Of a stretch of 47,191 bases of DNA, positions 1 through 47,191 are shown one piece after another; positions within the stretch are counted from its first letter, which is position 1, and every line of letters begins with the position of its first letter. This DNA comes from an uncultured Actinomycetes bacterium (lineage in GTDB: Bacteria > Actinomycetota > Geothermincolia > Geothermincolales > RBG-13-55-18): assembly GCA_937128055.1 (NCBI GenBank), contig CAKZMC010000180.1, positions 1 through 47,191 on the forward strand, written 5' to 3'. Under the pieces are notes generated by a model. The model had not been told where the DNA came from. It saw nothing but the letters and a program-made list of their open reading frames with translations, and searched no databases. A program made the translations under genes and the position numbers.

Positions 1-105
1 CCGGCCCGGGACGCCGAGTAATGGTCTCGCTCCGCAGGCTGCGCTGCGACCAACTCGGCCGTTCCCGGGCAAGCTGGGTGGAGATCCCTCCTTCTTCCGG
101 GCCGG
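1..105. repeat. Dispersed intergenic repeat, copy at left edge
   Basis: These bases match 44989-45093 near the other end of the window without indels, with only about ten mismatches. The shared core runs from GGTCTCGCTCCGCAGG through CCGTTCCCGGGCAAG to CTTCTTCCGG. The unit contains inverted segments (GGTC/GACC, CGCAG/CTGCG), so it could fold as a hairpin. It is the short variant of the 137-bp unit repeated in tandem at 45066-45476. Open frames through it are by-products of its high GC and do not look like proteins. The copy starts at base 1, so its true left boundary is unseen. Confidence 0.85.
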
Positions 106-204
106 GCCGGGGGGTAAGGATACGAGCGTCGGGACCGCCGGGCGGAGCTATCACTCCGCAACGCCAGGCCTCCCGGTCACGGGATGGTGGCATCGGCATA
201 ATGC

Positions 205-1695
205 CTAGCGGTTCAACCCCGCATGCCGCCGTGGCTTACGCATGAGACCATCAAGGAAACCCATACGTCTGAGCGCCAGATAATAGACGAGCGAGAAGAG
301 GAGAGAAAGGGGGATGAAGCTGGTCTCGCTCTTGGGCAGGAAGGCGAGGGGCAGGAAACAGAGAAGGGAAAGAAAAACGCATGCGGCCAGCCTCTTCAGC
401 GGCCACCACAACCCCATGCCCCTATGGATGGCGAGATAGGAGAGGGCGGCGCCCGCGAGGGCGGTAAGAGCGGCACCGGAGGCGGCCCCCATATCTTTCT
501 TCCATGCCGTGAGCGCGGCTATGGCCACGATGCCCAATATTATGGTGAGGGCGATTATGCGCACCGCCTGCCTCTGCCGCCCTCCCGCGAAGAGCAGGTA
601 GAGCAGGTAGACGTTGAGGGCGAGGAGGAAGTGGGCCATGGCCAGCACGCTGATGATGGAGCCGGTGCGCTGGTAAGCCGCCCCGTAAACCAGGCGCGTT
701 ATCTCTCCCGCGTTGCACGAGAGGAGCAGCGACGAGGGAAGGGCGGTGCAGAAAAAGATGCTAAAGGAAAGGGAGAATATACCCTGGATTTTACCGGCAT
801 CCTCGTCGCGGAAGGAGGAAACGGTCACCGGGAAGAGAGTCAGGTAAAAGGCGGAGAAGAGGAAGAAGATGCTCTTGGCCACGGTGGAGGCGGCCACGTA
901 GTAGCCCACCGTCTCCCCGCCCACCACCAGGTTCACCACCCAGATGTCCATGCTCATGAGGAGGTTGTAGAAGAGCGGCACGAGCACGAAGAGAAAGGAG
1001 CTCTTCACGATGCGGCCCAGCGCCAGCTCCCTTTCCACCTCCCGGAGGGTAAAATCCGCCGCCCCGGCGCGCACTTCCTCCCTGCTCCTGGGGAGGTAGA
1101 AGAGATAGGCGGCGAGAAAGGCCAGGACGGTGGAGAAGATATTCCCGAAGAGGGCTCCTCCCACGCCGTGGCCGAGCTGCACGAAGAGTATGATGCCCCC
1201 CGCCTTGGTCGCGGAGTAGATGCCGATGGCGACGGCCTGCCGGGTATAGAGGCGGAAACCGTTCAGGTAGCCCACGAACAGCTGGTAGAAGCCCATGAGT
1301 GGGAGGTCGAGGAAGGCGACGAAAAACAGCAGCCCATAGCGGGTCTGCGCGAAAGCCAGGGGCAGGGCGGCGAGGTAAGCCAGGGCGGTGAAGCCCAGGG
1401 AGATGGAGGCCTGCGCGAGGAGGAAAGGGCGCCGCAGCACGGGAAGCGATCCCGGATAGGTGTTGAGGTACTTGATGAGAGCGTCCCTGGCCCCGCATGT
1501 CATCAGCTCCAGCCAGACCAGGACGGTGAATATGAAACCGAAAAGCCCGTAATCCACGGGTCCCAGCTTGCGCGCCAGGTAGATGTAGAAAAGGTAGCCG
1601 AAGAGGATGAAGGCCGCCTGGCTGGCGGCCAGCGAGGCGATGCCGGTGGCCACCGTCTCCCCACCATGCCTCGGCCTGGCCCCGGCCCCGCTCAT
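205..1695 (-). CDS. Oligosaccharide/polysaccharide flippase family membrane protein
   Basis: A protein of 496 aa made of about 12-14 hydrophobic segments, beginning with a segment rich in FILFGYLFYIYLARKLG and followed by GPVDYGLFGFIFTV. This is the N-terminal signature of Wzx/PST-type flippases (Polysacc_synt/MATE-like superfamily), which move lipid-linked glycans across the cytoplasmic membrane. The ATG at 1695 is preferred because GGGAG lies 8 nt upstream; a GTG three codons earlier (1704) would sit directly on that site. It is the last gene of a minus-strand block with a glycosyltransferase, branching enzyme and methyltransferase, which suggests export of a surface or lipid-linked glycan. 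The substrate cannot be read from the sequence. Confidence 0.85.
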   Translation of the reverse strand: MSGAGARPRHGGETVATGIASLAASQAAFILFGYLFYIYLARKLGPVDYGLFGFIFTVLVWLELMTCGARDALIKYLNTYPGSLPVLRRPFLLAQASISLGFTALAYLAALPLAFAQTRYGLLFFVAFLDLPLMGFYQLFVGYLNGFRLYTRQAVAIGIYSATKAGGIILFVQLGHGVGGALFGNIFSTVLAFLAAYLFYLPRSREEVRAGAADFTLREVERELALGRIVKSSFLFVLVPLFYNLLMSMDIWVVNLVVGGETVGYYVAASTVAKSIFFLFSAFYLTLFPVTVSSFRDEDAGKIQGIFSLSFSIFFCTALPSSLLLSCNAGEITRLVYGAAYQRTGSIISVLAMAHFLLALNVYLLYLLFAGGRQRQAVRIIALTIILGIVAIAALTAWKKDMGAASGAALTALAGAALSYLAIHRGMGLWWPLKRLAACVFLSLLCFLPLAFLPKSETSFIPLSLLFSLVYYLALRRMGFLDGLMRKPRRHAGLNR

Positions 1696-1842
1696 GTGGC
1701 ACACTCCCTAAAGCCCGTGGGGGGCGAGAAGCCATGCCGCCCCCGCGAGCGCCCGTTCCCGTGCTCCCGCGGCATGCGGCGCGCGGTATATCCAGTTCGC
1801 GGACCGCGGGGAGGTCTTGCTCGGTGACCGGACACTTCTCTC

Positions 1843-2700
1843 TCAGAGTCCCGTTCGCTTGGAGATGAGGTCCGCTAGCAGCCCGATGGTGAAGATCTGC
1901 AGGGCGGCAATGAGGATGACCACCGTGGAGGTGGCAATGTGCAGGCTATAGCGGAGCATGTCCGCCGTGGCCTTTCCTATGCCTCCCAGCAGCAGGAGCA
2001 TCGCCAGGGGCAGGAAGATGCGCAGCGGGTTGAACCAGATGACGGTGCGGTAGACCAGCATGAGGTAGTTCATGGAGTCCTTAACTGGCTTGAAGGTGGA
2101 CTTGCCCTTGCGGGGGTAGTAGTCGATGGGGAGGTATCCCACCAGGTAGCCGCGGCTGAGGAAGGAAAGGGTGATGGTACTCACCCAGGAGTGTCCCTGC
2201 GGGAGCATGTCGATGAATTTCATGAAGATGTCCTTGCGCATGGCCCGCATGCCCGAGTTGAGGTCCGGGATCTTGCTGGAGGTTATGAACTCCGCCAGCT
2301 TGCGGATGAACCACTTGGCCGGGGTCCTCAGGAGTTTCATGGTCCCCGCCTCCTTGGTTCGCGCCCCCACCACCATGTCGCAATCCTCCAGGGCCTCGAT
2401 GAGGCGCGGGATATCCTGCAGGGGGTAGGTGCCGTCCCCGTCTGCGATGACCACGATCTCCCCCCGCGCCCTGCGGATCCCCGTGTTGCGCGCGGCGCCC
2501 CCTCCCAGGTTATAGGGATGGTTTATCAGCTTTGCCTGCGGGTACCTCTCCACGATCTCCCTGGTCCCATCCGTCGAGCCGTCATTCACTACGAGGAGCT
2601 CCCACTCGTAATCGGTCTTGCTCATGGTATCGGTGATGGCCTCGATGTCGCCCGCTATGGCCTCCTCCTCGTTATACACGGGGATTACTATGCTGACCAT
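1843..2700 (-). CDS. Family 2 glycosyltransferase, DPM1/GtrB-like, membrane anchored
   Basis: The N-terminal GT-A domain opens with VSIVIPVYNEEEAI, has the nucleotide-binding segment LLVVNDGSTDGT and the metal-binding DxD motif in IADGDGTYP. The C-terminal 75 residues contain two transmembrane helices, as in polyprenyl-phosphate mannosyl/glucosyltransferases of the DPM1/GtrB type. Predicted role: transfer of a hexose from a nucleotide sugar to polyprenyl phosphate at the inner membrane face. The ATG at 2700 has GGAGGG almost touching it; an in-frame TTG at 2712 has GGGGGG at better spacing and may be the true start. The open frame continues far upstream, but that part is a shadow of the branching enzyme gene. 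The flippase gene lies 147 nt downstream. Confidence 0.88.
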   Translation of the reverse strand: MVSIVIPVYNEEEAIAGDIEAITDTMSKTDYEWELLVVNDGSTDGTREIVERYPQAKLINHPYNLGGGAARNTGIRRARGEIVVIADGDGTYPLQDIPRLIEALEDCDMVVGARTKEAGTMKLLRTPAKWFIRKLAEFITSSKIPDLNSGMRAMRKDIFMKFIDMLPQGHSWVSTITLSFLSRGYLVGYLPIDYYPRKGKSTFKPVKDSMNYLMLVYRTVIWFNPLRIFLPLAMLLLLGGIGKATADMLRYSLHIATSTVVILIAALQIFTIGLLADLISKRTGL

Positions 2701-2789
2701 TCCCTCCGCCAATTCAACCCCCCGTTCTCGTCGCCGCGCGCGGAACACCGTTCCCGCTGAACGGCGATGGCCGTTTCTTCGATAATCAC

Positions 2790-2819
2790 ACGATACCGTA
2801 AGCGCGCAAGCGGGGTCAA
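2790..2819 (-). promoter_or_regulatory. Candidate sigma-70-type promoter for the glycosyltransferase/flippase pair
   Basis: On the minus strand TTGACC (2814-2819) and TATCGT (2790-2795) are separated by 18 nt, about 80-90 nt upstream of the glycosyltransferase start. It lies in the 289-nt gap behind the branching enzyme gene, the only sizeable gap in this part of the block. The -10 box matches the consensus at only some positions, so this is a moderate call. Nothing else was recognised in 2701-2989. Confidence 0.4.
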
Positions 2820-2989
2820 CCGATTCCCCTCGCCTTGCCTGGGAAAAGGTGGCAGGGGATTGCCGGACACCCTGCAAGAGCGCGCGTTCATACGACGGAA
2901 CGCCGGCCCATTGCCTTCCATAGATTACCAGATGGTGAAAGGGCCGACGCCGGAGGCCGCTGCGGAAGCCCTGTCGCCGGACACCCTCC

Positions 2990-4522
2990 CTATGCCCTCC
3001 AGTACCCCGGGTGCAGCCACGGGAAGAGGTTGTCGGTCTCCTCCAGCTCGCGCAGCAGTCCGCCGTCCTCACACCCCCCGTCGAACGCTTCCAGCAGGAG
3101 GGAGAGGCGGCGGCAGTGAGAGCGGAAGCGCAGGCGGGCATATTCGGCGGCGGCGTCCCTGGTGACCATGTAAGGCCAGTCGCTCGCTTCCAGGATGAGC
3201 AGCTCGCGCGCCGCCTGTGCCAGGACGCGCGGGCTTCCCCCGGCCCCTGCCCGCGCTGCCCTGGAGAGGAACTCGCCTTCCATGCGCCTCGTCTCCTCCC
3301 ACATGTCGGCGGTGCGAGGGTTTTGCCAGGTGGCGAAGGTCCCGTCCACGTTCCATGCCGTGCAGGAGGGAGTGATGCTCGGCAATGCACCGGGACGCGT
3401 TTCCCCGGCCAGCTTCCCCGGCAGGGCAAGGTGGGGATGGAGGGAACGCAGCACTGAGCGCAGCCAGAAAGGCCCCTCGTACCACCAGTGCCCGAAGAGC
3501 TCCGTGTCGTAGGCGACGAGGAGCAGGGGGCCGGCGCCAGCGCCCCCGTATTCCCCCGCGAGCTCGCGTGCCCTCGCGAGCATGCGCTCCGCGAAGTCGC
3601 GGGCGTCCTCCCGCGCCGCCTCCTCCGCCTGCTCCGGCCGGTAGACCTCCTTCTCGTCGATGGGCGTGGTGTAGGAGGTGATGCGCCAGTACTGGAAACC
3701 GTGGCCCTCGTGGTCCTTCTTGGAGTAATCGCGGTAATTTCCTCCCGAGGGGTAACCGTCTTCCGCCCACACCAGGCGGTGCGCCAGCGGGTCGCGCAGC
3801 AGGGCGACCAGGGACGTGGACCCCAGCCGGCAGGGCTCCCAGGTGGACACCCCCTGCGGCGCGTTCTCCGCCGCGGAGAAGTCGAGGACGACGTAGGAGA
3901 GGGGAGGGGCGAAGCGGTCCAGGAGGCCGTCCAGGTCCGGGGTGTAGGCGCATTCGGGCAGCCAGAAGCCGCGCGGTTCCCGCCCGAAGGCGCGGCGGTA
4001 GCTCTCCAGGCCCACGGCCACCTGAGCCGTGCGGCAGCTCTCGGAGGAAAGGAGCGGGAGGTGGGCATGGGTGGCGGAGCTGGCCAGCACCTCCAGCACC
4101 CCCGCCTCCATGCCCTCGCGCAGCACCTCCAACATGCGGTGGCGGAAACGCTCCCGGTAGAGAGCCCGCAGATCGCGTAGCTTCCCGCGGTAAAAGGAGG
4201 CGAGCTCGCTCCGCGCCTCCTCTCCCATGGCGCGCAACCTCTCCCTCTCGCCTTCCGCCTGGCGGATGCGGTTATCCAGGTAGCCGTCGAAGCGCTCCTG
4301 CAGGTGGGGGTCCTGGAGCTGCTCGCAGAGGACGGGGGTAAAGGTTAAGGCCAACTTCCCGGGCAGCTTCCCCTCCGTCAGCTCGGCGATGATCTCCCAG
4401 ACCGGCAGGTAGCACTCCGCCCAGGCCTCGAGGATCCACTGCTCCCCCACGGGCCAGTCGACGTTGCGCCGCACGTAGGGCATGTGGGTATGGAGGAGAA
4501 CGGCGATGCTCGGCTTACACAT
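2990..4522 (-). CDS. GH57 family 1,4-alpha-glucan branching enzyme (DUF1957-type)
   Basis: A 510-aa protein starting with the GH57 motif HTHMPYVRR (His11, His13). The nucleophile motif is GFWLPECAY, with Glu190 as likely nucleophile; the acid/base motif is YDTELFGHWWYEG, with Asp339. Both positions are close to those of the characterised Thermus and Thermococcus enzymes, and the length is normal for the family. Predicted reaction: cleaving alpha-1,4 chains and re-attaching them as alpha-1,6 branches in glycogen-like polymers in the cytoplasm. The start ATG overlaps the end of the upstream methyltransferase gene by 8 nt, so the two are probably translationally coupled. No glycogen synthase is visible here. 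Confidence 0.9.
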   Translation of the reverse strand: MCKPSIAVLLHTHMPYVRRNVDWPVGEQWILEAWAECYLPVWEIIAELTEGKLPGKLALTFTPVLCEQLQDPHLQERFDGYLDNRIRQAEGERERLRAMGEEARSELASFYRGKLRDLRALYRERFRHRMLEVLREGMEAGVLEVLASSATHAHLPLLSSESCRTAQVAVGLESYRRAFGREPRGFWLPECAYTPDLDGLLDRFAPPLSYVVLDFSAAENAPQGVSTWEPCRLGSTSLVALLRDPLAHRLVWAEDGYPSGGNYRDYSKKDHEGHGFQYWRITSYTTPIDEKEVYRPEQAEEAAREDARDFAERMLARARELAGEYGGAGAGPLLLVAYDTELFGHWWYEGPFWLRSVLRSLHPHLALPGKLAGETRPGALPSITPSCTAWNVDGTFATWQNPRTADMWEETRRMEGEFLSRAARAGAGGSPRVLAQAARELLILEASDWPYMVTRDAAAEYARLRFRSHCRRLSLLLEAFDGGCEDGGLLRELEETDNLFPWLHPGYWRA

Positions 4523-5321
4523 GGTCGCCGTCCGTTCCTGGCAGTTCCTTCCATCCCAGGCCGATGAAATCCAGCGCCTCCTCCAGGCGGTCCCCGCGGA
4601 TCTTGAAATCCCCGGTGCGCAGGAGGGGGATGAAGACGGGGCGGTAGAAGAAACGTTCCCAGAGAGGCGGCAGCTCCAGGCAGTACTGGGAGAAATTGCG
4701 CCGACGCAGCAGGTCGTGGAGGCGGAGCAGGCGCGCGTGGAAGATCCCCTTCACCTCCACGCGGGCATAGAATTCCTCCATGAAGGCGAGAAACTCCCGG
4801 CAGTCGTACTCCCTGATATGAAAGGGGTTAACAGGCGAATCCTTCCCGGGGGAGATGATGAGGCGGTTGGGGGTGGTGATCACGCACAACCCTCCCGGCT
4901 TGAGCACGCGGCGCGCCTCCTCCATGAAGCGCTCCGGCCGGTGCAGGTGCTCCACCACCTGCAGGGAGCAGACCAGGTCGAAGGAGGCGTTCTCCAGGCC
5001 GAGGTCGTAGATGTCCCCGTAGAGGAAGTGCAGGTTGGGCCTCCGGTAGGTGCGCCGGGCATGGTAGACGGCTTCGGGTGCCAGGTCCACCCCCAACGCC
5101 TCCCGGGCCACCGAGGCCAGCAGCGCCGTCCCGTATCCCTCGCCGCTTCCCAGGTCCAGCACCCGCTTGCCGGCGGCCATGGGGAGGAGGAAACGGTAGG
5201 CGACCAGGTGGCGCTGGAACCAGTAGTTCTCTTCCCGGATGCCGGGAAGGGTCCTCTCCCCGGTCAGGATGAGGTCGGGGTAATGCTCCTGCGGGAGGTC
5301 GTTTTCCGCCGCTTCGCTCAT
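4515..5321 (-). CDS. Class I SAM-dependent methyltransferase
   Basis: A protein of 268 aa with SAM-binding motif I VLDLGSGEGYG (residues 54-64), an acidic end to beta-2 (GVDLAPEAV), and the post-motif segment VCSLQVVEHLHRPERF followed by LKPGGLCVITTPN. This is the Methyltransf_11/UbiE-like layout. Its target is unknown; small molecules or sugar moieties are usual for such genes in polysaccharide loci. The 3' end overlaps the branching enzyme start by 8 nt. A 196-nt gap (5322-5517) separates it from the small membrane peptide gene upstream; no feature was identified there. The family is certain, the substrate is not. Confidence 0.87.
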   Translation of the reverse strand: MSEAAENDLPQEHYPDLILTGERTLPGIREENYWFQRHLVAYRFLLPMAAGKRVLDLGSGEGYGTALLASVAREALGVDLAPEAVYHARRTYRRPNLHFLYGDIYDLGLENASFDLVCSLQVVEHLHRPERFMEEARRVLKPGGLCVITTPNRLIISPGKDSPVNPFHIREYDCREFLAFMEEFYARVEVKGIFHARLLRLHDLLRRRNFSQYCLELPPLWERFFYRPVFIPLLRTGDFKIRGDRLEEALDFIGLGWKELPGTDGDHV

Positions 5322-5517
5322 CTTCCGTCACCTGGCGCCCGTTGCTCTTCCGTCGTTTTCCGCCCTTGCCGCGCTCGTGCTCGCCCCTCGCGCGGATGCC
5401 GCCGTCACCGGCGCGGGCGGTCGCTCCGTTGCGGCATCCGGCAAAAAGCCATTTTACCATCCCCGCAAGGCCCGGGGAGGAGTCGGGCGGCATTCGCGTC
5501 CGGGCAGGTCCTATGGG

Positions 5518-5673
5518 TCATGGGCGGGGCATGGTCAGGGTGGCCAGCGATGAGGCGACGATCATGATCCCCAGCACGACCATGTAGAAATTGCTGAACA
5601 CCCCTCCCAGTCCCAGGAGGAAGAAGCCCAGCGCGCAAGCGCCTGCCGTGTATGCAAGCCTCATGCGGTTCAT
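5518..5673 (-). CDS. Small hydrophobic membrane peptide (51 aa)
   Basis: A short gene whose ATG overlaps the stop codon of the isochorismatase-like gene (ATGA at 5670-5673). The product begins MNRMRLAYTAGACALGFFLL and has two hydrophobic stretches (about residues 8-22 and 27-44) separated by GGVFSN, ending LATLTMPRP. It fits a two-helix hairpin in the cytoplasmic membrane. There is no recognisable family. The tight coupling and the clear membrane pattern are the only evidence that it is real. Confidence 0.6.
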   Translation of the reverse strand: MNRMRLAYTAGACALGFFLLGLGGVFSNFYMVVLGIMIVASSLATLTMPRP

Positions 5674-6227
5674 TTCACCAGGTCCAGCACCTGCTTGAAC
5701 TCGTCGCCGTCCGCGCGGTAGGTCACCTCGTAAATGAGGGCTTCCGAGGTGGTTACCGTGGCCCCCGCGCGCCGCATCCTCTCCAGGGCCATGGCGTGAT
5801 CCCCGGGCTTGCGGGTACCCGTGGCATCCGCGACCACCTGCACCTGGTAGCCGCGGTGAAGGGCGTCGAGGACCGTCTGGCACACGCAGATGTGGGTCTC
5901 TATGCCGCAGACCAGCAGCCTCTTACGGTCGTTCTTCTTTACGGCCTCGGAGAATTCCGGGACCCCGAAACAGCTGAAGATGCGCTTGACGAGGGGACGG
6001 TAGGAGGGGAGGCTCTCCTTGATCTCGTCCACGGTGTGGCCGAGGCCCTGCGGGTAATGCTCGGTGAGGATCACCGGCAGGCGGAAGATGGAGGCGAAGC
6101 GCAACAGGCGGGAGATGGCGGCCACCACCTCCTCGCGGTTGTGGATCATGCGCACCAGCTTCTCCTGGGGGTCGATGACCACCAGGGCGCAGTCCCCGGC
6201 ATTCGCCAGGTCGGGATGTCTTTCCAT
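5670..6227 (-). CDS. Isochorismatase-fold cysteine hydrolase (YcaC-like)
   Basis: A protein of 185 aa with the complete catalytic triad of the family: Asp19 in LVVIDPQ, Lys81 in VKRIFSCF, and the nucleophile Cys114 in GIETHICVCQT. The IETH variant is typical of the YcaC-like/nicotinamidase-related hydrolase group rather than of true isochorismatases. The substrate is unknown, probably an amide or a cyclic small molecule. It lies 49 nt downstream of the FAD oxidoreductase gene and overlaps the 51-aa peptide gene by 4 nt, so the three probably form one transcript. Confidence 0.88.
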   Translation of the reverse strand: MERHPDLANAGDCALVVIDPQEKLVRMIHNREEVVAAISRLLRFASIFRLPVILTEHYPQGLGHTVDEIKESLPSYRPLVKRIFSCFGVPEFSEAVKKNDRKRLLVCGIETHICVCQTVLDALHRGYQVQVVADATGTRKPGDHAMALERMRRAGATVTTSEALIYEVTYRADGDEFKQVLDLVK

Positions 6228-6276
6228 GGTTCCTCCCCCTTATTCGCGCTTAACCTCGCCGCTTGCCGCCTCAGTC

Positions 6277-7593
6277 CTACTCGCCTTCCTCCTCGGGGGC
6301 TTCCTGGAGGTAACGGTGCGCCAGGTCCGCCACCCGCATGGCGGAGTTGAAAGCGGCGTCGCCGCCCGTGCCCTCGGCCCCCGTGGTGTCCCCGCAGAGG
6401 AAGAAGTTGTCGATGGAGGGGATGGTGAAGCCGGGCCGGTCCTCCCTGGTCTGGCCGGGACGTGGCAGGAAGCCGTCCACCATGCTCAGGTGCATGGCGC
6501 GCTCCCAGTCCACCACCTCCCATATGCCGGGAAACATCTCCCGCAGGAGATCCCGCAGCCTCCCTTCCTCCCTTCCTACCTTCTCGGCGTTCTTCATCCA
6601 TGGTTGGGGAAGCGGGTAGTACCAGGAGAGGAGCTGCTTCCCCTCCGGCGCCATGCCCGGGTCGATGTTGGAGGTGAATTGCCCCATGGTCAGGGGGTCG
6701 GAGGTGACAAGAAGGCCGTTCTTGTCGCTGACCTTCTCCTTGAGCCCCACGTCCAGGGCTATCCCCGCCGTGGGCACCAGCTCCCTTGCCTTCTTCACGA
6801 ACTTGATGGGAAGGTCCTTGCCGCCGAAGAGATCGGGCAGTTCCTGCACGGGTATGGCGCTGACCACCGCCCGTGCCGCGTAGGCGGCCGTTTCCGTCTT
6901 GACCTGCCCCACGATCCCCTTGCGCAGCGTGAGGCGGGTAACCCTGGCGGAGGTCATTATCTGGCCGTTCTTCTCTATCTCCTCCCGCAAGCCCTCGATG
7001 ATCTGGCGCGTCCCGCCCTCGGGGTATCCCACCTTCACCTTGGCGCGCAGGGCCTTTTTCAGGAAGGCGGCCATCTCTCCCGCGGAAGCGTGGCGCAGGT
7101 CGGGGGCGATGATGCCTATGCCCGAGAGAACGCGGAGGAGCTCCAGGGCTTCCGCGGAGCGGCAGCGGGAGGTCATCTCCTCCAGGGACAGCTGGTACTT
7201 GCGAGCTGGGCTGCCCAGAACCAGCTTCAACAGGTAGCGGGAGGCGCTGAGCTTGGCCGGGAAGGGGAGCAGGGGGGAGCGCAGTATCTTCCCCACGTTG
7301 TTGGGGAGAGGGTGGAATTCCCCACCGCGGTAGAGTTCAGGCTCGCCGGGTTCCAGGAAGCGCAGTTCACGGCCAAGGCGGCGGAAGACCGCCGCCGCCG
7401 CGCCCTGCGAGGCGAAGCGGTTGTCGTGCAGCCCGTATTCCACGGTGTAACCGTCGCGTTCCAGGTAGGCGGCCCTGCCCCCCAGGGAACGCGCCTTCTC
7501 GAGCAGCAGCACCCGGTAGCCCCCGTGGGCGAGCAGCGCTCCCGCGGAAAGGCCCGCGTATCCCCCACCTATGACGACGACATCGTAATCCAT
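6277..7593 (-). CDS. FAD-dependent oxidoreductase, phytoene desaturase/CrtI-like
   Basis: A protein of 438 aa. The dinucleotide-binding motif VVVIGGGYAGLSAGALLA is at residues 5-22, with the LLLEKARSLGGRA continuation characteristic of amine oxidase/phytoene desaturase flavoproteins. The C-terminal FAD motif reads FFLCGDTTGAEGTGGDAAFNS. The overall layout matches NAD(P)/FAD-dependent oxidoreductases related to CrtI and carotenoid isomerases. There are no other carotenoid genes in the window, so the substrate cannot be assigned; a prenyl or lipid desaturase/saturase is as likely as a carotenoid enzyme. It is the first gene of the minus-strand block, facing a divergent hydrolase gene across 283 nt. 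Confidence 0.85.
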   Translation of the reverse strand: MDYDVVVIGGGYAGLSAGALLAHGGYRVLLLEKARSLGGRAAYLERDGYTVEYGLHDNRFASQGAAAAVFRRLGRELRFLEPGEPELYRGGEFHPLPNNVGKILRSPLLPFPAKLSASRYLLKLVLGSPARKYQLSLEEMTSRCRSAEALELLRVLSGIGIIAPDLRHASAGEMAAFLKKALRAKVKVGYPEGGTRQIIEGLREEIEKNGQIMTSARVTRLTLRKGIVGQVKTETAAYAARAVVSAIPVQELPDLFGGKDLPIKFVKKARELVPTAGIALDVGLKEKVSDKNGLLVTSDPLTMGQFTSNIDPGMAPEGKQLLSWYYPLPQPWMKNAEKVGREEGRLRDLLREMFPGIWEVVDWERAMHLSMVDGFLPRPGQTREDRPGFTIPSIDNFFLCGDTTGAEGTGGDAAFNSAMRVADLAHRYLQEAPEEEGE

Positions 7594-7671
7594 GTGCGAC
7601 TCCCTCTGCTCAAGCGAACTTCACCCAAAGCTGAGCGGCGCTGCACCTCGCGCCGGCATCTCCAATATATC

Positions 7672-7684
7672 AGAACCCGGTTCT
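7672..7684. promoter_or_regulatory. Perfect 13-bp dyad in divergent intergenic region (operator-like)
   Basis: AGAACC-C-GGTTCT is a perfect inverted repeat with a one-base centre. It lies 79 nt upstream of the FAD oxidoreductase start and a few bases behind a minus-strand TATATT (7664-7669) that could be a -10 box. Position and symmetry suit a repressor or activator binding site for the divergent pair. I saw no second copy and no -35 box, so function is inference. Confidence 0.3.
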
Positions 7685-7876
7685 CCCGGAGCTGCATCTA
7701 TTGTAAGCTTGATTTCTCGGGAAGGGGTACAGCGAGGGGAGGAGACGGCCGGCTCCGCTCGGGGCGGGAAAGGGAGCGTGAGAGACGGGCGGAGGGGCTC
7801 CCCGCCTTGCAGCGCGCCGCTGCCTCCGGCGGTGGGAGGGGAGCGGCCTGCGCGTGAGAAGAAGGGATGAAAGGCA

Positions 7877-8539
7877 ATGATGCGGGAGAAGGTGGCCTTT
7901 TACGCTGACAGCGTCGAACACATAAGGCTTGAGGGGATTCTCGAGATTCCGGAGGGGGAGGGCCCGCACCCCGCCTGTATCCTCTGCCACCCCCACCCCC
8001 TGGGCGGGGGATCCATGCACGTGCCCCTGCTCCAGGTGCTCTCCCAGGTGCTTTGCGGGCAGGGCTGGGCCTGCCTGCGCTTCAACTTCCGGGGCGTGGG
8101 GCGCAGCACGGGCGAGTCCTCGGGGGGGTTGCGGGAGCCGGAGGATATCCGGGGAGCCCACCGTTACCTGCGGGAGAGGGAGGAGGTGGACGCGGAGGAC
8201 CTCTCCCTGGCCGGGTGGTCCTTCGGGTCATGGGTGGGGCTTAGGTGGGCGGTCGAGGCGGGGTGTTGCCGCCGGCTCGCCCTGGTGAGCCCTCCCCTGG
8301 TGGGCTTCGATTTCTTCCACTTCCTCGAGGGGAGGGAAGCGTCGGAGCTTCCCGATGTCCTGCTGGTCGCGGGCTCGCGAGACCAGTTCGCGGAGGAAGG
8401 CAGGCTGCGGGAGCTCGCCGGGAGACTGGGAGGGAAGCTGGTTATTCTGGAGGGTGCCGACCATTTTCTTTTCGGCTACGAGTCGATGGTGGCCCAGGCC
8501 ATAGCGGATCATTGGAAGAATAACCCAGGCAGAGTTTAA
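7877..8539 (+). CDS. Alpha/beta hydrolase (COG2945-like)
   Basis: A protein of 220 aa with the family's N-terminal HPHPLGGGSM loop and the FNFRGVGRSTG segment. The nucleophile elbow is GWSFGS (Ser115); the acid is probably Asp169 in VAGSRDQF, and the base His196 in GADHFLFG. Serine esterases or lipases of this compact type act in the cytoplasm on small or lipid esters. Either of two adjacent ATGs (7877, 7880) could start it; AAAGG stands 2-5 nt upstream. It is transcribed alone, divergent from the FAD oxidoreductase. Confidence 0.88.
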   Translation: MMREKVAFYADSVEHIRLEGILEIPEGEGPHPACILCHPHPLGGGSMHVPLLQVLSQVLCGQGWACLRFNFRGVGRSTGESSGGLREPEDIRGAHRYLREREEVDAEDLSLAGWSFGSWVGLRWAVEAGCCRRLALVSPPLVGFDFFHFLEGREASELPDVLLVAGSRDQFAEEGRLRELAGRLGGKLVILEGADHFLFGYESMVAQAIADHWKNNPGRV

Positions 8540-8837
8540 GGCCGTGAAGTGGTGGGGAATGAGGGCCGCCCTCGAGCGCAAGGCCCGCCGCCCTGACGGG
8601 AGCAGCGCAGGCGCCGCGGCGCTCGCAACACGTCCGCCTCGTGTCTCTTCTTCGCCGGGATATACCGAAGAATGCGTGCAAGGGGATACCGCGTACGGCT
8701 TATCCCGCAGCCCCCGCGGAGGGACCACCGTCCGCTAATCGAAAGCCCCTTTCGTGACGATGATCATCAATTTAAGGAAGGGGAACAATATCAATAGGCG
8801 CGATAACGGGTATCGGATGGAAAAGTGGTGGTTGGCC

Positions 8838-9115
8838 ATGATGCGCGAGGAGTTCCTGAGGAAGGTAAAGGAAGCGGCAGGCCTGGAATCGGTGCATCAG
8901 GCTGACGCGGTGGTGATGGCCGTGGTGGCCGTCCTGAAAGCGGGATTGCCTCCAGAGCAGGCGGAGATGCTCGCCGCCTCCCTGCCCGAGGACCTGAGGC
9001 TGGGTGGCAGATGGTCGGCGCCTATCCAGCGGATATCCTGGAGAGGGAGGATATATACTACGAGGGTTCGGAGGGGGTTGAGGAGAAAGAGGCCTCCACC
9101 ATCACCCAGGGATGA
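8838..9115 (+). pseudogene. DUF2267-like protein, apparently frameshifted
   Basis: The frame starting MMREEFLRKVKEAAGL and continuing ADAVVMAVVAVLKAGLPPEQ to ASLPEDLR matches the N-terminal half of DUF2267 proteins. Directly after LPEDLR the frame turns into arginine- and proline-rich nonsense running to 9209. The frame displaced by +2 instead gives a plausible acidic ending, GWQMVGAYPADILERED followed by a stretch rich in Glu and a TGA at 9113-9115. A one-base loss around 8995-9006 explains both. It could be a real pseudogene, a sequencing error, or a short one-repeat protein with a random tail. The ATG at 8838 has a weak ribosome site; 8817 is an alternative. The preceding gap 8540-8837 shows nothing recognisable. 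Confidence 0.5.
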
Positions 9116-9438
9116 TGGGGGCGTGGGCGCGGCAAGGGCGGGCAGGCCGTTGCCGCACGGAGCGTTAGGGGCGGTTTCCGGCGGCCAAACCGATTACGTG
9201 CAAGGTTAACGGGCTGCCTTGCGGGCGACCTGAGGCCAGCAAGGCGGAGAGTGGATGCCCTCAACTTTTCAAGTTTTCCCTCGCGGACGCATGGAATGAC
9301 TCCGCAGTCTGCTTTTCCGGCGTGAGATATGGGCATGCGACTGCCGCTGCGGTGCGTCGCCTCGCGGATGCTTTCGCGGCCGGGAGGTGGTGGGAGGCGG
9401 CTACCCGAACCGCGTATGAAGCTGAGCAAGCAACTTCC
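9116..9438. other. Intergenic stretch with no recognised gene
   Basis: About 320 bases between the DUF2267 remnant and the fhs promoter. Open frames on both strands here are arginine/proline-rich, lack family motifs and lack ribosome sites, so I call none. No repeat unit from the window ends was seen. Confidence 0.6.
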
Positions 9439-9467
9439 TTGCAATAGCCATTCACAGTGGATATAAT
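9439..9467 (+). promoter_or_regulatory. Strong sigma-70-type promoter of fhs and the acetyl-CoA pathway cluster
   Basis: TTGCAA (9439-9444) and a perfect TATAAT (9462-9467) are spaced by exactly 17 nt. Transcription should start near 9474, giving a leader of about 185 nt before fhs. This is the best promoter match seen in the window, and it stands in front of the largest co-directional gene block. Confidence 0.7.
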
Positions 9468-9473
9468 ACCCTC

Positions 9474-9658
9474 GGTGTGCTGGCGAGGGTGCCGGAGCAC
9501 CGAAAATCCGCGATGAGGACTCACCGGGGACTCCAGGCCGAGCAGGCTGAGAGCCTTCGGTTAAATATATGCCCGAAAACCATTTGTAAGACCGATGGGG
9601 TCGCGAGAAAGACCGAGCAAGGGCCCGTCACTTGAGAGAAGAGGAAAGGAGTTGCAGC
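9474..9658 (+). promoter_or_regulatory. Structured 5' leader of fhs, possible riboswitch or attenuator
   Basis: The leader has at least two strong hairpins. One, near 9472-9501, pairs CGGTG with CACCG and extends inward through CTGGC/GCCGG around a GAGGGT loop. The other, near 9538-9560, is CCGA-AGGCT-gag-AGCCT-TCGG. A third weaker pairing is GGGGTC/GACC near 9597-9614. It ends in AAAGGAG seven nt before the fhs ATG. I compared it by eye with THF, ZTP, cobalamin, glycine and SAM-I consensus cores and found none of them. The length and structure are more than a simple leader needs. Confidence 0.4.
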
Positions 9659-11362
9659 ATGATTCCGAGTGACCTTGAGATCGCCCAAGCGGCGGAACTA
9701 ATGCCCATCGCGGAGATCGCCAAGAAGATGGGACTGGAGGAGGACGAGATCGAACTGTATGGCAAGTACAAGGCGAAGATCAACTTCGAACAGGTCCTGG
9801 AGAGATTGAAAGACCGACCCAACGGTAAGTACATCGACGTCACCGCCATTACCCCCACCCCCTTGGGGGAGGGCAAGACGGTTACTTCCATCGGCATGAC
9901 GGAGGCGCTGGCCAAGATCGGGAAGAACGTTTGCCTCACCCTGCGCGAGCCCTCGCTGGGCCCGGTGTTCGGCATCAAGGGAGGCGCGGCGGGAGGGGGC
10001 TACTCGCAGGTGGTTCCCATGGAGGACCTCAACCTTCATTTCACCGGCGATATCCACGCCGTGGGCGCGGCCAACAACCTGCTGGCGGCGATGATCGACA
10101 CCAGCATCCTCCTGGGAAACCCACTCAACATCGACCCCCTTACCATTTCCTGGAGGAGGGTGGTGGACATCAGCGACCGCGCCCTGCGCGACATCGTCAT
10201 CGGCCTGGGCGGGAGGGAGAACGGCTACCCCCGCCAGACTGGCTACGACATCACCGTGGCCTCTGAGGTCATGGCCATCCTGGCCCTGGCCACCAGCCTC
10301 AAGGACCTTCGCGAGCGCCTGGGGCGCATCGTGGTCGCCTACACCTACGACGGCGAGCCGGTGACCGCCGAGGACGTCAAGGCCGCCGGCGCCATGTCCG
10401 TGCTCCTCAAGGAGGCCCTCAAGCCCAACCTTATCCAGACCCTGGAGCACAACCCCTGCATCATGCATACCGGGCCCTTCGCGAACATCGCGCATGGCAA
10501 CAACTCCATCGTCGCCGACCTGGTGGCCATAAAGATGGCCGACTACGTGGTGACGGAGTCGGGATTCGGGGCCGACATGGGGGCGGAGAAGATGATGAAC
10601 ATCAAATGCCGTTACTCGGGCATGAGCCCTGACTGCGTGGTCATCACCACCACCATCCGCGCCCTGAAGATGCATGGAGGCGCCTTCGAGGCCCGTCCCG
10701 GCAAGCCCCTCGACGAGGAGCTGGTGAAGAAGGAGAACATGCCCGCCCTGGAGCAAGGCTCTGCGAACCTCATCAAGCAGATCGAGAACATGAAGCTCTT
10801 CGGCGTGCCGGTGGTGGTGACCATCAACAGGCGCATCACCGACACCGACAAGGAGATAGAGCTGGTCAAGAAGCTGGCCGAGGGAGCCGGAGTGGTGGCT
10901 TGCGTTCCCATTGAGGTTTGGGCCAAGGGCGGTGAAGGAGGCAAGGAGGCCGCCCAGGCCATCGTGGAGGCCTGCGAGCAGCCCAAGAACTTCAAGTTCC
11001 TCTACGAGCTGGACTGGTCCATCAAGGAGAAGATCGAGGCCATCGCCACCAAGATCTACGGCGCGGACGGCGTCGATTACGCACCTCTGGCGGAGCAGAA
11101 GATCAAGCAGTACACGGAGGCGGGCTACGACAAGCTCCCCATCTGTATGGCGAAGACCCACCTCTCGCTCTCCCATGATCCTAATTTGAAGGGAGCGCCC
11201 AAGGGCTTCCGCCTACCCGTGGTGGACATCAGGCCCTCCATAGGTGCCGGGTTCCTCTACCCGCTGTGCGGCGCCATGCGCACCATGCCCGGCCTGCCCA
11301 GCCGCCCGGCGGCGGTGGACGTGGACATCGACGAGAACGGCAGGACCATGGGACTGTTCTGA
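9659..11362 (+). CDS. fhs: Formate-tetrahydrofolate ligase
   Basis: Catalyses the ATP-dependent formylation of tetrahydrofolate, the entry of formate into the methyl branch of the Wood-Ljungdahl pathway; cytoplasmic, tetrameric in known cases. The product is 567 aa, normal for the family. The ATP/formyl-phosphate loop TPTPLGEGKT is at residues 65-74, followed by LREPSLGPVFGIKGGAAGGG and FTGDIHAVGAANNL, all family hallmarks. The ATG at 9659 is chosen because AAAGGAG lies 7 nt upstream; an earlier in-frame ATG at 9632 would add a 9-residue extension not seen in the family. A perfect terminator hairpin follows 35 nt after the stop. Confidence 0.97.
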   Translation: MIPSDLEIAQAAELMPIAEIAKKMGLEEDEIELYGKYKAKINFEQVLERLKDRPNGKYIDVTAITPTPLGEGKTVTSIGMTEALAKIGKNVCLTLREPSLGPVFGIKGGAAGGGYSQVVPMEDLNLHFTGDIHAVGAANNLLAAMIDTSILLGNPLNIDPLTISWRRVVDISDRALRDIVIGLGGRENGYPRQTGYDITVASEVMAILALATSLKDLRERLGRIVVAYTYDGEPVTAEDVKAAGAMSVLLKEALKPNLIQTLEHNPCIMHTGPFANIAHGNNSIVADLVAIKMADYVVTESGFGADMGAEKMMNIKCRYSGMSPDCVVITTTIRALKMHGGAFEARPGKPLDEELVKKENMPALEQGSANLIKQIENMKLFGVPVVVTINRRITDTDKEIELVKKLAEGAGVVACVPIEVWAKGGEGGKEAAQAIVEACEQPKNFKFLYELDWSIKEKIEAIATKIYGADGVDYAPLAEQKIKQYTEAGYDKLPICMAKTHLSLSHDPNLKGAPKGFRLPVVDIRPSIGAGFLYPLCGAMRTMPGLPSRPAAVDVDIDENGRTMGLF

Positions 11363-11397
11363 TCGCGCTTACCGCGGTTGGATGATTATGGAAAAGG

Positions 11398-11427
11398 ATG
11401 CCCCGGTCCGCTGGACCGGGGCATTTT
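11398..11427 (+). terminator. Rho-independent terminator after fhs
   Basis: A perfect 12-bp stem (ATGCCCCGGTCC pairing with GGACCGGGGCAT) with a three-base loop GCT, followed by TTT. It separates fhs from the other acetyl-CoA pathway genes. The short T-tract suggests partial read-through, so fhs may be made in excess over the genes downstream. The 5' arm begins with an ATG that is in frame with the next gene but cannot be its real start. Confidence 0.75.
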
Positions 11428-11463
11428 CGGGAAAGGGAAGGACTATCCCGCGGAGGTCGGACC

Positions 11464-13449
11464 TTGCAAGATAGCTGCCGGGTGCTCTTTCTGCCGGACA
11501 ACCGGTACGTCATGGTTCCCAAGGGCGAGAACCTCCTCAAGGCGGCCATGGACGCCGACGTGCACGTGAACGCCTCCTGCGGCGGCTCCGGGTCGTGCGG
11601 CAAGTGCCGGGTGCTGGTCGAGGAGGGGGAGGTGGAGCGGGAACCAAACCCCAAGCTCTCCGAGGAGGAGATCTCCCAAGGATACGCGCTGGCCTGCCAG
11701 ACCAGCGTGCTCTCCGATCTCCGGGTGAGCATCCCCATCGAATCGCGTATCGGGGACAGGAGGATTTTCGAGCGCAAGGAGCCGGAGCCCGCACACGGCC
11801 ACCTGCTCTCCGCGGCGGACTGGGAGAAGAGGCTTCCCCACTGGGAGCTCAACCCGTCCACGCGCAAGATCCACCTGGTTCTCGCGGAACCCACCCTCGA
11901 CGACAACGTCAGCGACGCCGAGAGGGTAAAGCGGGGACTGGCCGTGGAAACGGGGCTGCGAGACGTAATCATCGACTACCCCGTGCTGCAGCGCCTTCCC
12001 AACATGTTGCGCCAGAGCGACTGGGACATCACCGTCACCGTCTTGGACAGCGGGGAGGAGCTGCGCGCCGTGCGCATCGAGCAGGGGGACACCTCGGGGC
12101 GCCAGTCCGCCATCGCCATCGACGTGGGGACCACCACCATCTCCGCCGAGCTTATCGACCTGCAGACGGGCGAGGTCACGGCCCGCGCCTCCGACTACAA
12201 CGCGCAGGTGGCCTTCGGGGAGGACGTGATCACCCGCATCATCTACGCCACGCGCGGCACGGGGCTGGCCAAGCTGCAGTCGGTGGTGGTGGGCACCATC
12301 TGGAACCTCATCAAGAGCCTGGTGGAGCAGGCGGGCATCGAGTACTGTGACATAACTCACCTGGTGGTTTCCGGGAACACCACCATGACCCATCTCCTAC
12401 TGGGACTGAACCCACGGTACATCAGGGAGGAGCCCTACATCCCCTCGGCCACCTTCTTCCCCTGGATAAAATGTAGCGACCTGGGTCTGCGCATCGCGGC
12501 CGGGGTCTATCTTTACGCGGTGCCCTGCGTGGCCTCCTACGTGGGCGGGGATATCGTGGCCGGGATGCTGGCCTCGGGCATCTTCAACGCCGACAAGCTC
12601 ACCCTCTACATCGACATAGGGACCAACGGGGAGATGGTGCTGGGAAACCGCGAGTGGATGCTCTCCTGCTCCTGCTCCGCCGGACCCGCCTTCGAGGGGG
12701 GCGGCGTGAAGCACGGCATGCGGGCCACCCGCGGGGCCATCGAGCAAGTGCGCATCAACAAGGTGAACTACGAGCCCATGATCATCACCGTGGGGCACCG
12801 CAGGCCCATCGGCATCTGCGGGTCGGGGCTCATCGATGCCTTGTCCGAGATGTTCCTCACCGGCATCGTCAACGAGAAGGGGAAGATCAACACCGAGCTC
12901 CCGACGGACAGGGTGCGAGCGACGGAGGGCGGGGCGGAGTACGTGCTGGTGCGGGCCGAGGATTCGGCGACGCGGCGGGACATAGTGATAACCGAGGTGG
13001 ATATAGATAACCTCATGCGCGCCAAGGCCGCGGTCTACGCCGGCATAGAGATACTCCTCTCCTCCGTGGACATGGACGTTTCCATGATAGACGAGCTGCT
13101 CATCGCGGGCGCCTTCGGCCGCTACCTGGAGGTGGACAAGGCGGTGACCATCGGCCTTCTGCCGGACATCGGCTATGAAAAGATGAAGTTCGTGGGCAAC
13201 GGGTCCCTTTTAGGGGCCCACCTGGCCGCGCTCTCCAAGGACATGCTGAACAAGGCGAAGGATATCGCGCACCAGATGACTTACCTCGAGCTCTCCATGA
13301 ACCCGGCCTTCATGGAACATTACCTGTCGGCCCTTTTCTTCCCCCATACCAACCTGGAGGCCTTCCCCTCGGTGCGGGAAAGGCTGGAGAGCTACCGCAA
13401 CGAGCAGCGGTTGGCCGGGGAGGCGGCCGTGGGGGGGGAGGTGGGCTGA
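11464..13449 (+). CDS. acsV: Reductive activator of corrinoid protein (RACo/AcsV-like, ASKHA ATPase with [2Fe-2S])
   Basis: Reactivates the corrinoid iron-sulfur protein by ATP-driven reduction of Co(II) to Co(I). The product is 661 aa. An N-terminal plant-type [2Fe-2S] domain has Cys39, Cys45, Cys48 and Cys78 (CGGSGSCGKC, later ACQTS). A linker and a C-terminal ASKHA/DUF4445 domain follow, with AIDVGTTTISAELIDL, VVSGNTTMTHLLLG and YIDIGTNGEMVLGN as phosphate-binding segments. The start is a TTG at 11464, six nt after GGAGGT; the upstream ATG lies inside the fhs terminator. The cooC-like gene starts at the base after the stop. The same gene accompanies acs clusters in Carboxydothermus and Moorella. 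Confidence 0.92.
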   Translation: MQDSCRVLFLPDNRYVMVPKGENLLKAAMDADVHVNASCGGSGSCGKCRVLVEEGEVEREPNPKLSEEEISQGYALACQTSVLSDLRVSIPIESRIGDRRIFERKEPEPAHGHLLSAADWEKRLPHWELNPSTRKIHLVLAEPTLDDNVSDAERVKRGLAVETGLRDVIIDYPVLQRLPNMLRQSDWDITVTVLDSGEELRAVRIEQGDTSGRQSAIAIDVGTTTISAELIDLQTGEVTARASDYNAQVAFGEDVITRIIYATRGTGLAKLQSVVVGTIWNLIKSLVEQAGIEYCDITHLVVSGNTTMTHLLLGLNPRYIREEPYIPSATFFPWIKCSDLGLRIAAGVYLYAVPCVASYVGGDIVAGMLASGIFNADKLTLYIDIGTNGEMVLGNREWMLSCSCSAGPAFEGGGVKHGMRATRGAIEQVRINKVNYEPMIITVGHRRPIGICGSGLIDALSEMFLTGIVNEKGKINTELPTDRVRATEGGAEYVLVRAEDSATRRDIVITEVDIDNLMRAKAAVYAGIEILLSSVDMDVSMIDELLIAGAFGRYLEVDKAVTIGLLPDIGYEKMKFVGNGSLLGAHLAALSKDMLNKAKDIAHQMTYLELSMNPAFMEHYLSALFFPHTNLEAFPSVRERLESYRNEQRLAGEAAVGGEVG

Positions 13450-14220
13450 GTGGGCTTCGTCATCGCCGTGTCCGGCAAGGGAGGCACCGGGAAGACCACC
13501 TTCTCCGCCCTGGCCGTCGACTACTTGAAGCGCACCACGGGCAAGGCGGTGCTCGCGGTGGACGCGGATTCCAACGCCAACCTGGACCAGGCGCTGGGTA
13601 CCAGGGCGGAGAAGACCATCGGCGCGGTAAGGGAAGACCTCACCGAGAACGTCTCCCGCATGCCGGCCGGCATGTCCAAGGAGGTGTGGGTGGAGACCAT
13701 GTTGCGGCAGGCGCTGGTGGAGGAGAAGGGCTTCGACCTCATCTCCATGGGCCGGCCGGAGGGGCCGGGGTGCTATTGCTACCTCAACAACATCTTCCGG
13801 CGCTACCTGGATATCATGGGCGACCAGTACGAGTACGTGGTGATGGACAACGAGGCGGGCATGGAGCACCTCTCGAGGCGCACCACGCGGGGGGTGGACG
13901 TGATGTTCATCGCCTCCGATCCCACCGTGCGCGGGGTGATGACCGCCCTGCGCATACGTGACCTGGCGCGGGAGCTGAAGCTGGATATACGGCGCGTGGC
14001 CCTGGTGGTTTCCCGGGTGAAGGACGGGCTCCCCGAAAACCTGCGCGCCCTGGCCGACGAGAACAAACTGGAGGTAGCCGGCACGGTACCCGAGGACCCT
14101 CTGATAAGCGCCCTGGACGAGGAAGGGCGGGCCATCGTCTCCCTTCCCCAGGACAGTCCGGCCCGCCTGGCGGTGGAGGAAATCCTCGGCCGCTACGTGA
14201 AGAAAGGCGGGCGCAAGTGA
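13450..14220 (+). CDS. cooC: CooC/AcsF-type nickel-insertion ATPase
   Basis: A MinD/SIMIBI-class ATPase that loads nickel into CO dehydrogenase or acetyl-CoA synthase. The product is 256 aa with the deviant Walker A motif SGKGGTGKTT (residues 8-17), the switch segment AVDADSNANL, and the metal-binding CxC pair Cys108/Cys110 in GPGCYCYLNN that is diagnostic for CooC. The start is GTG directly abutting the acsV stop (TGAGTG), behind GGGGAGGTGGG. Whether it serves CooS, AcsB or both cannot be decided; it is the only such ATPase in the cluster. Confidence 0.93.
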   Translation: MGFVIAVSGKGGTGKTTFSALAVDYLKRTTGKAVLAVDADSNANLDQALGTRAEKTIGAVREDLTENVSRMPAGMSKEVWVETMLRQALVEEKGFDLISMGRPEGPGCYCYLNNIFRRYLDIMGDQYEYVVMDNEAGMEHLSRRTTRGVDVMFIASDPTVRGVMTALRIRDLARELKLDIRRVALVVSRVKDGLPENLRALADENKLEVAGTVPEDPLISALDEEGRAIVSLPQDSPARLAVEEILGRYVKKGGRK

Positions 14221-14312
14221 GAGATAATGCGCTGGTGTTATTTGCGTTAAAAAAGGTGGAATTGCACGGGAGTTAGTGAGATAATCAGGATTTGGACCGG
14301 GGAGGTCTTAGG

Positions 14313-14939
14313 ATGTACGTGGAAAAGCCCATGATCGTATTCTTGGACAGGCTCGCCTCCAGGTCACCTGAGCCGGGTGGCGGCGCCGTTTCCGCCCTCG
14401 TGGGAGCACTGGGAGCCGCCCTGGTATCCATGGTCGGCAACCTCACCCTGGGCAAGGAAAAATACGCCGATGTTCAGGACCAGGTGGAGGAACTTCTCGA
14501 ACACTCCGAAAAGCTCCGTGACGAGCTGCAGGGACTGATCCAGAGAGACACCGAGGTCTACGCGGAGGTCTCCGCCGCCTACAAGATGCCCCGCGAGAGC
14601 GAGGAGGAAAAGGCGGCGCGCTCCTCCAGCATCCAGAAAGCCCTGAAGACCGCCACCGAGGTACCCTTCGAGATCGCCGAGAAGTGCCTGGAGGTGGCGC
14701 GCGTATCGCAGACGGCAGCCGAGATCGGCAACGTGGGAGCGGTGAGCGACGCCGGCGTGGCGGCGCTGCTGGCCGAGGCGGCCGCGCAGAGCGCTGCCCT
14801 CAACGTGAAGATCAACGTCAAGAGCATCGAGGACCGCGACTTCGCTGAGGCGAGGTGGTCGCGCGTGCGGGAAATACTCGATGAGACGGCGCTCTTGCGG
14901 GAGCGCGTGGTCAAGCTGACCTACGAGAAGCTGGGATGA
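14313..14939 (+). CDS. fchA: Methenyltetrahydrofolate cyclohydrolase, FTCD-C type
   Basis: Converts 10-formyl-THF to 5,10-methenyl-THF. The product is 208 aa, all helical, with the FTCD C-terminal domain hallmark RSPEPGGGAVSALVGALGAAL near the N-terminus and NVGAVSDAGVAALLAEAA later. The ATG at 14313 is chosen because GGGGAGGT lies 6 nt upstream; an in-frame ATG at 14292 lacks this. It is separate from the usual FolD cyclohydrolase, and the folD gene 153 nt downstream has lost the residues for this step, so FchA is probably the only cyclohydrolase of the pathway. The region before it (14221-14312) shows no clear promoter. Confidence 0.93.
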   Translation: MYVEKPMIVFLDRLASRSPEPGGGAVSALVGALGAALVSMVGNLTLGKEKYADVQDQVEELLEHSEKLRDELQGLIQRDTEVYAEVSAAYKMPRESEEEKAARSSSIQKALKTATEVPFEIAEKCLEVARVSQTAAEIGNVGAVSDAGVAALLAEAAAQSAALNVKINVKSIEDRDFAEARWSRVREILDETALLRERVVKLTYEKLG

Positions 14940-15092
14940 TATGGCGGCACAGGCGGGAAGGCGGCCGCTGCAGGGATGCACGCGCGGAGCACTGGACCAT
15001 GAGCGGCGGAGTGCCCGTAAGCGGTCGCAAGCGATAGAGGGGAAGGCGTTCGAAATCCGCCAAGGATCGGGAAAGGGAAAGGAGCGAGGCAT

Positions 15093-16031
15093 ATGACGGT
15101 GGTCATCGATTGTGTCGCCATCGGCGATGAGCTGATGAAGGAGATCGTGGCCGAGACGGAGACCCTCAAGGCCAAGGGCATCACCCCAGGCATCGCCACC
15201 CTCCTGGCGGGAGACGACTTCGGGGCGCGCATGTACCGGGGGCAGGTGGAGAAATTCTGCGAGGAGGCCGGCTTCAACTACATCAACGAGAACCCGCCAG
15301 CCGACGTGAGCGAGGAGGAGGTGGTGGAGATCGTGAAGCGGCTCAACGCCGACAAGGCGGTGAGCGGCATCCTCCCCCTGCGTCCCTTCCCCGAGCACAT
15401 CTCGGACAGCGCAGTGATCAACACCATCGACGTGAACAAGGACATCGACTGCTTCCACCCCTTCAACATGGGCAAGCTTGCCCTGGGGGAGCCCACCTTC
15501 CCGCCGGCGACGCCCTCCGCGGTGGTGGAGATCCTGGACCGCTACGCCCGCGAATACGAGAAGATGGACCCCAAGGATTTCTACGAGGGGGCGGAGATAG
15601 TGGTGGTGGGCCACTCCAACATCGTGGGGAAGCCGGTGGCCTTCCTCATGCTCAACCGCAACGCCACCACCAGCGTGTGCCACGTCTTCACCAGCATGAA
15701 GGGCAACCTGGAAAAACATACCAAGGGAGCCGACATCCTCATCGTGGCTGCGGGGAAGGCGGACCTCATAGGCCCCGACCAGGTGAAGGAAGGCGCCATC
15801 GTGGTTGACGTGGGCATCAACCGCGTCAAGGTGCTGGACGAGAAAGGGGAGCCCGTGCTCAACGAGAAGGGTAAGCCCAAGACGAAGACGGTGGGCGACG
15901 TCTCCTTCGACGCGGTCAAGGACATGACCAAGGCCATCACGCCCGTGCCCGGCGGGGTGGGCTCGGTGACCAACCGCATGCTCATGAAGAACGCCCTGCG
16001 CGCCTGCAAGATGCAGCACGGAGTGGAATGA
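15093..16031 (+). CDS. folD: Methylenetetrahydrofolate dehydrogenase FolD with degenerate cyclohydrolase site
   Basis: Oxidoreductase between 5,10-methylene- and 5,10-methenyl-THF with NAD(P)H. The product is 312 aa. Family features present: MYRGQVEKFCEEAG (Tyr48), KDIDCFHPFN (Asp119), the Rossmann segment VVVGHSNIVGKP, and PVPGGVGSVTNRML. The Lys that normally lies four residues after Tyr48 (Lys56 in human, Lys54 in E. coli) is Val52, and the Gln of the GILVQLP motif is Leu96 in GILPLRP. Those two residues are known to be needed for cyclohydrolase but not for dehydrogenase activity, so this is probably a dehydrogenase only. An extra charged segment (DEKGEPVLNEKGKPKTK) precedes the last motif. 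Confidence 0.93.
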   Translation: MTVVIDCVAIGDELMKEIVAETETLKAKGITPGIATLLAGDDFGARMYRGQVEKFCEEAGFNYINENPPADVSEEEVVEIVKRLNADKAVSGILPLRPFPEHISDSAVINTIDVNKDIDCFHPFNMGKLALGEPTFPPATPSAVVEILDRYAREYEKMDPKDFYEGAEIVVVGHSNIVGKPVAFLMLNRNATTSVCHVFTSMKGNLEKHTKGADILIVAAGKADLIGPDQVKEGAIVVDVGINRVKVLDEKGEPVLNEKGKPKTKTVGDVSFDAVKDMTKAITPVPGGVGSVTNRMLMKNALRACKMQHGVE

Positions 16032-16111
16032 CATATGACAAAGCGCACACAGGACGTAAGGGATATCTTACTTATAGAGGCGATAGGAGACATCGGGAAA
16101 GGAGAAAGGAA

Positions 16112-17053
16112 ATGGCATTCAATCTACCGACGGAAACGGCCAAGGGCAAGATCCGCGAGGTAGAGCTTGGCGCCGGCGAAAAGGCCAGGAAGGTCGGAGG
16201 AGAGTCCTGCCTTCCTTTCTACCTCTGGGAGGGGGAGATGCCCAACAAGCCTCTCGTGGCTGCTGAGGTCATAGACTTGGTTGGCGAGCTACCCTCCGCG
16301 TTGGAAGAAGCCCTGGGCGAGGTGAAGGGCGATCCCATCGCCTGGGCCAAGAAGGCGGTTGAGGAGTGGGGTGCCGACGCCATCTTCCTCCTGCTTGCCT
16401 CCACCGATCCCAAAGCGACCAATGCGTCGGCAGAGGAGGCGGCGGAGACGGTACTCAAGGTGGAGGAGGCGGTCAACGTCCCCGTGATCGTCTATGGTAC
16501 CGAGGACCTGGACAAAGATGCTGAGATCGCCAGGGTGGTGGCCACCAAGGCGGAGGGCAAGAACCTTCTTCTCGGTCCCGCAAAGGAAGACAACTTCAAG
16601 AAGGTGGGCGCCCCGGCCATCGGCTACAAGCAGACGGTATCCGGCATGACTCCCATCGACGTGAACCTGGCCAAGCAGCTCAACATCCTCCTCACCAACC
16701 TGGGCATGGAGGCGGAGAAACTGGTAATCGACCCCACCACCGGCGCTCTGGGTTATGGCTTGGAGTACAGCTACTCGGTGATGGAGCGTTTGAAGATCGC
16801 CGGACTCTTCCAGGATGATTCCATGACCCAGATGCCCATGCTGGCCAATATCGGCTTCCAGGCATGGAAGACCAAGGAGGCAAAGAGCTCGGAGGGGGAA
16901 TATCCTGAGTGGGGAAACGCCGCGAAGCGCGGCATCATGTGGGAGACGATTACCGCGGTGGCCTTGCTGATGGCGGGCGCGGACATCCTTGTGTTGCGCC
17001 ATCCGGAGTCCATACGCCTTGTAAAGAAGTTAATCGCCGACCTTTCCGGGTAG
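16112..17053 (+). CDS. acsD: Corrinoid iron-sulfur protein small subunit (AcsD/CdhD)
   Basis: A TIM-barrel partner of AcsC in the corrinoid iron-sulfur protein that carries the methyl group from AcsE to AcsB. The product is 313 aa, close to the Moorella subunit. Recognisable segments are PFYLWEGEMPNKP, GAPAIGYKQTVSGMTPIDVN and VIDPTTGALGYGLEYSYSVMER. The ATG at 16112 follows AAAGGAGAAAGGA; an open frame further upstream adds a lysine/arginine-rich stretch with no family counterpart. It is placed between folD and cooS, apart from its partner acsC, which lies downstream of acsB. Confidence 0.93.
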   Translation: MAFNLPTETAKGKIREVELGAGEKARKVGGESCLPFYLWEGEMPNKPLVAAEVIDLVGELPSALEEALGEVKGDPIAWAKKAVEEWGADAIFLLLASTDPKATNASAEEAAETVLKVEEAVNVPVIVYGTEDLDKDAEIARVVATKAEGKNLLLGPAKEDNFKKVGAPAIGYKQTVSGMTPIDVNLAKQLNILLTNLGMEAEKLVIDPTTGALGYGLEYSYSVMERLKIAGLFQDDSMTQMPMLANIGFQAWKTKEAKSSEGEYPEWGNAAKRGIMWETITAVALLMAGADILVLRHPESIRLVKKLIADLSG

Positions 17054-17174
17054 GCTTAGCATAGACTCGCCGAGCAATCTCCGGCGGATGAAAATGGTGT
17101 TCAAGGAGAGGAGTAGATCGGCGGAGAGATAGGTTCAAGGAGGACCTTATAATTCCACAGGAGGAAGGAGAGAC

Positions 17175-19112
17175 ATGGCAGAGTTCGAGGAAATGACGGC
17201 ATGCGAAGCTACACTGGAGATGCTGCGCATCGCCAAAGAGGCGGAACAGGAGACCGCCTTCGACCGCGTGCAGCAGCAGAAGGGATGCGCCTTTGGAGAG
17301 GCAGGTAGCTGCTGCCGCATCTGCAACATGGGCCCCTGCCGCATAAACCCCAAGAAGCCCGACGAGAGCAGGGGCGTCTGCGGCGCCAACATCGATACCA
17401 TCGTCGCACGCAACTTCGCGCGCATGGTGGCGGGGGGATCCTCCGCACACTCGGATCATGGCCGGGCTGTGGCCGAGACCCTTGTTATGGCCACAAAGGG
17501 GGAGGCTACCGACTACCAGATAAAGGACCGCGTTAAACTCTTAGAAGTGGCAGCGGACCTGGACATCGAGATCGGCGATCGAGACATCAATGACATTGCC
17601 CTTGAGGTGGGTGAGCGCTGCCTGGCCATGTTCGGCCAGCAGGACGGCGAGCTGGCCTTCGCTCAACGGGCGCCTGAAAAGCGCAAGGAGATCTGGCGCC
17701 AGCGAGGCGTGTTCCCCCGCGGTATTGACCGCGAGGTGGTAGAGGTCATGCATCGCACGTCTATCGGCGTTGACCAGGACTATGAGAACATCCTCAAGGG
17801 AGCCGAGCGCTGCGCGTTATCCGATGGATGGGGCGGCTCCATGATCGGCACCGAGCTGCAGGATATCCTATTCGGCACGCCGGAGCCCCTGGAGAGCAAA
17901 ATCAACCTGGGAGTGCTCAAGGAGGATGAGGTGAACATCATCGTCCATGGGCACGAGCCCATCCTCTCGGAGATGATCGTGCTCGCCGCCAGCCTACCGG
18001 ATATGCAGGAGAAGGCCAAAGCTGTGGGCGCCAAGGGCATTAACCTCGCCGGCATATGCTGCACGGCTAATGAGGTCCTCACCCGCCATGGGGTGCCCAT
18101 CGCCGGCAACGTGCTACAGCAGGAGCTGGCTCTGCTCACCGGCGCGGTGGAGGCCATGGTGGTGGACGTTCAGTGCATCTATCAAGGTGTCGGGCAGATC
18201 GCCAGCTGTCTGCACACCGATATCATAACCACCTCTCCCAAGGCAAAGATGCCCTACGCTCGGCATATCGAGTTCCACGAGGACCACGCCCTGGAGATCG
18301 CCAAGGAGATCGTCTCAGCGGCTATCGACAATTTCCCCAAGCGCGGCAAGGTGAACATCCCGGACAACACGGAAGCGCTCATCGCTGGCTTCAACCACGA
18401 GTATATCAACTACATGCTCGGCGGGAAGTTTCGCGCATCCTATCGGCCTCTTAATGACGCCATCATCGACGGCCGCATCCGTGGCGTAGTGGGCGTGGTG
18501 GGTTGTAACAACCCGCGCGTCAAGCACGACGACATCCATGTCAGGGTGACCAGGGAGCTCATCGCCAATGGTTGCCTGGTGGTCATGACCGGTTGCGCAG
18601 CCCAGTCGGTGGCCAAGGCGGGGCTCATGCTCCCCGAGGTAGCGAGAGAGATCTGCCCCCGGGGGTTGTGGGAGGTCTGCGAGGCCGTCGGCATACCACC
18701 GGTGCTGCACGCGGGCTCATGCGTGGACAACAGCCGCATCCTCATGTCCCTCACCGCTATGGTCAAGGAGGGCGGCCTGGGCGAAGATATAAGCGACCTC
18801 CCGGCGGCGGGTTGCGCTCCGGAGTGGATGAGCGAGAAGGCCATCTCTATCGGACAGTACTTCGTGGTTTCTGGGGCGGCTGTGGTCTTCGGAGTGAGCT
18901 GGCCCACCCTAGGCTCGAAGAACGTCACCGAACATCTGTTCGAGAAATACAACGAGATCTACAAGAACAGCTGGCACTTTGAGCCGGACCCGGAGAAGTT
19001 GGTGGGCAAGCTGCTTACCTTGATCGACAGCAAGCGCGAGGCTCTGGGGATAACTGCCAAGCGCGAGAGGGTGCTTTACGACATGGCCATGAGAAGGGAG
19101 TTGGAGATCTGA
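17175..19112 (+). CDS. cooS: Anaerobic carbon monoxide dehydrogenase catalytic subunit
   Basis: Ni-Fe-S enzyme reducing CO2 to CO with ferredoxin; here the partner of AcsB. The product is 645 aa. N-terminal cluster cysteines are at 38, 46, 47, 50, 55 and 69 (KGCAFGEAGSCCRIC). C-cluster ligand segments follow in order: VHGHEPILSEM (His), AGICCTANEVLTRHG, VDVQCIYQG, GVVGCNN, MTGCAAQSVAKAGL and HAGSCVDNSRI, all complete. It is preceded by AGGAGGAAGGAGAG. The stop shares its last base with the acsB ATG (TGATG), so the two subunits are coupled. Codon use looks less GC3-biased than in folD or acsC. Confidence 0.97.
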   Translation: MAEFEEMTACEATLEMLRIAKEAEQETAFDRVQQQKGCAFGEAGSCCRICNMGPCRINPKKPDESRGVCGANIDTIVARNFARMVAGGSSAHSDHGRAVAETLVMATKGEATDYQIKDRVKLLEVAADLDIEIGDRDINDIALEVGERCLAMFGQQDGELAFAQRAPEKRKEIWRQRGVFPRGIDREVVEVMHRTSIGVDQDYENILKGAERCALSDGWGGSMIGTELQDILFGTPEPLESKINLGVLKEDEVNIIVHGHEPILSEMIVLAASLPDMQEKAKAVGAKGINLAGICCTANEVLTRHGVPIAGNVLQQELALLTGAVEAMVVDVQCIYQGVGQIASCLHTDIITTSPKAKMPYARHIEFHEDHALEIAKEIVSAAIDNFPKRGKVNIPDNTEALIAGFNHEYINYMLGGKFRASYRPLNDAIIDGRIRGVVGVVGCNNPRVKHDDIHVRVTRELIANGCLVVMTGCAAQSVAKAGLMLPEVAREICPRGLWEVCEAVGIPPVLHAGSCVDNSRILMSLTAMVKEGGLGEDISDLPAAGCAPEWMSEKAISIGQYFVVSGAAVVFGVSWPTLGSKNVTEHLFEKYNEIYKNSWHFEPDPEKLVGKLLTLIDSKREALGITAKRERVLYDMAMRRELEI

Positions 19113-21292
19113 TGAGTCGGATAATCGCTGCCGCAGCCATCAAGGGAGCCCACAAAGAGGTGGCCGAGGCGGAGCGCATGCTCGCCGAGACCAAGGAGGC
19201 CGTCGGTGCCACCGCGAAGGTGGAGTTCCCCAACACAGGGTTCTATCTACCCATCATCTACGCTCTGACAGGTATGCAAGTGCAGAAGCTGGAGGACATG
19301 GACAAGGTGTTGGAGTACGCAAAAGAGCTCCTGCCCCCGGTCCCAAGGCAGAGCCACTGGGTGCCTTACCTGGGACACACCCTGGATGCCGGTATCGCCA
19401 CCCTCTTTGCTGGCGAGATCATCGAGGGCTGTAAGTACACTACCAACCCACCGGTGGACGACCTCTGGCTTGGGGTGGCTGATGACATCATCATGCGCGA
19501 GCGCGGCGTGGAGTTCGTTGACGGCACCGCACCCGGTTTCTGCGCGCTGGTAGGACGCGCCTCCACCCCGGAGATGGCGGATAAGATCGTGGTGGAACTC
19601 CTGCAGAAGAACCTGTATGTTTGGATTTCCGGCCACGTGGACGGCGTCTCCATTGCAGAGCAGCTGCAGCAGGTAGACCGCCAGCTAGGTTGGGACACGC
19701 GCATCGTACCTTACGGCAAGGAGATGTCCTCGGCGGTCTATTCGCTGGGATTCGCGGCCCGTGCCGCCATGTCCTTCGGCGGGGCGCAGCCGGGCGATTA
19801 TAAAAAGATCCTTCGCTACAACAAGAACCGCATCTTCGCCTTCGTGCTCGCCCTGGACTACGTGGACGAGCAGAAGTACGCCTACGCCGCGGGGGCCATC
19901 AACTACGGGTTCCCCACCATCGCCAACACCCCCATCCCGGATATCCTTCCCACCGGAGTGTGCACCTATGAGCATGTGGTGGGAGGCGTGTCGGAGGAGG
20001 AGATCGTCCAGAAGTGCGTGGAGGTGCGCGGCCTCAAGATCCAGATCGCCGAGATCCCCATCCCCATGGCTTATGGCCCCGCCTTCGAGGGCGAGGTCAT
20101 CCGCAAGGACGACATGTACGTCCAGTTCGGCGGAAACATAACGCCGGCCTTCGAGTATGTGCGCATGCAGGAGATGGATGAGGTCACGGACGGCAAGATC
20201 GAGGTCATCGGCCCGGAGATAGATGACGTCGAGGAGGGGAGCGCTTTGCCCCTGGGCATTGTGGTAGAAGTCGCCGGGCGGAAGATGCAGGAGGACTTCG
20301 AATCGATTCTCGAGCGGCAGGTACATCATTTTATAAACGGCGCCGAGGGCATCTGGCACATGGGCCAGCGCGACATCGTCTGGACGCGTATCAGCAAAAA
20401 GGCCCAGGCCAAGGGGTTCAAGATCCGCCACTACGGCGAGATCATCCATGCCAAGCTGATCAACGACTTCCCCTCCATCGTGGACAAGGTACAGGTGACC
20501 ATCTACACCAACATGGAGGATGTGGAGAAGTGGGAGGCCACCGCGAGGCAGGCCTATCGCTACCGCGACGAGAAGACGGCAGGCATGACCGACGAGTCGG
20601 TGGATACTTTCTACTCCTGCACCCTGTGCCAGTCCTTCGCCCCAACTCACGTCTGCATCATCTCCCCGGAGAGGCTGGGGCTGTGCGGGGCCTACAACTG
20701 GCTGGACGGCAAAGCGGCCTATGAGATCGACCCCACGGGGCCCAACCAGCCGGTGAAGAAGGGCGACTGTGCCGACGACGTGAAGGGCGTGTGGCCGGCC
20801 ATCAACGAGTTCGTCAAGGAGAAATCGGGAGGCAACACGCAGAACGTCACCATGTACTCCATGATGGAGGACCCCATGACTTCCTGCGGGTGCTTCGAGT
20901 GCATCGTAGCCTTCCTACCCATGTGCAACGGGGTGATGATAGTCAACCGCGAGCACAAGGGAGAGACACCCTGCGGCATGACCTTCTCCACCCTGGCCAA
21001 CTCGGTGGGCGGCGGGCAGCAGACGCCGGGCTTCATTGGCATCGGGAAGGTGTACATCACCTCCAAGAAGTTCATCTCCGCCGACGGTGGCTTCCAGCGC
21101 ATCGTGTGGATGCCCAAGGAGCTTAAGGAAACCCTCAAGGAGCAGCTCCAGAAGCGCTGCGAGGAGATCGGCGACCCCGACTTCGTCGACAAGATAGCCG
21201 ACGAGGACGTGGGGACCACCGAGGAGGAAATCCTTCCCTGGCTGGAGGAGAAGGGGCATCCCGCGCTGACCATGGAGCCCATGCTCATCTAG
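19112..21292 (+). CDS. acsB: CO-methylating acetyl-CoA synthase
   Basis: Condenses CO (channelled from CooS), the methyl group of AcsCD and CoA to acetyl-CoA on the Ni-Ni-[4Fe-4S] A-cluster. The product is 726 aa, the full bacterial three-domain form with the N-terminal CODH-interacting domain. A-cluster ligands are all present: Cys503, Cys506, Cys515, Cys525 and the Cys592-Gly-Cys594 pair (SCGCFEC). Each is exactly three less than in the Moorella enzyme (506, 509, 518, 528, 595, 597), so the alignment is essentially gap-free. Translation is coupled to cooS by TGATG. A 94-nt gap with GGAAGGAAGGAG leads to acsC. Confidence 0.97.
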   Translation: MSRIIAAAAIKGAHKEVAEAERMLAETKEAVGATAKVEFPNTGFYLPIIYALTGMQVQKLEDMDKVLEYAKELLPPVPRQSHWVPYLGHTLDAGIATLFAGEIIEGCKYTTNPPVDDLWLGVADDIIMRERGVEFVDGTAPGFCALVGRASTPEMADKIVVELLQKNLYVWISGHVDGVSIAEQLQQVDRQLGWDTRIVPYGKEMSSAVYSLGFAARAAMSFGGAQPGDYKKILRYNKNRIFAFVLALDYVDEQKYAYAAGAINYGFPTIANTPIPDILPTGVCTYEHVVGGVSEEEIVQKCVEVRGLKIQIAEIPIPMAYGPAFEGEVIRKDDMYVQFGGNITPAFEYVRMQEMDEVTDGKIEVIGPEIDDVEEGSALPLGIVVEVAGRKMQEDFESILERQVHHFINGAEGIWHMGQRDIVWTRISKKAQAKGFKIRHYGEIIHAKLINDFPSIVDKVQVTIYTNMEDVEKWEATARQAYRYRDEKTAGMTDESVDTFYSCTLCQSFAPTHVCIISPERLGLCGAYNWLDGKAAYEIDPTGPNQPVKKGDCADDVKGVWPAINEFVKEKSGGNTQNVTMYSMMEDPMTSCGCFECIVAFLPMCNGVMIVNREHKGETPCGMTFSTLANSVGGGQQTPGFIGIGKVYITSKKFISADGGFQRIVWMPKELKETLKEQLQKRCEEIGDPDFVDKIADEDVGTTEEEILPWLEEKGHPALTMEPMLI

Positions 21293-21386
21293 GAAGGAAG
21301 GGAAAGGGGCCCGCCCACCCCTTGCCCAGTGCTGAACATATATCAGGTGGGGGAAGACCGCTTATCTGGAAGGAAGGAGTTAGAAG

Positions 21387-22736
21387 ATGGGACTTTCGGG
21401 CTTGGATATCTTCAAGAAGCTGCCCAAGACCAACTGCAAGGAATGCGGGTTCCCGACCTGTCTGGCCTTCGCCATGAAGCTGGCGGCGGGCCAGACCAGC
21501 CTCGACGAGTGTCCCTACGTGACGGACGAGGTGCGCGCCGAGCTGGCCGAGGCGGCCGCGCCTCCCATCCGGGGGGTCACCGTCGGGGTGGGGGACGAGG
21601 CCTTCAAGGTGGGCGAGGAGCTGGTGCTCTTCCGCCATGAGAAGACCTTCTTCAACCCCGCGGTCCTGGGGGTTTTGGTAAGCGACGACATGGACGACGC
21701 CAAGGTGGACGAGCTGCTCAAGCAGGCCAAGGAATGCGAGCATGAGCGGGTGGGCGTGATGCTCAAGGTGGGGACCATCGCCGTCAAGTCCGCCTCCGGC
21801 GACGCCGGCAAGTTCAAGGCGCTGGTGGAGAAGGTAAAGGGCGCCACCGCCAAGCCCCTCGTCCTCATGGCCGAGGACGTCGAGGTCATGAAGGCCGGGG
21901 TGGAGGCCGCCGGCGACTCCCGCCCCCTGCTCTACGCCGCAACCGAGGCCAACGTGGACGCCATGGGCGGGCTGGCCAAGGAGAAGGACCTGCCCCTGGC
22001 GGTGAAGGCGGCCGACCTGGACAAGCTGGCGGAGCTCTCGGAAAAGCTCACCGGCATGGGCCTCAAGGACCTGGTGCTCGACCCGGCGCCGCGCAAGCCG
22101 GGGGAGACCTTCAAGGACCTGGTGGCCATGCGCCGGGCGGCGCTGAACGAGAAGTTCGCTCCCTTCGGGTTCCCCGCCATCACCTTCCCCTGCGAGGAGA
22201 CGGACGACGAGCTCTACGAGACGGCCCTGGCGGCCATGTACGTCTGCAAGTACGGCGGGATCGTCGTCCTCTCCCACGCCGAGCAGTGGAGGATGTACCC
22301 CCTGCTGGTGCTGGTGCTCAACGTCTACACCGACCCCCAGCGCCCCATGGCCGTGGACTCCAAGTTCTACGAGATCGGGGCCCCGGACGAGAACAGCCCC
22401 GTGCTGGTGACCACCAACTTCTCCCTCACCTACTTCATCGTCTCCGGCGAGATAGAGGGGAGCAAGATACCGGCCTGGCTGGGAGTGGTGGACGTGGACG
22501 GCCAGTCGGTGCTCACCGCATGGGCGGCGGGCAAGTTCGTGCCCGAGACCATCGCCAAGTTCATCAACACCTCGGGGATCATCGACAAGATAAAGCACCG
22601 CAAGCTCATCATCCCCGGTTACGTGGCCCAGATCTCCGGCGAGCTGGAGGAGGAGCTGCCGGACTGGGAGATCGTCATCGGCACCCGGGAAGCCGCGGAC
22701 ATCCCCGCCTTCCTGCGCCAATTCTCCACCGTGTGA
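21387..22736 (+). CDS. acsC: Corrinoid iron-sulfur protein large subunit
   Basis: Carries the cobamide and a [4Fe-4S] cluster; accepts methyl from AcsE and hands it to AcsB, and here perhaps also to the core methionine synthase. The product is 449 aa, standard length. Cluster ligands are Cys17, Cys20, Cys25 and Cys42 (NCKECGFPTCLAFAMK, DECPYV). A TIM barrel follows, with VTTNFSLTYFIVSGEIE near the end, typical of the cobamide-binding C-terminal domain. The start ATG follows GGAAGGAAGGAG. Partner AcsD is encoded 4.3 kb upstream. Confidence 0.96.
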   Translation: MGLSGLDIFKKLPKTNCKECGFPTCLAFAMKLAAGQTSLDECPYVTDEVRAELAEAAAPPIRGVTVGVGDEAFKVGEELVLFRHEKTFFNPAVLGVLVSDDMDDAKVDELLKQAKECEHERVGVMLKVGTIAVKSASGDAGKFKALVEKVKGATAKPLVLMAEDVEVMKAGVEAAGDSRPLLYAATEANVDAMGGLAKEKDLPLAVKAADLDKLAELSEKLTGMGLKDLVLDPAPRKPGETFKDLVAMRRAALNEKFAPFGFPAITFPCEETDDELYETALAAMYVCKYGGIVVLSHAEQWRMYPLLVLVLNVYTDPQRPMAVDSKFYEIGAPDENSPVLVTTNFSLTYFIVSGEIEGSKIPAWLGVVDVDGQSVLTAWAAGKFVPETIAKFINTSGIIDKIKHRKLIIPGYVAQISGELEEELPDWEIVIGTREAADIPAFLRQFSTV

Positions 22737-22816
22737 GAGATGCGGGCAGAGCTGGGCTCGCGATTTAGATACCAGGGACGCGGTAGACGTCGAAGAACAG
22801 AGGAGGAACGCAAGAG

Positions 22817-23482
22817 ATGATCATCACCACATCGAAGCCCTTCGAGGAGGTGCTGAAGGAGCTCGAGGGCGAGGAGAAGGTCTTCATCGTCGGCTGCGGC
22901 CTGTGCGCCACCACCTGCGAGACGGGGGGCGAGGAGCAGGTGGCCGAGATGAAGGCCAGGCTGGAGGCCGAAGGAAAGACGGTCACCGGCGCCATAATCT
23001 ACGACGAGGTGTGCCACGAGCTGAACACCAAGCGCAAGTTCCGGGAGAACAAGGACGCGGTGGAGGCCGCCGATAGTTTCCTGGTCATGTGCTGCGGCGC
23101 CGGAGTGCAGTCGGTGCGCGAGTCCACCGAGAGGGCGGTGCACCCCGCCTGCAACACCGTCTTCCTGGGCAACATCCAGCGGCACGGCCACTTCATGGAG
23201 AAGTGCTCCCTGTGCGGCGAGTGCGTGCTGGAGGACTTCGGGGCCATCTGCCCGGTGACCCGCTGCCACAAGGGCATACTCAACGGTCCCTGCGGTGGCA
23301 CCGACGAGGGCAAGTGCGAGACGGACAAGGAAAAGGACTGCGGCTGGACCCTCATCTACAACCAACTGGAGAAGATGGGGAAGCTGGACCGCTTCCGCAA
23401 AATCTACGGCTTGAAGAACTGGCAGGCGAACATGAAGCCCGGCCGCGTGATCTTCGAGAAGAAGGGCGAGGGGGGTGAGTGA
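22817..23482 (+). CDS. metV: Methylene-THF reductase partner protein MetV
   Basis: Zinc/iron-sulfur partner of MetF in acetogen-type methylene-THF reductase. The product is 221 aa. The N-terminal half holds VFIVGCGLCATTCETGG and FLVMCCGAGVQ. The C-terminal MTHFR_C domain is cysteine-rich: EKCSLCGECVL, GAICPVTRCHKGILNGPCGG, GKCETDKEKDCGW. In Moorella, MetV is needed for MetF activity and links it to other electron carriers. The stop is a few bases before metF. No Hdr, Mvh or RnfC2-like partner is encoded next to it, so the electron donor of this reductase is open. Confidence 0.92.
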   Translation: MIITTSKPFEEVLKELEGEEKVFIVGCGLCATTCETGGEEQVAEMKARLEAEGKTVTGAIIYDEVCHELNTKRKFRENKDAVEAADSFLVMCCGAGVQSVRESTERAVHPACNTVFLGNIQRHGHFMEKCSLCGECVLEDFGAICPVTRCHKGILNGPCGGTDEGKCETDKEKDCGWTLIYNQLEKMGKLDRFRKIYGLKNWQANMKPGRVIFEKKGEGGE

Positions 23483-23483
23483 G

Positions 23484-24413
23484 ATGACATTGCTCATCAA
23501 AGAACACGTCAAGCCCGCCATCCAGGAGATCCTCCAGGCCGGGAAGTTCCTGGTAACCGGCGAGATCGGGCCCCCCAAGGGCACGGATATCGACGAGATG
23601 ATCGAGCACATCCACCTGCTCAAGGACAGGGTCCACGCCATGAACATCACCGACAACCAGTCCTCGGTGATGCGCTACCCCTCCCTGGCAACGGCCATCC
23701 TCATCAAGGAGCTGGGAGGAGAGCCCAACCTGCAGGTCACCTGCCGGGACCGCAACCGCCTGGCCATCGAGGCCGACCTGCTCTTTGCCTACACGCGCGG
23801 CATCCGCAGCGTGCTCTGCCTCACCGGGGACTCCATCCCCGTGGGAGACCACAAGGAGGCCAAGGCGGTCTTCGACTGCGAATCGGTGCAGCTCCTGCAG
23901 CTCATCCGCAACATGGAGGAGGGGCGCGACTCCGGCGGCAACGAGCTCAAGGGCGGCGTGCAGTTCTTCAAGGGAGCCATCGTCACCCCGGAGGCCATCC
24001 CCATCGAGCCCCAGATGATCAAGTTCGAGAAGAAGATCGAGGCGGGGGCCCAGTGGTTCCAGACCCAGGCCGTGTACGACATGGACAACTTCAAGCGCTT
24101 CATGGAGAAGGCGCGCGAGATCAGCGACAAGGCGTACATCTGCTGCGGCCTGGTGCTCCTCACCAGCCCCGGCCAGATCAAGTACATGAACGCCAACGTC
24201 CCCGGCGTATTCGTCCCTGAGGACCTGGCGCGGGAGATGGAGGACGCTCCCAAAGAGGAGAGGCTCTCCACCGGCATACGCATCATGGCCCGCCAGATCC
24301 GCCAGTGCATCGACGAGAAGCTCTGCGACGGCGTGCATATCATGGCCATCGGGAAGGAGGATGTGGTCCCCAGCATCCTCGAGGAAGCCGGAGTGGATAT
24401 CAAGAAGATGTAG
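23484..24413 (+). CDS. metF: 5,10-methylenetetrahydrofolate reductase
   Basis: Reduces methylene-THF to methyl-THF, the last folate step before AcsE. The product is 309 aa, a FAD TIM barrel: TGEIGPPKGTD (substrate Glu), MNITDNQSS, VTCRDRNRLA, CLTGDSIPVGDH, and AGAQWFQTQAVYDMD near the end of the barrel. It is the short acetogen form without the regulatory domain of the eukaryotic enzymes. The ATG at 23484 is one base past the metV stop; a GTG at 23475 would overlap metV by 8 nt. An atypical hairpin follows the stop. Confidence 0.94.
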   Translation: MTLLIKEHVKPAIQEILQAGKFLVTGEIGPPKGTDIDEMIEHIHLLKDRVHAMNITDNQSSVMRYPSLATAILIKELGGEPNLQVTCRDRNRLAIEADLLFAYTRGIRSVLCLTGDSIPVGDHKEAKAVFDCESVQLLQLIRNMEEGRDSGGNELKGGVQFFKGAIVTPEAIPIEPQMIKFEKKIEAGAQWFQTQAVYDMDNFKRFMEKAREISDKAYICCGLVLLTSPGQIKYMNANVPGVFVPEDLAREMEDAPKEERLSTGIRIMARQIRQCIDEKLCDGVHIMAIGKEDVVPSILEEAGVDIKKM

Positions 24414-24426
24414 GGGATTCTGGGGA

Positions 24427-24453
24427 TTTGGGGTCAGGATGGATCCTGGCCCC
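24427..24453 (+). repeat. Hairpin with dispersed TTTGGGGTCA motif after metF
   Basis: TTTGGGGTCAGGAT is followed, after GG, by ATCCTGGCCCC, giving an 11-bp stem with one wobble. The same TTTGGGGTCA core occurs at 43185-43196 (reverse strand) and 44869-44878. TGACCCCACCCC also appears at 24509-24520, the same motif on the other strand. Together they bracket about 90 nt and resemble ends of small non-coding elements related to IS200/REP-type transposons. It might also act as a terminator or transcript stabiliser between metF and the next gene, but there is no T-tract. Confidence 0.5.
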
Positions 24454-24553
24454 ACCCCTCTATGGGGCCGTGGTTTGCGGCCTTAGCGGGCAGGGCGAAA
24501 CGCAAAGCATGACCCCACCCCTGCGGGGCATGTACGAACGTGGGTGGTATGGT

Positions 24554-25606
24554 ATGGAAGAATGGGAGCCCGCATTAACGGCCACCGCCATAGGGAGCCT
24601 GCCGCATACCGGCGCGGAGGAGGCCTGCGCCATGACGCTGCGGCACCTTGCGGAGGCGCCTGTCTGGCCGCAGCTGCCGCGGAGCAGTTTCCGGGAGAAC
24701 ATGTACGCTCAGTACAGCGAGGGATTGCCCGGGGTGGTGATCGACGAGGAGAGGCGCAAGGTCTTCTGCGACACCACCCGGGACCTCATCCCGGAGGTGG
24801 AAAAGATCTACCAGGCCTGCCTGGACGAGGACCCCTCCATGGCGCGCATCGGCGAGGGGTACGCATCCGGACTCTACCGCATGGCGGAGAAGCTGGCGGA
24901 GGAGGAAAGGGTCTATCCCTTGCTCAAGGGGCAAGTGACCGGTCCGGTGAGTTTCGGGCTCACCGTGATGGACGAGAGGAAACGGCCCATCCTCTATAAC
25001 GACCAGCTGGCGGAGGCCATGATACGGCTGCTAAACCTGAAGGCGCGGTGGATGGAGGGTTTCCTGCGAGGGACGGGAAGGGCGCGCGAGGTGCTCATCT
25101 TCCTCGACGAGCCCTACCTGGTATCCGTGGGATCGGCCCTGGTGAGCGTAAGCCGGGAGAGGGTGGTGGAGTCCCTGCGCCTCTGCGCCGGGGGGCTCAC
25201 CTGCCTGACGGGGGTGCACTGTTGCGGCAACACGGACTGGACGCTGCTCTTCGAGGCCGGGGTGCGGGTGGTGAGCTTCGATGCCTACGGGTATTTCGAC
25301 AGCCTGGCCCTTTATCCGGAAGGGCTTTCCCGCTTCCTGGAGGAGGGAGGCGTGCTGGCCTGGGGGCTAGTGCCCAACAGCGCCAGGGTAGACGAGGAGA
25401 CGGCGGATTCCCTGGCGCGGCGCTTCGAGGACGGGGTAGCCGCGCTCGCCGCACGGGGAGTGGACCCTGACCTGCTCCGCGAGAGGGCCATGGTGACCCC
25501 CTCCTGCGGCCTGGAGGGCGTGAGCGAGGAACAGGCGGGCAGGGCTTACAGGATGGCGTCCGAGCTCGCCGGATTGCTGCGGGGCGAAGAGAGGGCCGGA
25601 GGATGA
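24554..25606 (+). CDS. Core (folate-independent) methionine synthase, MesB-like
   Basis: The product is 350 aa, a single UROD/MetE-C type barrel with no folate-binding half. It opens TATAIGSLPHTGAEEAC and carries the zinc/homocysteine-binding residues of the MetE family: His222 and Cys224 in GVHCCGNTDW, and Cys318 in TPSCGLEG. Core synthases lacking the folate domain take methyl groups from corrinoid proteins; the MesB family occurs in anaerobes with the Wood-Ljungdahl pathway and is predicted to use AcsCD. Its place between metF and acsE supports that reading. The ATG at 24554 gives the SLPHTG start typical of the family. A relative of uroporphyrinogen decarboxylase or of a methylthiol transferase is the alternative. 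Its stop overlaps the lipA start (ATGA). Confidence 0.8.
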   Translation: MEEWEPALTATAIGSLPHTGAEEACAMTLRHLAEAPVWPQLPRSSFRENMYAQYSEGLPGVVIDEERRKVFCDTTRDLIPEVEKIYQACLDEDPSMARIGEGYASGLYRMAEKLAEEERVYPLLKGQVTGPVSFGLTVMDERKRPILYNDQLAEAMIRLLNLKARWMEGFLRGTGRAREVLIFLDEPYLVSVGSALVSVSRERVVESLRLCAGGLTCLTGVHCCGNTDWTLLFEAGVRVVSFDAYGYFDSLALYPEGLSRFLEEGGVLAWGLVPNSARVDEETADSLARRFEDGVAALAARGVDPDLLRERAMVTPSCGLEGVSEEQAGRAYRMASELAGLLRGEERAGG

Positions 25607-26529
25607 AGGCAAAGGGGGCGGGAAGAGAGCTCATGCATGCGGCGAACAGCGATGAGCGCCATTACGATACGCGCCTCCCCCGCTGGCTGCACCGCCAGGT
25701 GCGGGCGGGAAGGGGGATGCGGAGGGTGGAGGAAACCCTGCGCCGCCAGGGCCTGCACACCGTCTGCGAGAGCGCCAAGTGCCCCAACCGCATGGAATGT
25801 TTTTCCGTGCGCACCGCTACCTTCATGATCCTCGGGGACGTCTGCACCCGGGGATGCGCTTTCTGCGGCGTGAGCAAGGGAGAGCCGCTGGCCGTGCAGG
25901 ATGACGAGCCGGCGCGGGTGGCGGCGGCGGCCGCGTCGCTGGGACTGCGGCACGTGGTGGTGACCAGCGTCACCCGTGATGACCTCCCGGACGGGGGGGC
26001 ATCCGCGTTCGCCGCGACGGTAAGGGAGGTGCGCGGGTGCCTGCCGCGGGCCACGGTAGAGGTGCTCGTGCCCGATTTCCAGGGAGACGAGGAGGCCCTG
26101 CGGCGGGTGGTGGCGGAAGGGCCTCATATCCTCAACCATAACCTGGAGACAGTGAGGGAACTCTATGCGCGGGTGAGGCCGGGAGCGGATTACCGGCGTT
26201 CCCTGCACCTGCTGGAGGCGGCGAGGGGCATGGACGGGGGCATGAAAACGAAGAGCGGCCTCATGGTGGGCCTGGGGGAAACACGCGCGCAGCTGCGAAC
26301 CGCCTTTCGTGACCTCGCCGGGGTGGGGTGTGATATGCTCACCATCGGCCAGTACTTGCGCCCCGGCAGGGAGCAGTTGAGGGTGGAAAGGTTTCTCTCC
26401 CCGCGTGAGTTCGATGAGCTGGGGGAGGAGGCCAGGGAAGCGGGCATACCGCTGGTGGCCTCGGCCCCCTTCGTGCGCAGCTCCTACCGGGCGAGGGAAC
26501 TTTTTACCCGCATGGAAGGAGAAGAATGA
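25603..26529 (+). CDS. lipA: Lipoyl synthase
   Basis: Radical-SAM enzyme inserting two sulfurs into octanoyl groups on lipoyl-carrier proteins. The product is 308 aa. The auxiliary cluster motif has Cys55, Cys60 and Cys66 (CESAKCPNRMEC); the radical-SAM motif has Cys81, Cys85 and Cys88 (CTRGCAFC); the C-terminal RSSY that supplies the serine ligand is present (FVRSSYRA). Its start overlaps the stop of the methionine synthase by 4 nt, and acsE follows after 39 nt. No lipoyl-dependent enzyme or lipB/lplA is in the window; a glycine cleavage system elsewhere would connect lipoate with methylene-THF. Confidence 0.95.
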   Translation: MKAKGAGRELMHAANSDERHYDTRLPRWLHRQVRAGRGMRRVEETLRRQGLHTVCESAKCPNRMECFSVRTATFMILGDVCTRGCAFCGVSKGEPLAVQDDEPARVAAAAASLGLRHVVVTSVTRDDLPDGGASAFAATVREVRGCLPRATVEVLVPDFQGDEEALRRVVAEGPHILNHNLETVRELYARVRPGADYRRSLHLLEAARGMDGGMKTKSGLMVGLGETRAQLRTAFRDLAGVGCDMLTIGQYLRPGREQLRVERFLSPREFDELGEEAREAGIPLVASAPFVRSSYRARELFTRMEGEE

Positions 26530-26568
26530 ACAGTCAAGCCGACCGCAAGAGCGACGAAGGAGGAGGAA

Positions 26569-27456
26569 ATGCTGGTCATCGGGGAAAAGGTCAACGTGAT
26601 GATGAAGAAGATCGGCCAGGCCATGAAGGAATACGACAAGAAGCCCATCCAGGAGATGGCGTTGCTCCAGGTGGAAGGGGGCGCCAACTGGCTGGATATC
26701 AACCTGGGGCCGGCCACCAAGGAGGGGCCCGAACGCATGCGTTTCGTGGTCCAGGCGGTGCAGGAGGTAACCGACGTCCCGCTGGCCCTGGACACCATGA
26801 ACATCGAGGCCATGAAGGCCGGCCTGGAGGTCGTCGAGGGCAGGGAGGTCATGATCAACTCCATCTCCTCGCAACCGGAGCGCATCGAGAGTCTCATGCC
26901 CATGGCCGTGGAACACAACGCCTGGGTGGTCGGGCTGGTGCTCAACGCGCAGGGAAACGTGCCCCGTGACGCCAACGAGAGGGTGGAGGTGGCCTACAAC
27001 ATCATCATGGCCGCCCAGGAATACGGCATTCCCCTGGATAAGCTCCTCATCGACCCCATCGTGCTGCCCATCAGCGTGACCCAGGACCAGGTACACGCCC
27101 TCATCGACGCCATGGACATGCTGCAGGGTGTCTTCTCGGAGTTCGACCCCCCGCCGGGCACGGTAGTGGGTCTCTCCAACGTCTCCAACAGCGTCCCCGA
27201 CGAGTCGCTCTGCAGCCTGCTCAACCGCACTCTGCTGGCGGTGCTCATGGTCAAGGGACTGACGGCGGCTATCGTGGATCCCAACGACGAATCCCTCATG
27301 GGAGTGATAAACGGGAACGAGGAATACCAGATAGTGGAAAAGATCGTCAATGGGGAAGCGGTGGACGAGAGCGACCCCACGGCCGTCGAGCTCCTAAAGA
27401 CCTGGAGGGTGCTCACCGAAGAAACCCTTTACGCCCATTCCTACCTGGAGCTTTGA
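26569..27456 (+). CDS. acsE: Methyltetrahydrofolate:corrinoid iron-sulfur protein methyltransferase
   Basis: Moves the methyl group from methyl-THF to Co(I) of AcsCD. The product is 295 aa, a pterin-binding TIM barrel. Recognisable elements are MLVIGEKVNVMMKK, GANWLDINLGPAT (pterin-binding Asp), PLALDTMN, MINSISSQPER and VVGLSNVSNSVP. It is about 30 residues longer than the Moorella enzyme, mainly at the C-terminus (VEKIVNGEAVDESD onward). The start has a strong GGAGGAGG. It ends the carbon-fixation part; a 137-nt gap (27457-27593) with no clear terminator separates it from the formate dehydrogenase genes. Confidence 0.95.
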   Translation: MLVIGEKVNVMMKKIGQAMKEYDKKPIQEMALLQVEGGANWLDINLGPATKEGPERMRFVVQAVQEVTDVPLALDTMNIEAMKAGLEVVEGREVMINSISSQPERIESLMPMAVEHNAWVVGLVLNAQGNVPRDANERVEVAYNIIMAAQEYGIPLDKLLIDPIVLPISVTQDQVHALIDAMDMLQGVFSEFDPPPGTVVGLSNVSNSVPDESLCSLLNRTLLAVLMVKGLTAAIVDPNDESLMGVINGNEEYQIVEKIVNGEAVDESDPTAVELLKTWRVLTEETLYAHSYLEL

Positions 27457-27593
27457 TCGGGGATCACAGGCCATCGGGCTGGCAAGGACGTAGCGGCCGG
27501 TTTTTCTCCAGCTGTGGGACGATGGAGCGGCGATCCGCGCCCTGCGGAATCAGCATTGCCCGGCGTTGTGGGTGACAAGGAGGTTGGTGACCG

Positions 27594-28124
27594 ATGGAAA
27601 AAGAGGGTTGCAGTTGCAATCGCAGTTTCGTGCCCCCGGAGGACCTCAGTCCTCTGGAGGATATCGTGGAGAGGTACAGGGGGGAACGTGGAGCCCTCAT
27701 ATCCGTGTTCCACGAGATCCAGCAGACCTACGGGTACCTCGACGAGGGAATAATGGGCGAGCTGGCGAAAAAACTCGGCTATCAGTTGAGCCACCTGTAC
27801 GGGCTGGCGACGTTTTACACCCAGTTCAGGCTGAAGCCGATAGGTAAGCATCTGATACGCATCTGTCACGGTACCGCCTGCCACGTCCGCAATGTGAGGG
27901 AGGTCACCGAGGAGGCGAAGAGGTTCCTGAACATCGTACCGGGGGAGACGACAGAGGACATGTATTTCACTCTGGAGACGGTCAACTGCCTCGGAACCTG
28001 CGCCATTGCGCCCGTTTTGGTGGTGGACGGTGTCTATCATGGCCATATGACCCCCAGCAAGATGAAGAAACTTCTTGAGAAGATGGTAAAAGAGGGAGGT
28101 CGGGAAGCAAGTGGCCAGGATTGA
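27594..28124 (+). CDS. NuoE/HydC-like [2Fe-2S] subunit of formate dehydrogenase complex
   Basis: A thioredoxin-fold [2Fe-2S] protein of 176 aa. The helical N-terminal domain has LISVFHEIQQTYGYL and YGLATFYTQFRL; cluster cysteines are in ICHGTACHVRN and in NCLGTCAIAPVLVVDG. Such subunits pass electrons between the NuoF-like flavoprotein and other clusters in NAD(P)-linked hydrogenases and formate dehydrogenases. An extra CSC near the N-terminus (EGCSCNRSF) is unusual. The ribosome site AAGGAGGT is 9 nt before the ATG, and the gene overlaps the NuoF-like gene by 14 nt. Its order with the next two genes makes it part of a three-subunit formate dehydrogenase. Confidence 0.9.
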   Translation: MEKEGCSCNRSFVPPEDLSPLEDIVERYRGERGALISVFHEIQQTYGYLDEGIMGELAKKLGYQLSHLYGLATFYTQFRLKPIGKHLIRICHGTACHVRNVREVTEEAKRFLNIVPGETTEDMYFTLETVNCLGTCAIAPVLVVDGVYHGHMTPSKMKKLLEKMVKEGGREASGQD

Positions 28125-29970
28125 AACCCCCGCCGACCTGGAGCAGTACAGGCTCCAGTTAAGGGAAAAGTTCGGAAAATACCAGTATGCGGTGTCCGTG
28201 TGTGGCGGGACCGGTTGTCGGGCTTACGATTGTATAAACGTCTTCGAGACCCTTCGTGAGATCATAGACAAGAAGGACATGAGCCATACCGTAAACCTTA
28301 GGCTCACCGGCTGTCAGGGCTTCTGCGAGATGGGCCCCCTTATGTTCATCCACAAAAACGGCATCTTTTACGTCCGGATCTCGCCCGAGGCCGTGGAGAG
28401 AATAGTGGAGAGCTCCATCCTTGGCGACGAAGTGGTCGAGGAGCTGTTGTACAAGAGCCCGGCGGACGGGAGAAGGATAGTCCATCAACAAGAGATCCCC
28501 TTCTACAACAAGCAGAGGAGGTTCCTCCTGGCTATGAACAGGGACATCGATCCCCTCAACATCGATGATTACATCGCCAAGGGCGGATACGGGTCACTGG
28601 CGTGGGCACTGTTCGAGAGTTCTTCGGAGGAGATCATCGACATCATAGAGCGCGCCGGTCTCCGGGGAAGGGGAGGAGCCGGTTTTCCCACGGGCAGGAA
28701 ATGGAGGATCGCGAGGCAAGCGCCATCACCGGACGGGATCAAGTATGTCATTTGCAACGCGGACGAAGGTGACCCTGGTGCCTACATGGACCGGAGCCTT
28801 CTCGAAGGCAACCCTCATCAGGTCATTGAGGGCATGACCATAGGGGCTTATGCCATCGGGGCCAGTGAGGGTTACGTGTATGTGCGTCATGAATACCCGC
28901 TTGCCGTGCACCACCTCCTGGAAGCGCTGGACCAAGCGAGGGAAAAGGGCCTCCTTGGAAAGAACATTTTGGGATCGGGTCTGGATTTCGACATCAAGGT
29001 GAGCGTGGGAGGAGGGGCGTTCGTCTGCGGCGAGGAGACGGGTCTTATCGCCAGCATAGAGGGAAAGAGGGGTATGCCCAGGCCGCGGCCTCCGTATCCC
29101 GCCAACTACGGCCTCTGGGGGAGGCCGACGAACATCAACAACGTTGAGACGTGGCAAAACGTACCCCTCATACTCCAGATGGGCGCGGACGAGTATGCCA
29201 AGATAGGCACCGAGAAGAGCAAGGGGACCAAGATTTTCTCGCTGGTGGGAAAGATCAACAATACCGGGCTGGTAGAGGTTCCCATGGGGATAACCCTGAG
29301 AGAGATCGTTTACGAGATAGGGGGAGGCATCCCCAGGGGCAAGGCCTTCAAGGCCGTCCAGACGGGTGGGCCATCCGGCGGATGTATTCCGGCCCATCTT
29401 CTGGACATCCCCGTGGACTTCGAGCGCCTCCAGGAGGTGGGCTCCATGATGGGTTCCGGAGGCATGATAGTGATGGACGAGAACACCTGCATGGTGGACA
29501 TCGCCCGTTATTTCATGGAGTTCTTGACCCATGAATCCTGTGGCAAGTGCGTTCCCTGCCGGTTGGGCACCAAGAGGATGCTGGAGATACTCACCAAGAT
29601 CTGCGACGGCCAGGGGACCAACGAGAACCTGGAGGCACTGGAGTCTCTGGCCGCGGATATAAAAGCGTCCAGCCTTTGCGCCCTTGGGGGGACATCCCCC
29701 AACCCCGTCCTGACCACCTTGAGGTATTTCCGCGATGAGTACGAGGAGCACATAGTCAACAAGAGATGTCCTGCAGGAATATGCCAGGCGCTGATCACCC
29801 TGCGCATCGACCCGGATACATGTACAGGGTGCGGTGCGTGCTTGAAGATCTGTCCCGTGGAGGCGATAAGTGGGGAGAAAAAACAACCCCATTCCATAGA
29901 CCCCGAGGTCTGCATACGCTGCAAGCTGTGCATCAGCCGTTGCCCCAAAGAGGCCATATACACGGAATGA
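28111..29970 (+). CDS. NuoF/HydB-like NAD(P)-binding flavoprotein subunit of formate dehydrogenase
   Basis: A 619-aa diaphorase subunit. Domains in order: N-terminal thioredoxin-like [2Fe-2S] (CGGTGCRAYDC, GCQGFCEMGP); Nuo51 FMN/NAD domain (GRGGAGFPTGRKW, CNADEGDPGAYMDR, GGGAFVCGEETGL); SLBB; [4Fe-4S] motif ESCGKCVPCRLG; and two C-terminal ferredoxin [4Fe-4S] motifs (CTGCGACLKICPVEAI, CIRCKLCISRCPKEAI). This is the HydB layout of bifurcating hydrogenases and related formate dehydrogenases, so electron bifurcation with ferredoxin is possible but unproven. The start is GTG at 28111 after GGGAGGT. FdhA starts 10 nt after the stop. Confidence 0.93.
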   Translation: MARIETPADLEQYRLQLREKFGKYQYAVSVCGGTGCRAYDCINVFETLREIIDKKDMSHTVNLRLTGCQGFCEMGPLMFIHKNGIFYVRISPEAVERIVESSILGDEVVEELLYKSPADGRRIVHQQEIPFYNKQRRFLLAMNRDIDPLNIDDYIAKGGYGSLAWALFESSSEEIIDIIERAGLRGRGGAGFPTGRKWRIARQAPSPDGIKYVICNADEGDPGAYMDRSLLEGNPHQVIEGMTIGAYAIGASEGYVYVRHEYPLAVHHLLEALDQAREKGLLGKNILGSGLDFDIKVSVGGGAFVCGEETGLIASIEGKRGMPRPRPPYPANYGLWGRPTNINNVETWQNVPLILQMGADEYAKIGTEKSKGTKIFSLVGKINNTGLVEVPMGITLREIVYEIGGGIPRGKAFKAVQTGGPSGGCIPAHLLDIPVDFERLQEVGSMMGSGGMIVMDENTCMVDIARYFMEFLTHESCGKCVPCRLGTKRMLEILTKICDGQGTNENLEALESLAADIKASSLCALGGTSPNPVLTTLRYFRDEYEEHIVNKRCPAGICQALITLRIDPDTCTGCGACLKICPVEAISGEKKQPHSIDPEVCIRCKLCISRCPKEAIYTE

Positions 29971-29980
29971 GGAGGGCGCA

Positions 29981-32710
29981 ATGAAACATATCAGTCTGAC
30001 CATCGACGGCATCGAGGTTATAACCACTCCTGGCCGTACCATCCTCGAAGCGGCGGCAGAGGCCGGAATCAGAATCCCTACCCTGTGCTACGACCCGCGG
30101 CTGGAGCCCTACGGTTCGTGCAGGGTCTGTCTAGTGGAGGTGGAAGGGCAGGGCCGGGGGTTCCTTCCCGCTTGCGCTACCCCGGCCGACGAGGATATGG
30201 TTGTGCGAACCGACACGGAAAAATTGAGGGGGATAAGGCGGACCATCATCGAGTTGCTCCTGTCCGACCATCCCAACGACTGCATGACCTGTGAGAGCGC
30301 CGGAAACTGCGAGCTGCAGGATCTGGCCTACGAGTATGGCGTGAGGAAACCGCGATTTCAGGGCGAACAGCATCACCATGAAGCGATTGTTGATAATCCA
30401 ATTATCGAGCGTGACTACAACAAATGCGTACTCTGCGGACGGTGCGTACGCATCTGCCGCGAAGTGCAGGGGGTGGGGGTATACGATTTCGCCAACCGGG
30501 GCTTCGAGGCCGTCCCGGGCACACCCTATAACCGGCCCCTCACCGAAACCCCCTGCGAGTTCTGCGGGCAGTGCGTCTCCACTTGCCCCACAGGGGCCAT
30601 CGTGTCCATACCTTCCAAGGGGAAGGGGAGGTCATGGCAGGTTCGCAAGGTAAGGACAACCTGTGCCTACTGCGGGTGCGGATGCCAGATAGACCTCCAC
30701 GTGCGCGACGGGAGGATTGTGGATGTCTCCTCACCGCTCATGGTGGGGCCGGGTGAGGGAAACCACTGTGCCAAGGGTCGATACGGTTACGGTTTCGTCC
30801 ACCATTCGGATCGGCTGACCACCCCCCTGGTCAGGAAAGAGGGGGAGCTGGTCCCGGCAACCTGGGAGGAGGCCCTGGGTCTGGTTGCCGACCGAATCTC
30901 AAAGGCGGTGAAAGAACAGGGGCCCGACAGCGTGGCCTTTCTCGCCTCGGCGCGTTGCACCAACGAGGAGAACTACCTTTTCCAGAAATTAGCCCGCGCG
31001 GTGGTCGGCACTAACAACGTGGACCACTGCGCACGTTTATGACACAGCTCTACGGTCGCCGGTCTGGCGACGGTCTTCGGAAGCGGTGCCATGACCAACT
31101 CGTTGGAGGACCTGGAGCAGGCCGCCTGCATCCTGGTGATCGGCTCCAACACGACGGAAGCCCATCCCATTGTGGGATTACGCATTAAGAAGGCTGTCAT
31201 GAAGAACGACTGCAAGCTCATAGTGGCCGAACCACGCCGTATTCGTCTCTGCTATTATGCCGACCAGTGGATCAGGCAGATGCCGGGCACGGACGTGGCG
31301 TTGCTCAACGGGATGATGAACGTGATCCTCTCCGAGGGCCTTGCCGACGAGGAGTTCATCAGGGAACGGACCGAGGGCTTCGAGGAGTTCAAGAAAATAA
31401 TCGAACAGTATCCCCCGGAAAGGGCGACCGAGATCTGCGGCGTGCGCCCCGAGGAGATACGCCGAGCCGCTCGCACTTTCGCTTCCGCGCCCTCGGCGGC
31501 CATAGTTTACGCCATGGGGATCACCCAGCACAGCCACGGGGTGGACAACGTCATCTCCCTGGCCAACCTGGCCATGCTAACCGGTAACGTGGGCAAAGTC
31601 GGCGCGGGCGTCAATCCATTGCGGGGGCAGAACAACGTCCAAGGGGCTTGCGACATGGGTTGCCTGCCCAATGTATTTCCAGGTTATCAGGCTGTCACCG
31701 ACTCCCAGGCAAGGGAGAAGTTCGAAAGGGCGTGGGGTGTGGAGAGGTTACCCGAAACACCCGGGCTCACCCTCATGGAGATGACGGACGCCGCGTCTCG
31801 TGGCGAGGTCGAGGTGCTCTACATCATGGGAGAGAACCCGGTGATCTCCGACCCCGACGTCGCTCACCTCAAGGAGGCATTGGAAGGACTGAACTTCCTG
31901 GTGGTCCAGGACATCTTCCTCACGGAGACGGCGGCCTACGCCGACGTGGTCCTCCCCGCAGCCTCCTTTGCCGAGAAGGAGGGGACCTTCACCAACACCG
32001 ACCGCCGCGTGCAGCGGGTGCGCAAGGCGGTGGAGCCGCCGGGAGAGGCCAGGGAGGATTCCTGGATCATAGCTCAGGTGGCGGCCAGGATGGGCTATAA
32101 TATGGGAGACATATCCGCGCCATCGGTCATGGAGGAGATAGCCGGCCTCACGCCCTCCTATGCGGGTATCTCCTATCGCAGGCTGGAGGAACTCGGGGAA
32201 TTGCGCTGGCCCTGTCCCTCCCCGGATCACCCCGGAACTCCCATTCTCCATGTAGAAAAGTTTACCAGAGGAAAAGGAAAGTTCAGTCCGGTGGAGTACA
32301 GGCCTCCCGCTGAGGTGCCGGATGATGAGTACCCGCTGATCCTGACCACGGGGCGTGTCCTGCTGCATTACCATACGGGTAGCATGACCCGTCGCGTGCA
32401 GGCCCTGCATGAGCTGGACCCGGAGAACCAGGTGTGGGTAAACCCTGCTGACGCAGGGCGACTGGGGATACAGAGCGGCGAGGAGGTCGGAGTGGAATCC
32501 AGGCGGGCAGCCATCAAGGTAAGGGCCAAGGTGACGGAGAGAGTACCTAAAGGCATAGTCTTCATCCCCTTCCACTTCGGCGAGTCGCCCGCCAACGCTT
32601 TGACCAACACGGCGCTGGACCCGGTAGCCAAGATACCGGAGCTGAAGGTGGCGGCGGTGCGCATCATAGCCGGGCCGGACAAGGATAAGCTGTCCTTCGT
32701 GAGGGCCTGA
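29981..32710 (+). CDS. fdhA: Formate dehydrogenase alpha subunit, selenocysteine-containing (UGA read at 31040-31042)
   Basis: Reversible CO2/formate oxidoreductase, first step of the methyl branch. One gene of 909 aa if the in-frame TGA (codon 354) is read as selenocysteine. The N-terminal NuoG-like part has a [2Fe-2S] motif ([12 protein letters not shown]), a His-ligated cluster ([15 protein letters not shown]) and two ferredoxin motifs ([22 protein letters not shown]). A Mo/W-bisPGD domain follows, with [11 protein letters not shown]. The UGA sits in [17 protein letters not shown], the Sec site of FdhH-type enzymes. Subtracting the ~214-aa extension puts it at the Sec140 position of E. coli FdhH. 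A SECIS hairpin follows. The second part (31091-32710) stays in frame and ends with the MPT dinucleotide-binding domain. Annotation as two genes would be wrong. Confidence 0.95.
31040..31080 (+). promoter_or_regulatory. Bacterial SECIS element with its UGA codon
   Basis: TGA (31040-31042) is followed by a hairpin with stem GTCGCC (31055-31060) and GGCGAC (31066-31071) and loop GGTCT (31061-31065). The E. coli fdhF SECIS has the same GGUCU loop at the same distance (nucleotides 22-26 counted from the U of UGA). The U at position 17, bulged in E. coli, is present but can pair with A31070 here. It should bind SelB and direct selenocysteine insertion. selA, selB and selC are not in the window. 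Confidence 0.9.
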
Positions 32711-32766
32711 CGCGTGCGGGCGGTGGAGGGAAAGCGCGATAGATGGGAACAGCATGCAAGGGAATA

Positions 32767-32795
32767 CTGACCACCGCCATTTACAATGGTAGAAT
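32767..32795 (+). promoter_or_regulatory. Candidate promoter of the acyl-CoA synthetase-like gene
   Basis: CTGACC (32767-32772) and TAGAAT (32790-32795) are 17 nt apart. Transcription would start about 90 nt before the ATG at 32895. It lies in the 184-nt gap after fdhA, so the synthetase gene probably has its own promoter. Confidence 0.5.
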
Positions 32796-32894
32796 ATTAG
32801 CGGACCGGGACGGAAACGGGCAAAGGGAAGCTTGTCGGATAGCGAGGTTCCAGGAAGGGGCCCCAGGAGCAGGCAGAGACGGGAGAGATGAAAT

Positions 32895-34409
32895 ATGAAT
32901 CTATACCAGAATCTCGTGACCACGATGGAACAGAATCCCGATGCTACAGCCCTCTACTTCGGGCACGAAACCATCTCCTACGGAGAGCTGTTGTCGCGCG
33001 TAAACCGGCTCGCCAATGCCCTACGCGAAATGGGGGTGGACGAGAATTCCAAGGTGGCCATCCTGCTCCGCAACGTGCCGGAATTCGTAATCTCCTACTA
33101 TGCGATACTGGGCTTGGGCGCGGTGGTCGTCCCCCTCTGCTACATGTGCCTGGCGGAAGAGGTAGAGAAGATAGTCTGTGATTCAGCCGTGGAGACCCTC
33201 ATCACCAACTTCGAGTTCGACGATATGGTGAAGGAACTCCAGAACTCCATGTGCTCCCAGATACGCCGCATCATCGTCAGCGAGGCTCCCGAGCTGGAGG
33301 GGGTCATCCAGTTCGAGAAGTTGCTGGAGGGGAAGCCGGAGGACCTTAAGTCCGTGGAACGATCCGAGGACGACGTGGCGGCGATACTTTACGCGCCCAC
33401 CTCCTCCAGGGTGGTCCGCGGATGCATGCTGACCCACGGCAACCTGGACTGGAACGCGCAGGCGGTGGCGACGATGGACGTCCTCAAAGCGGAAGACGTG
33501 GTCATGGGCGTGCTCCCTTTCTTCGCCGCCTATGGGCAGAGCTGCGTGATGAACGCGTCCATCAAGGCCGGGTGCAGCATCGTCCTGCACGAGTCCTTCA
33601 TCCCCGGGGAAGTGCTCAAGTCCCTGCAGCACGAGCAGGTGACGGTGTTCTTCGGGGTACCCACCATGTACGTGTACATCCTCAACCATCCCCTCATTTA
33701 CCAGTACGACCTTGGCGCAGTGCGGTTGTGGGTCTGCGGGGGAGCGCCCTTCCCGCGCGAGGTCATGGAGCGCTGGAACAACGAGCTGGGGGCGCGCATC
33801 TACGAGGGCTACGGGCTTACCGAGGCAGCCCCCGTGGTCACCATGCAGCCGCTGGACGGGCCGTACAAGACGGGTTCCATCGGGGTGCCCGTGCAGGGGA
33901 TCGAGGTCAGGGTGGTGGACGAGGAAGGCAAGGAGCTCTCGCGCGGCGAGGTGGGGGAGCTCATCGTGCGCGGACCCAACGTGATGAAGGGTTATTACAA
34001 TAAGCCCGAGGAGACGGACAAGGTCCTCAAGGACGGGTGGCTGCACACGGGTGACATGGTGTACATGGACGAAGACGGCTACCTGTTCATCGTGGGCCGC
34101 AAAAAAGACCTCATCATCAGGGGCGGGTTCAACATCTATCCCCGCGAGATAGAGGAGATCCTGGTGTCGCACCCCCTCATCTCCGAGGCGGCGGTGGTCG
34201 GCATCCCCAATAAGTACCTGGGCGAGGAGGTCAAGGCCTACGTGAAGCAGAAGCCGGGGTCCAACCTCAGCGAGGAGCAGGTGCTCGAGTATTGCGAGGA
34301 GAGGCTTCCCTATTACAAGACGCCCAAGTTCGTGGTGTTCGTGAAATCCTTCAAGAAGGACCCCTCGGGGCAGATCCTCAAGGACCTCATCGAGGACGTG
34401 TCCCAGTAG
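32895..34409 (+). CDS. ANL-superfamily acyl-CoA synthetase-like protein with altered active-site motifs
   Basis: The product is 504 aa with the two-domain fold of acyl/aryl-CoA ligases. Normal motifs: EGYGLTEAAP (A5), WLHTGDMVYMDEDGY (A7), FIVGRKKDLIIRGGFNIYPREIE (A8). The phosphate loop, normally YTSGTTGxPKG, reads YAPTSSRVVRG (166-176): both glycines and the lysine are lost, yet the next residues CMLTHGNL are standard. The catalytic lysine of the C-terminal motif (xxGKxxR) is Gln493 in DPSGQILKD. Known mutants of that lysine lose adenylation, so the protein may do only the thioester half-reaction, use another substrate, or be regulatory. It is flanked by its own promoter and a strong terminator. 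Confidence 0.85.
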   Translation: MNLYQNLVTTMEQNPDATALYFGHETISYGELLSRVNRLANALREMGVDENSKVAILLRNVPEFVISYYAILGLGAVVVPLCYMCLAEEVEKIVCDSAVETLITNFEFDDMVKELQNSMCSQIRRIIVSEAPELEGVIQFEKLLEGKPEDLKSVERSEDDVAAILYAPTSSRVVRGCMLTHGNLDWNAQAVATMDVLKAEDVVMGVLPFFAAYGQSCVMNASIKAGCSIVLHESFIPGEVLKSLQHEQVTVFFGVPTMYVYILNHPLIYQYDLGAVRLWVCGGAPFPREVMERWNNELGARIYEGYGLTEAAPVVTMQPLDGPYKTGSIGVPVQGIEVRVVDEEGKELSRGEVGELIVRGPNVMKGYYNKPEETDKVLKDGWLHTGDMVYMDEDGYLFIVGRKKDLIIRGGFNIYPREIEEILVSHPLISEAAVVGIPNKYLGEEVKAYVKQKPGSNLSEEQVLEYCEERLPYYKTPKFVVFVKSFKKDPSGQILKDLIEDVSQ

Positions 34410-34458
34410 GAGAAAGGCGGCACCCTCCCGGACCCGTGGGGAAAGCCGCTCGAAGCAG

Positions 34459-34481
34459 GGCGGGAATCTTCCCGCCTTTTT
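34459..34481 (+). terminator. Rho-independent terminator
   Basis: GGCGGGAA-TC-TTCCCGCC forms a perfect 8-bp stem followed by TTTTT. It ends the acyl-CoA synthetase-like transcript 50 nt after the stop. This is the most classical terminator in the window. Confidence 0.9.
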
Positions 34482-34515
34482 CGTGGCCGCGTCGCGGGCG
34501 AAGGGGAGGAATGCG

Positions 34516-35172
34516 TTGAGCGGCTCGCTGGTAGATAAGATCCTGGATTACCTCATGCCCCTGTTCTCCTCGTGGGGCTACCCCATAGTCTTCGTCGGGG
34601 TCTTTCTCGAGAGCATCTTCCTGACCGGATGGGCCGCTCCCGGCACCGTGGTGTTACTGCTGGGCGCCTTCTATGCAGCTCACGGGGAGCTGAACACCTT
34701 TCTGGTGGTGGCGGTGGCCTTCGCGGCCGCCCTGCTCGGCGATAACGCCGGTTATGCCATGGGGCGCAGGCTGGGGCGGGGGATCGTCGAGAGATACCAG
34801 CACCGCCACTTCCTGAAGAGGGGATTTGAGACCTCGCAACGGTGGTTCTCCCGCTACGGGGGAGCGACAGTGCTCTTCGGGCGCATGGCATCCGGCGTCG
34901 ACGCCTTCATACCCCTCACCGCGGGCGTGGGGAGGATGCCCTACCGGAGGTACATGCTCTACGACCTTCCCGGCATCGCTCTGTGGGTGGGGATGATCAC
35001 CGCGCTGGGGTATTTTTTCGGCGAAAGCTGGGAGACCATCGCCAGGGTCCTGGACTGGCTGGGCTGGGGACTCCTGGGCGTGGTCATATTGATAGCGGCG
35101 GCCGTCTACCTGGCACACCGCCGCCGCAAGGGGAAGCGGGACGTGGCGGCGGAAGGCGGCGGCGAACGATGA
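34516..35172 (+). CDS. DedA-family membrane protein (VTT/SNARE-associated domain)
   Basis: The product is 218 aa with the DedA signature: an N-terminal re-entrant region FVGVFLESIFLTGWAAPGTVVLLLGAF, the GDNAGYAMGRRLGRG segment, and FGRMASGVDAFIPLTAGVGRMPYRRY, followed by C-terminal transmembrane helices and a basic tail. Family members move lipids (undecaprenyl phosphate or phospholipids) across the membrane. The TTG at 34516 is the likely start, as GGGGAGG lies 6 nt upstream. An in-frame GTG at 34483 directly follows the terminator's T-tract and is unlikely. Which lipid it handles is unknown. Confidence 0.88.
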   Translation: MSGSLVDKILDYLMPLFSSWGYPIVFVGVFLESIFLTGWAAPGTVVLLLGAFYAAHGELNTFLVVAVAFAAALLGDNAGYAMGRRLGRGIVERYQHRHFLKRGFETSQRWFSRYGGATVLFGRMASGVDAFIPLTAGVGRMPYRRYMLYDLPGIALWVGMITALGYFFGESWETIARVLDWLGWGLLGVVILIAAAVYLAHRRRKGKRDVAAEGGGER

Positions 35173-35289
35173 ACCCGCTGCTCCGATGCCTGTGCCCGCA
35201 AATATGCACCGGTTTCTGAAACACCCGGCCACCCTGCTTACGGGCCAGGCCGCTCGCCGCGCAAATCCTCGTGCGGCCCGCACGACTTT

Positions 35290-35319
35290 TTGCGGAGGAG
35301 CGCGTCCCTGTGCTAAAAT
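35290..35319 (+). promoter_or_regulatory. Candidate promoter of the Mrp/Mbh-like antiporter operon
   Basis: TTGCGG (35290-35295) and TAAAAT (35314-35319) are separated by 18 nt. The predicted start is near 35326, about 60 nt before the first gene. The rest of the 213-nt gap after the DedA gene shows no other recognised feature. Confidence 0.55.
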
Positions 35320-35385
35320 AGCGCAAATTTGGACCGCCTAAGGGGGTCTTGAGCTAGTCGTCAAAGTATTTTCGGGAGCTGGAAA

Positions 35386-35904
35386 TTGGCAACCGGGAAC
35401 GGCGTTCGCCGCAAGCTGCTGCTGCTGATAGTTCTCTTCGCCTTCTGGATGGTGTTCACCGCCAGCCTGGCATGGCACGAGCTGGTGCTGGGGGCCGTGA
35501 GCTGCGCCCTGGTGGCCGCAATGACCGTTTCCTTGCTGGGGCGGGCCCTTGATCCACGCATCACGCCCGCGGTCCTGCTGCGCCTGCCGGTGTTCATGCT
35601 CCGTCTCACCTGGGAGATCATCAAGGCCAATTACGACGTGGCCAAGATTATCCTGAACCCGAAGCTGCCCATCGACCCGAGGATCGTGGAATACCGCACC
35701 TACCTCCCCGATGACCTTCCACGCACCGTCTTCTCCGATTCCATCACCCTGACCCCGGGGACGGTGACCGTGGAGCTCGAAGGAAACAGGCTCAACGTGC
35801 ACTGCCTCTGCCCCTACCACGAGGAGGGGCTGGCGGGGCTGGAGAAGATGGTGGCGTGGCTCTTCGGAATCAGGAAGGAGGGGGAGGTGACGGCGGATGG
35901 ATAA
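35386..35904 (+). CDS. Na+/H+ antiporter subunit E (MnhE/MbhA-like)
   Basis: The product is 172 aa. Two to three N-terminal transmembrane helices (LLLLIVLFAFWMVFTASL, LVLGAVSCALVAAM) are followed by a soluble C-terminal domain with the family segment SDSITLTPGTVTVELEGN and LNVHCLCP. It belongs to the small-subunit module of Mrp antiporters and membrane-bound hydrogenases. The TTG start at 35386 has GGGAGCTGG upstream. It overlaps the F subunit gene by 8 nt, the first of a chain of overlaps showing a single operon. Confidence 0.9.
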   Translation: MATGNGVRRKLLLLIVLFAFWMVFTASLAWHELVLGAVSCALVAAMTVSLLGRALDPRITPAVLLRLPVFMLRLTWEIIKANYDVAKIILNPKLPIDPRIVEYRTYLPDDLPRTVFSDSITLTPGTVTVELEGNRLNVHCLCPYHEEGLAGLEKMVAWLFGIRKEGEVTADG

Positions 35905-36169
35905 CTTCCTCACCGTCATCGCCATTATCATCGGCCTGAACGCCGCCATCTGCCTCTACCGGGCGGTGGTGGGTCCCACCACCCAGGACCGCCTCCTGGG
36001 AGTCAATATCGTGGGCACCAAGACGCTGGTGGTGGTCGTCCTGGTCACCTTCATCCTGGCCGAGAACTTCTTCCTCGACGTCGCCTTCGTCTACGCGCTG
36101 CTCCTCTTCGTGGTCACCGTGGCCGTCGCCCGTTACCTGGAAGCGGAGGGCTGGAAGGAGGCGGCATGA
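35897..36169 (+). CDS. Na+/H+ antiporter subunit F (MnhF/MbhB-like)
   Basis: A 90-aa protein with three transmembrane helices, including LYRAVVGPTTQDRLLGVNIVGTK, the conserved MnhF loop, and FFLDVAFVYALLLFVVTVAVARYLE. It is a structural subunit of the antiporter module. It overlaps subunit E by 8 nt and subunit G by 4 nt (ATGA). Confidence 0.9.
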   Translation: MDNFLTVIAIIIGLNAAICLYRAVVGPTTQDRLLGVNIVGTKTLVVVVLVTFILAENFFLDVAFVYALLLFVVTVAVARYLEAEGWKEAA

Positions 36170-36501
36170 GCGCGGCCAGGGATATCGTCGCCGGCGCCCT
36201 TTGCTGCATCGGCACTTTCTTCTTTCTCGTGGGGACCACGGGGCTCTTGCGCATGCCGGACGTCTTCACCCGCCTGCATCCCTCCACGAAGTGCGATACC
36301 CTGGGCGCCTGCTCGGTGATCGTGGGCATGGCGGTGTACAGCGGTTGGTCGTGGGAACTGTGCAAGCTGGTCGTCATCGCGTGCTTCCTGCTCCTTTCCA
36401 GCGCCACCTGCGGACATGCCATCGGACGCTCCGCCCTGCGGAGGAACATCCCCTACTGGAGGAGACAAGGAAAGGAGACCGGGGATGGAAACGGCGCTTA
36501 A
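36166..36501 (+). CDS. Na+/H+ antiporter subunit G (MnhG/MbhC-like)
   Basis: A protein of 111 aa with three transmembrane helices. The family motif GTTGLLRMPDVFTRLHPSTKCDTLG (here residues about 22-46) is complete, followed by CKLVVIACFLLLSSATCGHAIGRSAL. It overlaps both neighbours (4 nt with F, 17 nt with the next gene), indicating coupled translation within the operon. Confidence 0.91.
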   Translation: MSAARDIVAGALCCIGTFFFLVGTTGLLRMPDVFTRLHPSTKCDTLGACSVIVGMAVYSGWSWELCKLVVIACFLLLSSATCGHAIGRSALRRNIPYWRRQGKETGDGNGA

Positions 36502-36733
36502 CCTCACCTTTATCGTGCTCCTCGTGGCCACCGCTCTCATGGCGGTATGGGCCAGGGACCTCCTGGCGGCGGTGATCATCTTCTCCGTGTACAGCCTGAT
36601 CATGGCGCTCATGTGGCAGAGGTTGCAGGCACCCGACCTGGCCCTGACGGAGGCGGCGGTGGGGGCGGGGGTGACCACGGTGCTCTTCGTGGTGACCGTC
36701 TTCAAGACGCGGAGGAGGGAGGAGGAAGAATGA
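36485..36733 (+). CDS. DUF4040 subunit (MbhD-like, MrpA C-terminal part)
   Basis: A protein of 82 aa with three hydrophobic helices: NLTFIVLLVATALMAVWA, LLAAVIIFSVYSLIMALMW, and AAVGAGVTTVLFVVTVF after QAPDLALTEA, the DUF4040/MbhD motif. In full MrpA proteins this is part of the C-terminal extension; here it is a separate gene, as in the Pyrococcus mbh operon. The ATG at 36485 fits the short family length better than upstream in-frame starts. It overlaps its neighbours at both ends. Confidence 0.87.
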   Translation: METALNLTFIVLLVATALMAVWARDLLAAVIIFSVYSLIMALMWQRLQAPDLALTEAAVGAGVTTVLFVVTVFKTRRREEEE

Positions 36734-37479
36734 AGAGAGTCCTCTCGCTGTTCTTCATCGCCGCCCTGGGAGTGCTTCTCCTCTATGTGGTGGCCAGCAT
36801 GCCTCCCATGGGGGACCCGCAGACGCCCACCGCCACCCACGTCATCCCCCGCTACCTGGAGCGGGCGGAGGAAGAGACCCACACGGAAAACGTAATCACG
36901 GGGGTTATCCTCAATTACCGCGGCTACGACACCATGGGGGAGGTAACGGTGATCTTCTGCGCCCTGGCCGCCGTGCTGGCCGTGCTGGGCAGGGAGAGGA
37001 GGGGAAGGATCCGTGGTTTCGTGGACCGCTCCCCGGTGCCCTCCTCGACCATCGTGAGAACCATGGTGCGCTTCATGGTGCCCTTCATCATCCTCTTCTC
37101 CGTCTACACCATACTGCACGGTGAGATATCCCCCGGGGGAGGATTCCAGGGTGGCGCCATCATCGGGGGCAGCATGATCATCTTCACCACCGTCTTCGGG
37201 CTTTACGAGTCGTCGCGTCGGATCCCGCAGAAGGTGCGTGCGCCCCTGGAGGGGTCCGCGGTGATCGTCTTCTTTCTCGTGGGCGCGCTGGGATTGGTGG
37301 GAGGGGGGAATTTCCTCACCTACGCCTGGCCGCACGCGGCGCGCGGCCTGCAGCCCGCTCTGGTCACCTGGCTAACCGTCCTGGTGGAGGTGGGCATCGG
37401 CCTGGGAGGGGCCATGGTGCTCATCTCCATCCTCTTCGCCATGATCCGGGAGGAGGAGGAAATTGCGCTTACTGCATAA
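36730..37479 (+). CDS. Fused MbhE-like and MnhB/MbhF-like antiporter subunit
   Basis: The product is 249 aa and carries two units that are usually separate. Residues 1-90 are MbhE-like (end of MrpA): a TM helix, GDPQTPTATHVIPRYLERA, then NYRGYDTMGEVTVIFCALAAV. Residues from about 105 on are MnhB: SSTIVRTMVRFMVPFIILFSVYTILHG, followed by ISPGGGFQGGAIIGGS, the MnhB hallmark. There is no stop or start between them. The ATG overlaps the stop of the MbhD-like gene (ATGA). Such fusions are known in some Mrp-type operons. Confidence 0.87.
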   Translation: MKRVLSLFFIAALGVLLLYVVASMPPMGDPQTPTATHVIPRYLERAEEETHTENVITGVILNYRGYDTMGEVTVIFCALAAVLAVLGRERRGRIRGFVDRSPVPSSTIVRTMVRFMVPFIILFSVYTILHGEISPGGGFQGGAIIGGSMIIFTTVFGLYESSRRIPQKVRAPLEGSAVIVFFLVGALGLVGGGNFLTYAWPHAARGLQPALVTWLTVLVEVGIGLGGAMVLISILFAMIREEEEIALTA

Positions 37480-37858
37480 TTACCATTATGCGGCAGCGAT
37501 GGCGCTTTTCTGCATCGGGCTCTACACCGTCATCGTGCGGCGCAACATCATAAAGAAGCTCATCGGCCTCAACATCATGGAGACCTCGGTGTTCTTCTTC
37601 TACATCTCCCTGGGTTACCTGGACGGGGGCGTGGCACCCATACACGCCGGAAGCGCTGATCCCGCGCGCATGGTCAACCCCATCCCCCAGGCCCTCATCC
37701 TCACCGGCATCGTGGTGGCGCTGAGCGTAACCGCCCTGGCGCTCTCCATGGTCATCCTCCTCTACCGCCAGTACGGCACCCTGGACGTGGACCGCCTCAT
37801 GCGCGAGGAGGAGCCTGCCGCCGAGGGCGCGGCAGGTGAAGGGGAGGGCGGTGCCTGA
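37463..37858 (+). CDS. Na+/H+ antiporter subunit C (MnhC/MbhG, NuoK-like)
   Basis: A protein of 131 aa with three transmembrane helices. The NuoK/MnhC pattern is clear: ALFCIGLYTVIVRRNIIKK, LIGLNIMETSVFFFYIS and PIPQALILTGIVVALSVTALALS, including the conserved Glu in the second helix. A TTG start at 37463 follows GGAGGAGGAAA and overlaps the upstream gene by 17 nt. The C-terminal tail (EEEPAAEGAAGEGEGG) is acidic and low-complexity. The next gene starts at the base after the stop. Confidence 0.9.
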   Translation: MRLLHNYHYAAAMALFCIGLYTVIVRRNIIKKLIGLNIMETSVFFFYISLGYLDGGVAPIHAGSADPARMVNPIPQALILTGIVVALSVTALALSMVILLYRQYGTLDVDRLMREEEPAAEGAAGEGEGGA

Positions 37859-39343
37859 ATGGGAGCCTGGAGGCATTTCCCCATCTTCATGATCACCCTC
37901 CCCCTGCTGGGGGCGGTGCTCATGCCCTTCCTCGGCTACCTGCGCGAGAGGTGGGTGCCCTACGCCGCCCTGCTCCCCCTGGCCGCCTCCACGCTGCTGG
38001 GATTTCTCCTCGTAGGAAGGATCCCGGCGGGAGACCACCTGAGCTATCACCTGGGTGGCTGGGAGCCGCCCTTCGGCATCGAGATACGCGTGGACCACGT
38101 GGGGCTCTTCCTCATGCTGGTGGTCTGTGCCATCACCCTGCTCGCACTGGTCTATTCGCGGCGCTACATAGAGAAGGAAGTGAGCCCGGGGCGCCGCACC
38201 GCCTATTACGTGCTCTACCTGCTCATGTCGGGGGCCATGCTGGGCTTCACGGCCACCGGGGATATATTCAACCTCTTCGTCTTCATGGAGATCCTGGCCC
38301 TCTCCTCCTACGCCCTGGTGGCCATCACCGGCAACCGCAACGCGGTGCGCGCCGCCTTCAAGTACGTCCTTATGGGGGCACCGTCCTCCATCATGGTGCT
38401 CCTGGCCGTCGGGTTCCTTTACTCCGTGACCGGCACCCTGAACATGGCCGACCTGGCATCGCGCATAGCGGAATCCGGGTACACCGAGGTTCTGGTCGTC
38501 TCCTACATCCTCTTCGTGATCGGTTTCGGGGTGAAGGCAGCCCTCTTCCCCCTGCACATGTGGCTGCCCGACGCGCATTCCATCGCCCCCTCACCCATCA
38601 GTGCCCTCCTCTCCGGCCTGCTGGTGGAGGTGTGCGCCTTCGCCCTGGTGCGCATAACCTTCTCCGTCTTCACGCGGAGCGCCACGGACCTGGTGGGCGG
38701 AACGGCGGACGCGGTGGGGGTAGCGGCGGCAGCGGCCGTGCTCTACGGGGGCATCATGGCCATCACGCAGAAGGACCTGAAAGTGATGATCGCCTACTCC
38801 ACGGTGAGCCACATCGGCTACATCTTCCTGGGCATCACCGCCTTCACCGCGGAAGGGCTGACCGGGGCCATGTACCACATGCTTGACCACGGGCTGGCCA
38901 AGGCATGCCTCTTCCTCTGCGCCGGCAATTTCATCTACTTGAAGGGCTACCGCAGGATCGAGGAGCTGCGGGGAGCCTGGCGCCAGATGCCCTGGACATG
39001 CTTCGCCTTCGCCCTGGCTTCCATATCGGTGATCGGCATCCCGCCCACGGCGGGGTTCATCAGCAAGTGGTACCTCATCCTGGGCAATATCCGGGCGGGG
39101 AAATGGCTCTATACCATCGTGCTGCTGAGCGGCAGCATACTGGCGGCGGTATACTGCTTACGTATAATCTATTACATGTTTTTCCAGGCGGGTAAGGAGG
39201 AGGCATGGGAGGACGCGTCGCGAGACGTTCCCCCCGGGATGCTCGTGCCGGTGTGGGCCCTCTCGCTGGGGACCCTGTTTTTCGGCGTCTTCTCCTACCT
39301 CCTGATACCTTCGCTGCTGAAGGCGTCCGCGTACCTGTTGTGA
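37859..39343 (+). CDS. Antiporter-like large subunit 1 (MnhD/MbhH, NuoM/N-related)
   Basis: A protein of 494 aa with about 14 transmembrane helices. It shows the Proton_antipo_M pattern: FNLFVFMEILALSSYALVA (Glu in helix 5), GVKAALFPLHMWLPDAHS (helix 7 Lys), and KDLKVMIAYSTVSHIGYI. In the helix 8 segment, where most relatives and both paralogs in this operon have Lys (SGxxxKxG), this protein has Glu257 (SGLLVEVCAF). It starts at the base after the mnhC stop. Predicted role: cation/proton translocation in the membrane. Confidence 0.9.
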   Translation: MGAWRHFPIFMITLPLLGAVLMPFLGYLRERWVPYAALLPLAASTLLGFLLVGRIPAGDHLSYHLGGWEPPFGIEIRVDHVGLFLMLVVCAITLLALVYSRRYIEKEVSPGRRTAYYVLYLLMSGAMLGFTATGDIFNLFVFMEILALSSYALVAITGNRNAVRAAFKYVLMGAPSSIMVLLAVGFLYSVTGTLNMADLASRIAESGYTEVLVVSYILFVIGFGVKAALFPLHMWLPDAHSIAPSPISALLSGLLVEVCAFALVRITFSVFTRSATDLVGGTADAVGVAAAAAVLYGGIMAITQKDLKVMIAYSTVSHIGYIFLGITAFTAEGLTGAMYHMLDHGLAKACLFLCAGNFIYLKGYRRIEELRGAWRQMPWTCFAFALASISVIGIPPTAGFISKWYLILGNIRAGKWLYTIVLLSGSILAAVYCLRIIYYMFFQAGKEEAWEDASRDVPPGMLVPVWALSLGTLFFGVFSYLLIPSLLKASAYLL

Positions 39344-39361
39344 GTTGGAAGGGGGTAATCG

Positions 39362-40879
39362 ATGCCGGATAAGAGCACTTTTTCGGTGATACCGCTCATA
39401 GTCATCCTTCTGCCCTGGATCTCCCTGCTGGCCATCCTCGCTTTCCCCAAGAAGGCGGAAAGGCTGCGCCTGTGGCTCTGCGCGCTGGGCTCACTCGCGT
39501 CCTTCGGGCTGCTCTTCAGCCTGCTTCCCGGGATCCTGGACGGGAAGACCTACACCATCAAGCTGGCCAGCGTGGTGGAGAGCCTGGAGATGCGCCTCAC
39601 CGTGGACACCTTGGGCTTCTACTTCGCCCTCATACTGGCCTTCCTGTGGATGCTGGCCACCATCTATTCCATAAGCTATATCGACCACAAGCACAACCGC
39701 TTCTTCGCCTTCATGGCCATGTGCGAGTCCTTCATCCTGGGGTGCGCCTTCTCCGCCAACATGTTCACCTACTTCATCTTCTACGAGATGATGACCTTCG
39801 GGTCCTATCCCCTCATCATCCACGAGGAAACCACCATAGCGCGGCGTGCCGGTTACAAGTACCTGGTCTACGCCGTCGCCGCTGGCACCGTGCTCTTCTT
39901 CGCCATCGTGGCCCATTATTTCTGGGGGAACGGCGAGCTCGGCTTCGGCAGCTACGGGGTGCTGAGCCTGGAGTTCGCCAGCCGTGCCGCGCTCACCACC
40001 ATCTTCTTCACCTACCTGGCGGGCTTCGGCGTCAAGGCGGCCATCATGCCGCTGCACGGATGGGTGCCCGACGCCCACCCCGCCGCTCCCTCGCCCGCCA
40101 GCGCCCTCCTCTCCGGCGTCATCCTCAAGGCGGGCGCCTTCGGCATCATCCGGGTGTGCTTCAACGTTTTCGGGACGGACCTCTTGAGGGAGTTGGGAGT
40201 TTACGTGGTGATGGCCGTCCTGGCCTGTATCACCATCGTGGTGGCCTCCGTCTTCGCCCTCACCCAGGACAACCTGAAGCGGCGGCTGGCCTACTCCAGC
40301 ATCGGCCAGGTGTCCTACATCATACTGGGGCTGGCTATGCTGGCACACGATGGCGCCCTGGGGGGCGTGATGCATCTCACCCACCACGCCCTCATGAAGG
40401 GGTGCCTGTTCCTCTGCGCCGGGGTGATACTGGTAAAAACTGGAAAGAAGAACATAAGCGAGATGGCCGGCGTCGGTTACCAGCTACCCATCACCATGAT
40501 CTGCTTCTCCGTGTGCGCCTTGGCCATGATGGGGACGCCGCCCTCGGTGGGCTTCATAACCAAATGGCTGCTGGGAAGCGGGGCGCTGCAGGCCAGCCTC
40601 CCCGTGTACATCATCATTCTCCTGGTAAGCGCGCTCTTGAACGCGGCCTACTTCCTGCCCATCATCTACATCGCCTTCTTCCGCTGGGAGGGCGATGAGG
40701 TGGAAGGGCACGGGGAGACACACCGTCCCAAGCTCGTCTTCGGCAAGGAGGCCGATCACAAGCTGGTGGTGCCCATCGTCATCCTCGCCCTCCTGGTGGT
40801 AGTCGTGGGCATATGGAGCAACGTGACCGGGTTCCCCTATTCGCTGGTGAGCAGGGTGGTGAACGTCATCTTTCCCTGA
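39362..40879 (+). CDS. Antiporter-like large subunit 2 (MnhD/NuoM-related)
   Basis: A protein of 505 aa with about 14 transmembrane helices. Key segments: YFIFYEMMTFGSYPLIIHE (helix 5 Glu), GVKAAIMPLHGWVPDAHPAAPSPAS (helix 7 Lys), SGVILKAGAFGIIR (helix 8 Lys256), and QDNLKRRLAYSSIGQVSYI. It differs clearly from subunit 1, so this is an old duplication and not a recent copy. It lies 18 nt after subunit 1 and 16 nt before subunit 3. Confidence 0.9.
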   Translation: MPDKSTFSVIPLIVILLPWISLLAILAFPKKAERLRLWLCALGSLASFGLLFSLLPGILDGKTYTIKLASVVESLEMRLTVDTLGFYFALILAFLWMLATIYSISYIDHKHNRFFAFMAMCESFILGCAFSANMFTYFIFYEMMTFGSYPLIIHEETTIARRAGYKYLVYAVAAGTVLFFAIVAHYFWGNGELGFGSYGVLSLEFASRAALTTIFFTYLAGFGVKAAIMPLHGWVPDAHPAAPSPASALLSGVILKAGAFGIIRVCFNVFGTDLLRELGVYVVMAVLACITIVVASVFALTQDNLKRRLAYSSIGQVSYIILGLAMLAHDGALGGVMHLTHHALMKGCLFLCAGVILVKTGKKNISEMAGVGYQLPITMICFSVCALAMMGTPPSVGFITKWLLGSGALQASLPVYIIILLVSALLNAAYFLPIIYIAFFRWEGDEVEGHGETHRPKLVFGKEADHKLVVPIVILALLVVVVGIWSNVTGFPYSLVSRVVNVIFP

Positions 40880-40895
40880 GAGGTGAGGCTGCACG

Positions 40896-43040
40896 GTGCA
40901 CGAGGAAGCATTGACCATCCTGGCCTTTTCCATCCTGCCGGCCCTGGCGCTGGTCCTGCCCCTGTTGGGCGCGGCCTGCGCCGCGGCAGCGGGGGAACGC
41001 AGGGCGCGCCTGCGCAACTGGTCGGCGGTGATCGCAAGCGGCGTCACCCTGGCGGTGGCGGCGGCGCTGCTGTCGCGAGTCATAGGGAGCGGCCCGGTCT
41101 ACTTCAACCTGGATTTCATGCGCCTCGGCGAGCGCTTTGTCTGCGGCCTGGAGGTGGACGCGGTGGGGGCCTTCTTCGCCTTCTTCGCCTCCGTGCTCTG
41201 GTTCGCGGCTTGCCTGCACGCCTTCCGCTATATGGACCACGAGCATAAGCGCACGCGCTTCTTCTTCTTCATGCTGCTCACCGAGAGCGCCACCCTAGGG
41301 GTCTTCATGGTGCGCGATTTTTTCAGTCTATACCTTTTCTTCGAGGCCATGGGGCTGCTGGCCTACGTGCTGGTCATCCACTCCGAGACCGGGCGGGCAC
41401 GGGCCGCGGCCGCCAAGTACATAGGCATGACCGTCGTCGGCGGGCTTTTCCTCATTGGGGGAATCTTCCTCTACCTAGGGTACGCGGGAACCACCGCCTT
41501 CCGCCCCCTGGCGGAGAGTGCCTGGCTCACCGGGTCTTTCAAGGTTATCGCCCTACTACTGCTCGTCGCGGGATTCGGGGTGAAGGCGGGCATGGTGCCC
41601 CTCCATATCTGGCTTCCCGACGCTCACCCCGCGGCACCCTCCCCGGCCAGTGCCCTCCTTTCCGGCGTGATGATAAAGGCGGGAGCTTACGGGATCCTGA
41701 GGACGGTGCTCTCCTTCCTGCAATCACCGGCGTCACATGAGGCGGCGGGCGGCGTAGCCGCCGGGCACGCCGCGGAGGGCGCGGCACACGCGGTGGGGGG
41801 GCTTGCGGCCGACGTGCGCATGCTCGGTTTTGCCGTCATCTGGATCGCCGTGGCCACCATGTTCATCGGCATGCTGCTTGCGCTGGTGCAGAGCGACGTC
41901 AAGCGCACCCTGGCCTATTCCAGCGTGAGCCAGATGGGTTATATCCTTTTCGGGGTGGGCTGCCTGGGATACCTGGGCGGCGAGGGCGCCATGGGCATGG
42001 GTGGAAGCCTTTACCATATCATCAACCACGCCCTTTTCAAGGGGTGCTTCTTCCTCGTGGCGGGGTCCATCCTCTTCTGCGCCCACGAGCTGGACATGTT
42101 CAGGCTGGGCGGCCTGTGGAAGCGCATGCCCTTGACCACCATCTTCTGGTGCATAGCCGCCCTGGGCATCATGGGCATCCCCCTGGGCAACGGGTTCGTC
42201 TCCAAGACCCTCCTTCATCACGCCATCCTCGAGTCACACCACCTGGCGGAGGGGGCCCATCTGGCCACGGCGGGCTGGGTCAAGGCGGCGGAAATCATGT
42301 TCATCATCACCAGCGGAGGGACCATAGGCTATATAACCAAGATGACATACTACACCTTCTTCCGCCGTCCCACCCAGGAGCATGCGGCGCATTTGGCGCA
42401 CGTGAAGGAGGCGCCGGGCTGGATGCTCCTGGGCAGCGGGCTGCTCGCGGCGGGGGTTCTCTGCAACGGGCTCTTCCCCGGCCTGCTGTTGGGGAGGCTC
42501 ATCGGCCCCGCGGCGCAGGCCGTTCCCGGGCTGGAGGCGCATTACGTCGAGCACCTGGCGCACACGCCCATCTACCTGTGGTCGAACATAAAGGAGATCT
42601 TCATCCCGCTGGCCATCGGCGCGAGCGTGTTCGCCCTGGGAGCCTGGCCGGACCTGCTCGGGAGGCGGCGGCGGGGACCGAATATCTTTTCCCTGCGCCT
42701 GCCGCGCTGGCTGGGGGTGGATTTCTGGTACCTTAACGGGGCGCGCGGCTCCCTGGCCTTTCTCTTCTGGGGGAGGCGCACCTATGCCCCGGTCAAGGAA
42801 GGCTTCGTGCGGGTTTCCAAGAGGGCTGCGGGAGGAGCGGTCAGTGCGGTAAGGGATACGATCTACCCTTCCCTTACTTCGCGCCCGGTCGCCTGGGTGC
42901 GTGAGCGAGCGTTGCTGGTCTACGGAAACCTGCGCGGGGAATTACTCCCCCGCGTGCGGGAATACCAAGGGGATATAGCGGTGGGGACGTTGGTGATCGC
43001 CGTATCGCTGACCCTTTTCCTCATCATGCGTTTATTATAG
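40896..43040 (+). CDS. Antiporter-like large subunit 3 (MnhA/NuoL-like, 714 aa, with TM-helix-TM tail)
   Basis: A long protein. The core has RDFFSLYLFFEAMGLLAYVLV (helix 5 Glu), GVKAGMVPLHIWLPDAHPAAPSPAS, SGVMIKAGAYGILR (Lys261) and QSDVKRTLAYSSVSQMGYI. An Ala/Gly/His-rich insertion (AAGGVAAGHAAEGAAHAVGG) follows helix 8. The C-terminal ~120 residues hold a transmembrane helix, the motif GVDFWYLNGARG, a long amphipathic basic segment and a last helix ending TLFLIMRLL, like the lateral helix arrangement of NuoL. The GTG start at 40896 follows GAGAGGTGAGG. A protein resembling this tail is encoded at 43208. Confidence 0.88.
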   Translation: MHEEALTILAFSILPALALVLPLLGAACAAAAGERRARLRNWSAVIASGVTLAVAAALLSRVIGSGPVYFNLDFMRLGERFVCGLEVDAVGAFFAFFASVLWFAACLHAFRYMDHEHKRTRFFFFMLLTESATLGVFMVRDFFSLYLFFEAMGLLAYVLVIHSETGRARAAAAKYIGMTVVGGLFLIGGIFLYLGYAGTTAFRPLAESAWLTGSFKVIALLLLVAGFGVKAGMVPLHIWLPDAHPAAPSPASALLSGVMIKAGAYGILRTVLSFLQSPASHEAAGGVAAGHAAEGAAHAVGGLAADVRMLGFAVIWIAVATMFIGMLLALVQSDVKRTLAYSSVSQMGYILFGVGCLGYLGGEGAMGMGGSLYHIINHALFKGCFFLVAGSILFCAHELDMFRLGGLWKRMPLTTIFWCIAALGIMGIPLGNGFVSKTLLHHAILESHHLAEGAHLATAGWVKAAEIMFIITSGGTIGYITKMTYYTFFRRPTQEHAAHLAHVKEAPGWMLLGSGLLAAGVLCNGLFPGLLLGRLIGPAAQAVPGLEAHYVEHLAHTPIYLWSNIKEIFIPLAIGASVFALGAWPDLLGRRRRGPNIFSLRLPRWLGVDFWYLNGARGSLAFLFWGRRTYAPVKEGFVRVSKRAAGGAVSAVRDTIYPSLTSRPVAWVRERALLVYGNLRGELLPRVREYQGDIAVGTLVIAVSLTLFLIMRLL

Positions 43041-43070
43041 GGAGGGGTGGCGAAGATGATGCGGGAAGGA

Positions 43071-43090
43071 GCCGGCTGCGGGGCCGGCTT
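43071..43090 (+). terminator. Hairpin after the antiporter operon, possible terminator
   Basis: GCCGGC-TGCGGG-GCCGGC followed by TT, 30 nt after the stop of large subunit 3. A second small hairpin, AAAGG-CCCC-CTTT, follows at once and ends in TTATTATG. The T-tract is short, so termination is plausible but weak. Confidence 0.5.
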
Positions 43091-43184
43091 AAAGGCCCCC
43101 TTTATTATGCCGGGTCGCATCGGCCATAAGGGGTTCCGGGCGCGCGGCCGCGCAGGATACCCTAGGGGGTATCAAAATTCAAGA

Positions 43185-43196
43185 CCTGACCCCAAA
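43185..43196 (-). repeat. Dispersed TTTGGGGTCAGG motif
   Basis: On the minus strand this reads TTTGGGGTCAGGTCTTGAAT and continues TTTTGATACC. The same TTTGGGGTCA core stands at 24427 and 44869. The GGGGTCAGGTCTTGAATTTT form is widespread in bacterial intergenic regions, near IS200/REP-associated transposon remnants. It directly precedes the GGAGAGG ribosome site of the next gene. Confidence 0.55.
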
Positions 43197-43207
43197 GGAG
43201 AGGTACG

Positions 43208-43627
43208 TTGGCAACGGTGATGAGGTTGGCCTCAAGCGGCGGCCTGGCGGAGGACCTGCTGGCGGCCCTGATCGCGGCGCTGGCGGGGTTGGCGGTCATC
43301 GCCTACGCCGCCGCCTCCGACCTCTTCGAGCTGAAGATATTCAAGTTCGACCCCTTCGCCTTCAAGTATCCCAGGGAGGCGAGAATCGAGTACTGGTACA
43401 CGCGCGCGGCGCGGAGGTTCGAGGCTTTCCTGGCACGGGGAGGGTGGAATTACGCCAAGGCCAAGAAGCAGGCCAAGGTGGCCATGAAGAGGGACTGGAG
43501 GAGGTTGCGCGGGGAAGCGCGCAGGCTTCTCCCCGAGGCCGCGCGACGGCTGAACCGGGACATCGCCCTGGGTGCCCTGGCCATCGCCATCTCGCTGGTG
43601 GCTCTGCTCATCATGAGGCTCACCTGA
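43208..43627 (+). CDS. Membrane protein resembling the C-terminal tail of antiporter subunit 3
   Basis: A protein of 139 aa. It has an N-terminal transmembrane helix (LLAALIAALAGLAVIAYAA), the motif REARIEYWYTRAARRFEAF, a long basic amphipathic helix rich in Lys and Arg, and a final helix IALGALAIAISLVALLIMRLT. The ending and the aromatic DFWY/EYWY motif align with the last ~120 residues of the 714-aa subunit (DIAVGTLVIAVSLTLFLIMRL), which indicates duplication of that tail. The start is TTG at 43208 after GGAGAGG. It may be an extra small subunit or linker of the antiporter complex; no database family was recognised. Confidence 0.75.
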   Translation: MATVMRLASSGGLAEDLLAALIAALAGLAVIAYAAASDLFELKIFKFDPFAFKYPREARIEYWYTRAARRFEAFLARGGWNYAKAKKQAKVAMKRDWRRLRGEARRLLPEAARRLNRDIALGALAIAISLVALLIMRLT

Positions 43628-43686
43628 GGGAGGCCTCGAGCGCCCGTGCCTTTTACCGGAAGTAGGAAGCGGACACAGGGGGTAAG

Positions 43687-43926
43687 ATGGTAAAGAAGGC
43701 GACGATTCTGCTGATCACGCTGGCCGCCGCCACCTTGCTGCTGGCCGGCGGCATGAACCAGGCCGGGGCCGCGGGAGAAACCTCCGATGACGGAGAGGGA
43801 GGCTCCATCCGGCTCATAGTGACCATCGCCGCCATCTGGCTGGCGATCATGGCCGCGGTGATAACCGTGGTGGTTCTCACGCGGCGGAAAGCGGGGGAGG
43901 AGGATAGGAAGAGCAAGGAGGGGTAG
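43687..43926 (+). CDS. Small membrane protein with signal-like N-terminus
   Basis: A protein of 79 aa. The N-terminal segment KKATILLITLAAATLLLAGG resembles a signal peptide or first helix; an acidic loop (ETSDDGEGG) follows, then a second helix IRLIVTIAAIWLAIMAAVITVVVL and a charged tail RRKAGEEDRKSKEG. It lies 59 nt after the tail-like antiporter protein in the same direction, with GGGGGT upstream. There is no known family. The two-helix layout and position suggest an accessory of the membrane complex, which is inference. Confidence 0.6.
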   Translation: MVKKATILLITLAAATLLLAGGMNQAGAAGETSDDGEGGSIRLIVTIAAIWLAIMAAVITVVVLTRRKAGEEDRKSKEG

Positions 43927-44051
43927 CGGCCTCCGCGTGGCCCTGGAAACGCGCGTGATGGAGTCGCGGGACGGACGCCCTTTTTACCATACGCTCTGTC
44001 GCCCCCGTCCATCGGGGCGCCACGTGACACGGGGGAGGAAAAGGCGAGGAC

Positions 44052-44783
44052 GTGCAGGAGTATATCCACCGCTTCTACCGCCGCTGGATGCAGGCCGCCG
44101 GACTGGTCTCCTTCCGCGTGACCGTCAGGGAGAGCGATCTTCTCATATGGGCAGAGCGCGACTTGAGCGACGAGGCGTGCGCTTCACTGGTGAGACATCG
44201 CGAGGAGCTCGAGGGTTTCATAGCCCTGCAACCCCCTTTCGCCGATACCTTCCTGCCCTACGCGGTTCCCGGGGACGCCCCTGAGGTGGTGCGGATCATG
44301 GCCTCCGCGGGGGAGAGGGTGGGGGTCGGCCCCATGGCGGCGGTGGCGGGAGCGATAGCGGAGGTGGTGGGGAAGGATCTCCTCGCGCATTCCCGGGAGA
44401 TAATGTTGGAGAACGGCGGGGACATATACCTGCGTTCCGAGCGGGACAGGCGCATCGGTGTTTTCGCTGGCGGATCCCCCTTGAGCGGGCGCCTGGCGCT
44501 GGTGATCCCCCCCACTCCCCCGGGCGGCCTGGGTGTATGCACCTCTTCCGCTTCGGTGGGCCCTTCCTACAGCGCGGGCGCTGCGGACGCCGCCCTGGTG
44601 GTTGCGGAGAGCGCCGCCCTGGCCGACGCAGCCGCGACCGCGCTGGGAAATCGTGCCAAGACAACGGAAGATATCGAGGATGCGCTCTCTACCGTCGCGG
44701 CAGTGGAGGGGGTGGTGGGATGCCTGCTCATTATGGGGGAACACCTTGGCGTGAAGGGTAAACTCGCTCTGGAGCACCCGTAG
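44052..44783 (+). CDS. UPF0280 family protein (ApbE-like fold)
   Basis: A protein of 243 aa. Family segments: RFYRRWMQAAGLVSFRVTVRESDLLI, AGAIAEVVGKDLL, MLENGGDIYLRS, LGVCTSSASVGPSYSAGAADAALVV and ALADAAATALGNRAK. UPF0280 proteins are related in fold to the FAD:protein FMN transferase ApbE and occur mainly in methanogens and Wood-Ljungdahl bacteria; their function is not established. The start is GTG at 44052 with GGCGAGG upstream. It may flavinylate or otherwise modify a partner of the pathway, which is speculation. Confidence 0.87.
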   Translation: MQEYIHRFYRRWMQAAGLVSFRVTVRESDLLIWAERDLSDEACASLVRHREELEGFIALQPPFADTFLPYAVPGDAPEVVRIMASAGERVGVGPMAAVAGAIAEVVGKDLLAHSREIMLENGGDIYLRSERDRRIGVFAGGSPLSGRLALVIPPTPPGGLGVCTSSASVGPSYSAGAADAALVVAESAALADAAATALGNRAKTTEDIEDALSTVAAVEGVVGCLLIMGEHLGVKGKLALEHP

Positions 44784-45065
44784 GAGCCCAAGTCAACATC
44801 CGGGGTCAGGCCCCGTCTGTCGCCTTTTATAGGACCAAGGGGGACGCTCCGCCCCTCCCCAGACATACTTTGGGGTCAAACCGCGTTTATGTCTGAGAGG
44901 GGTCGTTCCTGGGGATGGAGTGCGTCTCGGCCCTCTGGACGGGCCTTCGCCGCATCCATCCCCCGCAAGCGAGAGACCCCTCCTTCTTCCGGACCGGGAC
45001 GCCGTGCAGTGGTCTCGCTCCGCAGGCTGCGCTGCGACCAACTCGGCCGTTCCCGGGCAAGTCGG
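44784..45065. repeat. Intergenic region with GGGGTCA motifs and a short repeat unit
   Basis: About 280 bases without a gene. GGGGTCAGGCCCC stands near 44802-44814 and TTTGGGGTCA at 44869-44878, enclosing about 70 nt. The segment 44989-45065 is the short form of the repeat that follows, and matches bases 1-77 at the left window edge. Long open frames on the minus strand span this and the next repeat but only reflect the repeat units. Confidence 0.75.
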
Positions 45066-45476
45066 GTGGAGATCCCCCCTTCTTCCGGCCCGGAGCCTTG
45101 GGGTAACGGTCTCGCTCGGCGCCACCTGCCTCGCTCGAAAGGAGAAACGCCCGCAGAGGCGCCCTCGCTGCGACCGACCCCATAGTTCTCCGGGCAAGTC
45201 GGGTGGAGATCCCCTCTTCTTCCGGCCCGGAGCCTTGGGGTAACGGTCTCGCTCGGCGCCACCTGCCTCGCTTAAAAGAAGGAACGCCTGGAAAGGCGCC
45301 CTCGCTGCGACCGACCCCATAGTTCTCCGGGCAAGTCGGGTGGAGATCCCTCCTTCTTCCGGCCCGGAGCCTTGGGGTAACGGTCTCGCTCGGCGCCACC
45401 TGCCTCGCTTAAAAGAAAAAACGCCCGCAGAGGCGCCCTCGCTGCGAACGACCCGTCCGTTCTCCGGGCAAGTCTG
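45066..45476. repeat. Three tandem copies of a 137-bp repeat
   Basis: Units begin at 45066, 45203 and 45340, each exactly 137 bp; a fourth start at 45477 breaks off after about 20 bases. Each unit runs GTGGAGATCCC, CTTCTTCCGGCCCGGAGC, GGTAACGGTCTCGCTCGG, GGCGCC, a variable middle, then GGCGCCCTCGCTGCGA and TTCTCCGGGCAAG. The arms GGTCTCGCTCGGCGCC and GGCGCCCTCGCTGCGACC are imperfect inverted repeats around a ~35-nt variable middle, so each unit can fold into a long hairpin. The middle differs between copies (TCGAAAGGAGAAACG, TTAAAAGAAGGAACG, TTAAAAGAAAAAACG), while the stems are nearly unchanged. Confidence 0.88.
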
Positions 45477-46637
<1,161 letters not shown>

Positions 46638-46707
46638 CCCGGATGCCCGCCCGCTGGACCTGGCGGCAGAACACGCAACCCGGAAACGGCGTCTGAAGGA
46701 ATAGGCC

Positions 46708-47191
46708 ATGCTGCGACCCCTGGACACCCTCGCGCTTGCTGTGGACGCCATTCGCGCCCACCGCCTGAGAAGCGCCCTCACCATGCTCGGGCTGATGATG
46801 GGCGTGGCGACGCTCATCACCGTGGTGACCATCGTGCAGGGCGCCAACGTCTACGTCGAGACCAAGATCGCCAACCTCGGCAGCGACGTCTTCCAGCTTT
46901 CCCGCATGCCCTTCGCCGTCACCGACTTCGACATCATCCGCAAGGCGCAGCGGTACAAGCGCATTTACTGGGAAGATTATGCGGCGGTGCGGGATCTCTG
47001 TTCGGAGTGCGCGATCACTGGCGCCACAGGGCGCATGACCACGAAGGCGCAATACCGGGACCTCGAAGTGCCGGACGTCACCCTGACCGGCCACACGCCG
47101 TCGATGGAGCGGATCGATTCTTCCACGGTGGAATCGGGGCGCTATTTCACCGAGGTGGAGAACAATCTCGGGCGGCGCGTCTGCCTGATCG
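46708..47191 (+). CDS. ABC transporter permease, MacB-like, partial (runs off the window)
   Basis: The frame opens at an ATG behind AAGGA and stays open to the window end (161 codons). It has an N-terminal transmembrane segment in HRLRSALTMLGLMMGVATLI and continues into a periplasmic MacB_PCD domain: ETKIANLGSDVFQLSRMP, IYWEDYAAVRDL, SGRYFTEVENNLGRRVCLI. The phrase structure is that of MacB-family permeases abundant in Acidobacteriota. It is unlike anything else in the window and stands right behind the broken ligA. The FtsX C-terminal part lies outside. Confidence 0.8.
   Translation, partial: MLRPLDTLALAVDAIRAHRLRSALTMLGLMMGVATLITVVTIVQGANVYVETKIANLGSDVFQLSRMPFAVTDFDIIRKAQRYKRIYWEDYAAVRDLCSECAITGATGRMTTKAQYRDLEVPDVTLTGHTPSMERIDSSTVESGRYFTEVENNLGRRVCLI

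Follow-up and report, generated by a model that had tools for sequence, protein, structure and literature searches.

A probable stand-alone Group 3 Mrp antiporter operon with three large subunits in an Rnf-bearing Geothermincolia bacterium

The stretch of DNA that we have analysed (hereafter, the window; 47,191 nucleotides, contig CAKZMC010000180.1 of an uncultured Geothermincolales bacterium) carries, on the + strand at positions 35386-43040, an operon in the order MnhE-MrpF-MnhG-MbhD-(MbhE+MnhB)-MrpC, followed by three antiporter-type large subunits, D1, D2 and D3, of 494, 505 and 714 aa, respectively. From mnhE through the 714-aa gene, adjacent genes either overlap or are separated by no more than 18 bases, and the same arrangement is kept across the Geothermincolia loci; the operon is present in most of the class. 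A Wood-Ljungdahl cluster adjoins the operon in the same window. The features of the locus are the following:

35386..35904, + strand: MrpE/MnhE, 172 aa, TTG start (Pfam PF01899, 4.8e-33)
35897..36169, + strand: MrpF, 90 aa (Pfam PF04066, 4.9e-14)
36166..36501, + strand: MrpG, 111 aa (Pfam PF03334, 2.4e-26; TIGR01300 above its cut-off)
36473..36733, + strand: MbhD-like subunit (part of the MrpA C-terminal domain), start codon uncertain (Pfam PF13244, 3.8e-24)
36730..37479, + strand: MbhE + MnhB fusion in one ORF, 249 aa (Pfam PF20501, 4.9e-09; PF04039, 6.5e-24)
37463..37858, + strand: MrpC/NuoK-like subunit, 131 aa (Pfam PF00420, Oxidored_q2, 1.1e-25)
37859..39343, + strand: D1, MrpD/MbhH/MbsH-like, 494 aa (PF00361, Proton_antipo_M, 4.7e-65; PDB matches, tree)
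39362..40879, + strand: D2, second antiporter-type large subunit, 505 aa (PF00361, 1.1e-54; tree)
40896..43040, + strand: D3, third antiporter-type large subunit, 714 aa, GTG start (PF00361, 1e-59; PDB matches, fold search, tree)
43080..43099, + strand: terminator-like stem with 6 GC pairs, after D3 (pattern scan, weak)
43208..43627, + strand: lateral-helix protein, 139 aa, TM-amphipathic helix-TM (BLASTP to D3, alignment, distribution)

The original prediction had read the order as E-F-G-MbhD-(MbhE+MnhB)-C-D, with two further large antiporter subunits and a TM-helix-TM protein after it; all of these genes are present in that order on the + strand, all but the last with Pfam matches, the additional proteins being D2, D3 and a 139-aa paralogue of the D3 C-terminus. 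The Mrp E, F, G, B-type and C subunits occur together in the one operon, with Pfam matches above the curated cut-offs, and Pfam and NCBIfam profiles between them cover all seven Mrp functions or domains. No full-length MrpA is present: its C-terminal part is split as MbhD and MbhE, next to three separate PF00361 proteins, and the N-terminal antiporter and the C-terminal domain, which are fused in the MrpA of Group 1/2 Mrp, are here separate genes. Mbh redox genes, such as those for a hydrogenase, NuoH or a ferredoxin, are missing from the cluster; the earlier statement that MbhI-N are absent as hydrogenase and ferredoxin modules holds to this extent, but MbhI is itself a TM-lateral helix-TM subunit and not such a module (PMC7684303).

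Among the large subunits, D1 most resembles MbhH and MbsH, both by its PDB matches (best match 6cfw_H, MbhH, 2.5e-70) and in the tree, where the grouping of D1 and D2 with MbsH has a support of just 0.82. The PDB matches of D3 are 6cfw_H, MrpA and MbsH', and its C-terminal extension, TM15-lateral helix-TM16, has the architecture of NuoL, MrpA-N and MbsH'; the AF2 model of D3 is weak (pLDDT 54.6, and below 50 in the lateral-helix region). The D3 clade is well defined in the tree (support 0.996) and groups loosely with MbsH', HyfB and NuoM, not with MrpA/NuoL; the support for D3 with MbsH' is 0.0, and therefore we claim no common origin.

A TM5 Glu, a TM7 Lys, a TM8 Lys and a TM12 Lys are generally expected in large subunits, an expectation that lies outside the published definition of Group 3. 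The TM5 Glu, TM7 Lys and TM12 Lys of the H+ path are invariant in D1, D2 and D3 of the Geothermincolia loci (residue table), as is the TM8 Lys of D2 and D3, with all the key Glu/Lys residues present in D2. In D1, the central TM8 Lys is replaced by Glu257; this position holds Glu in 14 and Ala in 2 of the 16 sequences of its own lineage, against Lys in 54/54 outside relatives, so that H+ transport need not be common to all large subunits. The loss appears to be a new, lineage-specific variation. The D3 tail, by a crude hydropathy measure that fails on some sequences, spans about 50 residues next to two large subunits (L120), about 84-134 in three-subunit Actinomycetota and mostly 244-372 next to four; a rule by which tail length tracks the number of large subunits has been rejected, as loci L111 and L113 break it.

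The small subunits carry candidate residues of the Na+ path, sites of which, including Asp38-MrpF, have been named in PMC9568556: MrpF Asp31 (kept in 61/62 loci), MbhD Glu60 (64/64) and, in the fusion protein, MbhE D67 and E71 (51/51) and MnhB Phe139 (52/52). By its motif, MrpF Asp31 would correspond to the Asp38-MrpF Na+ site.

The 139-aa protein is a paralogue of the TM-lateral helix-TM segment of the D3 C-terminus (BLASTP E 1e-10) and has no Pfam or NCBIfam match; its gene is kept downstream of the operon in relatives, with a distribution limited to its own family and the sister family f2, and, judging from this distribution, a separate lateral-helix gene looks like a new variation of the lineage. 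The architecture is that of MbhI, yet a profile search of PDB sequences has revealed no homology with it, and Foldseek with the AF2 model gave no fold match, a result from a weak model (pLDDT 64, pTM 0.27) that is compatible with MbhI homology. The 167 bases between the D3 gene and the 139-aa gene contain the stem at 43080-43099, and the latter gene may thus be transcribed separately; the pattern scan found 14 terminator-like sites against a chance expectation of 7.8, which makes the stem weak evidence.

Group 3 Mrp antiporters have no MrpA, but MrpD-type subunits, sometimes several, in an irregular gene order (PMC8415708, PMC5703873); a composition with several large subunits, and of Mrp together with Rnf, is an already described type. 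The acetogen MAG Unc8 (NPL-UPA2) has MrpEFGBBBCD, MrpDD, Rnf and a Na+ A-ATPase (PMC6305446): compared by description only, it matches in the names of its subunits (E, F, G, C and three each of the B and D types) and in its setting of Wood-Ljungdahl pathway, Rnf and Na+-type ATPase. In our operon, by contrast, one fusion joins two of the three B-type units, the D genes form one run and there is an extra lateral-helix gene. The stand-alone Group 3 Mrp of Pyrococcus furiosus, mrpEFGBB'CD, whose coupling ion is Na+ (PMC8415708), likewise has the order E-F-G-B-type-C-D without MrpA and without an energy-input module, but it has one large subunit instead of three, and its published subunit table is without a lateral-helix subunit. 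The Pyrococcus MBS membrane arm (MbsA-H, H') resembles the operon in that its MbsE likewise fuses MbhE and MbhF, and in that D1 is MbsH-like and D3 has the MbsH' architecture with a lateral helix; it differs in that D2 is extra here and an MbsM-type anchor or redox arm has not been found in the genome. Group 1 Mrp (MrpA-G of Bacillus/Anoxybacillus) shares its functional domains and most key residues with the operon, but here the MrpA fusion is missing, D2 and D3 stand in place of MrpA-N, and MrpA-C is split into MbhD and MbhE. Lastly, the four-large-subunit Mrp of Coriobacteriia/Anaerosomatales (L074-L096) shares the order E-F-G-MbhD-B-C-D1-D2-D3, but has one more D2-type subunit, a much longer D3 tail and no separate lateral-helix gene that we have seen; its TM8 Lys is lost in the extra D2, not in D1. 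Of the two possibilities offered by the original prediction, the stand-alone Mrp of unusual size is the one supported, a known Mrp group having several MrpD copies.

The other possibility, in which the operon would supply the membrane half of an MBH/MBS/Ech-type, ferredoxin-driven complex with its redox arm encoded elsewhere, draws on the likeness of the gene order to the Mbh/Mbs antiporter half, the nearness of D1 to MbhH/MbsH and the loose placement of D3 with MbsH', HyfB and NuoM; we consider it extremely improbable, a redox arm elsewhere in the genome having been rejected on PF00146, PF00361 and PF00374 searches. The NuoH/MbhM/EchB-type anchor (PF00146) has not been found in any of 15 family genomes, in a search with matches in 11 of 14 controls, or in any of 18 order genomes, and an Ech, Mbh, Mbs or complex I to host the operon has thus not been found in the family; in the genome itself, the quinone-binding NuoH of complex I has not been found, and the absence of Ech had been correctly predicted. 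The only PF00361 proteins of this 99%-complete genome are D1, D2 and D3, and the [NiFe] large subunits found in it are those of a NiFeSe-type and a Vhu/Mvh-like enzyme, not of membrane group 4. No NuoH, NuoCD or hydrogenase occurs within 10 kb in the related loci that were searched, and 15/30 distant operon-bearing genomes have no NuoH at all; the divergent NuoH-like gene of family f4 has its own adjacent PF00361 gene, on another contig than the Mrp operon.

Contrary to the expectation of an acetogen without Rnf, a complete rnfCDGEAB lies on contig C99 of the same genome, and a candidate complex for energy conservation is already present. Rnf-type PF02508 occurs in 15/15 family genomes, 29/30 distant genomes and 24/26 operon-bearing genomes of the class. 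This nearly constant co-occurrence, which may reflect just an anaerobic lifestyle, speaks for an antiporter physically coupled to Rnf, in which Rnf would be the redox arm, connected through the 139-aa protein or the D3 helix, as do two Bacillota loci (L109, L126), where an rnf operon is followed by a D2-D3 pair on the same strand, and five further Mrp operons that RnfC or RnfD genes adjoin. Such a coupling is, in our judgement, very unlikely: no rnf lies beside the operon within the window, and the operon occurs without an Rnf match in two members of the order (G058, 99% complete; G060, 91%), so that a link to Rnf is not obligatory. We know of no Rnf structure that contains Mrp parts. Equally slight is the chance that Mrp and Rnf form a physical and functional unit in which the ion current of a ferredoxin:NAD pump is geared through a three-channel antiporter, the lateral-helix protein being the connector and D1 being turned by its TM8-lysine loss from an H+ channel into a coupling or Na+-handling element. 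A role in pH/Na+ homeostasis only (e.g. at high pH or salt), with no part in energy conservation, is a narrower version of our preferred explanation, i.e. the same antiporter minus the link to Rnf and ATPase, and the weights of the two overlap; it is somewhat unlikely, although homeostasis is the usual Mrp role (PMC5703873), several distant relatives have alkaliphile names (e.g. Natronincola, Alkaliphilus) and the operon is kept without Rnf in the same two order members. Against it, the operon occurs in most of the class, here beside a Wood-Ljungdahl cluster, and mostly together with Rnf and, within the family, with Na+-pattern ATPases, all of which would suit a bioenergetic role too.

The operon most probably encodes, then, a stand-alone Group 3 Mrp (CPA3) Na+(K+)/H+ antiporter, i.e. 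secondary transport beside Rnf and an ATPase with a Na+ pattern. The analysis establishes the gene content and order, their conservation, the key residues, the presence of Rnf and the absence of a NuoH-type redox arm; we infer how all the parts would assemble into one complex, its ion specificity and direction, and its link to Rnf. MrpE, F, G, MbhD, MbhE+MnhB and C would form the Na+(K+) path, with D1, D2 and D3 as a row of H+ half-channels beside it; the lateral helix that ends D3 would span the row of large subunits and keep them joined, like those of NuoL, MrpA and MbsH', with the 139-aa protein as a second, shorter lateral helix. Rnf would convert ferredoxin oxidation into an ion gradient, to be consumed by the rotary ATPases, both rotor subunits of which have a Na+-ligand pattern at what we take to be the ligand positions. 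The Mrp would swap Na+ for H+ and thereby set the internal pH and the Na+/H+ ratio; similarly, it has been hypothesised that the Mrp of M. acetivorans exchanges the Na+ gradient made by Rnf (PMC3160891).

For the energy conservation of this lineage, the candidate for the ferredoxin-driven pump is therefore Rnf, and not a hidden Mbh-like complex, with Mrp as an exchanger beside it. Stand-alone antiporters occur naturally with one, three or four large subunits, and the operon, with its relatives, extends this series. Since one central lysine is missing from D1 here, but from the extra D2 in the Coriobacteriia, the natural variants can be compared to test the stoichiometry of H+ and Na+ in Mrp and in complex I-type arms.

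The genes between 35386 and 43627 of the window, and their order, are as first described, and Pfam and NCBIfam bear them out; from mnhE through D3, adjacent genes overlap or lie no more than 18 bases apart. The operon follows a Wood-Ljungdahl cluster (fhs, acsV, folD, acsD, cooS, acsB, acsC, metV-metF, acsE), in an Actinomycetota MAG of 2.70 Mb that is 99% complete.

Features of the window
27594-32710, NuoE/NuoF/FdhA-type formate dehydrogenase, upstream of the operon
within 35386-43627, MnhE, MrpF, MnhG, MbhD, MbhE+MnhB fusion, MrpC/NuoK-like protein (Pfam, NCBIfam)
within 35386-43627, D1, D2 and D3, three Proton_antipo_M proteins of 494, 505 and 714 aa (Pfam, NCBIfam)

Within the Wood-Ljungdahl cluster, a 433-aa ORF without a Pfam match (24305-25606) is flanked by metF and a radical SAM gene. 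Most Geothermincolia loci carry, between the operon and ligA, a 79-aa signal/TM protein and a PRK04334-family protein, which we take to be UPF0280 (43687-44783 in the window); between the PRK04334 gene and ligA, a 137-base unit is repeated 3.2 times with 92% matches (45049-45484).

The original prediction left open whether the operon is a stand-alone Mrp or the ion-pumping half of a ferredoxin-driven complex encoded elsewhere. The second option is refuted. Complex I-type redox arms are anchored by a NuoH/MbhM/EchB subunit (PF00146), and this family has no match in any of the 15 genomes of the family (11 of 14 control genomes are positive) or the 18 of the order; PF00361 is confined to this operon in the source genome, and the [NiFe] large subunits there are NiFeSe-type (contig C87; NF033181, 719.9 bits, cut-off 600) and Vhu-like, under the VhuA cut-off (contig C183). 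In 86 loci with related operons, several of limited flank length, no NuoH, NuoCD, HyfG or NiFe subunit was found within 10 kb, and NuoH is wholly absent from half of 30 distant operon-bearing genomes; sister family f4 has a divergent NuoH-like gene with its own antiporter gene, apart from the Mrp operon.

The premise of an acetogen without Rnf is wrong, since a complete set of rnf genes is located on contig C99 of the source genome and two adjacent PF02508 matches occur in each of the 15 family genomes.

The rnf genes of contig C99 (locus L049), in order
rnfC, TIGR01945, 536.9 bits against a cut-off of 246
rnfD, 284 against 207
rnfG, by position and SGAT flavin motif
rnfE and rnfA, PF02508
rnfB, after rnfA

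On contig C87 (L050, 5659-11369), a NiFeSe-type [NiFe] hydrogenase and a small membrane protein precede another RnfC and RnfD; as the genome has a single RnfE/RnfA pair, the arrangement suggests a hydrogenase-RnfCD module. At L101 and L105, RnfC/RnfD pairs adjoin Mrp operons, and on two Bacillota contigs (L126, 3752-13093, where it is a complete CDGEAB; L109, 2833-12388) an rnf operon precedes a same-strand D2-D3 pair that lacks the rest of the Mrp genes, and the two may form an Rnf-antiporter unit.

The stand-alone option is supported, and the operon is a member of the Group 3 Mrp kind, defined by the absence of MrpA and by mrpD only, sometimes multicopy, to which the stand-alone mrpEFGBB'CD of P. 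furiosus belongs (PMC8415708). The setting was already described in 2018, for an acetogen MAG that combines MrpEFGBBBCD and MrpDD with Rnf and a Na+ A-ATPase (PMC6305446). In the tree, D1 and D2 group with MrpD, MbhH and MbsH (0.91), while D3 forms a separate clade (0.996) near MbsH', HyfB and NuoM (0.87), its link to MbsH' alone being without support; Foldseek with a weak AF2 model of D3 returned NuoL, MrpA, MbhH and MbsH'. Among its named relatives, D3 is 73-83% identical to proteins of 'Candidatus Solincola' and other Actinomycetota and 60-61% identical to those of 'Candidatus Geothermincola'; the class name Geothermincolia used here derives from these names. The three-large-subunit operon occurs in 26 of 31 class genomes, including a 62%-complete one with fragmented D3; large subunits number four in Coriobacteriia and some others, and at least three in Clostridia. 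In four-subunit Coriobacteriia loci (L074-L096), D3 has 842-968 aa, and the C-terminal segment separating its last two TM helices is in most cases 2-3 times longer than that of three-subunit operons.

In the source genome, the ring subunits of both rotary ATPases (77 aa on C174; on C102 a 171-aa, two-hairpin frame, whose pattern was taken from relatives) have a glutamine plus Glu-Thr or PGTQ...YQG...VET pattern similar to that of Na+-binding rings at the presumed ligand positions, which is a lead towards Na+ use.

In the proposed mechanism, Na+ (or K+) would pass through MrpE/F/G-MbhD/E-B-C, where candidate acidic residues (MrpF Asp31, MbhD Glu60, MbhE D67/E71) are conserved, as is Phe139, the putative gating residue in the B domain, all mapped by motif onto published sites (PMC9568556); H+ would pass through D2 and D3, perhaps D1, and the lateral helix of D3 would keep the large-subunit row together. 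The exchange would draw on the gradient built by Rnf and consumed by the ATPase, a use also proposed for M. acetivorans (PMC3160891). Two order members, G058 and G060, have the operon but no PF02508 match, so Rnf is not obligatory, and a role in pH/Na+ homeostasis only, which overlaps with the stand-alone reading, is therefore possible, though less likely.

The 139-aa ORF at 43208-43627 (+) lies 167 bases 3' of D3, beyond a terminator-like stem, and has no Pfam or NCBIfam match. It aligns to the final 140 residues of D3 (BLASTP 1e-10) with about 35 gap positions, and since nearly all of these fall within the lateral-helix stretch, the protein seems to be a duplicated and shortened TM15-lateral helix-TM16 unit. 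Of the 15 family genomes, 14 have the separate gene (the one without it is 62% complete), as do both genomes of sister family f2; it was not found in f3 or the remaining class, where weak matches lie in D3-sized frames. One family member, G009, carries the D1-D2-D3-lateral-helix set in two copies (contigs C8 and C25).

The central TM8 lysine of a large subunit is described as linking its two half-channels (PMC7419157). At this position of D1 (residue 257 in the window, 37859-39343), Geothermincolia have Glu (14/16) or Ala (2/16), and D1 elsewhere has Lys (54/54); D2-type proteins of other operons have Ala in 21 of 76, an example being the additional D2 that four-subunit operons carry. The lysine has thus been lost from one row subunit in more than one lineage, and from different subunits; we infer that a subunit without it may carry fewer protons or none, or serve coupling. 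The remaining interest of the operon lies in these two lineage-specific variations, the separate lateral-helix gene and the loss of the TM8 lysine in D1.
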